The notes below the pieces were generated by a model that saw nothing but the letters and a program-made list of their open reading frames with translations, was not told the origin of the DNA and did no database searches. A stretch of 47,849 bases of DNA from IMG/VR virus record IMGVR_UViG_3300043467_000329, positions 1-47,849 of that record; one strand, 5' to 3'. Within the stretch, counting starts at the first letter, position 1; each line of letters begins with the position of its first letter. This DNA comes from a virus. This document shows, piece by piece, positions 1 to 47,849 of this stretch. The position numbers were made by a program, and so were the translations under genes.

Positions 1-3247
<3,247 letters not shown>

Positions 3248-3601
3248 TTAAAATCCCCTTGCATCGTAATCGAAATCTCTTCTTGTTTCAAACACATATT
3301 GAGATGTACCAAATGCCGTAGCAGCTGGAGTTAAAGACCCAGCCGTACCTGTGTTAGCATCAAAAGCACCTGCAGCAGTAGTAGTTGAAGTTAAAGCTGT
3401 ACTATCTGCCTTAAGCAAATAGTGGAATTGAACACTTGATGAAGTGCCGCCATCAATCAAATCTTCTTGTTGGTGGTCTACCAATAGGTCAGACTGTTGC
3501 TTAGTAAGTTCTCTTTTAAGGGTGTTCATCATTCTAGACAGCAGCAAGTTGCTGTTGCCCTGAATGGTATTGTTACCCGGCGCACTCCAAACAGCTCTGA
3601 T
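3248..3601 (-). CDS. Short fibre-proximal virion protein, arm B, probable ATC start
   Basis: This 117-residue protein (RAVWSAPGN...SRMMNTLKREL...ARGF) lies directly between the small terminase and the fibre. It is homologous to the 40280-40819 protein but lacks an internal stretch of about 60 residues found there. The conserved sequence reaches back to RAVW, and an in-frame TAA lies just upstream. The only codon at the position of the arm A GTG start is ATC (3601-3599), preceded by GGAG and separated from the terminase stop by the same 2 nt as in arm A. A TTG at 3547 is the nearest ordinary start but would cut off conserved residues. The function is unknown; location suggests virion assembly or fibre attachment. 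Confidence 0.65.
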   Translation of the reverse strand: MRAVWSAPGNNTIQGNSNLLLSRMMNTLKRELTKQQSDLLVDHQQEDLIDGGTSSSVQFHYLLKADSTALTSTTTAAGAFDANTGTAGSLTPAATAFGTSQYVFETRRDFDYDARGF

Positions 3602-3603
3602 AA

Positions 3604-4026
3604 CTACTCCTTATTCTTAATCTTCTGTTGTGTTATTTCAACTATCATAGCCTGAAGTTCGGCATCTGACAAATCTTTAACACTTGATTCAGTTTTAATA
3701 TTAACAGTTTGAGCTTGCTGCAAAAAGCCAGTAGCCTTTAAATACAACTCGGCACTCTTAGTATCACCTGAGACACCCTTAATGTATAAGGCATCTAATA
3801 ATGATTGAGTTCTTTCTGGCGATTCCGCTAGACCCTTGACCCCAATGGACCAACGCTCGATGAAATTTTTTTTCTTTTCCCATGTGCCCAAAGTATTAAT
3901 ATGGACTTCATGTTCTTCAGCCCAAGCCTTTTTGGTAGCTGGGGTTCTAGCATTTTCAGGTGTAAGCAGCCAGCTTAGGTATTCTTCTTGGGCATTGGTT
4001 AAGAAGAGTGCTTCGGTTCTTGACAT
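3604..4026 (-). CDS. Terminase small subunit-like HTH protein, arm B
   Basis: The 140-residue protein has a helix-turn-helix-like N-terminal half (TPATKKAWAEEHEVHINTLGTWEKKKNFIERW) of the type seen in phBC6A51-like small terminases. A repeat-like middle follows (SPERTQSLLDALYIKG, SGDTKSAELYLKATG) and an acidic C-terminal helix. The arm A homologue at 40822-41280 is clearly related but has many substitutions and a longer tail. It would recognise phage DNA and recruit the large terminase. The large subunit is far away in the core (31695-33284), so the pair is split across the variable and shared parts of the genome. ATG start with an AAGGAT site upstream. Confidence 0.65.
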   Translation of the reverse strand: MSRTEALFLTNAQEEYLSWLLTPENARTPATKKAWAEEHEVHINTLGTWEKKKNFIERWSIGVKGLAESPERTQSLLDALYIKGVSGDTKSAELYLKATGFLQQAQTVNIKTESSVKDLSDAELQAMIVEITQQKIKNKE

Positions 4027-4081
4027 GAAATCCTTATCCTTCGGGAAAAAAAGTGTTCTATATGTAAAGATATTCTGTTAC

Positions 4082-4110
4082 ATCATATAGATATCGGTGA
4101 TATATCACAA
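4082..4110 (-). promoter_or_regulatory. Promoter for terminase and fibre genes, with palindromic operator
   Basis: On the minus strand TTGTGA (4110-4105), a 17-nt spacer and TATGAT (4087-4082) form a sigma70-like promoter upstream of the small terminase. A perfect 12-bp palindrome GTGATATATCAC (4097-4108) overlaps the -35 and spacer and could be a repressor site. A near copy (GGTGATATATCAT) lies at 5293-5305. Confidence 0.5.
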
Positions 4111-4137
4111 GTATATCAGAAAAAGATTACAAAAAAC

Positions 4138-4167
4138 TTGTTAATCCTGCTCTTGGTATGGTACTAT
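4138..4167 (+). promoter_or_regulatory. Extended -10 promoter for the OB-fold gene, arm B
   Basis: TTGTTA (4138-4143), an 18-nt spacer and TACTAT (4162-4167), with TG one base upstream of the -10. The same promoter with the same spacing is at 41407-41436. Transcription would start near 4174. Confidence 0.65.
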
Positions 4168-4169
4168 AT

Positions 4170-4293
4170 GGTTACTCGGGTTCTGCATAACAGGAAAACA
4201 TGAATAACAAACAAATATTAAAGGTTGGTTATTCAAGGTAACTGTTACTAGTAACCACATTCAAGTAACCATTATAATCGAAGGAGATTAGAA
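4170..4293 (+). promoter_or_regulatory. Leader of the OB-fold mRNA with GGTTACT/AGTAACC repeats
   Basis: The leader of about 120 nt begins with GGTTACT (4170-4176). It holds the 12-nt palindrome GTTACTAGTAAC (4244-4255) and AGTAACC at 4264-4270, then an AAGGAG site. GGTTACT can pair with either AGTAACC copy, so alternative folds are possible. All these elements are kept in arm A. Autoregulation by the OB-fold protein is an inference. Confidence 0.45.
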
Positions 4294-4719
4294 ATGCAAA
4301 CATTTACAGGAACAATAGCCAAGGTGCCTACCGTTGGCGCAAAACAAATAACCTCAGCAATTAAAATAACAGAAGATAGTAAGCCAATACAGATAGTAGC
4401 TTTTAAGAACTATTGCCCAGTTCAAGTAACCACAGCATTAACCAGTATTAAAATTGGTGATAGCTTTTGCTTCATTGGCAGACAGAAGAAGAACCCTTCC
4501 ACAGGTCAACAGGAAATTGTAGTAGAGAAGCTTGTAGAAACAAAGGATTTAAAATATGCCATTGACCCTAACCTTGATTTTATTATAGGTGGTCTGTCTT
4601 CCTTTAATAACAAGCCAATCAGCATATCAGAACCGCGCGAAGGATGTAAGCAATATTATACAGATGGTGATTTTTATTGGTATGAAGGTCATAAAGAGAA
4701 GTGCCCAACAAGTTTCTAA
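4294..4719 (+). CDS. OB-fold-like, possibly ssDNA-binding protein, arm B
   Basis: In this 141-residue protein, residues 1-80 have the strand pattern of an OB fold (FTGTIAKVP...QITSAIKIT...PIQIVAFKN...SIKIGDSFCFIGRQKKN...QEIVVEKL). The C-terminal third is charged and aromatic with two cysteines (GCKQYY, KEKCPTSF). It differs from the arm A copy (41565-41990) at only three residues, far fewer than neighbouring genes. A single-stranded nucleic acid-binding role is inferred from the fold pattern alone. It is the only candidate replication or recombination protein in arm B and is the first gene after a strong promoter. A run of nine T follows the stop codon. Confidence 0.55.
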   Translation: MQTFTGTIAKVPTVGAKQITSAIKITEDSKPIQIVAFKNYCPVQVTTALTSIKIGDSFCFIGRQKKNPSTGQQEIVVEKLVETKDLKYAIDPNLDFIIGGLSSFNNKPISISEPREGCKQYYTDGDFYWYEGHKEKCPTSF

Positions 4720-4742
4720 TTTTTTTTTTATTATTGTTTTAT

Positions 4743-4772
4743 TTGCTTAGGACAATATGAGGATGCTATACT
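4743..4772 (+). promoter_or_regulatory. Promoter of RNA-A, arm B
   Basis: TTGCTT (4743-4748), an 18-nt spacer and TATACT (4767-4772). The arm A counterpart (42226-42255) has TTGCAT, 18 nt and TATGAT. The start site would be about 4779, the first base of hairpin 1. Confidence 0.65.
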
Positions 4773-4778
4773 GGTAGC

Positions 4779-4925
4779 CTCTTAGGAACGTCCTGAGAGA
4801 CCTTAGAAGAGATTCTAGGGTTACATAATCAGTGATGATGAACTAAATAGTAACTTACTAGGTTGGGGACAACTTAGAGCTTTCGTGAGGAAAGGGCCAG
4901 GGATTAAGTTCTCTGGTCTTTTTCT
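4779..4925 (+). ncRNA. RNA-A: six-hairpin small RNA, arm B
   Basis: This is a stand-alone unit with its own promoter and intrinsic terminator and no open frame of note. Hairpins in order: 4779-4799 (CTCTTAGGA/TCCTGAGAG); 4801-4820 (8 bp, GAGA loop); GTTAC 4820-4824 with GTAAC 4850-4854; 4858-4877 (CTAGGTTG/CAACTTAG, GGGA loop); 4880-4894 (CTTTC/GAAAG); and the terminator stem 4895-4918. The arm A copy (42262-42408) differs mainly in loops or at positions that stay paired. It matches no RNA family that I recognise. A regulatory role is inferred. TAGTAAC (4848-4854) is complementary to GTTACTA in the OB-fold leader. Confidence 0.7.
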
Positions 4926-4928
4926 TTT
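4895..4928 (+). terminator. Intrinsic terminator of RNA-A, arm B
   Basis: GGCCAGGG (4895-4902) pairs with CTCTGGTC (4911-4918) over 8 bp including wobbles, followed by TTTTTCTTTT. Conserved at 42377-42410. Confidence 0.8.
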
Positions 4929-4950
4929 ATTTAACAAGGAGATATTTGGC

Positions 4951-5073
4951 ATGTTTGAATTAGAACCAGAACACAACTTGTGGGATGCTGAACACCCAGA
5001 GTGGTTTATATATGACGTAGAGTTGCTTAATGCTTGGTACTGGGAACAATGTGTAATAGAATTGGAAGGCTAG
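4951..5073 (+). CDS. Small acidic aromatic protein, arm B only
   Basis: This 40-residue ORF starts MFELEPEHNLWDAEHPEW and is rich in Trp, Glu and Asp. An AAGGAG site sits 9 nt before the ATG. It begins 23 nt after the RNA-A U-tract, so it would need read-through of that terminator. Arm A keeps only a few bases around the ribosome site (TATTTGGCAT) and has no equivalent frame. I do not recognise it. Composition suggests a small DNA-mimic-like or host-interaction protein, but that is speculation. Confidence 0.5.
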   Translation: MFELEPEHNLWDAEHPEWFIYDVELLNAWYWEQCVIELEG

Positions 5074-5324
5074 TACTTAAGCTTAACTAGGTACGGGGGT
5101 CTTGGGATTTTATAATAGTCCGTTTGTCCCTACATAGTACGGTACCCTTATGTAAATGGGTATACGGGGGGCCTGGGTGTAGGGGTGTGCCTGGGTGTAT
5201 GTACATGGGTCTGGTAGCACACTGAGTATGATGAGGGTGCTTAGTGGTAGAGCTCATACATAAGAGAGGACCTAACCTGTTACTGGCCTAGTGGTGATAT
5301 ATCATAGGAATATTATCCTAGTCC
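5074..5324 (+). other. Gene-free conserved block, possible further structured RNA
   Basis: No coding frame is evident. A TATAAT at 5111-5116 precedes a stretch from 5126 (GTCCCTACATAGT) to about 5170 that is shared with 42501-42545. It includes TACCC paired with GGGTA and then a GGGGGG run. GCCTGGGTGT occurs at 5171-5180 and again at 5189-5198. GGTGATATATCAT lies at 5293-5305. A -35 element is not clear, so transcription is uncertain. Confidence 0.4.
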
Positions 5325-5354
5325 TTGCACACCTTGACCATCCTGTGCTATACT
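5325..5354 (+). promoter_or_regulatory. Promoter of RNA-B, arm B
   Basis: TTGCAC (5325-5330), an 18-nt spacer and TATACT (5349-5354). Arm A has TTGACA, 18 nt and TATACT at 42653-42682. Predicted start 5360-5362. Confidence 0.65.
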
Positions 5355-5359
5355 ATACG

Positions 5360-5480
5360 TGTCGGTGAGGGAATGACGCGGGGGGCTAGTTCTCTTGCCG
5401 GCATATAATACGAATATAATAGCTAAGCCATAATAAGACCCAGGATTGTACAGTATTCCTTCTGTATAGTCCTGGGTTTC
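5360..5480 (+). ncRNA. RNA-B: two-stem RNA with conserved G6 loop, arm B
   Basis: Stem 1 pairs TGTCGGTGAGGGAA (5360-5373) with TTCTCTTGCCGGCA (5390-5403) across a 16-nt loop holding GGGGGGCT. Stem 2 pairs ACCCAGGATTGTACAG (5438-5453) with CTGTATAGTCCTGGGT (5462-5477) across an 8-nt loop. The linker has AGCTAAGCCATAA, shared with arm A. Its AGCC (5426-5429) could pair with GGCT of the loop (5384-5387). Arm A keeps both stems with many compensatory changes and the same 16- and 8-nt loop lengths. The 3' end has no strong U-tract (TTTCTCC), so the end is approximate. No known family is recognised. Confidence 0.7.
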
Positions 5481-5713
5481 TCCTTGTGTAGTAAGGGTTT
5501 TGTGGGGGAAAAGCTAAGAACTTGACACTGTCTAGTCCTCTATTCTTTAATTAAAGGATGCCCTATATGCAAAGCAGAGGTGTTCTATCTCTTATGCAGA
5601 TACAAAGACCTGGATTTATCTTATATTATGATACTTGTATTGAACTTGTATACCTTGATTAAAGATAAGCACTTGAGCATTAGTCTCTCTATGAGTTCTT
5701 GTCTTATCACAAT
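5481..5713 (+). other. Gene-free stretch with a promoter and a conserved 40-nt block
   Basis: TTGACA (5522-5527), 18 nt and TTTAAT (5546-5551) form a good promoter. Downstream, the block from GTGTTCTATCTCTTAT to CCTGGATTTATC (about 5580-5622) is nearly identical to about 42922-42961 in arm A and holds a small TATCT/AGATA hairpin. I see no coding frame. Confidence 0.4.
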
Positions 5714-5752
5714 TATAATATTAAAAGATTGTTTGTTTTGCGGCGGCCAATC
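5714..5752 (+). promoter_or_regulatory. TATAAT box with GCGGCGGCC start-site hairpin, arm B
   Basis: TATAAT (5714-5719) lies 7 nt before a 26-nt element (5727-5752) that begins GATTG, ends CAATC and contains TTTGCGGCGGCC. Transcription from this box would start at the first base of the element. The same arrangement and spacing is at 43055-43093. The -35 is weak. Confidence 0.45.
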
Positions 5753-5782
5753 TTAATAAATCCAATGTAAATACAAAAGACC

Positions 5783-5840
5783 GAGACAACTGGAGTTCGT
5801 AGGGTCTGCAGTTGTCTCATTTTAAAACCTTACTCCCTAC
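5783..5840 (+). ncRNA. H-type pseudoknot upstream of the membrane protein, arm B
   Basis: Stem 1 is a perfect 10 bp, GAGACAACTG (5783-5792) with CAGTTGTCTC (5809-5818). In its 16-nt loop GTAGGG (5799-5804) is complementary to CCCTAC (5835-5840), just upstream of the AAGGA site. The arm A counterpart uses entirely different bases for both helices. Translational control of the next gene is inferred from position. Confidence 0.6.
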
Positions 5841-5859
5841 AAAAGGATATTATACTACT

Positions 5860-6369
5860 ATGAAAACAGAACAAATTGAACAGATTGTTGCGGCGACCGA
5901 CAATCTTATAGCACAATCAATCAGTGATGCAGTTGCTGAGCAGTTTAAGAAGCAAAATAAGGTTAAGCCTTCTATTAATACTAATATGATTATTGGTATT
6001 GTTATTGGTTTTATTTTAATTCTTGCTTTGTTTGCCGGCAATTCCAAACTAAACAATGTTGCTGATACTATCAAACAGGATAATGCTGGAACAGCTGCAG
6101 TAGTTACTGGAGCACTTACTGGCTTAGAAGGCACTATCGCAGCAGGTGATGCTGATATTATTGCTGGACTTGATGGTATTCAGACTGGTATTGGTGAGAT
6201 TAAAGATTCAGTTGCTAAAATCCCGACCAAACCAGTAGTTATTACTAAGGCTCCTGTTACCACAAAACAACAGAAGTATAATAACTGTGTCAAATGGGTT
6301 GGGAATGCTAAACTCGATGCAGCAAACTCTAAAATCTATCTTGATGCTTGCTTGACTTGGATTAAGTAG
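5860..6369 (+). CDS. Modular membrane-anchored protein, arm B version
   Basis: This 169-residue protein starts at the ATG after AAGGA; an upstream in-frame TTG at 5812 lies inside the pseudoknot and is unlikely. Residues 1-45 are hydrophilic and helical, about 46-68 form one transmembrane helix (MIIGIVIGFILILALFAG), and the rest would be outside the membrane. The C-terminal 80 residues (DADIIAGLDGIQTGIGEIKDSVAKIPTK...YNNCVKWV...LDACLTWIK) are nearly identical to the arm A protein at 43921-44373, while the N-terminal half and membrane helix are unrelated. The two cysteines in the C-terminal domain may pair. Role unknown: exclusion, spanin-like or envelope functions are all possible. Confidence 0.7.
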   Translation: MKTEQIEQIVAATDNLIAQSISDAVAEQFKKQNKVKPSINTNMIIGIVIGFILILALFAGNSKLNNVADTIKQDNAGTAAVVTGALTGLEGTIAAGDADIIAGLDGIQTGIGEIKDSVAKIPTKPVVITKAPVTTKQQKYNNCVKWVGNAKLDAANSKIYLDACLTWIK

Positions 6370-6379
6370 TTTTAAACTT

Positions 6380-6423
6380 GTTAGTAGCATAGGTAATCGG
6401 CTTATGCTATTAACATTTTTTTT
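6380..6423 (+). terminator. Strong intrinsic terminator, arm B
   Basis: GTTAGTAGCATA (6380-6391) pairs with TATGCTATTAAC (6403-6414), 12 bp with one wobble, then A and eight T. Identical at 44382-44425. Confidence 0.9.
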
Positions 6424-6425
6424 AT

Positions 6426-6515
6426 AAGGCGTAGGTTAGTACTGCACCCAAAGGCAGGCGTTACTGTGAATGCTTTGGGGTTGGGTCGGTTGGCCCTTTT
6501 CCAGCCGAAGGCTGG
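6426..6515 (+). other. Conserved element with competing hairpins after the terminator, arm B
   Basis: This element is strongly conserved with 44428-44517. CCCAAAG (6447-6453) pairs with CTTTGGG (6473-6479). Tandem GGTTGG boxes (6479-6484, 6488-6493) can pair with CCAGCC (6501-6506), which can instead close a hairpin with GGCTGG (6510-6515) over a GAA loop. The two folds exclude each other. It may be an RNA switch or a DNA signal such as an origin. Confidence 0.5.
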
Positions 6516-6524
6516 TTCTAGTAT

Positions 6525-6636
6525 AAATGCTTTCTAATGGTTCGGCGTCAACTTTTCTGAAAGTATTCTTAATTTGAATTATTGGTTTGTTTGTTGTCTT
6601 AGGTTTTTTTTTAAATGCTCTCTAATGGTTCGGCGT
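6525..6636 (+). repeat. Paired 24-bp direct repeats, arm B
   Basis: Copies at 6525-6548 and 6613-6636 (core TCTAATGGTTCGGCGT) differ at one base and start 88 bp apart. A run of T precedes the second copy. Arm A has two copies of a different repeat at the same place that shares AATGCT and GCGT. Confidence 0.75.
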
Positions 6637-6703
6637 GAAAATGTTTAGAATGTATCCTAATTGTAAAATTAATATTAAAGTAATAAAATTGGATTTATTG
6701 TTC

Positions 6704-6719
6704 TTTGCGGCGGCCAATC
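6704..6719 (+). repeat. Third GCGGCGGCC element, arm B
   Basis: TTTGCGGCGGCCAATC is identical to 5737-5752 and 43078-43093, here preceded by ATTG (6697-6700) that can pair with CAAT. No TATAAT box stands at the matching distance. Between it and the gene at 6790 I see only a weak TATAAT. Confidence 0.6.
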
Positions 6720-6789
6720 ACATTTAAAAGAATAGATTAGATTGTTACTTTCTGATATAATTGGTTACTATTACTTACAGGAGGATAAT

Positions 6790-6957
6790 ATGCCTAAAAA
6801 GAAGATTAAAGTTTGTGAGTCTTGCGGGAAACCAAAGGTAACTGAAGAGATGAACGCCTTTAAAGCAGTACAAGAAGTCATGCAGTATATTAGAATCAAT
6901 GACAACAGTCCATACATGGTAGAAGAACTGCCACTCTACGAAGGGAAGATAGCATGA
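6790..6957 (+). CDS. Small CxxC protein opening the late plus-strand operon, arm B
   Basis: A 55-residue protein with a Lys-rich start, a single zinc-knuckle-like CESCGKPK motif and a helical remainder (FKAVQEVMQYIRI). A GGAGG site precedes the ATG, which is chosen over an upstream in-frame start. The arm A homologue at 44726-44881 keeps CDSCGKPK and FKAVQEAMKYIRI. One CxxC pair alone would need dimerisation to bind zinc. The stop overlaps the next start (ATGA). Confidence 0.65.
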   Translation: MPKKKIKVCESCGKPKVTEEMNAFKAVQEVMQYIRINDNSPYMVEELPLYEGKIA

Positions 6958-7046
6958 GTTTAAATGAAGTCGTTACATGGTTAGATTTATTTATTTTATT
7001 TAATACTTATTTGTTTGTTAGAATTATAGGGATGTTATTATCATGA
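6954..7046 (+). CDS. 30-residue membrane peptide, arm B
   Basis: MSLNEVVTWLDLFILFNTY followed by LFVRIIGMLLS: nearly the whole peptide could be one transmembrane helix. It starts and ends in ATGA overlaps with its neighbours, which argues for real translation. A 37-residue membrane peptide of different sequence takes this place in arm A (44878-44991). Function unknown. Confidence 0.5.
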   Translation: MSLNEVVTWLDLFILFNTYLFVRIIGMLLS

Positions 7047-7138
7047 TTAATGAGATTGTATTTATGAGTGTTATGTTTGCGGCAATTGCAATAACTATTA
7101 AAGGTGTATGCGGGATTGCAGGGAAGTTAATTAAATGA
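7043..7138 (+). CDS. 31-residue conserved membrane peptide, arm B
   Basis: MINEIVFMSVMFAAIAITIK then GVCGIAGKLIK, a single hydrophobic helix with a basic end. The arm A copy (44981-45076) differs at three residues. Both use ATGA overlaps. Conservation of so short a frame while flanking genes differ supports it being real. Confidence 0.6.
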   Translation: MINEIVFMSVMFAAIAITIKGVCGIAGKLIK

Positions 7139-7779
7139 ACTATTTAAATTTAAATATACCTACGTTCCTTGCCTACCTTGACACAGGGTTCTTGTACAAC
7201 GAGGAACCTAACCATAAGAATGATGCAGTGCCAGTTGAAGTATTTAATTTTACTTCTATACCACAACGCTGTGGTTTGTTTAGCGTCATGACTGAGTGGG
7301 GAACACAGCACGCAAGAGTGCCTATCCATTACCTACGCGCAACACCAGATGCTACAACAGCTTACCCATTGGACTGGTTGCAGCTTTGGGATAACATGTC
7401 ATACTACGCAAGTGCCGGCATCTATGACTACCTGAAGAACAGAACAGCTATGATAATGTTAAAGGATAAGACCAGACACAAGGCTAAGTACATGTTTACT
7501 ATTGACTGGTGCCTTGGACCACAATACCATGCAGGATATGGTGAGATGGCAGCAGGACACAAGTGTGCACACGTCTTTGAGGGTGAAGGTGGACAGTTCT
7601 TCATGCAGCCAAACAACAGAGTGCTGTGGTTAGATGGTGGTGCATGGATTAGTAAAGAGTTAACCAAGCCAGACTGGAAAGTCTTTGGCTTAGAGTTTAG
7701 CTGTGAATCTACTGGCTCACGTTGGGTATCAGAATCAGATGAAGAATTATATTTTTACGACTTTAAGGAAAAGCCATGA
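7135..7779 (+). CDS. 214-aa hypothetical protein, arm B only
   Basis: A globular, tryptophan- and histidine-rich protein with no membrane segment. Clusters such as DWCLGPQYHAGYGEMAAGHKCAH and WLDGGAWISKEL might form a metal site, but I do not recognise the family. It is coupled by ATGA overlaps to the membrane peptide before it and the glycosyltransferase after it, which suggests a role in the same surface-modification operon. Arm A goes straight from the membrane peptide to the glycosyltransferase. Confidence 0.6.
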   Translation: MNYLNLNIPTFLAYLDTGFLYNEEPNHKNDAVPVEVFNFTSIPQRCGLFSVMTEWGTQHARVPIHYLRATPDATTAYPLDWLQLWDNMSYYASAGIYDYLKNRTAMIMLKDKTRHKAKYMFTIDWCLGPQYHAGYGEMAAGHKCAHVFEGEGGQFFMQPNNRVLWLDGGAWISKELTKPDWKVFGLEFSCESTGSRWVSESDEELYFYDFKEKP

Positions 7780-8894
7780 AAGTTGCAGTAGTCTCGATAG
7801 CTAAGAACGAAGAACAGTTTGTTAAACGATGGAAGGAATCTGCTCAAGATGCTGATGCATTATATATTCTTGATACTGGGAGCAGTGATAATACTGTTTC
7901 AATAGCTAAGGAGTTAGGAATCAATGTTCATGAAGCTGTTATTACACCTTGGCACTTTGCTAATGCTCGTAATCATCTTCTTGATTTATTGCCTGATGAT
8001 GTAGATTGGATTATTAACTTAGACCTTGATGAAGTTTTGGTTGATGGTTGGCGCGCCGAACTGGAAAAGGTTCCTAACGATGGGTCAATCACTAGACCAA
8101 GATACAACTACACATGGTCGTGGAATCCAGATGGCACACCTGGACTTCAATACAATGGTGATAAGATTGTTCGTAGACATAGTCACCGCTGGAAGGGTGC
8201 CTGCCATGAGGTTAATATAACCCAACCAGGCTATGAAGAAAACCAAATCTTTTGTGGTGTTAAAATAGAACAGTATGCTGACAACAGTAAGCCACGCAGT
8301 TCATACCTACCTTTGCTAGCATTAGACGTTGAAGAGGACCCGCACAACGACCGTAACCGTCACTACTATGCTCGAGAGTTGTTCTTTCATGGGCAGATAG
8401 AGGAATCAATCAAGCATTTCAAGCATCATATCACCATGCCTGAAGCTAAATGGGATGCCGAACGCGCATGGTCAATGAGATACCTAGCTAAGATGATACC
8501 AGCTGAGCGTGAAGCATGGTTGCTTAGAGCATGTGCTGAGTATCCTCATGGTCGTGAGCCTTGGTTTGATTTGTGTCAATACTATTATGAGAAACAGAAC
8601 TTTGCTGGTTCTTATTTTGCGGCCAACAAAGCATTAGATATTAAAGTAAAACAGGGATTATATCTTAATGAACCTGAACCATGGGGATGGAAACTACATG
8701 ATGCGTTCGCTGTAGCAGCTTATAATCTTAATCAAGACTTTTATGCTTATGTGCATGGATGTATTGCTTTAGATTTAAATCCAACTGATGCTCGATTACA
8801 GAAGAACGTTGAGTTTTATACTGAGCGTGTTCCAGAACAATATAGAGCAAACTACAAAGAGATAGCAAAAACTATGGTGTCTCATGCACACTGA
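7776..8894 (+). CDS. Family 2-type glycosyltransferase, arm B
   Basis: A 372-residue protein. The N-terminal GT-A fold shows VAVVSIAKNEE, YILDTGSSDNT and the metal-binding LDLDEVL near residue 88, as in GT2 enzymes. The C-terminal half is helical and TPR-like (ERAWSMRYLAKM..., ACAEYPHGREPW). It would transfer a sugar from a nucleotide donor to an unknown acceptor, perhaps host surface glycan or a virion protein. The arm A enzyme (45073-46794) is homologous over this length but has a second catalytic domain. The end overlaps the methyltransferase start by 11 nt. Confidence 0.85.
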   Translation: MKVAVVSIAKNEEQFVKRWKESAQDADALYILDTGSSDNTVSIAKELGINVHEAVITPWHFANARNHLLDLLPDDVDWIINLDLDEVLVDGWRAELEKVPNDGSITRPRYNYTWSWNPDGTPGLQYNGDKIVRRHSHRWKGACHEVNITQPGYEENQIFCGVKIEQYADNSKPRSSYLPLLALDVEEDPHNDRNRHYYARELFFHGQIEESIKHFKHHITMPEAKWDAERAWSMRYLAKMIPAEREAWLLRACAEYPHGREPWFDLCQYYYEKQNFAGSYFAANKALDIKVKQGLYLNEPEPWGWKLHDAFAVAAYNLNQDFYAYVHGCIALDLNPTDARLQKNVEFYTERVPEQYRANYKEIAKTMVSHAH

Positions 8895-9381
8895 AGCAAT
8901 GTTTCATATCTTTAAATCTTTCCACGATTGGAGAGATGGTAGAAGTCATTTAAGAGTATTAGATATTGGTTCACTTGATATCAATGGTAGTATGCGCCCC
9001 ATCTTCTATCCCTTTGCCGAGAAGTACATTGGCATAGATACACAAGATGGACCAGGTGTAGACATTGTGACGGATGCCACAGAATATCTTAGTCCAGGCT
9101 ATTTTGATGTCATCATATGTGCTGAGGTGTTTGAGCATACTCCTGATTGGAAAAAGATTATTAATAATTCTTATGTAAATTTAGTTGATGGCGGCATCTT
9201 TATCGCTACTATGGCAGGTGAGGGTAGATATCCACACTCGGCTATAGATGAGAACCCCATCAGAGAATGGGAACACTACTCAAACATAGGCTGGTGGGAA
9301 CTAGAGCAAGCCTTGAAAGCCTTTAAAACAAAGGAAGTTAATGTACTTGGCACCGATACACGATGCTATGCAGTAAAATAA
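8884..9381 (+). CDS. SAM-dependent methyltransferase, arm B
   Basis: A 165-residue class I methyltransferase with motif I VLDIGSLDINGS, an acidic residue after strand 2 (YIGIDTQDGPGVDIV) and CAEVFEHTP in the motif IV to post-motif region. TMAGEGRYPHS and a conserved WEHYSNIGWW follow. It is about two thirds identical by eye to 46787-47290. Always next to a glycosyltransferase, it probably methylates the same glycan or its precursor. Confidence 0.8.
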   Translation: MHTEAMFHIFKSFHDWRDGRSHLRVLDIGSLDINGSMRPIFYPFAEKYIGIDTQDGPGVDIVTDATEYLSPGYFDVIICAEVFEHTPDWKKIINNSYVNLVDGGIFIATMAGEGRYPHSAIDENPIREWEHYSNIGWWELEQALKAFKTKEVNVLGTDTRCYAVK

Positions 9382-9413
9382 TGTAAAGAAAATGCTATAT
9401 AGATAGGAAGATA

Positions 9414-9575
9414 ATGTATTATCAGAAATTAGAAGAAGTAGATAAAGAGCTAGAAGCAATAGAAGCTTGGCAACACGAGCAGTTAAAGAAGCTTTATGCT
9501 AAGACCGAAAAGAAAATAAAGAAAACAATGGCTAAGTTGGCCATCCATATACCCGAGGAGTTTAAAACAAAATGA
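9414..9575 (+). CDS. Small coiled-coil protein, arm B
   Basis: A 53-residue charged helix (YYQKLEEVDKELEAIEAW...KKLYAKTEKKIKKTMAKLA) ending IPEEFKTK. The arm A copy is at 47315-47482. ATGA overlap with the next gene. No function can be assigned. Confidence 0.6.
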   Translation: MYYQKLEEVDKELEAIEAWQHEQLKKLYAKTEKKIKKTMAKLAIHIPEEFKTK

Positions 9576-9823
9576 AACAAGTAAAAGCAAGTCACGTAGA
9601 TGCAGGTATCAAGGGATTGGCAGCTGGTGTAGTTAGCTATGCCGCTAACCAGTACGGTCTTAATGCAGAGTTAACAGCAGCAATTATTCCAGCAGTTGTT
9701 GTTGCCTTGTCTTGGGTATCAACCAAGGTAGGCGATAAGAACACAGCTTTGTTTGTAAAGTTTGCAACAGAAGCTCTAGCTAAAGCACCAGCCAAGAAGG
9801 CTGCCGCAAAGAAGAAGGCATGA
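9572..9823 (+). CDS. Holin-like small membrane protein, arm B only
   Basis: An 83-residue protein with two hydrophobic stretches (about residues 12-27 and 33-50, AIIPAVVVALSWVS) and a Lys/Ala-rich tail (APAKKAAAKKKA). This is the size, topology and basic tail of a small phage holin. Arm A lacks it: the coiled-coil gene there runs directly into the next gene. The core has another holin-like gene at 12956-13204. Coupled by ATGA on both sides. Confidence 0.5.
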   Translation: MKQVKASHVDAGIKGLAAGVVSYAANQYGLNAELTAAIIPAVVVALSWVSTKVGDKNTALFVKFATEALAKAPAKKAAAKKKA

Positions 9824-10068
9824 TGGATGATAAAGAAATAGCACTACGTTTGTTGCACTTAGTTGAAGAGAACTATGACATCGATGCTGTTGTTGTCGAC
9901 TACAAGAAGGCTTTAACTGCATTGACTGGCAACGTTGAGATTAAACAAGAAAGAGTTACAGGCGGACGTAAGATTCCTATTCTCTCGAATGATGAAATTC
10001 AAATAAGATTAAATGAGAAATTGCGTTCAGCTTCTGCTGTAACAACGAGTTCAGTAACGTCGTTCTAA
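9820..10068 (+). CDS. Conserved 82-aa phage protein, arm B
   Basis: Begins MMDDKEIALRLLHLVEENYD; helical N-terminus, then VDYKKALTALTGNV and GGRKIPILSNDEIQIRL. The arm A counterpart is 47469-47729. The final codons fall in the 127-bp joint repeat. It overlaps the next start as TAATG. Function unknown. Confidence 0.6.
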   Translation: MMDDKEIALRLLHLVEENYDIDAVVVDYKKALTALTGNVEIKQERVTGGRKIPILSNDEIQIRLNEKLRSASAVTTSSVTSF

Positions 10069-10188
10069 TGTTAAAGAAGTTAATTAATATAACAGCCAGC
10101 CTGTCATTTACTTTGGCAGGTATGGTTGTTGTATTCATTACACTTAGTGGGGATACAAGAAGAATAGCTTTGATTTCTTCGGTGTCGG
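10062..10188. repeat. 127-bp exact repeat, joint between arms and core
   Basis: Identical to the window's last 127 bases (47723-47849). The base before the repeat differs between copies, and the second copy is ended by the window itself. It marks where arms A and B both enter the shared core. Confidence 0.9.
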
Positions 10189-10238
10189 CATTACTAGTGC
10201 ACTACACCTATGAAATTTTAAGGAGCGACAATGACTAA
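10068..10238 (+). CDS. Small two-helix membrane protein at the core entrance
   Basis: 56 residues, two hydrophobic helices (ITASLSFTLAGMVVVFITL and IALISSVSALLVHY) separated by SGDTRR. It starts in a TAATG overlap with the upstream gene and is followed by a coupled frame at 10231. It may be a holin or a lysis accessory because the M15 peptidase lies just downstream. A truncated copy sits at the right window edge. Confidence 0.6.
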   Translation: MLKKLINITASLSFTLAGMVVVFITLSGDTRRIALISSVSALLVHYTYEILRSDND

Positions 10239-10684
10239 GGGTTATCAACCTTCACATGATATAGATACTAAAGCAGGACGTAGGATTAATTGGAAGCGCG
10301 ACTTGGCTATTGGTCAAGAGCGGTGAGGATTTGTTTGAAGAGTTTATTAAATCATTAGATGATGCAGACTTTGAAATCAAGCGCGACATGTATCGTAACG
10401 GTCGTATGGTTGTTGAAACTCAACAAAGACCTAAAGATAAAGAGTGGAAGCCATCAGGTTTATCTGTAACTAAAGCTAAGTACTGGGTTTATATGTTTAG
10501 TGCAGATGCGTATGCGGTGATTGAAGTTGCAAGACTAAAGAAGTATTTAGAAATTAATAATAAGATTCCATTAAAAACATTTGCACCATACAGTGCTAAC
10601 CCAACTAAGGGTTACTTGTTAATGGAAGAAGATGTAGTTAAACTTATGAGTTCAGAACTCTATGACACAAAGGGGAAGAAATGA
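10231..10684 (+). CDS. PD-(D/E)XK endonuclease-like gene split by a frameshift
   Basis: Two frames encode what looks like one protein. 10231-10326 ends ...NWKRDLAIGQER, then TGA. The overlapping frame to 10684 resumes as GEDLFEEFIKSLDDADFEIKRD, then NGRMVVETQQRPK, KPSGLSVTKAKYWVYMF and VARLKKYLE. In phage PD-(D/E)XK-like nucleases the DL-x-x-G, G-E-D, E-x-K-x-D, SG-x-x-T-x-A-x-x-W order is continuous. A +1 shift at GAG CGG TGA (10318-10326) would join them. The downstream frame has only a TTG start (10310) and no clear ribosome site. Either a sequence indel, a programmed +1 shift at CGG-TGA, or two separate genes. Confidence 0.55.
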
Positions 10685-11223
10685 AACTACCAATCGTTGA
10701 AGTAAAGTTATGCTCGCACCTAAAGAATGCTAAGCCAGGTCAACTGTCAGCAGATAAGCTACGTAAGATTGAAGGTGGTGGCAAGCTTCACCACTGTGCA
10801 GCAGATGCATACGAAGCTATGGATGCTGCAGCTAAAGCAGAAGGAATAGAATTAAAGCCAACAAGTGCAGGTGATACTTATCGTACACTAGCAGCCCAGC
10901 TCGCTGGCTTTAACCAACGCTACCAGTTGGAGCCAATCGAAGGACAAAGTACCAGGACATATGAAGGTAAGAAATGGTATTTGAAGAAGGGGATGGCTCC
11001 ACTGGCTGCGCCAGGTACTAGCAAGCACAACCTTGGGATTGCAATTGACATTGCTAACGCCTCAGGTCCAAGGCTTGCATGGTTAGTAAAGAATGCTCCT
11101 GAGTTTGGCTTCTCATGGGAAGTAGTTCCTGAGGAACCATGGCACATTCGCTATGTCGCAGGGGATAATGTACCAGCACGCGTTAGGGAGCATCTGAGCG
11201 CGTCTGGTGGCAACGTAGCATGA
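10681..11223 (+). CDS. M15-family D-Ala-D-Ala peptidase endolysin
   Basis: 180 residues. The zinc peptidase signature of the VanY/M15 family is present: SKHNLGIAIDIAN (zinc-binding His and Asp) and EPWHIRYV (catalytic Glu region and zinc His). There is no signal peptide, so export would need a holin. It would cut peptidoglycan stem or cross-bridge peptides at lysis. ATGA overlap with the upstream frame; the next gene starts 2 nt after its stop. Length fits a single-domain enzyme without a separate wall-binding domain. Confidence 0.85.
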   Translation: MKLPIVEVKLCSHLKNAKPGQLSADKLRKIEGGGKLHHCAADAYEAMDAAAKAEGIELKPTSAGDTYRTLAAQLAGFNQRYQLEPIEGQSTRTYEGKKWYLKKGMAPLAAPGTSKHNLGIAIDIANASGPRLAWLVKNAPEFGFSWEVVPEEPWHIRYVAGDNVPARVREHLSASGGNVA

Positions 11224-11224
11224 C

Positions 11225-11620
11225 ATGTGGGCAACGATTGGTCACAGTGTGAAGGTTAATAACCGAGAGGTACCCTTCCTCATTGATGACCTATTGGCTA
11301 TAGTGATTAGCCCAAGGCCTGAAAATGATTGGCAAGCTTTAATGGAAGCTATACCTGGTGATGAGCCGGCAGAAAGTAAAGATGCACTGCAGCCTTTAAG
11401 AGAAGCTGTAGTAGATTGTATTGATATGCTTTCACAACAGGACCATTTTATTATTGATGCTATGAACTCAGAACAAATAACATATGATGAGTTAGGCAAA
11501 CGATTAGGTGTATCGCTTACACACGCGTGGCGTTTACGCAATGCAGCTTATAAGAACTTAGAACAGATACTAGAACGTCATGATGTTATAAGAACTTATT
11601 TAAGGTTAGATGATGAGTAA
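11225..11620 (+). CDS. Sigma region 4-like HTH regulator
   Basis: 131 residues. The C-terminal part (QDHFIIDAMNSEQITYDELGKRLGVSLTHAWRLRNAAYKNLEQIL) has the helix-turn-helix pattern of sigma70 region 4. The N-terminal half carries no region 2 motif. It could steer host RNA polymerase to phage promoters or act as a repressor. It overlaps the next gene by 11 nt. Confidence 0.65.
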   Translation: MWATIGHSVKVNNREVPFLIDDLLAIVISPRPENDWQALMEAIPGDEPAESKDALQPLREAVVDCIDMLSQQDHFIIDAMNSEQITYDELGKRLGVSLTHAWRLRNAAYKNLEQILERHDVIRTYLRLDDE

Positions 11621-11897
11621 TGAATGGGCAGAAGAAGTCTTACACGCTAAAGACTTACATGATTTGTCTTTAACATCTGAACGTATTGTGCGCGACAACG
11701 AAAATGGTTTAACTGTTAACCTAGGTTTGTCTAATGAGTTTTGTATTAATCTTTGCCAGCGTTGGACTAAAGCTATGCGCTTTGCTGATTGGGAATCAAC
11801 TATCATGGTGCATGCATTCTTCCAAAGCTTTATAGATTACCTTGATGAGTATTTAAAGGAAGAGGGAATTGACTTTAGGGAGTATCCTGAGTTATAA
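11610..11897 (+). CDS. Hypothetical 95-aa acidic protein
   Basis: Soluble, mostly helical (MVHAFFQSFIDYLDEYLKEE) with a central INLCQRWTKAMRFADW. No family is recognised. Two ATGs are adjacent at the start, and the gene lies inside the tightly packed plus-strand operon between two putative DNA-binding regulators. Confidence 0.6.
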   Translation: MMSNEWAEEVLHAKDLHDLSLTSERIVRDNENGLTVNLGLSNEFCINLCQRWTKAMRFADWESTIMVHAFFQSFIDYLDEYLKEEGIDFREYPEL

Positions 11898-11905
11898 TAT
11901 TATTA

Positions 11906-12511
11906 ATGAAGAAAGCAATTAAATATTACACATGCCGTGGTTGCAATAAAGGTTTTTCCCATATGATTAGACAGGGAAGAGACCCACAGTACTGCTCTGA
12001 TGACTGCAGGGGTACAAGCGTAGACAAAAAAGCAAAGCCATTGATATGGCATTTGAATTGTAAAGCTTGTAAAAAAGATTGGTCAATGGAGCGCATCAAA
12101 CAAAGTGGACGCAAACCACACTTCTGCCCTGACTGCTATGAAGTAGCTAGTAAAGAACGTCATAAGAAAAGACAGAAGGAACGTGACAGAAGTTACGTGC
12201 CTAAAGAAAGTAAAGAGAGTCGTAACCTACGTGAAGAAAAGATGGTTATGTGGTTACCATTTGAACCATTGTTAAAAGTATTAGAACGTGGTCATATTAA
12301 AGATGAAGACTGGGCTATTGTAGATTCACGTGACCGTGGTTTGACTACATACATGGCTAATAGATTAGGTTTGCAATATACTTCAATGACTCGTTACCTT
12401 AAACCAGGTGCAATGGTTAGTGCATACAAGGCTGATGAGTTTGCTATTCGTTTACGGAATGCATCCAATACTTATCTGGGGTATGGCGTTCTATCAACTC
12501 GAGACTCCTGA
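11906..12511 (+). CDS. Double zinc-ribbon protein with helical C-terminus
   Basis: 201 residues. Two similar modules: YTCRGCNKGFSHMIRQGRDP ending YCSDDC, and NCKACKKDWSMERIKQSGRKP ending FCPDC, each a four-cysteine zinc site. A basic linker (KERHKKRQKERDR) follows, then a helix-turn-helix-like region (TYMANRLGLQYTSMTRYL). Likely a nucleic-acid-binding regulator and a candidate early or replication-associated factor, since no other replication gene is present. Its last 40 nt overlap the lysozyme gene on the other strand. Confidence 0.55.
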   Translation: MKKAIKYYTCRGCNKGFSHMIRQGRDPQYCSDDCRGTSVDKKAKPLIWHLNCKACKKDWSMERIKQSGRKPHFCPDCYEVASKERHKKRQKERDRSYVPKESKESRNLREEKMVMWLPFEPLLKVLERGHIKDEDWAIVDSRDRGLTTYMANRLGLQYTSMTRYLKPGAMVSAYKADEFAIRLRNASNTYLGYGVLSTRDS

Positions 12512-12930
12512 CCAGACTTATCTTGAGAAGAATCGCGAGGCTTCACGTATCTCCATGGCGAAAGCCCGTGAGCGTCGTATAGATGCTTTGCTGCAGCAAG
12601 GTTACAGTCGAGAGTTAATAACAAATTCAGGTCACCTCCGCAAACGCGGCGTACCATCTCACGATGACCAGAATTAATTTGCAGCAAGCCTGAGTCATAA
12701 CTCTTATTCTTATTCAGGTGATATATCATCTCACCTTTCTCATTCCATATAGCATTGATTGCTTTGATGCGGCATCTTGATTCGCGCCAAGCAATGTAAC
12801 TAAACTCTTTTACTGGCAGGCCAGCAGCTTTTATAGCGGGTTCCCACTTAGGACAACTGTTAGTGGCAGCTGATGCTTGAGTGGGGAAAGCAAAAAAAGT
12901 TATGGCAATAGCCAATATAAGTTTACGCAA
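12472..12930 (-). CDS. Secreted lysozyme/transglycosylase-like protein
   Basis: Best start is TTG at 12930 with AAGGAG 7 nt upstream. This gives a 152-residue protein with a typical signal peptide (RKLILAIAITFFAFPTQASA). An earlier TTG at 12984 would overlap the upstream gene. The mature part shows the lysozyme-fold signature YIAWRESRC with the likely catalytic Glu, SYDSGLLQINSGH, and cysteines that could pair. Such secreted SLT-like proteins occur in actinobacteria and their phages. Convergent with the plus-strand operon, so the two cell-wall enzymes lie tail to tail on opposite strands. Confidence 0.75.
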   Translation of the reverse strand: MRKLILAIAITFFAFPTQASAATNSCPKWEPAIKAAGLPVKEFSYIAWRESRCRIKAINAIWNEKGEMIYHLNKNKSYDSGLLQINSGHREMVRRVCGGDLNLLLTLDCNLAAAKHLYDAHGLSPWRYVKPRDSSQDKSGQESRVDRTPYPR

Positions 12931-12955
12931 TAGTTTTCTCCTTGTTAGGGGTTTA

Positions 12956-13204
12956 TTATTCTGCAGCCTTAGCTTTCTTATCAACCTTATTAAACACTTG
13001 GTTGATTTCTGCAGCGGACAGTTTACCGTCGTCCAAGAAGGCTCTCGATAGTCCTTCTACTACGGTGGCTACACCAGCCATGCCTGCCATGAAGCAAGCT
13101 TTCCATATTGATACGCCGGCAATTGCGCCAGCACCAATAACTCCAAGACCAGATGCTGCAAATGTTGCAACGATTCTCATAAGAATATTATTAAGTTGTT
13201 TCAT
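12956..13204 (-). CDS. Holin-like membrane protein with acidic DDGKLSAAE motif
   Basis: 82 residues. Two hydrophobic helices (VATFAASGLGVIGAGAIAGV and WKACFMAGMAGVATVV) are followed by DDGKLSAAEINQVF, which resembles half an EF-hand, and a Lys/Ala tail. It sits between the virion genes and the lysozyme, a usual holin position. Confidence 0.6.
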   Translation of the reverse strand: MKQLNNILMRIVATFAASGLGVIGAGAIAGVSIWKACFMAGMAGVATVVEGLSRAFLDDGKLSAAEINQVFNKVDKKAKAAE

Positions 13205-13213
13205 AACTTCTCC

Positions 13214-16200
13214 TTATTTATTTTTTCTTTCTTCTTCTTTTTTATTCTTTGCACGATTAACTACTTCTTCAAGTTGTTTTATAATGCTGTCATAACCAAG
13301 GCTTTGTTCATAAGGTTGCAACTCATATCCTGGTATACCAAGAAGTCTAAACAAATATTGACGTGATTCTTCAGGAGTAAACTTACCTTCTTTTTCTTCA
13401 ATATAACCTGGCTTACCAAGTCCTGGAAGATTTTGTACAACACCAGCACCTGGCAATTGACCAACAAAAGGTTCTGCTCCTGCTCCTGCGACTGCACCAC
13501 CAGCTAAACCAAGTGATGTTGGTAAACCAAATGTTCTTGCAGCAATACCACCAGCTAGTGCAGCTCCACCAATTGCTGGGTTTTGTATTGCACCAGCAGT
13601 TGCATTTCCAAGTCTCTTATAATAACCTAAGAATGGAAGAACATTATTAACTATATATTTAATTTCTTCTGCAACTGGTGTTTGATAATTAGGATTATAT
13701 ATTTGAGTTTGGTCTTTGAATTTGAAGTTTAATCCAGCTTCTACAATTGCTCGTGGAACTGGTGCAAGTGCACCTAACATTGATGCAGGGTCTGTTAAGT
13801 TACCAAATGCATCTTCTTGTTTTTGGAAACCAAAATCAGGATTAGCAAATATGTTTCTTCCAAATGGAAGTTTAAATGAATACTGCAAGTAACCAGGTCT
13901 TACTGATGTATCCTCTTTGTCTGTTGCATTGCGTACAATACTATTCCAAGTTGCATAAGCGCGTGGATTAGCCCATGATGATTCTAATATCAATGGGAAT
14001 GAACGAGATGTCCACATCCAGAATGGTATTATTTGTTTGAATCCTCTGTCTGCTTGTGATAAGTCTTGATAGTCAATTAGATATTTTGCTGTGCGGGCAG
14101 CTGCTTCATCTGGAGTTAAACCTTTTGCAAGTCCATCCCATGTTAAAGCAAAACGTGACCACTGTTCAATAGCTTGACCTTCTTTGCGCGACCAACTAAG
14201 TGGCTTAGCAAATCTTCTTGATATTTCAGCACCAGCACCAACAGCTTTTTCTCCTAATGTTTCAGCACCTTGAACAGTTCTTGTTTGTCCTCTGCCTGAA
14301 ATTCCAATTGCTCCAGTACCAGTTCCGAATACATCTTCAACTACACCAAAACCTGATGAACCAGTTGCAAATAACAATTTAGCATAGGTATCAATATCTG
14401 TTCCTAATGTTTTAAATGCTCCAGCAATCTCGCCATCTATTGCCTGTGCAGCTTGAGCTAAATCATTAGCAGCAAAATCATCACCAGCGCGCAAAGCTTT
14501 ATCCGATTCTGCAAAGAGTCTATCTCTTTCAGCAATGAGATTATTTATTTCTGCTCTTCTTTGTGGGTTAAGACCAGCAATCTTTTTATTAACTACTTGT
14601 TCAATGTCAAGTCCTGTTTTTGCAAATTCGTCACTCAATAAGAATTCCATTGCTGATTTATTACCAGCGCTGGTTGATTCCATTAATTGACGTTGTAAGA
14701 ATTCACCTCTAGGTGATAATAAGAACTTGTCTACTAAATCTTTTTCAGCTGTTGTTAAAACTGCAGAAGTAATACCAAGTTCTCTTTTTGCTGCACCCTC
14801 TACAAGAGCACGTACTCCTTCATCGCCGCCTAAACCAAGAAGAGATTCTAGTCCTCTCTTCTTTAAGAATTTAGTATAAGCCATATAAACTTTTGTTGCT
14901 CTTCTCATTTCAAGAGGACTAGCTCCAGCTGACAACATAAAGAATACGTTTGACAAAGCATTACGTTCATGGAATCCTGGTATAGCAGTAACCCAAGATT
15001 TAAACAACTGTGTTGTATTCTTATACCATTGTGGCATTAGACGTGCAACAAATGGGTCTTCTAATCTTCTAAAGTTTGTAATCATTTCTTTGATTTGCGG
15101 CGAAGCTAAAAGACCAGGATACTTTTGTGCATTTATTTGTAAAAACGCAGATGCATTGTCTAAGAATAATGGAACAGTCTTTGCCCACTTATCTGGTGGA
15201 ACATTCTGTAATGCGTTAACAAGTCTGCCACTTTCATTCTGCAGAGCATCAGCCAATGCTTTAGCTTCAGCACTCATAGCTGCACCGTATCCAGCCGGCA
15301 AGTCAGGAGCTAGTCTTTGTAAGTCTAATATTCTTTGTTCAAGTTGATTAATCTTTTGATTTAAGAAATCAGAATAAAAGGTTTGATTGCCAGCTAATTT
15401 AACTTCTGCCTCATCAGCTAACTTAACTATTTCATCTCTAATAGATTCAAGTTCTGTTCTAAATTTAGGTGTTTGATTTAATGCATCAACACGAGCAGGT
15501 GACAATATTTCAGTTGCGGCATCTGCAAATGGAAGCAACTTAGATGGTGGTCTTACACCAAACTCAGTTTTAATTGATTCTTGTGTTAAGTCTCCACCAA
15601 ATCCTTTACCAACAAATGGGCCAGCTCCTTCTGCTTCAGCAATCTTGCCTAAGAAAGAATCAACATTGCCTCTCTCGGATTCAGTAACTAAAGCTAAGTT
15701 ATGCAACCAGTTTGTGTAAGCAGTATCACGAGAAAAACCTCTTGCATATTTAGTGAATGCTTCTTCTGCGTTTGTTTCAAAAAAATCATAACTAAGTTTT
15801 CCAAACTTGCGGGCAATCTCATTTAATGATTTAATACCACCATCGATGTCAGCTTGTGTCAATCTCTTCCCAAAGAATAATTCACCAGCTTTTAATTGAC
15901 GTAAGTTTGAACCAGCTAATGCGTAGCTTCTGTCAACGCCTAATTCATTTAATACTTTTTCAGGCAGTCTTCCTTTTTCAATATCTAATGCTGCATCTTT
16001 TGAAAGAGTATGTGGGAACCATGCTTGGTTTTTTGGCAATGGTTGAATCTGTTCGAATGGTACACCAGCAGCTACCTGTGCACGGTTGTGTAAGTAGTTA
16101 GCACGATTATAAAATTCATCACCAATTGAACGTAGGTTTTTAGCAAGCGCTAGTTCTTCTTCTGATACTTCTCTACCAACTACTGATGCGGCAGCAGACA

Positions 16201-18016
16201 CATCGAATGCAGGGTCTAATAAATTAGCAGCTTTAGGATTATCTAAAATATCAAAAACTGTATTTGAATACTTTAATAGGTTAGCATCTTTGTTAAAGAC
16301 TGGACGCAGTAACTGTTGTGCTTCTGAAGTAGATTGAGAAAATAAACTACCATATGCTCTGTCCATTGCAAGCAACTTAACAAAGTCATTAGCTTCTTGA
16401 CCAGTTAATTTTCTACCTTCATATACACCACTACGTAATGCAACACGCATTCTTGCAATATCTGCAGAACCAAACACTCCACCTTCACCAGTTGGTGTTA
16501 TCCCACTTAAAAATCTTCTTCCAGCTTCAGTGCCAAACAAACCACGTGATGCAACTTGTGCTAACTTTGTTGAATTTAATACAGTTATTGGAACATTCTT
16601 TGTACCAACACGAACACTTGTAAGAGTTTGTCCAATAGTATTAGCAACTTTTTCTGTGTAAGGAAGTATTACTTTAAATTTACCAGCACCAAATCGTAAA
16701 CCACCACGGGCACCAAGTACTTCTGCAACTGGCCCACGCAACGCGCTATAACCACGTGTAGCAATCTCACCTATTACATCATCAGTTAATGTATTAACAA
16801 CAAATTCATTGCCACTTACTTTTGCAGCTTCACGAACTTCACGTGCAATCTGTGCTAATTCTTCACGAGTACGAGCACCTAATGTTCTACGCGCACCAAT
16901 TCTTTGTTGTTCAAGAATAGCTTCTGCTGCTGTTTTTTGTGTAGCACTCAGTCCACTAGTTGCTCCACCTTGTGGCCTAATACCAAATGCACCCGCACCA
17001 ACTTTTACTGGTGCAGTTACGGCTGCTTCTGCTGCAGCTTTACGCGCTGCTATTTCTGCTGCATCAATAATGCCTTCTTTTCCTGCTTGTACTACTGCTG
17101 CTTCTCCAGCTTTAGCTGCTGCCTTAGCTGCTGCTGCAGCTGTTTGTCTTGTGCTTACAACAACACCTTCACGTGCAGCTTCTTTTGCTATTGCTAATGA
17201 AACTTTCCCTGTGCCTGCGGTCATAAAGGTAACAGGGTCTGTAAAGATATCTCCTACTAAACCAATGCCACGGTTAGCCCATGTTTCCCATTGCCATTTT
17301 GTTGGCTTGTCTTTTTCAGGTTCAAAAACATCACCCATTAATTGACCATAACCAATTTCATAATTTTTAGTTTGGTCTAACCAATCTTTCCAACTAAAAC
17401 CTCCAGCACCTAAACGATATGGATTACCAGTCTTTGGGTCAATTTCTTCACCACGTCCACGTGTACCACGCCATACTGCTAATTCATCACCAGTTTCTTT
17501 TAATGTAGATTGAATTAAGCGACGTCCAGTGTCAACTGCCATTAATGGTTTGAGAAGAAGTTGTTCAACTGGTTTAAATTCTAAACCACCTGGAATAACA
17601 TCAAAGTTAATTACTTTACCTAAAACATTTAATGCTGGATTAATCTTTTCTTGTTTAACAATTGATTCTACTTCTGACTGTGGAACTTTATAACGTTCTG
17701 CTAAACGAGTTAAACGCGTTACCTCATTCATCTTAGCTCTTAAGTCAGCAGGTATTGGAGGACCAGCTTGCACTGGAGGTGCAGTAGTAGTAGCAGTTCC
17801 TGTTTTTGTTGTTGGTGTTGGCGTAGGTCCTATCAAACCATCTAAACCTCGTGCAGTACTTTTAGGCGTAGTAACAACAGGTGCTATAGTTGTAGCAGTA
17901 GTAGCCTTAGGAACAGTAATAGTAGGAGTAGGGGTATTGCCAATTAAACCATCTAAACCTCGTGGAGGAGTAGTGGTAACTGGTGGTGTTGGGTTAGTAC
18001 CTTTTGGTGTAGCCAT
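13214..18016 (-). CDS. Very large internal virion protein (1600 aa)
   Basis: The largest gene of the window, last of the structural block. The Pro/Thr-rich N-terminus contains RGLDGLIGxTPTPT twice. A long Ala-rich helical region lies about residues 265-400, with helical domains beyond. A conserved aromatic stretch (IIPFWMWTSRSFPLILESSW) is near residue 1330. A Gly/Ala-rich hydrophobic segment lies near 1490-1540, and the C-terminus is Lys/Glu-rich. Size, position after the other internal proteins and podovirus context suggest an ejected core or DNA-delivery protein analogous to T7 gp16. I see no clear lytic transglycosylase motif. TAATG overlap with the upstream gene. Confidence 0.6.
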   Translation of the reverse strand: MATPKGTNPTPPVTTTPPRGLDGLIGNTPTPTITVPKATTATTIAPVVTTPKSTARGLDGLIGPTPTPTTKTGTATTTAPPVQAGPPIPADLRAKMNEVTRLTRLAERYKVPQSEVESIVKQEKINPALNVLGKVINFDVIPGGLEFKPVEQLLLKPLMAVDTGRRLIQSTLKETGDELAVWRGTRGRGEEIDPKTGNPYRLGAGGFSWKDWLDQTKNYEIGYGQLMGDVFEPEKDKPTKWQWETWANRGIGLVGDIFTDPVTFMTAGTGKVSLAIAKEAAREGVVVSTRQTAAAAAKAAAKAGEAAVVQAGKEGIIDAAEIAARKAAAEAAVTAPVKVGAGAFGIRPQGGATSGLSATQKTAAEAILEQQRIGARRTLGARTREELAQIAREVREAAKVSGNEFVVNTLTDDVIGEIATRGYSALRGPVAEVLGARGGLRFGAGKFKVILPYTEKVANTIGQTLTSVRVGTKNVPITVLNSTKLAQVASRGLFGTEAGRRFLSGITPTGEGGVFGSADIARMRVALRSGVYEGRKLTGQEANDFVKLLAMDRAYGSLFSQSTSEAQQLLRPVFNKDANLLKYSNTVFDILDNPKAANLLDPAFDVSAAASVVGREVSEEELALAKNLRSIGDEFYNRANYLHNRAQVAAGVPFEQIQPLPKNQAWFPHTLSKDAALDIEKGRLPEKVLNELGVDRSYALAGSNLRQLKAGELFFGKRLTQADIDGGIKSLNEIARKFGKLSYDFFETNAEEAFTKYARGFSRDTAYTNWLHNLALVTESERGNVDSFLGKIAEAEGAGPFVGKGFGGDLTQESIKTEFGVRPPSKLLPFADAATEILSPARVDALNQTPKFRTELESIRDEIVKLADEAEVKLAGNQTFYSDFLNQKINQLEQRILDLQRLAPDLPAGYGAAMSAEAKALADALQNESGRLVNALQNVPPDKWAKTVPLFLDNASAFLQINAQKYPGLLASPQIKEMITNFRRLEDPFVARLMPQWYKNTTQLFKSWVTAIPGFHERNALSNVFFMLSAGASPLEMRRATKVYMAYTKFLKKRGLESLLGLGGDEGVRALVEGAAKRELGITSAVLTTAEKDLVDKFLLSPRGEFLQRQLMESTSAGNKSAMEFLLSDEFAKTGLDIEQVVNKKIAGLNPQRRAEINNLIAERDRLFAESDKALRAGDDFAANDLAQAAQAIDGEIAGAFKTLGTDIDTYAKLLFATGSSGFGVVEDVFGTGTGAIGISGRGQTRTVQGAETLGEKAVGAGAEISRRFAKPLSWSRKEGQAIEQWSRFALTWDGLAKGLTPDEAAARTAKYLIDYQDLSQADRGFKQIIPFWMWTSRSFPLILESSWANPRAYATWNSIVRNATDKEDTSVRPGYLQYSFKLPFGRNIFANPDFGFQKQEDAFGNLTDPASMLGALAPVPRAIVEAGLNFKFKDQTQIYNPNYQTPVAEEIKYIVNNVLPFLGYYKRLGNATAGAIQNPAIGGAALAGGIAARTFGLPTSLGLAGGAVAGAGAEPFVGQLPGAGVVQNLPGLGKPGYIEEKEGKFTPEESRQYLFRLLGIPGYELQPYEQSLGYDSIIKQLEEVVNRAKNKKEEERKNK

Positions 18017-18822
18017 TATGGTTTAATATTCTTACCCTTAAGTGATTGTCTTCTAATCGCTTCATCTTTAAATGGTGTTTGTTTCTTTTTGTTTACAACG
18101 GAAGCAACGTGTTCAGTTGGGTCTAAGTAACCACTTGGTGCAAAACCTGGAACATTTTGTCTCATGTCTGAAAATTCTTTCATCTTAGTATCGATATAAT
18201 TTTTTGTTGATTCGTTAATAGTATCAACACCAATTATACCTTTAGATAAATTAGTTCTTGGACCATACTTTAAATTAGGACTTGGAAGATTTGCTTTAAA
18301 TGTTTTATCTGATGCTGTTAAATAATCTTTAACTGCTGGTTGAACTTTTGAATTATATTCTGTAAACAAATCATCAACATATGCACTTGCTGCACTTAGT
18401 GGGTCAGCAGATGCATTGGTTGCAGGAAAATCAAGTTTATCATCTTCATAATCTTGAACTATCGCAGCTTTAATTTCTGGTAAAGAATATCCTTTTTGTA
18501 TAGCTGCAACTATTTTTTGTTCTGTTGTATTAGTTGATTTAGATGCTGCATACCATTTAGGTGCAGCAGTTTTTATAATATTATTTTTAATAGTTGGATA
18601 TTTAGGACCAAGAAGAAAAGATGCGTAAGCATCTAAGTCATCACCAATAAGAGATTGTGGTCTCCATGCATTTGGGTATTGTGCTTGTGATGCACCAGCT
18701 AGTTGGTCATCAAATATATCTTGAACATCTTTTGGTTTAGCTAAGCTCTTAAGACCAGTTGGTGTTTTTTGTGCGGCCTTTTGGCGAGCTAGTGCTTGTA
18801 GCATTGCTTGATTTGGTGCCAT
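18016..18822 (-). CDS. Internal virion protein, 268 aa
   Basis: Soluble, Lys/Ala-rich and helical, with no membrane segment (starts MAPNQAMLQALARQKAAQK). Adjacent to and overlapping its two large neighbours by one or a few bases, as in internal core operons of short-tailed phages. No motif gives a specific function. Confidence 0.5.
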   Translation of the reverse strand: MAPNQAMLQALARQKAAQKTPTGLKSLAKPKDVQDIFDDQLAGASQAQYPNAWRPQSLIGDDLDAYASFLLGPKYPTIKNNIIKTAAPKWYAASKSTNTTEQKIVAAIQKGYSLPEIKAAIVQDYEDDKLDFPATNASADPLSAASAYVDDLFTEYNSKVQPAVKDYLTASDKTFKANLPSPNLKYGPRTNLSKGIIGVDTINESTKNYIDTKMKEFSDMRQNVPGFAPSGYLDPTEHVASVVNKKKQTPFKDEAIRRQSLKGKNIKP

Positions 18823-20003
18823 TATTTTTTCTTCTTTGCTATTGATGCTGCGAGTTGTGGAAATTCTTTAGCTACTGCTGCTGCTGATGCGTTTGGTTTT
18901 GCCGCAACAAAGTCAGCTACTCTCTTTATCAATGCAGTGTTACTTGCTTTAACTGGAATGTTAAGAAGTTGTTGTAATGCTGTTGGTTTTGCGGCAGCAG
19001 TTGTTGGTTCAGTTCCACCACCAGTGGTTGTTCCACCACCAGTGGTTGTTCCACCACCAGTTACTGGAGTAGGAGGAGGAGCAACGTAACCTGTTCCATA
19101 CAAAGTATTAAGAGCATCTTGCAAAGCTTGTTGACGAGCAATTGCTTGTTGTTGTGCTTGGAACTTAGCAGTATTATATTGAGTTTGAATTTCTTGTAAT
19201 GCGGCCAACTGTTGAGTGGTCAGAGTTCCTTCTTGTTGTGCTTTGTATGCACCAAGTTGAGCTGCTGCTAACTGCTGAGCCATCTGTTGTTCTGCTAATC
19301 TTGATTCTTGTCCAGCTCCTGATTGTGCTGTTAATACTCCAAGCAAGTTATTATAGTTTGCCGCGCCACCCTGTGCTGCTGCATTAGCTGCCATAAGTCC
19401 AGGTTCTGTTCTTCCTGCTTCTACACCTTGTCCCTGCATGTACTGAGCAAGGTCGTTAGCTATTGGTGCTGCTGTTGCACGTGGTGCTTGAGCATATGCT
19501 GTTGGTGCATTAGATGTTAAGTAGTTACGCAATGCATCAAAGCCTTGAGTTTGCAATCCACTTGCAGTTGTATATGATTTTCCTAATTGTGCTTGCTGTG
19601 CTGCAACTTGGTCTGCAATATATTTTTGTTGTGCAGTTCTTTGGTCTTCTAAAGTTGTCATTAATGTTGGGTCAATATTACCAGCAGTTAATAATTGATT
19701 TTGAATTTGTCCTGCTTGATACTTTGCACCTTGTGTTGCTCTTTCAGCTGCTGCTGTAGCGGCTTCTTGGTCTGCTTTAATCTTTGCCAATGCTGCTGCA
19801 TAACTATAGGCTCCGCTTGTTGAACCAGTTCCTCCGCCAGTTGTCTCAAACGCGCCAGTACCAGTTGTATCGGTGGTCTCACCAGTTGGGCTAGTACTGA
19901 ATCCATCACCTTCAGTTACCATTCTTGCTGGTGTAGGACCAGTCGAAGGAATTAAAGTATTTAATGGTTTTTTTTGTGACAAACCATATCTTGTTACAGC
20001 CAT
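18822..20003 (-). CDS. Gln/Ala-rich coiled-coil internal virion protein
   Basis: 393 residues. Long Gln/Ala helical segments (AQQQAIARQQALQDAL and similar) lie between a Thr/Gly-rich N-terminus and a linker with GGGTTT repeated. Low-complexity composition of this sort is typical of ejected internal proteins. The repeated linker near residues 315-335 is exactly tandem at the DNA level (18990-19060 region). Confidence 0.55.
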   Translation of the reverse strand: MAVTRYGLSQKKPLNTLIPSTGPTPARMVTEGDGFSTSPTGETTDTTGTGAFETTGGGTGSTSGAYSYAAALAKIKADQEAATAAAERATQGAKYQAGQIQNQLLTAGNIDPTLMTTLEDQRTAQQKYIADQVAAQQAQLGKSYTTASGLQTQGFDALRNYLTSNAPTAYAQAPRATAAPIANDLAQYMQGQGVEAGRTEPGLMAANAAAQGGAANYNNLLGVLTAQSGAGQESRLAEQQMAQQLAAAQLGAYKAQQEGTLTTQQLAALQEIQTQYNTAKFQAQQQAIARQQALQDALNTLYGTGYVAPPPTPVTGGGTTTGGGTTTGGGTEPTTAAAKPTALQQLLNIPVKASNTALIKRVADFVAAKPNASAAAVAKEFPQLAASIAKKKK

Positions 20004-20007
20004 GTTT

Positions 20008-20454
20008 CTACCTCAGTGCTAATAAAGCTTGCGCATCCGCAGCTATTTGTCGTGATTTATCTGATTCTAAATTAGCCAAACCTGATTGATAGGTTTCTAA
20101 ACCTTGAGCTTTACCTAGGTCATAGCCTCTTAGTTGATTAGCCAAATCTGTTTGAGCATACCCTAGGCTTCTAGCTCTATCTGAAGCATACTGTCCTAAT
20201 GCTCTATTATAAAGACCTGATTTAACACCTTGTCCTTGAAGCCCACGCCTGCCATAAGAAGAAGTAAGCTTTGGCACTTCTCCTAAACCACCACCAGAAG
20301 TAGTTTTAAAAGCCGCTTCCTGCAGTTGGGTAATTGGGCGTTGGCCGGCAGTTTCTGCCAGATAACGTCTATAGGCATTAAGGGCAGCTTCCTGCGAATA
20401 TGCCTGCTGCAGACCTCTACGCTGCTGTTCAAATATTGATGGGTCAAAAGCCAT
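20008..20454 (-). CDS. Virion-associated protein, 148 aa
   Basis: Tyr/Gln/Arg/Ala-rich helical protein (FEQQRRGLQQAYSQEAAL; YASDRARSLGYAQTDLANQL). Its composition matches the following internal virion proteins and it is 4 nt upstream of them. Family not recognised. Confidence 0.5.
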   Translation of the reverse strand: MAFDPSIFEQQRRGLQQAYSQEAALNAYRRYLAETAGQRPITQLQEAAFKTTSGGGLGEVPKLTSSYGRRGLQGQGVKSGLYNRALGQYASDRARSLGYAQTDLANQLRGYDLGKAQGLETYQSGLANLESDKSRQIAADAQALLALR

Positions 20455-20493
20455 TTATATTACCTCTTATTATTATAGATAAAATTTTCCATA

Positions 20494-20721
20494 TTACCAC
20501 TTACCTATTGGGCAGGTAGCTTGTTTTAATTTTACTTTTACTTTCATAAAACAACCACACTGCTTACATTGGGTAGTTGGTTTAAAAAACTCTGGACAAT
20601 CTTGACATAGTGAATATCTAGCACTTTCTTCCTCATCACTAACTTTCTCTACATCTGGGTCTAGCATATCCCATGGTCTAGTATTGCCTAATCTTTTCTT
20701 ATATTCTTGCCAAGCGTTCAC
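20494..20721 (-). CDS. Zinc-ribbon protein, 75 aa
   Basis: Cysteines in CQDCPEFFKPTTQCKQCGCF and ATCPIGKW make a compact zinc-binding module of a kind common in phage structural operons. The N-terminal third (WQEYKKRLGNTRPWDM) is variable-looking. It overlaps the upstream gene by 4 nt. Role unknown. Confidence 0.6.
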   Translation of the reverse strand: MNAWQEYKKRLGNTRPWDMLDPDVEKVSDEEESARYSLCQDCPEFFKPTTQCKQCGCFMKVKVKLKQATCPIGKW

Positions 20722-20936
20722 TCTTGAACCTCTGGTTGTACAAATTTAACACCATCAAAAGTCCAGCCTTCTCCAACTAAACCTCTTAGTTCATTTGGAA
20801 TAGGTATTATCTTAGGATTGGACATTAAAGCAGCAACCATGTTTTCTGCCCTAGCCCAAATTATTTCTGTATATGCCACATCACCATCTACTACAACGGC
20901 AAAGTAAACTTTCTCACTATCTGGTATATCTGTCAT
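20718..20936 (-). CDS. Hypothetical 72-aa protein
   Basis: Small alpha/beta protein (YFAVVVDGDVAYTEIIWARAENMVAALMSNP). AAGGAG precedes the ATG, and a TATAAT in the 35-nt gap upstream hints at a local promoter without a good -35. Family not recognised. Confidence 0.55.
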   Translation of the reverse strand: MTDIPDSEKVYFAVVVDGDVAYTEIIWARAENMVAALMSNPKIIPIPNELRGLVGEGWTFDGVKFVQPEVQE

Positions 20937-20971
20937 TTTGATTTCTCCTTCGTAAACTATATATTATACTA

Positions 20972-21844
20972 CTAGTAACATCCAAAACATGCACAACAAA
21001 CTTGTTCATTTACGTCGTTATATGGTTGACAAGCACATGGTGAACATGGGTTTGGTTGACAAAGTGGAGCATTCCAGTAGTATCTTCTAGTATAATAACG
21101 GCAACCACCTGAACAAAAACTATTCACAACTTCTGTTCCAGCTGAACTTCCAGTGCATGATGTGCATCCTGGTACTGGCGGTGGTGGTGGTGCTGGACAT
21201 CCAGTGCAGTTTCCATTCCAACAGAATTGGTTTGGACAACCAGCTTTTGAGTATCCTGCTCCTGATGAACCAGAACAATTATTACTTAAGCAAGTGTGTG
21301 GTCCAAGTGTAGATGGACTAACTGAAGTAACACCATTAAAGGCATAACCATTAGCAGTAGGGTTGCTACAGCTAAATGAGCAGTCAACTGGAGGTGGAGT
21401 ATATCCACAACTTGGACTGTTATATTCTAGTATTTCGTTATACGTGCCACCACTACCATCAGCACGTAGATTATAAAGAGTAAAACCACTGCACTGGTTT
21501 GCTGCAAGGAGCGTACCAGCTGGAGGATAAACTGGTGGAGCAAATGGAGTAACTGCATTTGATGGAGCTGAAGATGCGGATTGAATTCCATAGTCAGTTA
21601 ATCCATAAACTGTAAAAGTATAAGATACTCCGTTAGTTAAACCATTTACTTCAACTGGAGAACCTGCTGCTGTTCCAGTAATACCACCTGGTGAAGAAAC
21701 AGCAGTATAAGATATAGTTCCTTTGCCAATAGCAGTTGGTGGAGTAAAGCTAATATTAGCTCTAGTGTCACCAGCTGTGGCAGTACCAATTATTGGTGTG
21801 CCAACGGTATCACCGCTACCATCGATAATTCCAATGATTGGCAT
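20972..21844 (-). CDS. FN3-domain virion protein with cysteine-rich C-terminus
   Basis: 290 residues from the ATG at 21844, which overlaps the upstream stop (TAATG). Residues about 20-105 form a fibronectin type III domain (NISFTPPT, GLTNGVSYTFTVYGLTDYG, SNAVTPF). From about residue 125 the protein carries some 22 cysteines, ending CCACFGCY. FN3 modules on virions are thought to help adsorption to surface sugars. A cysteine-dense tail is unusual for a phage particle and suggests disulfide or metal stabilisation after assembly. Confidence 0.65.
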   Translation of the reverse strand: MPIIGIIDGSGDTVGTPIIGTATAGDTRANISFTPPTAIGKGTISYTAVSSPGGITGTAAGSPVEVNGLTNGVSYTFTVYGLTDYGIQSASSAPSNAVTPFAPPVYPPAGTLLAANQCSGFTLYNLRADGSGGTYNEILEYNSPSCGYTPPPVDCSFSCSNPTANGYAFNGVTSVSPSTLGPHTCLSNNCSGSSGAGYSKAGCPNQFCWNGNCTGCPAPPPPPVPGCTSCTGSSAGTEVVNSFCSGGCRYYTRRYYWNAPLCQPNPCSPCACQPYNDVNEQVCCACFGCY

Positions 21845-22536
21845 TACGCGCTCAAGTCTCCCAATAGTACCCAAGTATTTGTGGCTCTTTTAATTAAAGT
21901 ACCAGCAGTCCATTGAGCACGAAGTTTGAATCCAGGGTTAGCATTGATGGTTACACCGCTAGTTGGTTGTATTGTTACTTGTCCTGCGCCAGTTTGTAAG
22001 ATTGTTATTTGCGTACCAATCGGAAATGCTACAGTAGAGTTTAGAGGAACAGTTAAAGTAACTGGTGATGCATTAAGTAATTCAACCACTTTTCCATCAT
22101 CTGCTAATACTAAAGTATAGCTAGCTATCTGAGCACTTGTTTCAATATGGTAAACAACGTTGCCTTGGACTAAAGCTCCGTTTGTTGGAGTTGATAGTCC
22201 AGCTACAGTACCAACTGAAAAGTTACCAGCTGTCGTACCAACTGAAACGCTACCAGATACAGCAATTGATGTTGCAGTAGCCACTCCAAGTGCTGGTGTA
22301 GTTAAACTCAAAGATGCCCCAAGTTTAATTGTAGTTATGCTTCCGTCTGCAAGCAATGCAGTGGTTATGGCTTGACCAGCAATAGCTGCTGTTCCTATCG
22401 CGCCATTATCAAAGTTTGAACCAGCGGACAAACCATTGGTAAAGTTTGCTATTGCAGTGTTGTTTGTGTTGTGTTGTGCAGCAACAATCGGTTGACCATT
22501 TTGAAAGTTTGGAAATGGTATTGTAAGTGTAGCCAT
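21844..22536 (-). CDS. Tail fibre or spike protein, 230 aa
   Basis: N-terminal phage-fibre-like segment (IPFPNFQNGQPIVAAQHNTNNTAIANF), a repetitive beta region, then a C-terminal domain (GQVTIQPTSGVTINANPGFKLRAQWTAG ... WVLLGDLSA) that recurs at the end of the 38315-40279 fibre. The shared end suggests a common trimer cap or chaperone-like tip. It follows the tail tube-like protein, fitting a distal tail role. Confidence 0.65.
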   Translation of the reverse strand: MATLTIPFPNFQNGQPIVAAQHNTNNTAIANFTNGLSAGSNFDNGAIGTAAIAGQAITTALLADGSITTIKLGASLSLTTPALGVATATSIAVSGSVSVGTTAGNFSVGTVAGLSTPTNGALVQGNVVYHIETSAQIASYTLVLADDGKVVELLNASPVTLTVPLNSTVAFPIGTQITILQTGAGQVTIQPTSGVTINANPGFKLRAQWTAGTLIKRATNTWVLLGDLSA

Positions 22537-22538
22537 TG

Positions 22539-24311
22539 TTAAGTACTCCTAATTTTTCTTCTCTTGAATTTGTAAGCGATTGAATTTAATCCCCATTGTC
22601 TACCTGGGAAAACTGTTGAGTCTGTGTCATCATCTGGACCCATGAATTCTAATTGTATTGCGAATCCTCTACCTAAAGGAGCAACACCTTTTCTTTTAAT
22701 TACGGCACCACCAGTGTTAAAACCATATACTGCAGTGTCATAAACACCACCAGAACCATCTACTGAATAAGTTCCACCAGCAGCAGTAGCAGTTAAAGCA
22801 ATAGTTCTTGTTCCACCTACTTGATTAGTTTCATCAAAGTTTCTATAACGATTTAATGTTATTGCCGTAGGTGTTGAAACATCTTTAAATACAAAGTATG
22901 GACGAATAAAAGTTTTTAATTGAACATATGCTCTATCATCAAACCATGATGTACGATAATAAGATTTAAATCTTCCGCTTAACGATGGTGTTGCACCAAC
23001 AATAACATCATCATCGGTATTTGCATAATCATCAACAAAATATACATAAGGAAAGTCGTCATCTGGATGAATCATTAAATAATAAGGTTGGTCATCTGCT
23101 GTTCGCCAGTCACAACCAGATACCAAACCAAAACCTGGTATGAGAAATGGAGTTGCATCATCTGATAACATAGGTGCAGACTGGAACATTGTATACGCGC
23201 CAGCTTTGCCAATAGTAGCATCAAATATTAAATTAATAGTTGGATATGCTGGAGGTGAACCAACTTCAGTTGCAGTATATGGCAATGATATCCATACTCT
23301 ATTTCGTATAAAAGATAAAGTTATTTGGTCAGTGTGTTGAGCATTAACTTCATTGTTAATAATGATTGGTCTTATGCGTTCAAAGATATCATTAATACCA
23401 TTACGATTATAGAAATACAATCCTTGCGGCCAGTCGAAGAAATATACTCCACCATTACCAGCAACAGCTTGCTGTGGTGTGTCAACACCAAGGTTGGTTG
23501 ACACTTCTACTAACTGGAATGAGTCCGCGTCATAGCCCATAAGGAGATAAATAGCTTTTGGTTTAAATATCATTAGCTGACCATCAACTATTTTAATTGC
23601 ACGTATTCCTTCTCCACCTGCAATGATGTCAATGTAGTCATCTTGGAACCAGTTCTCTGGTGAACTTTCATGTGACCAACGTAGTCTATTAGGATATGCA
23701 GTTAGTGTAGGAGTTGCATCACTATTATATTCTTTTGTATTAGCTACAAATAACTTATTAGCATGAGCAACTGTGTGTTCTGCGCGAGGCATATAACCAC
23801 CAACTGGCAATTGGTATGGCTGCCAAGTAGGACCAGATGCAATCAAAGATGTTGCATATGTTTGACCAACAGTCCACTTGTACATATTTGGTGCATCTTT
23901 TCCAAGAGCAATATAAAGAGTATCTTCCCATTGAGCCATGCCAGCACCATTAGGAGATTTAACTGCTAATGGAGTTGATACTGCACTATCTAAATAACTA
24001 AAGTTGCCACCGGAAGAAACATAAACTCTACCATCATAGGGACCAGTTACTTGATAACCAGTTGTTAACATGATTTGTGGTGCGGCAGGATACTTATAAT
24101 TATATAATCCTTTTGGATTCCATGTTCCAGTAAATGCTATTGGACTAGGATTTTTTGTTTGATAGCCGGCACGGGAAAACACACCACCACGTGGGTCAAC
24201 TTCAACATTAAGCATTCCTGGTGATTCATTCGGTGCTAACTGAAATTGGTCAGCACGAAAGTTAAGCCCACCAGTAAAGTCAAATAACTGTTGAACTGCA
24301 ATATTAGCCAT
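22539..24311 (-). CDS. Tail tube or stabilisation protein of short-tailed phage
   Basis: 590 residues, beta-rich. The N-terminus FTGGLNFRADQFQLAPNESPGMLNVEVDPRGG is typical of podovirus proteins related to P22 gp10 or tubular protein B. Kelch-like strands follow (VSSGGNFSYLDSA, DTLYIALGKDAPNMYKW). It is placed directly after the adaptor gene, as expected. Assignment rests on motif memory and order. Confidence 0.6.
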   Translation of the reverse strand: MANIAVQQLFDFTGGLNFRADQFQLAPNESPGMLNVEVDPRGGVFSRAGYQTKNPSPIAFTGTWNPKGLYNYKYPAAPQIMLTTGYQVTGPYDGRVYVSSGGNFSYLDSAVSTPLAVKSPNGAGMAQWEDTLYIALGKDAPNMYKWTVGQTYATSLIASGPTWQPYQLPVGGYMPRAEHTVAHANKLFVANTKEYNSDATPTLTAYPNRLRWSHESSPENWFQDDYIDIIAGGEGIRAIKIVDGQLMIFKPKAIYLLMGYDADSFQLVEVSTNLGVDTPQQAVAGNGGVYFFDWPQGLYFYNRNGINDIFERIRPIIINNEVNAQHTDQITLSFIRNRVWISLPYTATEVGSPPAYPTINLIFDATIGKAGAYTMFQSAPMLSDDATPFLIPGFGLVSGCDWRTADDQPYYLMIHPDDDFPYVYFVDDYANTDDDVIVGATPSLSGRFKSYYRTSWFDDRAYVQLKTFIRPYFVFKDVSTPTAITLNRYRNFDETNQVGGTRTIALTATAAGGTYSVDGSGGVYDTAVYGFNTGGAVIKRKGVAPLGRGFAIQLEFMGPDDDTDSTVFPGRQWGLNSIAYKFKRRKIRST

Positions 24312-24314
24312 TGT

Positions 24315-25160
24315 TTACCAAGCCACCGCACTAGGAATTGCTCCTGCACTTGGAAGCACTTGTATACCTGGCATGTTGTAACCATAGCCAATTGCACTTA
24401 ACTGCAATCCACCAGAATATACTAATGGTTGATTGCTGCTTGGTGCTGTTAAGTAATCCTGGTAGTTCTTTAAGTTTGTAACAAATTGGTCTCTATAAAC
24501 TCTTGCCATTTCAGCATCTTCTTGGAACTGATAGATGCGTGACATTGTATAAGTTATAAGACAAGCCTGTAGTTCAAGGTCTAAGTCTACATACATAGTT
24601 GATTCTGAGTTGCTTGAATCTAATAACCAATCAAGGTCTGGTTCACGATATCCTCTAACTAATAGAGTGTAGATTTGATTTGGGCGCGGCCATAGATAAA
24701 GTTGATTAGCCCAAAGTGAGAAGTATGCTGGAATCCCAACTTGGTTAGTTGAACCTACCCACCATCTTTCGCCTTGGTCTTGGCTAATATAAATTAATTC
24801 AACACCAAAGTTTTCATATATTTCTGGACCTTGAATTGAAACAACGTTAATTAATTCTTTAATATCATTCATATCAACAGTCTGGGGAACTGTTACATAA
24901 GGTGAATATGTTTGAGTCATTGTAAAGTTTGCAACTGTTGGACCACCTTCTACGGTTGCTGTTATATAATTTGATTCAAACCAAGGCCAGCGAGTATCGG
25001 TATCTACTATTGTTTGAAAACCTTCTTTAAGAAACTGAAGCACTAGGTCCTGGTTAATATCATCAACATCATTATCATAGCCAATTTGTAGCTGAGAAAG
25101 ATTCTCAAGCAATTGGATAAGATAGTAAGAGTTTAAACCACCTCTTGGGTCTAGTGCCAT
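24315..25160 (-). CDS. Head-tail adaptor (tubular A or gp4-like)
   Basis: 281 residues with a helical N-terminus (LLENLSQLQIGYDNDVDDINQDLVLQFLKEG) and DTRWPWFESNYITAT, the arrangement of adaptor proteins that dock under the portal. It lies between capsid and tail tube genes. The C-terminal 30 residues are Gly/Ser-rich. Family match inferred from pattern and position. Confidence 0.6.
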   Translation of the reverse strand: MALDPRGGLNSYYLIQLLENLSQLQIGYDNDVDDINQDLVLQFLKEGFQTIVDTDTRWPWFESNYITATVEGGPTVANFTMTQTYSPYVTVPQTVDMNDIKELINVVSIQGPEIYENFGVELIYISQDQGERWWVGSTNQVGIPAYFSLWANQLYLWPRPNQIYTLLVRGYREPDLDWLLDSSNSESTMYVDLDLELQACLITYTMSRIYQFQEDAEMARVYRDQFVTNLKNYQDYLTAPSSNQPLVYSGGLQLSAIGYGYNMPGIQVLPSAGAIPSAVAW

Positions 25161-25169
25161 GTTATATTC

Positions 25170-25451
25170 CTATTCTTTAGACTTAGCTGCTTTAGCCTGT
25201 TGATTTAAATGGCCAATACAGAATTCGGTTTTTCTAGCTTGCGGTGCTCTACATCTTTCTTGCTTCATTTCATTCCAATGTGTGCAAGTTGGCACTGGGG
25301 GAATGTATTCTACGCCAGAAGGTGGAGCAAGTTCAGTATTAGATTGCACAAAGTTAGGCATAACGCCTGCTACATCTTGTCCAGACTTTGGTGAATTATA
25401 CATCTCACACCCTGCTGGAACTTGACTTGTAAATACTGGCTGTCTTGTCAT
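25170..25451 (-). CDS. Small cysteine/histidine protein after the capsid gene
   Basis: 93 residues from the ATG at 25451 (AAGGA upstream). A longer frame to 25562 would run through the capsid terminator hairpin and is rejected. The C-terminal part has THWNEMKQERCRAPQARKTEFCIGHL, which may bind zinc. Function unknown. Confidence 0.55.
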   Translation of the reverse strand: MTRQPVFTSQVPAGCEMYNSPKSGQDVAGVMPNFVQSNTELAPPSGVEYIPPVPTCTHWNEMKQERCRAPQARKTEFCIGHLNQQAKAAKSKE

Positions 25452-25519
25452 ATGTTTATTATCCTTCGTGATAAATAGTTCTCTATGTATTGTACAAATT
25501 TTTTCATTTAAAAGGAAAT

Positions 25520-25577
25520 AGCTGGCACTAAGAGGGTTGCCCGAAGGATGACAACCTTTCAACTCTTAGCACCAGCT
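25520..25577 (-). terminator. Long hairpin downstream of the capsid gene
   Basis: Reading leftward, AGCTGGTGCTAAGAG (25577-25563) pairs with CTCTTAGTGCCAGCT (25534-25520), 15 bp with two wobbles. An inner GGTTG/CAACC stem is nested within. The tail ATTTCCTTTT is moderately T-rich. Probably a partial terminator or mRNA 3' end that raises capsid expression over the genes downstream. Confidence 0.7.
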
Positions 25578-25612
25578 AAACCTGTTTAACTAGCCGAAGC
25601 TAATTAAGTTTA

Positions 25613-26593
25613 TTATGCGTCAGCTGACAAGTAGCCCTGACGTGCACGGTTGGAGCAAGTAAGCTGTCCATAGGCCAATACGATGGCGTAACGAGCATCT
25701 TTCTGTGCAACTGTACCCTGCTGGAATGGCGTTGTGGTCCACCAATGGCCATTCATACCAGTGAGCTTGAGGTACTTCGTATTGAGGAAGTACATCGAGG
25801 CATTGGATACTTGGTTACCTGGCATTGCAAGGTCAAACACAACTGGTGTCTGCTTGAACATCAAGTTCTGGAAACCAGAGTTAGCCTTAGCTACGTCCTG
25901 GTAACGCACGTTTGGTGTCAACAATGACTCAAACTTGCTAAACAATGCTTCAGTGGTGATGATAATGTCTGGAGTATCATTACCCTTCGATGCGTTGTTG
26001 TACACGTTTGCCATGTTAACAAGGCTCAAAGTTGCATTTTGTATACCTGCTGGTATAGTTGGGTTCCACCATGAACTGGTTGCTGCGTCGATACCACCGA
26101 TTGCGGTGTTCAATGAACCAGCGAAACCGCCGATACCGTTGAACTCTTTTGCGGTGCCACCAGTGCCATTGTTCGAGCTAAGAAGCTGACCGTTGACAAG
26201 TGACTTAATCGACATTTCTGCCTGCATAATTTTAGCATTCAACAACTTGATGATTGCTTCTGTTCCACGGTTCTGTGCTTCTTCGATACCGCTAATTGCG
26301 ATGGATGCAGCGATTTGCTTCCAGTCGTAAATAGCAGACGTGATGCCGTCTTGTGGGGTAAGAGCAATGTTGTCATAGCCCGAGTAGGATGCAGCGGTTG
26401 AGTTCTCTTCATAGAGCACTGGCTCTACGATTTGAGTTCCGCCTTCTTCCATAACAACTCTTCCACCTGAATTCATGTGGTTCAAGAGCACGAGGTCCTT
26501 GAAGATGTTGTCAACCAGCGTTGGCTGGTAGTTTTGTAGTGTCGTAGAAAACAGTGCATTGTAATCTACGGACTGCACGTTTGGTGAAGTCAT
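25613..26593 (-). CDS. Major capsid protein
   Basis: 326 residues. The N-terminal helix (DYNALFSTTLQNYQPTLVDNIFKDLVLLNHM) and long E-loop-like region (GGRVVMEEGGTQIVEPVLYEENS), IKSLVNGQLLS and a beta-rich C-terminus fit an HK97-fold capsid protein of short-tailed phages. It follows the scaffold gene and precedes a strong hairpin. GGAG precedes the ATG. Codon use is less AT-biased than in neighbours, as often seen in highly expressed capsid genes. Confidence 0.8.
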   Translation of the reverse strand: MTSPNVQSVDYNALFSTTLQNYQPTLVDNIFKDLVLLNHMNSGGRVVMEEGGTQIVEPVLYEENSTAASYSGYDNIALTPQDGITSAIYDWKQIAASIAISGIEEAQNRGTEAIIKLLNAKIMQAEMSIKSLVNGQLLSSNNGTGGTAKEFNGIGGFAGSLNTAIGGIDAATSSWWNPTIPAGIQNATLSLVNMANVYNNASKGNDTPDIIITTEALFSKFESLLTPNVRYQDVAKANSGFQNLMFKQTPVVFDLAMPGNQVSNASMYFLNTKYLKLTGMNGHWWTTTPFQQGTVAQKDARYAIVLAYGQLTCSNRARQGYLSADA

Positions 26594-26625
26594 TTTATTT
26601 TCTCCTTATAATGTTAGTGTTTTGG

Positions 26626-27402
26626 TTAAAGCCCCAAGCCTTTTTTGGCTTGTTCAAAGGCTTCAAATACTGTTTTAGGTGCAGTAGTTGCGACTGGACT
26701 TCCGCCCTTAGAAGATGTGCCTGTGGAAACAATTGTTGCCGAACGCTTAGCTTGAACTCTAGCCTGTTCTTCTGAAAGCTTTTTAGTAGCTTCCGAAGCC
26801 TTAGAATAAACTTTATCAAAAGCAATCTGTTTAAAGACTGACTCTAAATCTGTTACTCCTGTTGCTATAGCTTTTGCTACAACTTCATCTGGATTGAAAT
26901 CTTCACCGTACTTGCTTTGTAATTTATCGATAGTTCTAGTTAATTCGTCCATAGCTTTAGATTGCTCGAAAGCCTGAATTCTTTGCTCTAACTGTCGCAT
27001 TTGCTTTTCAGCCGGGTCCATCCATTCGTCTTCGACTTCTGGTTGGGTTGCTACACCGTAGTGCTGCTGTAAAGCCTGCAAGGTGCCTGCTGGGTCTTCT
27101 TGCAACGATTGTGCAAGAGTAGCAGCAAATTCAACTTGCTTTCTTTGTTCGCTAAGTTCCTGTGTCTTACGGGTATAATCCGCTTGACGCTGGTACCCAG
27201 CTAGAGCCTCCTCTAAAGGTACTACGATTTCTTCGCCATTGACTTGGAGTTTTACGGACTTTGCCGCAACCTCTGTGTAATCAAAAAAATCTGGCTCTTC
27301 TATTACGCCTGCTTCGCCTAATTCCTCGACTTGTCCATCTTCGACAATGGGGTCGATTACTTCAGTACTAGCACTAGCATCATTTATTTCTTCATTACTC
27401 AT
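26626..27402 (-). CDS. Capsid scaffolding protein
   Basis: 258 residues. Acidic N-terminus, then the motif KLQVNGEEIVVPLEEALAGY followed by QRQADYTRKTQEL, common in phage scaffolds. A Gln/Glu-rich coiled coil and a basic C-terminal helix (TVFEAFEQAKKGLGL) follow. It lies between portal and capsid genes. It would guide procapsid assembly and leave before DNA packaging. Confidence 0.75.
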   Translation of the reverse strand: MSNEEINDASASTEVIDPIVEDGQVEELGEAGVIEEPDFFDYTEVAAKSVKLQVNGEEIVVPLEEALAGYQRQADYTRKTQELSEQRKQVEFAATLAQSLQEDPAGTLQALQQHYGVATQPEVEDEWMDPAEKQMRQLEQRIQAFEQSKAMDELTRTIDKLQSKYGEDFNPDEVVAKAIATGVTDLESVFKQIAFDKVYSKASEATKKLSEEQARVQAKRSATIVSTGTSSKGGSPVATTAPKTVFEAFEQAKKGLGL

Positions 27403-27467
27403 TTGGAGTCCATCCTTCTAGTTGGTTGTTCCTATATGTATGTAAATAATTTTACCTATATCTTTTA

Positions 27468-29411
27468 TTATTGCTGTACTCCACCTAATATTTGTTGTAA
27501 TATTTCTGGTGGAAGACTTTGTAAAATAGCAGCTAATTGGTCTGGGACTTGAGGTGCTGGGCCAGTAATTGGTGCACCAGCTATTAACCCTGGAGGCATT
27601 GGAGGACTTAGTGCTTGTTCTCCACCTCCTTGCATTGCTGCCATTAATTCAGGAGGTAAACCTTGTCCACCTTGTTCTGACTGCATTGCTGCCATTTGGT
27701 CTGGGGCCATACCTGGTGGCAAACCCTGTCCTTCTAAAGCTGCTTGGTCTGGTGCCATTGGCATGCCTTCTGGCATTTGAGGTTCTGGTTGTTGTAGATA
27801 AGCTGCAGCGTCTTTTACGCCAAAACCAGTTCTTAAAACATACTCTGCCAACTTTGGTAAGTTAACAAGTCCAGCCTCAGCAAACGGTTGCATTGCTGAA
27901 ACAATCTGTAATGCCATATCTCTGCGGAAAGCCTCATTACGTGGAGCTGTTGAACCAGCCTCAACTGTAAAATCAAACTCACCAGAAATATAATCTTTAT
28001 CAAATGTTAACCATACAGGTGCAGATTCAGTTCCTACTATTCTTACAGTCTGCTCTCCAGTTAAGAATTGTTGAGCTAGCATTATAAGATTAGCAGCACA
28101 TGCAGCTATTGAATTTTCAATTGACACAAGCTTTTCAGCCACTCTAGCATTACCAGCTTCAGCAATGATTGATGCTTCGCGGGCGGTACGAGTTGTCTCT
28201 GGGATTGCACCACGCTGGTACTCTGAGACGCCTGACACACGGTCAATATCATTTGTAATTAATGATGACTGATTATAATAATCTTGCGGGTTAATGTAGG
28301 CTGGCATTGCTACTACTACGTTTTGTAGATTCTCATTACCTTTAACTGGAACCAATACGTTGTCATCATCTGATGCCAAAGCCTGACGTCCAGCATCATC
28401 GAATGCTGATTCGCTAAACAAGTACTTGCGGGAGAAGCGCTTTCTATGGTTCATCATCTGGGTACGAGTTTCATTTAATTCGTACTGCAATGGCTCAATT
28501 GCTTCTAATTCACCCATTGGATAAAAGAATCCAGGGATTTCATAGTTACGCAACATGATGTAAGGGTGACCAAACACATATGGCATCTTGGTTGGTTTAA
28601 CCAGGAACTTATCACCAGTGTCTGAGAAGATGCACATTTCACCAGTATCAATATTATAATATTCAAAGATGTTGCATTGTGCTTCATCTGCATCAACTGT
28701 TGTGTCATAGTTTCCAGTTGCTATATAATCACCATAAGCATTTGAAATTGCTGGTCCTACATCTTTTCTTGCGGCATAATCATAACGGTCATCATTCTTA
28801 ACATCTTTTAATGTACGACGACTTCTTTGCGCAATCCAACGCAAGTCATTCATATCTGTTGCATATGGGTCAACAAACATATTAAATGGGTCAACGCGCT
28901 CTAAGAATGGACGGTCTTCTCTAATAACAAATGTTGATTCAACATCACCTGTAACTCCAGGACCATCTGCAGCTTCATCAGCGGTATCTTGAATATCATC
29001 AAGCTTTTTTTCTTCAACAAAACGATAACCAGTTTTAACCCAACCATGACCAAGAATTAGATAATCTTTAACTGCTCTTTGGAACTCTGGCTGACAACCA
29101 TAATGCTGCCACCAATAGTTAATAATTGATTCAGTTACTACAGCTTTATCACCATCTTCTGGTTTGCGCGGGTTAACCATAATCTTTGGACGACCAATAG
29201 AAACAGCAGGTGCTAAAGTATTAATAGTTGAGAACGCAATATTAACAAGCAATCTATCACCAGTTGCTACGCCACGATATTGCCTACCGCGATATAAGTT
29301 AATTAATCTTTGCCAAAGTTGACCATAATTTTCTTGCTGTAATTTCTTTTGAGCAAGATTAACTTTACCTCTATACTGACTTAACTTATCTGAGTTACTT
29401 TGACGTGCCAT
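27468..29411 (-). CDS. Portal protein
   Basis: 647 residues. NLYRGRQYRGVATGDRLLVNIAFSTINTL near the start, a central domain (DPFNMFVDPYATDMNDLRWIAQR; GELEAIEPLQYELNETRTQMMNHRKRF) and a Pro/Gln/Met/Gly-rich C-terminal tail (PQMPEGMPMAPDQAALEG). Length, motifs and placement upstream of scaffold and capsid fit a podovirus portal ring subunit. The low-complexity tail could form a barrel or interact with packaged DNA. Confidence 0.75.
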   Translation of the reverse strand: MARQSNSDKLSQYRGKVNLAQKKLQQENYGQLWQRLINLYRGRQYRGVATGDRLLVNIAFSTINTLAPAVSIGRPKIMVNPRKPEDGDKAVVTESIINYWWQHYGCQPEFQRAVKDYLILGHGWVKTGYRFVEEKKLDDIQDTADEAADGPGVTGDVESTFVIREDRPFLERVDPFNMFVDPYATDMNDLRWIAQRSRRTLKDVKNDDRYDYAARKDVGPAISNAYGDYIATGNYDTTVDADEAQCNIFEYYNIDTGEMCIFSDTGDKFLVKPTKMPYVFGHPYIMLRNYEIPGFFYPMGELEAIEPLQYELNETRTQMMNHRKRFSRKYLFSESAFDDAGRQALASDDDNVLVPVKGNENLQNVVVAMPAYINPQDYYNQSSLITNDIDRVSGVSEYQRGAIPETTRTAREASIIAEAGNARVAEKLVSIENSIAACAANLIMLAQQFLTGEQTVRIVGTESAPVWLTFDKDYISGEFDFTVEAGSTAPRNEAFRRDMALQIVSAMQPFAEAGLVNLPKLAEYVLRTGFGVKDAAAYLQQPEPQMPEGMPMAPDQAALEGQGLPPGMAPDQMAAMQSEQGGQGLPPELMAAMQGGGEQALSPPMPPGLIAGAPITGPAPQVPDQLAAILQSLPPEILQQILGGVQQ

Positions 29412-29412
29412 A

Positions 29413-29673
29413 TTAGCAATCCCACTTCTTTAATGCCAACGCTTTACGTGTTGGTCTTCCCTTAGAATCTTTCATTGGTCCTGGATTTCCTTCCATCCTA
29501 GCGCAAAATGACTTTCTTCTTGCTGCGGCTTTTGGTGACTTTGCTGCCTGCTTAGCAGATACTGGTGGCTTTAGATTCATACCTTCTGCTTTTGCTGATG
29601 CGCGGCCTTTAGCATTAAGTCCACCTGTAGGGCTTTTGCCTTCTTTCCTTTGCCAAGCTGGAGTTTTAGCCAT
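29413..29673 (-). CDS. Small basic conserved phage protein, 86 aa
   Basis: Starts MAKTPAWQRKEGKSPTGGLN and contains SAKQAAKSPKAAARRKSFCARM and KGRPTRKALALKKWDC. I recall this as a conserved phage family of unknown function (DUF6321-like). Highly basic. One of a run of tiny genes joined by TAATG or ATGA overlaps. Confidence 0.6.
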   Translation of the reverse strand: MAKTPAWQRKEGKSPTGGLNAKGRASAKAEGMNLKPPVSAKQAAKSPKAAARRKSFCARMEGNPGPMKDSKGRPTRKALALKKWDC

Positions 29674-29840
29674 TACTTCTTTTTCCTTGCTACCTTCATA
29701 TTATCAATTAAATTAGGATAAGGTCTACCTGCAGCTTTTGCAGAAGCTTTAGCTGAAGCTTTTTGTGCAGCTGTAAGTTTCTTTGGCGCGCCTAAAGATT
29801 TAGGACGTGCCTTTTCCCATACTGGTTTTTTAGAAGCCAT
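29673..29840 (-). CDS. Basic Lys/Ala-rich peptide, 55 aa
   Basis: MASKKPVWEKARPKSLGAPK start and a KASAKASAKAAGRPYPNL repeat, ending ARKKK. TAATG overlaps at both ends support translation. Strongly cationic, so probably nucleic-acid or virion associated. Confidence 0.55.
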   Translation of the reverse strand: MASKKPVWEKARPKSLGAPKKLTAAQKASAKASAKAAGRPYPNLIDNMKVARKKK

Positions 29841-30226
29841 TACTTTTTTAACCCTTCTCCGATTGCAGCTAGTCTGCAGTAACCATTTGGCTCAGCCTTT
29901 TCTACAATGATATGGCAGCCTTTCATTTTAGGGCACCAAAAAGCACAGTTAGAGCATTTAACTCCCATAGATTTCATTTCATTTTGTGCAGCTGGAACAT
30001 AACCAACCCAAATACCATTACCATCATTGTCAGCTAATTTGCCATATTCTTCAACTATATCAAAGAAAGATTCAACGTAATCAGCTTCTGCAGGAGCAAG
30101 TTTAATAATAGGATTAGTTACACCTTCTGGCAAACCTTCCATCTCTTTTTCTTTTTCTTCTTCAGGCTTGCCAATCATAATAGCAATCTTGAATGCTTCA
30201 CCCATTGGTGTATTTGAATATTTCAT
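29840..30226 (-). CDS. Cysteine-cluster protein, 128 aa
   Basis: The acidic N-terminal half is followed by CSNCAFWCPKMKGCHIIVEK and NGYCRL, a five-cysteine cluster that may bind zinc or an iron-sulfur centre. Similar small proteins occur next to phage portal genes. Start and stop overlap its neighbours by TAATG. Confidence 0.6.
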   Translation of the reverse strand: MKYSNTPMGEAFKIAIMIGKPEEEKEKEMEGLPEGVTNPIIKLAPAEADYVESFFDIVEEYGKLADNDGNGIWVGYVPAAQNEMKSMGVKCSNCAFWCPKMKGCHIIVEKAEPNGYCRLAAIGEGLKK

Positions 30227-30384
30227 TACGCCTCTAGTTCTCTTCGTTTGATTTCTTCAACTTCTGCTTCAGTATATACAAAATTGTTTTGTTCACATAC
30301 ATGTTCTCTTGAAGAGACAAATGCATTACAGTCAACGCACCTATACAAAGGTCCATTGGCTGTATACAAAACAAATTGACGCAT
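30226..30384 (-). CDS. Small CxxC protein, 52 aa
   Basis: MRQFVLYTANGPLYRCVDCN with a third cysteine in HVCEQN and an acidic/basic helix (TEAEVEEIKRRELEA). TAATG couplings at both ends. Zinc-knuckle-like; role unknown. Confidence 0.55.
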   Translation of the reverse strand: MRQFVLYTANGPLYRCVDCNAFVSSREHVCEQNNFVYTEAEVEEIKRRELEA

Positions 30385-30770
30385 TATTTAGCGCTTGCGT
30401 ATAATCCAACTGATACGTTGAATTCACCTATTGCAGGAACGTTTGATGTACTAGCAAAATAAACACCAAACTCCGATAGACCAGCAATGCTGCCTCTAAA
30501 GTTGTGTGCATAATATGATGGTGTTGAACCAGTTACGCTGTCCACTACTGTTACCAACGAGTTGTCTTCTGCATCATTAAGTGACCATAGTCCTGGTGAA
30601 GTTTGGTCATTATTTGCGCCACCGTAGAATGAAATACTTCCAATCCAACCTGTTGGTGCTTCTACAGTTACAACTATTGTGTCATAACCAGCAACATTAA
30701 TTGGATTCCATATATCACCAGAAGGTGTTGCAATAGTATTATTGTATGAAAATTGTAATTGCTTAAACAT
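30384..30770 (-). CDS. Beta-rich hypothetical protein, 128 aa
   Basis: Alternating hydrophobic pattern (YDTIVVTVEAPTGWIGSISFYGG; FNVSVGLYASAK) typical of a beta-sandwich. It could be a capsid decoration or head fibre protein, given the location in the head gene region, but no family is recognised. Confidence 0.5.
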   Translation of the reverse strand: MFKQLQFSYNNTIATPSGDIWNPINVAGYDTIVVTVEAPTGWIGSISFYGGANNDQTSPGLWSLNDAEDNSLVTVVDSVTGSTPSYYAHNFRGSIAGLSEFGVYFASTSNVPAIGEFNVSVGLYASAK

Positions 30771-30937
30771 TATTTACCTTTTACTTTCTTAAGATTTGGA
30801 TTCTTTCTTTTTGCGGCAGGTGATGCCTTGCGTGAAGCATTTGCAAGTATTGCCCCTGCAGACTCCATGCTATAGTTGCCCTTCTTAGCGATTTGTTTCT
30901 GAGCTGCTTTAAAGCCCATACCTTTTTTAGCTTTCAT
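30770..30937 (-). CDS. Basic 55-aa phage protein
   Basis: MKAKKGMGFKAAQKQIAKKG then NYSMESAGAILANASRKASPAAKRKNPNLKKVKGK. A compact helix pair with about a third basic residues; I recall similar small proteins in aquatic phages. TAATG to the next gene. Confidence 0.6.
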   Translation of the reverse strand: MKAKKGMGFKAAQKQIAKKGNYSMESAGAILANASRKASPAAKRKNPNLKKVKGK

Positions 30938-31059
30938 TTCTTTTTAGCTGACTTACCAGAACCCATTTTTTTACCATAAGGTCTTCCTACTGCTGGGCCC
31001 TGTGCGGCATTAAATGCTTCTGTCATTGTTGGCTTCTTTGCAGACTTTTTAGCTTTCAT
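30934..31059 (-). CDS. Basic 41-aa peptide
   Basis: MKAKKSAKKPTMTEAFNAAQ then GPAVGRPYGKKMGSGKSAKKK. It begins with the same MKAKK as the two neighbouring small genes and is joined to them by ATGA overlaps. Cationic, function unknown. Confidence 0.55.
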   Translation of the reverse strand: MKAKKSAKKPTMTEAFNAAQGPAVGRPYGKKMGSGKSAKKK

Positions 31060-31232
31060 TTTTTTTTGCTCTCTTTCACTAGGTCTTTTAGTTTTTTCTT
31101 TGCTGTTGTTAATCTTTTTTCTGCTTTTGTTAATTCTTTTTTAGCGGCTTTAACAACTGGTACTTCTATTTTCTTATATTTAGTAGGTTTGCTAACCTTC
31201 ATCTTCTTTGGAGCTTGTATTTTAGCTTTCAT
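31056..31232 (-). CDS. Lys-rich coiled-coil peptide, 58 aa
   Basis: MKAKIQAPKKMKVSKPTKYK then a charged helix (KKELTKAEKRLTTAKKKLKDLVKESKKK). Histone-like in composition. ATGA to the next gene. The three adjacent MKAK-starting genes may be paralogues. Confidence 0.55.
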   Translation of the reverse strand: MKAKIQAPKKMKVSKPTKYKKIEVPVVKAAKKELTKAEKRLTTAKKKLKDLVKESKKK

Positions 31233-31437
31233 CAATTTTCTTTCTTCTTGTCTTTGCCATATGCCAGGAAATATGATTATCTAATTTGTCATCAACTTTA
31301 TCTATTTGAGTAACAACACTTTCCAACAAACCTCTTACTACGGCATGGTCTGCTGAGTTTTCTTTTCTTAAATTTTGTATTATAATAACTAATGGTCCAC
31401 CAATAAGAGCAACGACAATAGGGACTAACCATTCCAT
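31222..31437 (-). CDS. Single-helix membrane protein with coiled coil
   Basis: 71 residues. N-terminal transmembrane helix (WLVPIVVALIGGPLVIIIQNL) and a cytoplasmic-looking charged coil (VVTQIDKVDDKLDNHISWHM). Such N-anchored coils occur among phage holin- or spanin-like proteins. TAATG from the gene before. Confidence 0.55.
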   Translation of the reverse strand: MEWLVPIVVALIGGPLVIIIQNLRKENSADHAVVRGLLESVVTQIDKVDDKLDNHISWHMAKTRRKKIDES

Positions 31438-31658
31438 TAAATTAGTTCTTTTCTTGCTGGAATCTTTTCAATTTCGCCGGCTTTAAATCTTGGGGAATCT
31501 TCCATAGCTCTTTGCTGTTCTCTTTCAGTTGGTCCATGAAATACTTCTTGCCCATGAGTAAACCCCAATCGCACACCCTTAACATGACATTTGAAGCAAA
31601 GCTGCCTCTTTATGTCATTTTCTGAGTCAATCGGTCTTTCGCAAGTTGAACACTTCAT
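31437..31658 (-). CDS. Small zinc-finger protein, 73 aa
   Basis: CSTCERPIDSENDIKRQLCFKCHVKG forms a CxxC...CxxC zinc site, then a charged tail. It is the first gene after the promoter at 31669-31697. That promoter's expected start near 31662 would leave only a few nt of leader, though read-through mRNA has a GGAG site. Confidence 0.6.
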   Translation of the reverse strand: MKCSTCERPIDSENDIKRQLCFKCHVKGVRLGFTHGQEVFHGPTEREQQRAMEDSPRFKAGEIEKIPARKELI

Positions 31659-31668
31659 ACAATCTCCT

Positions 31669-31697
31669 ATTATACTGTATTTTTCTTTACATGTCTA
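31669..31697 (-). promoter_or_regulatory. Promoter within the end of the large terminase gene
   Basis: Reading leftward: TAGACA (31697-31692), a 17-nt spacer and TATAAT (31674-31669). A near-consensus promoter that overlaps the terminase stop codon and would drive the head gene block. Expected start about 31662, nearly leaderless for the 31658 gene. Confidence 0.65.
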
Positions 31698-33284
31698 ATA
31701 ACTATTAAACTCGCCAATCCAATCACGCTCACGAGTCTTAATTGGCTTAGGAACTCTACTAGCAAAATAGTTTAGTGTTCCCCATGGAGCATCAGTCTTA
31801 GGACTATACTCTGGAAGCCAAACGTACTTAAGCATCTGGTTAGCAATAGCCAAGGACATTACACGGTCGTCGTGTGGGGAACCATGAGTAGAACCATTGT
31901 CATCTCGAACAAAGGTTTTAAGTTCAGCAATCGTATATTCACACTTAAGGTCTAAAGCACCATCTCTTAGATTAGCATTTAATTCGTCTATAGCTAAAGG
32001 CTTTGACAAGGTTGTTGTGCGCCAACCCAGCTTTTCAGTAGGTTCAGCGTTTCTAATGTTTAATTGACGTTGTCTATAAATATTAATATAATTAGCTTTA
32101 TTTAAAGATGTTAAAGTTGTTAAACCGTGGTTATTAGATTCAACACCTATTAAAGCTTCATTATAAAAGAAGCCTAAAGAAAATAGGACTTCTTCGCCAA
32201 ACTTGTCTGGGTCTACGTGTCCATGCCAATGGGCTACTACAAGACCAGACTTGGCATCAATAACATGAGCAGCAGAATAGTCACCCCTAGCCAATCCTTC
32301 GGCCACGTCAGCTCCAATAACATATCTAGCTCCGGCTTGTGGTAAGGCCCATACGGAGAGCGGTCCACCGGAGGACTCAAACATAAAAGAGTTTCGAACA
32401 TCAGAGAGTTTTTTATTAAAACCTTTCTTAGGAACTTCAGTTTGGAATTTCATTAAAGCATCAATGTCAAATACTGGGCGGCCAGAACGAATGAAAGCTT
32501 CCTCAGGATTTGATGGGTACTCTTGGTGTAATTGCCATATTGGTAGTTCTGCGGCTTGAGCATCATACCAAGCTTGGTCACGTCCTGATGCCGACCATGG
32601 AAAGAAGATTCCACGGAAACGGTTGGTGCCAGTCTGTGACCCATGCCACAAGTTAAAGAATATATTTCCCTCACCCTTGGCAGTAGACAGACAGATTACA
32701 CGACCACCTACGTCTGCAATTGGCTCTATTGATGCCCAGGCTTCCTCAGGATTAGGCAAGAACGCCATCTCGTCGATTATAGCCAAGTATACCGATTCAC
32801 CTCTAGCAGGCTCGTTAGCTGATGGCATTGATTCAATTACAGAATCATTACTAAACGACATCTTAAGAACGTTGTTCTGTAGCATCTCTGGACCAGACAA
32901 TCTCATCCAGTCAGGTATAAATTTATAAATATACTTAGCCTTTTGTAAAAGCTTTGTAGCTTCACGTTCAGTCTTTGAAAGCATGACCACAAATCTATCT
33001 GGCCAGAAGAAGGTAATCCAGAAGGCATACGCTGCAGCCAGTGTGGAGAATCCAATCTGACGTGCTTTAAGTACTATAGTATATCTTTCACCTAACCATG
33101 TTTTAACAGTTTCTTTTTGCGCGTCCCTCAAAGTAAAGGCAATACGTCCCTGATTAGGATGTTTAATATAAGCATAGTTTTCACAGAAGAAAGCAAATGC
33201 TTCTGCTAGTTCTGCTGGTGTTGCGTTCTCTGGACCACGGCACTTACGGAAGTTATATTCATTTAAGAGTTCATCTAAGTTCAC
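31695..33284 (-). CDS. terL: Terminase large subunit
   Basis: 529 residues, GTG start. ATPase: Walker A-like LKARQIGFSTLAAAYA (residue about 72 on), Walker B SVYLAIIDEMAFL, and the coupling motif CLSTAKGEGN. RNase H-like nuclease: VIGADVAEGLARGDYSAAHVID, GVESNNHG, and DDRVMSLAIANQML near the C-terminus, with the expected acidic residues. It packages DNA into the procapsid through the portal. Its start overlaps the end of the sulfotransferase gene by 14 nt. Confidence 0.9.
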   Translation of the reverse strand: MNLDELLNEYNFRKCRGPENATPAELAEAFAFFCENYAYIKHPNQGRIAFTLRDAQKETVKTWLGERYTIVLKARQIGFSTLAAAYAFWITFFWPDRFVVMLSKTEREATKLLQKAKYIYKFIPDWMRLSGPEMLQNNVLKMSFSNDSVIESMPSANEPARGESVYLAIIDEMAFLPNPEEAWASIEPIADVGGRVICLSTAKGEGNIFFNLWHGSQTGTNRFRGIFFPWSASGRDQAWYDAQAAELPIWQLHQEYPSNPEEAFIRSGRPVFDIDALMKFQTEVPKKGFNKKLSDVRNSFMFESSGGPLSVWALPQAGARYVIGADVAEGLARGDYSAAHVIDAKSGLVVAHWHGHVDPDKFGEEVLFSLGFFYNEALIGVESNNHGLTTLTSLNKANYINIYRQRQLNIRNAEPTEKLGWRTTTLSKPLAIDELNANLRDGALDLKCEYTIAELKTFVRDDNGSTHGSPHDDRVMSLAIANQMLKYVWLPEYSPKTDAPWGTLNYFASRVPKPIKTRERDWIGEFNSY

Positions 33285-34092
33285 GCCAAAACTCCAATCC
33301 TGAATAACGTCTTAGTGTCTCTGGCAAGAACACGTCTTCTGGTCTACGAGATTTCTTTTCTAATTTTGGTCTTATTTTGTGTAGATTCTTAATGCCTGTA
33401 AGACTGTTTTCAGAGATGCCTGAGCTGTCTTCAATATTTTCAAATTCATGATTGTATTTCTTAATTTCCAAGAAGTCATATATTTTATTAATCTCTTTCT
33501 CTGGGTTGTTTATAAAATTATCATATTCAACAAAATGAAACAAGTGTCTATATTCTGGATTCATTGCATGCTTCATGTTATTTAAACATCCCATTATATC
33601 ATTACCAAACTTCATTAGCCAATCTGCTCTTCTATCAGCCATTGGTTTGTCTGGAAATGTTTCTAATAAAACTTCTTTATCCATTAAAGCATTCTGCTGT
33701 GATTCAGGATGAGCATTAATGATTGTGTCAAATGAAACTAATATATCAAGTATATCTCTTACTGGACATATTATTTTAATATTTTGATTTACATAACGAT
33801 AAGCTACTTCTACACCATTGGCTGATGTCCAATTAAGGTTCTTGTCAATAATGTAGTTAGCTTGTTTATCATAATAAAAGTTTTGTGGTATTGCGGCAAT
33901 TGCATTAGATATTGCGTTGCCTCTGTCATAATCTTTATGTTCAAATGAATCAAATGTTTGTGTAGCATTAATCATCATTTGTAACATTGGACTTGCCGGC
34001 GAAACCCACAAGTCTGGATTCTGATTTAAAACAGAACTTAATATCGTTGCACCTGAGCGTTGAAGCCCAGCTAAAAAAAATATTTCCTTCAT
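33271..34092 (-). CDS. Sulfotransferase-like protein
   Basis: 273 residues. FFLAGLQRSGATILSSVLNQ matches the 5'-phosphosulfate-binding loop of PAPS-dependent sulfotransferases. ICPVRDILDILVSFD matches the 3'-phosphate-binding motif. YRHLFHFVEYDNFINNPE is a usual family segment. It would move sulfate from PAPS to a sugar or protein. Sitting between fibre and terminase genes, it may modify a fibre or host surface glycan. Expression is AT-rich and fits the surroundings; no sign of recent transfer. Confidence 0.75.
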   Translation of the reverse strand: MKEIFFLAGLQRSGATILSSVLNQNPDLWVSPASPMLQMMINATQTFDSFEHKDYDRGNAISNAIAAIPQNFYYDKQANYIIDKNLNWTSANGVEVAYRYVNQNIKIICPVRDILDILVSFDTIINAHPESQQNALMDKEVLLETFPDKPMADRRADWLMKFGNDIMGCLNNMKHAMNPEYRHLFHFVEYDNFINNPEKEINKIYDFLEIKKYNHEFENIEDSSGISENSLTGIKNLHKIRPKLEKKSRRPEDVFLPETLRRYSGLEFWRELR

Positions 34093-34113
34093 TTATTTTC
34101 CTTCGTTATTTAA

Positions 34114-37439
<3,326 letters not shown>

Positions 37440-37451
37440 TATTACTCCTTG

Positions 37452-38315
37452 TTATTGACTTAAAACGCCTGAAGCAAATGTATGTTCAGCAACTTGCGTA
37501 TAATTTAAAGTAGATTTATACATAACTAATTCATCAAAAGTGCAGTTGTATGTTGGATTGTAAAGTGCACCATTTCCAGGTCCACCAAGAGGCCATGCAG
37601 CAAGTAATGAAATTTTATTTCTTCTACCCGAAGGACTTCCATCTGGCTGAGTCGGCCAATATTGTGGCCAAGTATAAGGAGCAAATGTTCTTTCTAATAC
37701 AACTGCACCATTAATATAAAGTCTAGACCTAGTTGATTGATAGGTATAAACAATATGGTACCATTTATTATAATCAATTGTTACACCAGTATCACCATCT
37801 ACTCCAATATCAAACAAGTTTCCAACCCATGCAGTTCCATAAAATTTACCACTAGTTTGAGTAATTAACATTCCCCAAGCCAATGCATTTGCGTCATATC
37901 TTCCATAAGTAAATGTACTTGTATTATCTTCAAATTTTATTATACATTCCATTGTAAATGCATTTGCATTATTAATATCTCTACCAAACACCTGTGATTC
38001 CAATGTGCTAGTTAAATTTACACAGTTGTTTTGATAGTCGCTTGGACCATTTGTCGTATATATTGCATAGTTACCAGAATAAGGAACAATTCCTGTTTCG
38101 CGCCAAGTTGCAACACCAGTGCCAGCATAAAAAGTAAAATACACTGATGGAGAACTAAAGCTTCCGTTTTGAACTAAATCAGGGTCTTGTGTTGGTGTGG
38201 TAACTGGGTCATTTGCTCTTACCCAAAGAAGTGGATTATCAGCAGCTACGGTAGTAAGCCAAGCTACTTCCAAACTTCTATTTGTAGAAGCAACGATTCC
38301 AGAAGTTGATGGCAT
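37452..38315 (-). CDS. LamG/concanavalin-like virion protein, arm A
   Basis: 287 residues. The central domain (FTMECIIKFEDNTSTFTYGRYD ... NKWYHIVYTYQSTRSRLYINGAVVLERTF) matches LamG-type jelly-roll carbohydrate-binding folds. Flanked by fibre genes with overlapping ends (TAATG), it is likely a glycan-binding tail component. Confidence 0.75.
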   Translation of the reverse strand: MPSTSGIVASTNRSLEVAWLTTVAADNPLLWVRANDPVTTPTQDPDLVQNGSFSSPSVYFTFYAGTGVATWRETGIVPYSGNYAIYTTNGPSDYQNNCVNLTSTLESQVFGRDINNANAFTMECIIKFEDNTSTFTYGRYDANALAWGMLITQTSGKFYGTAWVGNLFDIGVDGDTGVTIDYNKWYHIVYTYQSTRSRLYINGAVVLERTFAPYTWPQYWPTQPDGSPSGRRNKISLLAAWPLGGPGNGALYNPTYNCTFDELVMYKSTLNYTQVAEHTFASGVLSQ

Positions 38316-40279
38316 TAGATTGACAAGTCTCCAAGTAATAAGTAATTATTTGATGACAAGCACAGCAATGTAGCAACTGAGTATTGTGCGCGGAACTTAA
38401 GTCCTGGTGTTCCGTTAATCGTTACGCTCGATGCAGCAATTGTTACCTGACCAGCACCGAGTTGAGCAAAGTCAATTCGTTGTCCAGCAGCTAATGCAGT
38501 TGAAGTATTAACAGTAGCAGTTATTGATGCGGCATTTGATAGTGTTACTAATTTTCCAGCGTCACTATTTGCTACAGTATAAGTTGTTCCTGTTTGCGTG
38601 TTGATTGTTTGCGCGCTGTCCCATACGCCAGCTGCTCCAGTTGCTCCTGTTACTCCTTGTGAACCTGTTGGACCTGTGATTCCAGTAGGCCCTGTTGGAC
38701 CTGTAACTCCTTGTGGACCAGTAGGGCCTGTTATTGCAGGACCTGTATAACCAGTGTAACCAGTAAATCCAGTGTAGCCAGTGTAACCTGTCGGCCCAGT
38801 TGGACCAGTATATCCAGTTGGACCAGTAGGGCCTACGTTTGCTTGACCAAACTCAACCCACTGTGAACTAGTTCCATCATCATAATAAACAAAGCTTCTA
38901 CCAGTTGATGAATCGTACCAAGTTTCTCCATCTTGTGGAGTTGATGGTGGAGTATCTGAAACTACGAACATTCCCGTAGGACCAGTGTAACCTGTGTAAC
39001 CCGTGTAACCAGTGTAGCCAGTTGGTCCCGTATAACCTGTAGGACCAGTCGGTCCAGTTATAGCTGGGCCTGTATAACCTGTATAACCAGTTGGTCCCGT
39101 GTAACCTGTATACCCAGTAGGTCCAGTAATTGCTGGGCCTGTGTATCCAGTGTAACCCGTAGGTCCTGTATAGCCCGTTGGCCCTGTTGGTCCAGTTATA
39201 GCTGGGCCAGTAGGTCCAGTAAATCCAGTTGGTCCTGTTATGGCTGGGCCAGTGTAACCAGTTGGTCCCGTAATGGCTGGACCTGTTGGGCCCGTGTAAC
39301 CCGTAGGGCCAGTTACTCCAGGTCCTGTAGGACCAGTAATGGCTGGACCCGTAGGACCCGTAAATCCTGTCGGTCCTGTCACAGTTGATGCAGCACCTGT
39401 TGGGCCAGTAGGACCTGTCAAACCCGTTGGGCCTGTATATCCTGTTGGGCCTGTAACGCCAGGACCTGTAGGACCTGTAATTGCTGGTCCCGTATAACCC
39501 GTGTAACCAGTAGGTCCTGTGAATCCTGTATAACCCGTATATCCTGTAGGACCAGTAAAGCCTGTGTAACCAGTAGGACCTGTGTAACCAGTAGGGCCAG
39601 TAAAGCCTGTAGGACCTGTAATACCAGGACCAGTAAATCCAGTTGGGCCTGTGTAACCTGTTGGACCTGTAAAGCCAGTAGGTCCTAAGTTGGAGTTACC
39701 AAACTCAGCCCATTGAAGTCCATTAACATCTTGATAATTAAGATACGTTCTACCATTAGTTGAGTTGTACCAAACATCAGTTGCACCTGCACCTGTTGGT
39801 GCTGTTTCAGAAACAATAAACTGTCCAGCACCTGTTGCTCCTGTGGCACCAGTCGCGCCTGTAGGGCCTGTAGGGCCCGTAAAACCTGTGTAGCCCGTAT
39901 AGCCAGTCGGTCCTGTATATCCTGTGTACCCTGTAGGTCCTGTGTAGCCAGTGTAGCCTGTGTAGCCCGTATAGCCAGTCGGTCCTGTGAAACCAGTGTA
40001 CCCTGTAGGACCTGTGTAACCAGTATAGCCTGTGTAACCAGTTGGGCCTGTAGCACCCGTTGGACCCGTATTAACCCATGGTAGATTATTCCAGTTAGTA
40101 GTACCATCACCAATTTTAAATCCTGGACCAGGAGCTGTTGCTGTTGCAGGACCTGTCGCAGGAATGGTTTGTGGTGGGCCTGCATCAATGCATATACCCA
40201 TTTCGCCGGCCATTAAAATTGGATTGTAGTTGTACCAGTTAGCCTGGGTATCTCTACGCATTTGAACTAATACAGCCAT
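38315..40279 (-). CDS. GPTGYTG collagen-like tail fibre, arm A
   Basis: 654 residues. Mtd-like N-terminus ([23 protein letters not shown] ... [14 protein letters not shown]), then more than 350 residues of [10 protein letters not shown] repeats, interrupted by two related globular inserts ([21 protein letters not shown] and [21 protein letters not shown]). The C-terminal domain ([21 protein letters not shown] ... LLLGDLSI) is shared with the 21844-22536 protein. It corresponds in position and N-terminus to the giant arm B fibre. Confidence 0.8.
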
Positions 40280-40819
40280 TTAAAATCCTCTTCTCTTTAT
40301 AATATCTCTTCTCTGGTCAAGCACATATTGCGCTGGTGATGTTCCAGCTGCACCTTGACTTGCGTCAAAGGCCCCTACGGCTACTACACAAGAACCAGTC
40401 GCTGCTGCTGAGCTAACATTACTTGCTACTTTAGTATAAGTAAATGTAGTTGTGGTTGGTACTGTTGCTATTGTATAGGTTCCATCAAATGTATTATCAA
40501 TATTAGAAACATAAACGCTTTGTCCTACAGCGAATCCATGGGCAACTGGCGTTGTTAATGTGGCAATATTTGATGTCAATGCTTTATTAGAAACTGTAAC
40601 TCCTGCTGCCAGTGGTGTGGCATCTGGTGCAATGAGATAGTGGAATTGAATTGATAAAGCCGCGCCGCCATCAACAACTGTTTCATCTTGGTGGTCAACG
40701 AGCAATTGGTCCTGCTGATTCTGCAACTCTCTTTTAAGAGTATTCATCATACGGGAAATCAGTACGTTGCTGTTACCCTGAATAACATCATTACCTGGGG
40801 CGGTCCAGACTGCTCTCAC
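40280..40819 (-). CDS. Short fibre-proximal virion protein, arm A
   Basis: 179 residues, GTG start 2 nt after the terminase stop. N-terminus RAVWTAPGNDVIQGNSNVLI and C-terminus QYVLDQRRDIIKRRGF match arm B. A middle segment (about residues 75-140, with VAHGFAVGQSVYVSNI typical of phage beta domains) is missing there. Probably a virion assembly protein. Confidence 0.65.
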   Translation of the reverse strand: MRAVWTAPGNDVIQGNSNVLISRMMNTLKRELQNQQDQLLVDHQDETVVDGGAALSIQFHYLIAPDATPLAAGVTVSNKALTSNIATLTTPVAHGFAVGQSVYVSNIDNTFDGTYTIATVPTTTTFTYTKVASNVSSAAATGSCVVAVGAFDASQGAAGTSPAQYVLDQRRDIIKRRGF

Positions 40820-40821
40820 GT

Positions 40822-41280
40822 TTAATTACCAACCTTTTCAATTGACATCGTAGGAAGCACACTTACCTTCTTAGTCTGATTCTGACTTATTTCTAATATA
40901 GCTGCTTGCAATTCGGCATCGGTTAATTCTTTAACTGAAGTCTCAGTTTTAATATTAAGAGTCTGTGACTGCTGAATGTAACCAGTAGCCTTTAAATAAA
41001 GTTCGGCACTCTTGGTGTCACCCGAGATTCCTTTAATGTAAATTGCATCAAGCAACTTTTGAGTTCTTTCAGGGCTTTGGGACATTCCCTCGACGCCAAG
41101 TTTCCAACGCTCTATAAACTGTTTTTTCTTTTCCCAAGTGCCAAGTGTGTTAATATGGACTTCATGTTCTTCTGCCCAAGCCTTCTTCGTGCCAGGGGTT
41201 CTAGAGTCCTCAGGGGTCAGCAGCCAAGCAAGGTACGCCTCTTGTTCTTGTGAGAGGAATAATGATTCTGTTCTAGCCAC
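40822..41280 (-). CDS. Terminase small subunit-like HTH protein, arm A
   Basis: 152 residues, GTG start. It aligns throughout with 3604-4026, sharing TKKAWAEEHEVHINTLGTWE and SGDTKSAELYLKATG but differing elsewhere. It has an extra 12-residue tail. See the arm B entry for the family. Packaging specificity may differ between the two genomes. Confidence 0.65.
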   Translation of the reverse strand: MARTESLFLSQEQEAYLAWLLTPEDSRTPGTKKAWAEEHEVHINTLGTWEKKKQFIERWKLGVEGMSQSPERTQKLLDAIYIKGISGDTKSAELYLKATGYIQQSQTLNIKTETSVKELTDAELQAAILEISQNQTKKVSVLPTMSIEKVGN

Positions 41281-41406
41281 GTGGAGAAACCCTTCTAATA
41301 AATTGTATCTTCCTATTATACATAAAAAATTTTACATTTGGCACTGTTACATTAAGGTTAACAAAAGGTTAACAGTAGATGAATTGTAAGAAATATTGGA
41401 AAAAAC
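41281..41406. promoter_or_regulatory. Divergent control region, arm A
   Basis: GGTTAACA occurs at 41356-41363 and 41367-41374, 11 bp apart, one helical turn, and may be an operator. On the minus strand a TATAAT (about 41319-41324) could serve the terminase gene. The sequence is unlike the arm B region, which has the GTGATATATCAC palindrome instead, so the regulators may differ. Confidence 0.4.
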
Positions 41407-41436
41407 TTGTTAATCCTGCTCTCGGCATGGTACTAT
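41407..41436 (+). promoter_or_regulatory. Extended -10 promoter for the OB-fold gene, arm A
   Basis: TTGTTA, 18 nt, TACTAT with TG upstream, as in arm B. The 41439-41564 leader keeps GGTTACT, the GTTACTAGTAAC palindrome and AGTAACC. Confidence 0.65.
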
Positions 41437-41564
41437 ATGGTTACTCGGGTTATTGAGCAATAGGAAACATGAATAACAGAACAAATATTAAAAGGTTGGT
41501 TATTCAAGGTAACTGTTACTAGTAACCACATACAAGTAACCATTATAATCGAAGGAGATTAAAA

Positions 41565-41990
41565 ATGCAAACATTCACAGGAACAATAGCCAAGGTGCCA
41601 ACGGTCGGCGCAAAACAAATAACCTCAGCAATTAAAATAACAGAAGATAGTAAGCCAATACAGATAGTAGCTTTTAAGAACTATTGCCCAGCTCAAGTAA
41701 CCACAGCATTAACCAGTATTAAAATTGGTGATACCTTTTGCTTCATTGGGAGACAGAAGAAGAACCCTTCCACAGGTCAACAGGAAATTGTAATAGAGAA
41801 GCTTGTAGAAACAAAGGATTTAAAATATGCCATTGACCCTAACCTTGATTTTATTATAGGTGGTCTGTCTTCCTTTAATAACAAGCCAATCAGCATATCA
41901 GAACCGCGCGAAGGATGTAAGCAATATTATACAGATGGTGACTTTTATTGGTATGAAGGTCATAAAGAAAAGTGCCCAACAAGTTTCTAA
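41565..41990 (+). CDS. OB-fold-like, possibly ssDNA-binding protein, arm A
   Basis: 141 residues, only three substitutions from 4294-4719. Here it is followed by a second gene rather than by RNA-A directly. Such near identity between otherwise divergent arms points to strong constraint or recent recombination. Confidence 0.55.
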   Translation: MQTFTGTIAKVPTVGAKQITSAIKITEDSKPIQIVAFKNYCPAQVTTALTSIKIGDTFCFIGRQKKNPSTGQQEIVIEKLVETKDLKYAIDPNLDFIIGGLSSFNNKPISISEPREGCKQYYTDGDFYWYEGHKEKCPTSF

Positions 41991-42019
41991 ATAAACAAAC
42001 AAACAGGAGAATAATAATA

Positions 42020-42211
42020 ATGTCAAATCCAGCAACAGAAAAACAACTAGCCCTTATTGCCAAGCATAACATGCCTGTGCATTCAGATACCTTAACAGTA
42101 AAAGAGGCATCTGCAATCATAGACACCTTTGCCAAGGCAAATGGATGGGCGCAGAAAGAATTCACGCCGAAGGCTAAAGCAGAACCTACACCAATGCCAG
42201 ACAGCTTTTAA
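42020..42211 (+). CDS. ATEKQ-type small domain protein, arm A only
   Basis: 63 residues from the ATG after a GGAG site: ATEKQLALIAKHNMPVHSDT then LTVKEASAIIDTFAKANGW. This short helical module often forms the C-terminal end of phage recombination, helicase or ssDNA-binding proteins. As a separate gene right after the OB-fold protein it may act with it. A longer frame from a GTG at 41972 lies within the previous gene and is not preferred. Confidence 0.6.
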   Translation: MSNPATEKQLALIAKHNMPVHSDTLTVKEASAIIDTFAKANGWAQKEFTPKAKAEPTPMPDSF

Positions 42212-42225
42212 TTTTTTTTTATTAT

Positions 42226-42255
42226 TTGCATAGGACAATATTGGTGTGATATGAT
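42226..42255 (+). promoter_or_regulatory. Promoter of RNA-A, arm A
   Basis: TTGCAT, 18-nt spacer, TATGAT. It sits just after a run of ten T following the ATEKQ gene. Confidence 0.65.
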
Positions 42256-42261
42256 ATAAGC

Positions 42262-42408
42262 CTCTTAGGAAAGCCCTGAGAGACCTTAGGAAGGATTCTA
42301 GGGTTACATAATCAGTGATGATGAACTAATAGTAACTTACTAGGTTGGGGACAACTTAGAGCTTTCGTAGGGAAAGGGCCAGGGATTAACTTCTCTGGTC
42401 TTTTTCTT
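42262..42408 (+). ncRNA. RNA-A: six-hairpin small RNA, arm A
   Basis: Same six hairpins as in arm B: 42262-42282; 42284-42303 (AGGA loop instead of GAGA, with one A-T pair changed to G-T); the GTTAC/GTAAC pair; 42340-42359; CTTTC/GAAAG; and the terminator stem. Changes from arm B sit in loops or keep pairing. No small gene follows here. Confidence 0.7.
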
Positions 42409-42410
42409 TT
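42377..42410 (+). terminator. Intrinsic terminator of RNA-A, arm A
   Basis: GGCCAGGG (42377-42384) with CTCTGGTC (42393-42400), then TTTTTCTTTT. Confidence 0.8.
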
Positions 42411-42652
42411 ATATGCCTGAATGTATTTGGCATTGTTAATATTAAAGATAGACCGGTACTTAACAAAACAAGGGGTGGGGGTTTAGGAATATATACGCTT
42501 GTCCCTACATAGTTCGGTACCCTCATACGAAGGGGTAGTACGGGGGGTGGGTGTGGGGGTGCCTGGGTGTGGACTCAGGAACTCTGTACTTGTACTTGAC
42601 ATAATCAAAACCTTTCCTTGATGATGGTGTGACACAAGACACATAACATAAC
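42411..42652 (+). other. Gene-free conserved block, arm A
   Basis: Counterpart of 5074-5324. GTCCCTACATAGT from 42501, a TACCC/GGGTA pairing, GGGGGG and GCCTGGGTGT are kept. The remainder is different. No coding frame is supported. Confidence 0.4.
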
Positions 42653-42682
42653 TTGACACACACCTCAGTAGTATTATATACT
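42653..42682 (+). promoter_or_regulatory. Promoter of RNA-B, arm A
   Basis: TTGACA (consensus -35), 18-nt spacer, TATACT. Predicted start near 42688, the first base of stem 1. Confidence 0.7.
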
Positions 42683-42687
42683 TTACA

Positions 42688-42805
42688 TGTACTAGCAAGG
42701 GAGTAAACGGGGGGCTGAGCTTCCTTACTAGTACAATACGATATCATAGCTAAGCCATAAAGCCTAGGATTGTTCTGAGTCTTACCAGGATGGTCCTAGG
42801 CTTCT
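42688..42805 (+). ncRNA. RNA-B: two-stem RNA with conserved G6 loop, arm A
   Basis: Stem 1 pairs TGTACTAGCAAGGGAG (42688-42703) with CTTCCTTACTAGTACA (42720-42735), one C-A mismatch, around a 16-nt loop with GGGGGGCT. Stem 2 pairs 42761-42777 with 42786-42802, 17 bp including wobbles, 8-nt loop. The linker TAGCTAAGCCATAA is shared. Compared with arm B, at least four pairs in stem 2 change on both sides (for example A-T to G-C, C-G to T-A). Confidence 0.7.
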
Positions 42806-43054
42806 CCTTTGTGTAGGGCAATAGCCGGCTATCAGGATAAGTGATGGATGATACGTGAACTATCTCAGATAAAGATACCTCTAAACCCCTTATGTTATAT
42901 GCCCTATTATAATAGCAGTAGTGTTCTATCTCTTATTTAGATACAAAGACCTGGATTTATCAGTGTTTGTGATGGTTGTATACAAGTACGCTCACTTGTC
43001 TACCTCAGCACAGCATTGTATTAGTACTCTCTCTATCTTATGTATTATCATAAA
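42806..43054 (+). other. Gene-free stretch with conserved 40-nt block, arm A
   Basis: Shares GTGTTCTATCTCTTAT...AGATACAAAGACCTGGAT (about 42922-42955) with arm B. A TATTATAAT lies just upstream (about 42904-42912). Otherwise unlike arm B, and I see no gene. Confidence 0.35.
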
Positions 43055-43093
43055 TATAATATTAAATGATTGTTTGTTTTGCGGCGGCCAATC
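43055..43093 (+). promoter_or_regulatory. TATAAT box with GCGGCGGCC start-site hairpin, arm A
   Basis: TATAAT (43055-43060), 7 nt, then the 26-nt element 43068-43093 (GATTG...CAATC, core TTTGCGGCGGCC), identical in sequence and spacing to arm B. It precedes the two inserted genes. Confidence 0.45.
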
Positions 43094-43137
43094 CTTAAAA
43101 GTTCATGCAGAATTCAAAACATCACAAGGAGAACAGC

Positions 43138-43602
43138 ATGGCTAAAGCGACTGAATATGATAGCATAATAGAACATCTAGCTTATATTAAAGCTTATACT
43201 GATGTTGATAGACCTTTAGCCAATGGTAGATGTTTTGATAATTGTTTTTATGCGGGATTTCATAATATTATTAGTCCTAAGACTTGGCGTTACACAGAGG
43301 GCGTTGCTATAGGTCGTGAAGGATTACTTTATTATCATGCTTGGCTTACAAGTCGTCAAGGCAAGATATGGGATATTACTTGGCCTAAATTAGATTGTAA
43401 CGTATATTATCCACGATATATCTTTGATGTAGATAAAGCGTTTGAACTAGCTCATGATGGTTTACAAAAACCATTCACAAGATACATCTATAAAGGATAC
43501 ACTAATCTTAAAGATGCAATCATTGAAGAAGGTGTAGAACATCCTGACTTCGATTATTCGCAGTGGTCTACAATGGGTCAAACTTTAATTCAACAATCCT
43601 AA
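43138..43602 (+). CDS. Papain/transglutaminase-like protein, arm A only
   Basis: 154 residues from the ATG after AAGGAG. The order GRCFDNCFYAG (Cys), YTEGVAIGREGLLYYHAWL (His) and KIWDITWP (Asp) fits a papain-like Cys-His-Asp triad as in small transglutaminase- or NlpC-like hydrolases of phages and bacteria. The substrate is unknown. Possible roles are host protein or wall modification, or defence and counter-defence. Together with the next gene it is inserted between two elements that are contiguous in arm B. Confidence 0.6.
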   Translation: MAKATEYDSIIEHLAYIKAYTDVDRPLANGRCFDNCFYAGFHNIISPKTWRYTEGVAIGREGLLYYHAWLTSRQGKIWDITWPKLDCNVYYPRYIFDVDKAFELAHDGLQKPFTRYIYKGYTNLKDAIIEEGVEHPDFDYSQWSTMGQTLIQQS

Positions 43603-43629
43603 TGTAAATACAAAAGTCGGGAGGATAAA

Positions 43630-43848
43630 ATGAATATAACAAAAGAGCAAGAAGTTATGAGAAATGAGTTTACTGTTTTACAAATGGATTTTGCACAAAT
43701 GGACGAACGTTTTGAATTTTTACGTGCTAAAGCAATTAGTCTTAAAGATTGGAAGTTTGTGGAAATTATTGAGCGATACTGGCCACCATTCTATTTAAAT
43801 CCAATATTACAGTTACCAATGCAAATACAAAAGACCGAGGACATCTGA
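43630..43848 (+). CDS. Hypothetical 72-aa helical protein, arm A only
   Basis: MNITKEQEVMRNEFTVLQMD then FAQMDERFEFLRAKAISLKDW...; a GGGAGG site precedes the ATG. The upstream motif AATGTAAATACAAAAG is repeated (as CAATGCAAATACAAAAG) inside its own 3' end. Its last codons (GAG GAC ATC TGA) form the 5' arm of the downstream pseudoknot, so ribosomes finishing this gene would open that structure. Confidence 0.6.
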   Translation: MNITKEQEVMRNEFTVLQMDFAQMDERFEFLRAKAISLKDWKFVEIIERYWPPFYLNPILQLPMQIQKTEDI

Positions 43849-43899
43849 GCTTCACGACTGTGTGCTTGGATGTCCTCATTAAACACAGTCAACACAGTC
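43837..43899 (+). ncRNA. H-type pseudoknot upstream of the membrane protein, arm A
   Basis: Stem 1: GAGGACATC (43837-43845) with GATGTCCTC (43869-43877). In the 23-nt loop GACTGTGT (43856-43863) is complementary to ACACAGTC, which occurs twice downstream (43883-43890, 43892-43899). Same topology and place as 5783-5840 with unrelated sequence. Confidence 0.6.
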
Positions 43900-43920
43900 A
43901 CTTAAGGATATTATATTACT

Positions 43921-44373
43921 ATGGAAACACCAGAAATCAACACAGGACTGCTTCCCCAAGAAGTCCGAGTCATCAAAGAAGAGAAGCCTAAGAGAACAAT
44001 GCCAAGTATTCCATTTGGTATTATCTTGATTATTGCAGCTATTATTGGTAGTGCTCTTTATCTTAAGAGTTCTATTAATAGTAATACTGATACCAATAGC
44101 AATGTTCTTCTTGGCGCGATTTCCAATGTTGATGTCAATGTTCAAGCCGGCAATGCTGATATTATTACTGGACTTGATGGTATTCAAGCTGGAATTGGTG
44201 AGATTAAAGATTCAGTTGCTAAAATCCCGACCAAACCAGTAGTTATTACTAAAGCTCCTACTATCAGTAAGCAGCAGAAGTATAACAATTGTGTTAAGTG
44301 GGTCAATGGCTCAGGTTTAGATGCAGCGAATGCTAAAATGTATCTCAATGCTTGCCTGAACTGGCTCAAGTAA
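43921..44373 (+). CDS. Modular membrane-anchored protein, arm A version
   Basis: 150 residues. A Pro/Glu-rich cytoplasmic N-terminus, one transmembrane helix (FGIILIIAAIIGSALYL, about residues 37-54), then the same C-terminal domain as 5860-6369 (NADIITGLDGIQAGIGEIKD ... YNNCVKWV ... YLNACLNWLK). N-terminus and helix are replaced. Part of the shared region is nearly identical at DNA level, as expected for recombination at a domain border. Confidence 0.7.
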   Translation: METPEINTGLLPQEVRVIKEEKPKRTMPSIPFGIILIIAAIIGSALYLKSSINSNTDTNSNVLLGAISNVDVNVQAGNADIITGLDGIQAGIGEIKDSVAKIPTKPVVITKAPTISKQQKYNNCVKWVNGSGLDAANAKMYLNACLNWLK

Positions 44374-44381
44374 TTTAATTT

Positions 44382-44425
44382 GTTAGTAGCATAGGTAATC
44401 GGCTTATGCTATTAACATTTTTTTT
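44382..44425 (+). terminator. Strong intrinsic terminator, arm A
   Basis: 12-bp stem 44382-44393 with 44405-44416, then A and eight T. Identical to arm B. Confidence 0.9.
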
Positions 44426-44427
44426 AT

Positions 44428-44517
44428 AAGGCGTAGGTTAGTACTACACCCAAAGGCAGGCGTTAATGTGTTTGCTTTTGGGTTGGGTCGGTTGGCCCTT
44501 TTCCAGCCGAAGGCTGG
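44428..44517 (+). other. Conserved element with competing hairpins, arm A
   Basis: Counterpart of 6426-6515. Tandem GGTTGG (44481-44486, 44490-44495) can pair with CCAGCC (44503-44508), which can instead pair with GGCTGG (44512-44517). The CCCAAAG arm now faces CTTTTGGG. Confidence 0.5.
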
Positions 44518-44524
44518 CTTGTAA

Positions 44525-44620
44525 ACAATGCTACGAAACCGTTTGCGTTTCAAATTGGAATTCAAATCTGGTTTGGAAATAAGTTTTTTATTTTACAATG
44601 CTACGAAACCGTTTGCGTTT
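44525..44620 (+). repeat. Paired 26-bp direct repeats, arm A
   Basis: Exact copies at 44525-44550 and 44595-44620 (core CGAAACCGTTTGCGTTT), 70 bp apart, each followed by ATTCAAAT. A short hairpin and T-run lie between them. Same place as the different pair in arm B. Confidence 0.8.
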
Positions 44621-44725
44621 GAAAGTTAAATTCAAATATAGATTTATAATATTCAATATAAAGAGTCTAAACAAATATTGTGGTAAAATGGATTAGCTCA
44701 TTACTATTGTATACAGGAGGATAAT

Positions 44726-44881
44726 ATGAAGAAAAATAAGATTAAAGATAAAGAAGTTTGTGATTCTTGCGGCAAACCGAAAATGGATGAAGCTATGAAT
44801 CACTTTAAAGCAGTGCAAGAAGCAATGAAGTATATTAGAATTAAAGATAATAACTTTGACTTGGAGGAGTTACCATTATGA
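44726..44881 (+). CDS. Small CxxC protein opening the operon, arm A
   Basis: 51 residues: Lys-rich start, VCDSCGKPK, FKAVQEAMKYIRIKDN. GGAGG before the ATG. A TAAAAT preceded by TGG (about 44681-44689) may be an extended -10. Homologue of 6790-6957. ATGA overlap. Confidence 0.65.
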   Translation: MKKNKIKDKEVCDSCGKPKMDEAMNHFKAVQEAMKYIRIKDNNFDLEELPL

Positions 44882-44991
44882 ATGAAACGATTACATATGC
44901 AGGAGTTCTCTGGCTTATTGGTGGCTGGACTATAGGTAGGATTATAGCCATATTGCTTATTGATAGATTGGATAGACGTAATGATAAATGA
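44878..44991 (+). CDS. 37-residue membrane peptide, arm A
   Basis: MNETITYAGVLWLIGGWTIG then RIIAILLIDRLDRRNDK: one helix with a basic end. It replaces the unrelated 30-residue membrane peptide of arm B. ATG overlaps the previous stop. Confidence 0.5.
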   Translation: MNETITYAGVLWLIGGWTIGRIIAILLIDRLDRRNDK

Positions 44992-45076
44992 GATTGTATT
45001 TATGACTGTTATGTTTGCGGCAATTGCAATAACTATTAAAGGTTTGTGCGGGATTGCAGGGAGACTTATTAAATGA
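44981..45076 (+). CDS. 31-residue conserved membrane peptide, arm A
   Basis: MINEIVFMTVMFAAIAITIK then GLCGIAGRLIK, three substitutions from 7043-7138. It overlaps both neighbours. Confidence 0.6.
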   Translation: MINEIVFMTVMFAAIAITIKGLCGIAGRLIK

Positions 45077-46794
45077 AGGTTGTTGTAGCCAGCATTGCTT
45101 TAAATGAAGAGAAGCATGTAAGACGTTGGGCTGAGTCAGCTAAGGGTGCAGATTACATCTACCTCCTGGACACTGGCTCAACTGATGACACCATCAAGAT
45201 AGCTAAAGAGTGTGGTGTGACTGTCATTGAACACAAGATTGTACCTTGGCACTTTGGTAATGCTCGTAACTATTTACTTGAGCGTCTTCCTGAGGATGCT
45301 GATTGGGTTATTAACTTAGACCTTGATGAAGTTCTTATTGATGGTTGGCGCGGCCATTTGGAATCTGTTCCAGCCGGCATTACCCGTCCTCGTTACCAAT
45401 ACACTTGGAACTGGGAAGCAGATGGTAAGCCTGGATTGCAATACCATGGTGATAAGATTGTTGTGCGTCATGGATACAAGTGGCACAATGCTGTACATGA
45501 AATCATGCATGAGATTGCACCATTGGTAGAAACCCAATCCTTTATGGGCTTAGAGATACATCACCATGCTGACAACACCAAGTCACGTGGTTCATACCTA
45601 CCTTTATTATTATTAGATGTTGAAGAGAATCCTGATAATGACCGTAATGTTTATTATGCTGCTCGAGAGCTGATGTACTATGGCCGTGTTGAAGAGTCAG
45701 TAGCTATGTTCAAGCGTCACTTGACAATGCCTAGTTCTATCTGGCCACCAGAGAGAGCATTCTCGATGCGTTATATAGCCAAGCAAACACCAGGTGAACG
45801 TGAACACTGGTTACTACGTGGTTGTGCAGAATATCCATCGGGTAGAGAGTTATGGGTTGACTTAGCTAATCACTATCATGATACTGGTAATTGGTTAGGT
45901 TGTTACTTTGCGGCCAAACGAGCATTGTCTTTGACTGACCGTGGTTCACTGTACCTAACTGAGGCTGTGATGTGGGGATGGATGCCTCATGACCTGGCTG
46001 CTCTATCTGCATACCATCTAGGATTAAATGATGAAGCTATTGCTCAAGGTAAGCTTGCATGTGAGATTGCTCCTGATGATGTTAGATTGAAGAGTAATTT
46101 ATTATTTTATTCTTTGCGCGAATCAAAAATCAATGTAGTCATACCAACCAAGACAAACATCGGTGGCTTGACCAAGCTCGTAGGCCAGTTGCTAGCTGAC
46201 ACCATGGTGAATAAGATTATCATTGTTGCAGATGGCAATGAAGCTTATGATAATTTAAATGCAATACCAAAGTTCAACAAAGTAATTAAAGTTATGGTCA
46301 ACGAAGGTGTTGGCATCCATGCTATGTGGAACTTAGGCATGAACATCGCAGGTTATGACGGGCACATTGCATTCATCAATGATGATGTGTCATTAGAGAA
46401 AGACTGCATGTTTGAATTGGGCGGCCAACTGTCAAAGAATTATGACTATGGTTTAATCTGTCCAAGTTACTCGACAACTAAACCAACAGAGGATAGAGTT
46501 GTCACTGACACTTGCCGTAGTAGATACGATGGTACTGGTGGCATGGCTGGCTTCTTCATGGTATTGAATAAAGAATTGGTGCCACGCTTCCGCTTTGATG
46601 AAGACATGAAGTGGTGGTATGGTGATGATGAGATAGTTGATTGGGTCACTAAGCAAAACCGTAAGTGCGTTGTTAGTGCGGCGACCAGTTGTACACATGA
46701 TGACTCTAAAACTATAAAGACCAATCCACCAAAGGACTTTGCTGCAATCGTAGCAAATGACAAGAAAATATACGAAGGAAAGAAGAATGCATAA
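45073..46794 (+). CDS. Two-domain glycosyltransferase, arm A
   Basis: 573 residues. Residues 1-350 match the arm B enzyme (VVVASIALNEE, LDTGSTDDT, LDLDEVL, TPR-like half). Residues about 357-560 add a second GT-A domain: INVVIPTKTNIGGL, FINDDVSLEKDCMFE (metal-binding NDD) and WWYGDDEIVDWV. So one protein could add two sugars, or the second domain could change specificity. It overlaps the methyltransferase by 8 nt. Confidence 0.85.
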   Translation: MKVVVASIALNEEKHVRRWAESAKGADYIYLLDTGSTDDTIKIAKECGVTVIEHKIVPWHFGNARNYLLERLPEDADWVINLDLDEVLIDGWRGHLESVPAGITRPRYQYTWNWEADGKPGLQYHGDKIVVRHGYKWHNAVHEIMHEIAPLVETQSFMGLEIHHHADNTKSRGSYLPLLLLDVEENPDNDRNVYYAARELMYYGRVEESVAMFKRHLTMPSSIWPPERAFSMRYIAKQTPGEREHWLLRGCAEYPSGRELWVDLANHYHDTGNWLGCYFAAKRALSLTDRGSLYLTEAVMWGWMPHDLAALSAYHLGLNDEAIAQGKLACEIAPDDVRLKSNLLFYSLRESKINVVIPTKTNIGGLTKLVGQLLADTMVNKIIIVADGNEAYDNLNAIPKFNKVIKVMVNEGVGIHAMWNLGMNIAGYDGHIAFINDDVSLEKDCMFELGGQLSKNYDYGLICPSYSTTKPTEDRVVTDTCRSRYDGTGGMAGFFMVLNKELVPRFRFDEDMKWWYGDDEIVDWVTKQNRKCVVSAATSCTHDDSKTIKTNPPKDFAAIVANDKKIYEGKKNA

Positions 46795-47290
46795 TGCAGC
46801 CATGGAGTTTATATTTACTAGCTTTCATAATTGGAAAGATGATAGAACTGATTTAAATATATTAGAGATTGGTTCACTTGATATTAATGGTGGTATACGA
46901 CCAATGTTTAAACCATTCCAAGGTAATTACATTGGGGTAGATATGCAGGAAGGACCAGGTGTAGACATTGTTGCAGATGCTGCTAAGTTTATTAACTTTG
47001 AAGCTTATGATGTCATTGTTTGCGCCGAAGTCTTTGAGCATACGCCTTACTGGCCACAAATCATTCAAAATAGTTATAATAATTTAGTTACTGGTGGCTT
47101 GTTTATCGCTACTATGGCAGGAGAGGGTAGATATCCTCACTCAGCCATTGATGAGAAACCAATCAGAGACTGGGAACACTATTCAAATATAGGATGGTGG
47201 GAATTAAAGCAAACCCTTAATAAATATGGATTTGAGAATGTAGATGTAAATGTATTGGGACAAGATACCCGTTGTTGGGCCGTAAAATAA
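46787..47290 (+). CDS. SAM-dependent methyltransferase, arm A
   Basis: 167 residues from the ATG (MHNAAMEFIF) that aligns with the arm B start (MHTEAMFHIF). An ATG 30 nt earlier lies in the glycosyltransferase. ILEIGSLDINGG, YIGVDMQEGPGVDIV and CAEVFEHTP are present. Confidence 0.8.
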   Translation: MHNAAMEFIFTSFHNWKDDRTDLNILEIGSLDINGGIRPMFKPFQGNYIGVDMQEGPGVDIVADAAKFINFEAYDVIVCAEVFEHTPYWPQIIQNSYNNLVTGGLFIATMAGEGRYPHSAIDEKPIRDWEHYSNIGWWELKQTLNKYGFENVDVNVLGQDTRCWAVK

Positions 47291-47314
47291 TTGACTATAG
47301 ATAAGGAAGTTCAT

Positions 47315-47482
47315 ATGTATTATGAAAAATTAGAAGAAGTAGACAAAGAACTAGAACAAATAGAAGCTTGGCAACAAGAACAATTAAAGAAACTGTATGC
47401 TAAGACTGCAAAGAAAATAGCTAAAACTATGGCTAAGTTGGCCATTTATATACCCGAGGAGGTAAAACGTGGACACAAATGA
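47315..47482 (+). CDS. Small coiled-coil protein, arm A
   Basis: 55 residues from the ATG aligned with arm B (MYYEKLEEVDKELEQIEAW). An earlier TTG at 47291 is not supported. The end differs (EEVKRGHK) because the gene runs directly into the next one. Confidence 0.6.
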   Translation: MYYEKLEEVDKELEQIEAWQQEQLKKLYAKTAKKIAKTMAKLAIYIPEEVKRGHK

Positions 47483-47729
47483 ACTAATCATAGAGATGTT
47501 AAAGTTAGCTGAAGACAACTATCCACTCGATGATGTAATTGCTGACTACAAGAAAGCTTACAGTGCTGTTAAAGGTGATGTAGTTATTGAATCAAAAGGC
47601 ACAGTGCTTGGCAAAACAGGTGGACGCAATGTTCCAATTGTTAAACATCACGATATTAAATCAAGACTTACCGAAAGCATAGCTGCTCAATCAGGCAGTG
47701 CAGTAACATCTAACTTAGTGCAGTTCTAA
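47469..47729 (+). CDS. Conserved 86-aa phage protein, arm A
   Basis: GTG start inside the previous gene (MDTNELIIEMLKLAEDNYPL). Homologue of 9820-10068, sharing DYKKA, TGGR and the AVTS-near C-terminus. The holin-like gene that separates the two in arm B is absent. Confidence 0.6.
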   Translation: MDTNELIIEMLKLAEDNYPLDDVIADYKKAYSAVKGDVVIESKGTVLGKTGGRNVPIVKHHDIKSRLTESIAAQSGSAVTSNLVQF

Positions 47730-47849
47730 TGTTAAAGAAGTTAATTAATATAACAGCCAGCCTGTCATTTACTTTGGCAGGTATGGTTGTTGTATTCATT
47801 ACACTTAGTGGGGATACAAGAAGAATAGCTTTGATTTCTTCGGTGTCGG
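47723..47849. repeat. 127-bp exact repeat, right edge
   Basis: Identical to 10062-10188. The window stops exactly at the end of the match. Confidence 0.9.
47729..47849 (+). CDS. Small membrane protein, truncated by the window edge
   Basis: First 40 codons of the protein fully present at 10068-10238, identical in sequence. Confidence 0.6.
   Translation, partial: MLKKLINITASLSFTLAGMVVVFITLSGDTRRIALISSVS

Follow-up and report, generated by a model that had tools for sequence, protein, structure and literature searches.

An exchangeable accessory-gene slot with a predicted papain-like protein in an uncultivated podovirus-like phage

Comparison of related records identifies positions 43094 to 43817 of the window, by which we mean the whole 47,849-nucleotide contig analyzed here (an IMG/VR record classed as linear), as a strain-specific accessory-gene insertion, placed at a locus that varies among relatives of this uncultivated podovirus-like phage. 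The insertion brings two genes on the plus strand. Cargo gene 1 (43138 to 43602; Shine-Dalgarno sequence AGGAGA) encodes a 154-amino-acid papain-like protein with predicted catalytic residues Cys32, His67, and Asp79, and cargo gene 2 (43630 to 43848; Shine-Dalgarno sequence GGGAGG) is a 72-amino-acid open reading frame, ORF2, without known relatives. We think it likely, taking the parts together, that the insertion delivers a papain-like effector, that the effector is a thiol enzyme acting on a host or defense protein, and that genes at the locus are swapped by way of a shared leader sequence.

The window joins two phage strains

The earlier note treated the two ends of the window, arm B (1 to 10188) and arm A (35340 to 47849), as arms of one genome. 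The arms are collinear and share an exact 127-nucleotide repeat (no strand assigned) at 10062 to 10188 and at 47723 to 47849, the last 127 nucleotides of the window, and outside of that repeat they are only about 74 to 96% identical. Arm A is present in two other IMG/VR contigs, with identities of 99.3% and 99.96%, and both continue into 10062 and onward at 99.6 to 100%. Two further contigs, G006 and G007, follow arm B with 98.7 to 99.98% identity until just past 10188, at which point identity falls; their core is 70 to 84% identical to strain A. Because two contigs run from arm A into 10062 and because G006 and G007 follow arm B until about 10188, we read the window as a chimera in which a complete strain A genome is preceded by an arm of strain B. 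The 127-nucleotide stretch is identical in the two strains, and its first copy marks the misjoin. The second copy marks the closing point of strain A, which, judged by these overlaps, is a circle of 37,661 bases that closes at 47723 to 47849 onto 10062. Metagenome assemblers commonly use 127 as their largest k. Duplication and a T5-type terminal repeat were rejected as causes of the two arms, since arms so divergent outside the 127-mer belong to different phages. The one-genome reading was thus given up, as each arm matches different contigs. Features present twice in the window are alleles of two strains and not duplications. The slot is therefore compared between two phages, and the polymorphism gains rather than loses meaning by this. 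The chimera also serves as a warning that the "two arms" of such IMG/VR records may be two strains.

Chimerism of the contig might suggest that the insertion is itself an assembly artifact, an explanation that we consider very improbable. The distance from the insertion to the end of arm A is 3.9 kb, and it recurs in two further strain A records with the same flanks and without a mismatch.

As a separate observation, long collagen-like 9-nucleotide periodic repeats (GPV/GPT type, minus strand) were found in both strains, at about 1300 to 3200 and 35800 to 40200, in predicted tail or structural genes.

Two genes occupy a slot with conserved borders

Strain B has an empty site, at which GCGGCGGCC reaches AATGTAAATACAAAAG within 15 nucleotides (5740 to 5779, plus strand). 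In arm A, the two open reading frames lie between the GCGGCGGCC element and the leader with its pseudoknot, and the contrast between the arms that had been described from the sequence is therefore real. The left border, TTGTTTGTTTTGCGGCGGCCAATC (43070 to 43093, plus strand), is conserved in relatives immediately 5' of differing cargo. The 16-nucleotide leader lies on the plus strand both as AATGTAAATACAAAAG at 43601 to 43616, where it directly precedes the ribosome binding site of cargo gene 2, and as AATGCAAATACAAAAG at 43818 to 43833, where it sits inside the 3' end of cargo gene 2 and forms the right border of the slot. Exactly three copies of the leader are found in the window (5764, 43601, and 43818) versus 0.01 expected; the latter two flank ORF2 at a spacing of 217 nucleotides, and one of them supplies the start of the ORF2 ribosome binding site. 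CAATCCT had been named alongside the leader as a border repeat, and this claim is weak for CAATCCT, a 7-mer that is found at 43089 and 43594 and is present six times on the plus strand of the window. Beyond the slot is a flanking gene, not cargo, for a 150-amino-acid predicted membrane protein (43921 to 44373, plus strand; arm B relative at 5860 to 6369), with a terminator at 44381 to 44417 on its 3' side. The G+C contents of the cargo genes are 0.34 and 0.32 versus 0.40 for the genome.

How the cargo is exchanged may follow from these borders. Transposon insertion was rejected because terminal repeats are absent: neither slot border has an inverted repeat, and Pfam and PHROGs searches of the insert found no transposase. 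The leader at both ends of ORF2 would instead serve as a common 5' untranslated border at which genes are swapped, and recombination at shared borders would be the simplest explanation of cargo exchange. Directly upstream of the slot, no sigma-70-like promoter match was found. The GCGGCGGCCAATC element, which lies at window position 5740, also occurs in strain B at 6707, 5' of a Zn-ribbon-like small gene, and several cargo genes may thus use it repeatedly as a leader or border.

Relatives carry other genes, or none, at the same site

For comparison of the slot, 24 records were collected by means of a conserved 63-amino-acid neighbor gene. The papain-like gene and the 72-amino-acid ORF follow GCGGCGGCCAATC only in strain A (the window and two IMG/VR records), and when all retrieved relatives were searched with a profile, no additional copy of the papain-like gene emerged. 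Strain B, L100/L339, L105, and L330 have an empty slot. The GCGGCGGCC (or GCGGCGAATTGG) element of strain B, L105, and L100 is followed by AATGTAAATACAAAAG, the pseudoknot, and the membrane-protein gene, and in L330 (G027) the element and leader are kept and precede another small ORF of 76 amino acids. Among the 24 records, the element is variously followed by the membrane protein, by a 244-amino-acid protein (L343 to L346), by 127- and 48-amino-acid ORFs (L331), or by a 43-amino-acid ORF (L342). The 244-amino-acid protein, which lies in or near the slot (L100, 5941 to 6675; L343, 2883 to 3617; L344, 8376 to 9110; L326, 1277 to 2011), is a predicted ADP-ribosyltransferase: it has an R-S-EQE pattern as in ADP-ribosyltransferases and matches PHROGs 4776 and 25265, both of unknown function. 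Variable genes close to the slot in relatives include HNH genes and a PF23452-type glycosyltransferase, among others. The glycosyltransferase-type match is a 272-amino-acid protein in the variable region of L100 (3379 to 4197) that hits the PF23452 hydroxyproline O-arabinosyltransferase family (E = 4e-6, above cutoff), which is unusual in a phage.

Because the site is empty in some relatives and holds other genes in others, we conclude that it is an accessory-gene locus, as the earlier note had proposed. The alignment across related phages that it called for found the two genes confined to strain A records and missing or replaced in every relative read. Like morons, the extra genes of strain A are absent or replaced at the same site in close relatives, and the cargo is known from one strain, in identical copies. 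The slot resembles the accessory hotspots of P2/P4 (PMC9122126) in its conserved borders and exchangeable cargo in near relatives. It also resembles archaeal-virus anti-defense genes with shared regulatory sequences (PMC11065993) in that one leader precedes ORF2, the L330 76-amino-acid ORF, and the membrane protein. Unlike in either system, no known defense or anti-defense gene was recognized in the slot, and a border promoter was not found. The contents of such an exchangeable slot offer a ready-made set of anti-host gene candidates for these phages.

Cargo gene 1 falls within an unnamed family of phage and plasmid genes

Searches with the 154-amino-acid protein itself returned little. No Pfam family above cutoff and no PHROGs or NCBIfam match was found, and a Pfam scan at E <= 1 gave only PF22343 (E = 7e-4), which is below cutoff and was judged to be chance. 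A fibronectin-binding protein from a sequence search of the PDB (E = 0.056) was likewise judged to be chance. Neither tblastn of the cargo against 50,697 phages, which gave nothing credible, nor a scan of bacterial genomes with exact cargo peptides, nor an anti-defense database produced a match.

A DNA pattern for H-A-W...G...D.T-W was scanned over 2.9 million viral contigs and returned 82 stretches. Most are ORFs that also carry an upstream C..N and Y.EG.A, neither of which was in the pattern, and about 70 phage ORFs have C..N, Y.EG.A, HAW, and G...D.TW in common. In an alignment of 63 members, C32, N35, E54, G55, H67, A68, W69, G75, D79, T81, and W82 are invariant, with the triad present in 63 of 63; the scan and selection required HAW, G, D.TW, and C..[NSCT], such that part of the invariance is built in, and E54-G55 was not required. 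A model built without the window protein scored it at 49.7 bits. Masking of the scanned motif still left a score of 15.1 bits, versus a maximum of 5.8 for shuffles (663 of 1,000 shuffles reported a score). These comparisons place cargo gene 1 in an unnamed phage and plasmid family defined by C..N, Y.EG.A, HAW, and G...D.TW. A frequent enzyme family of phages and plasmids, for which none of the four protein-family libraries tested gave a profile match, is now visible with a predicted active site.

The family is found well beyond the slot. By tblastn, members occur on 46 plasmids (Streptomyces, Nostoc, Rhizobium, and others), where they are called "hypothetical protein" if annotated, and in one phage record, GX15bay. 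Thirteen open frames of more than 330 amino acids, several of more than 700, carry the family domain. Fusion partners are Phage_Mu_F (L246, L247, and L294), zeta toxin (L246), and topoisomerase IB (L247 and L277). In the large phage proteins of 836 to 1,304 amino acids (L246, 7556 to 10495; L247, 3 to 3818; L277, 2080 to 4587; L294, 3768 to 7421; L304, 2943 to 6824; L269, 5956 to 9867), the papain-like domain either occurs in fusion with Mu-F, zeta-toxin, or topoisomerase IB domains or is set apart by repeat linkers of CPTGKGGG or GGRWSETG type. Such proteins have the architecture of the polyvalent proteins, for which entry into the cell together with DNA is predicted (PMC5512222): relatives fuse the domain with Phage_Mu_F, zeta toxin, and topoisomerase IB, and both phages and plasmids use it. 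Unlike the multidomain L246, L247, and L277, the window protein stands alone as one domain of 154 amino acids. The main text of the polyvalent-protein survey names four peptidase superfamilies (zincin, assemblin, DD, and LonC) and never mentions papain or transglutaminase (PMC5512222).

The two cargo genes could be a self-maintaining toxin-antitoxin or effector-immunity pair, as they adjoin and enter together and ORF2 has a strong ribosome binding site of its own. We regard such a pair as unlikely: no partner gene recurs around the 74 or so phage members of the gene 1 family, ORF2 has no relatives, and the leader repeats suggest that the genes could have entered separately.

The 154-amino-acid protein has a predicted papain-like core

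The AlphaFold2 model of the single sequence was discarded (pLDDT of 36.7). With the family alignment, pLDDT rose to 71.6 and reached about 90 over residues 31 to 105, while the C-terminal 50 residues were modeled poorly. In the model, C32 lies at the start of a helix (residues 32 to 41) and H67 lies in the second strand (64 to 72), and the prediction strongly suggests a papain/transglutaminase-type core. The triad and fold check proposed in the earlier note supports its papain-like reading, through the invariance of C32, H67, and D79 in the family alignment and through the predicted fold. The protein resembles the papain-like superfamily (Pfam clan CL0125; transglutaminase-like, NTAQ1, and LapG) in its Cys-His-Asp order and predicted fold, with the cysteine at a helix start and the histidine in the following strand, and its HAW...D.T pattern is that of transglutaminase cores. 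It differs in matching no clan profile above cutoff, in being very small, and in having invariants of its own (N35, Y.EG.A, and D.TW).

Foldseek against BFVD found uncharacterized phage proteins (E = 5e-5, probability of 1.00), among others from Vibrio phage JA-1 and Erwinia phage S6, and Foldseek against the PDB found no match at E <= 0.001. A structural second look with VIA-align, in which a Z below 8 can reflect merely a common arrangement, placed NTAQ1, the N-terminal glutamine amidohydrolase, on top (Z of 5.2 to 6.1, the highest with a root mean square deviation of 3.3 over 103 aligned residues). Lower matches were LapG (3.7 to 4.2), PeiW/PeiP (3.5 to 3.7), a putative cysteine protease, TglA, and staphopain; most of the named matches are papain-fold enzymes, each at modest Z. 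The protein might be an NTAQ1-like amidohydrolase that alters glutamine at the N terminus of host or phage proteins and thereby either feeds N-degron turnover or blocks it. NTAQ1 entries took the top 14 places, and in both proteins the aligned range starts about 10 to 11 residues before the catalytic cysteine. We nonetheless doubt this specific activity, as Z stays under 8 with other papain-fold enzymes next at 3 to 4, the Pfam NTAQ1 profile does not match, and the comparison is at the level of the fold.

A host- or defense-directed effector is proposed

The context of the papain-like protein suggests a stand-alone effector directed at the host or its defenses. An anti-host or anti-defense role, first raised in the earlier note, is plausible by association with the slot mates, the plasmid relatives, and the fused relatives. 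Supporting context comes from those relatives whose slot holds the predicted ADP-ribosyltransferase and from the fused family members. After infection, the protein would act in the host cytoplasm with Cys32 as the nucleophile. Its activity would be that of a thiol hydrolase or transferase (a protease, a Gln/Asn deamidase, or a transglutaminase), and it would modify or cut a host or defense protein. The gene might be of advantage on some hosts only, which would explain its patchy presence.

The protein could also be a cell wall endopeptidase or another enzyme of lysis or entry, but we find this improbable. Neither a signal peptide nor a wall-binding domain is evident in the 154 amino acids, the gene has short variable genes and RNA elements as its neighbors and is not on the strand that encodes the tail and head genes, and some relatives are fused to domains of intracellular type (topoisomerase and zeta toxin). 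Returning to the host- or defense-directed effector, we speculate, and only tentatively, that one undescribed papain-fold effector family moves among three lifestyles (lone genes in phage slots, plasmid genes, and domains of virion-linked polyvalent proteins), disabling host or defense proteins by cleavage or deamidation and being swapped, in phages of this group, with an ADP-ribosyltransferase in the same slot.

RNA elements around the slot

A candidate H-type pseudoknot (43837 to 43899, plus strand; arm B counterpart at 5783 to 5845) lies upstream of the ribosome binding site of the membrane-protein gene. Stem 1 would pair 43837 to 43845 with 43869 to 43877, and stem 2 would pair 43856 to 43863 with 43883 to 43890 (or 43892 to 43899). 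Both helices differ in sequence between strains A and B with pairing kept, which makes the structure plausible. Stem 2 has 8 bp in strain A, with 37 of 5,000 shuffles as good, and 6 bp in strain B, with 310 of 5,000 as good. The pseudoknot is possibly a translational regulator of the membrane-protein gene. The ORF2 stop codon (43846 to 43848) falls in the first helix or loop, as stem 1 starts at 43837, and ribosomes translating ORF2 would therefore disturb the structure ahead of the membrane-protein gene and could couple the two. The stable GCGGCGGCC hairpin that had been noted at the other border was not supported in arm A (fold z of -0.12 and 0.28) and only weakly supported in arm B (z of -1.47).

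Two structured units lie further upstream. Positions 42252 to 42415 (about 4765 to 4930 in arm B) hold a conserved structured RNA of about 160 nucleotides with an intrinsic terminator (fold z of -3.9). Compensatory double changes are found at 14 of its 33 pairs in 11 variants, and it has no Rfam family at E <= 1; it is a candidate for a new phage small RNA. A second small-RNA-like unit at 42653 to 42803 has a TTGACA-18-TATACT promoter match (11 of 12 positions), a hairpin around a conserved CGGGGGGCT, and a terminator at 42760 to 42803, and the stem sequence differs in arm B.
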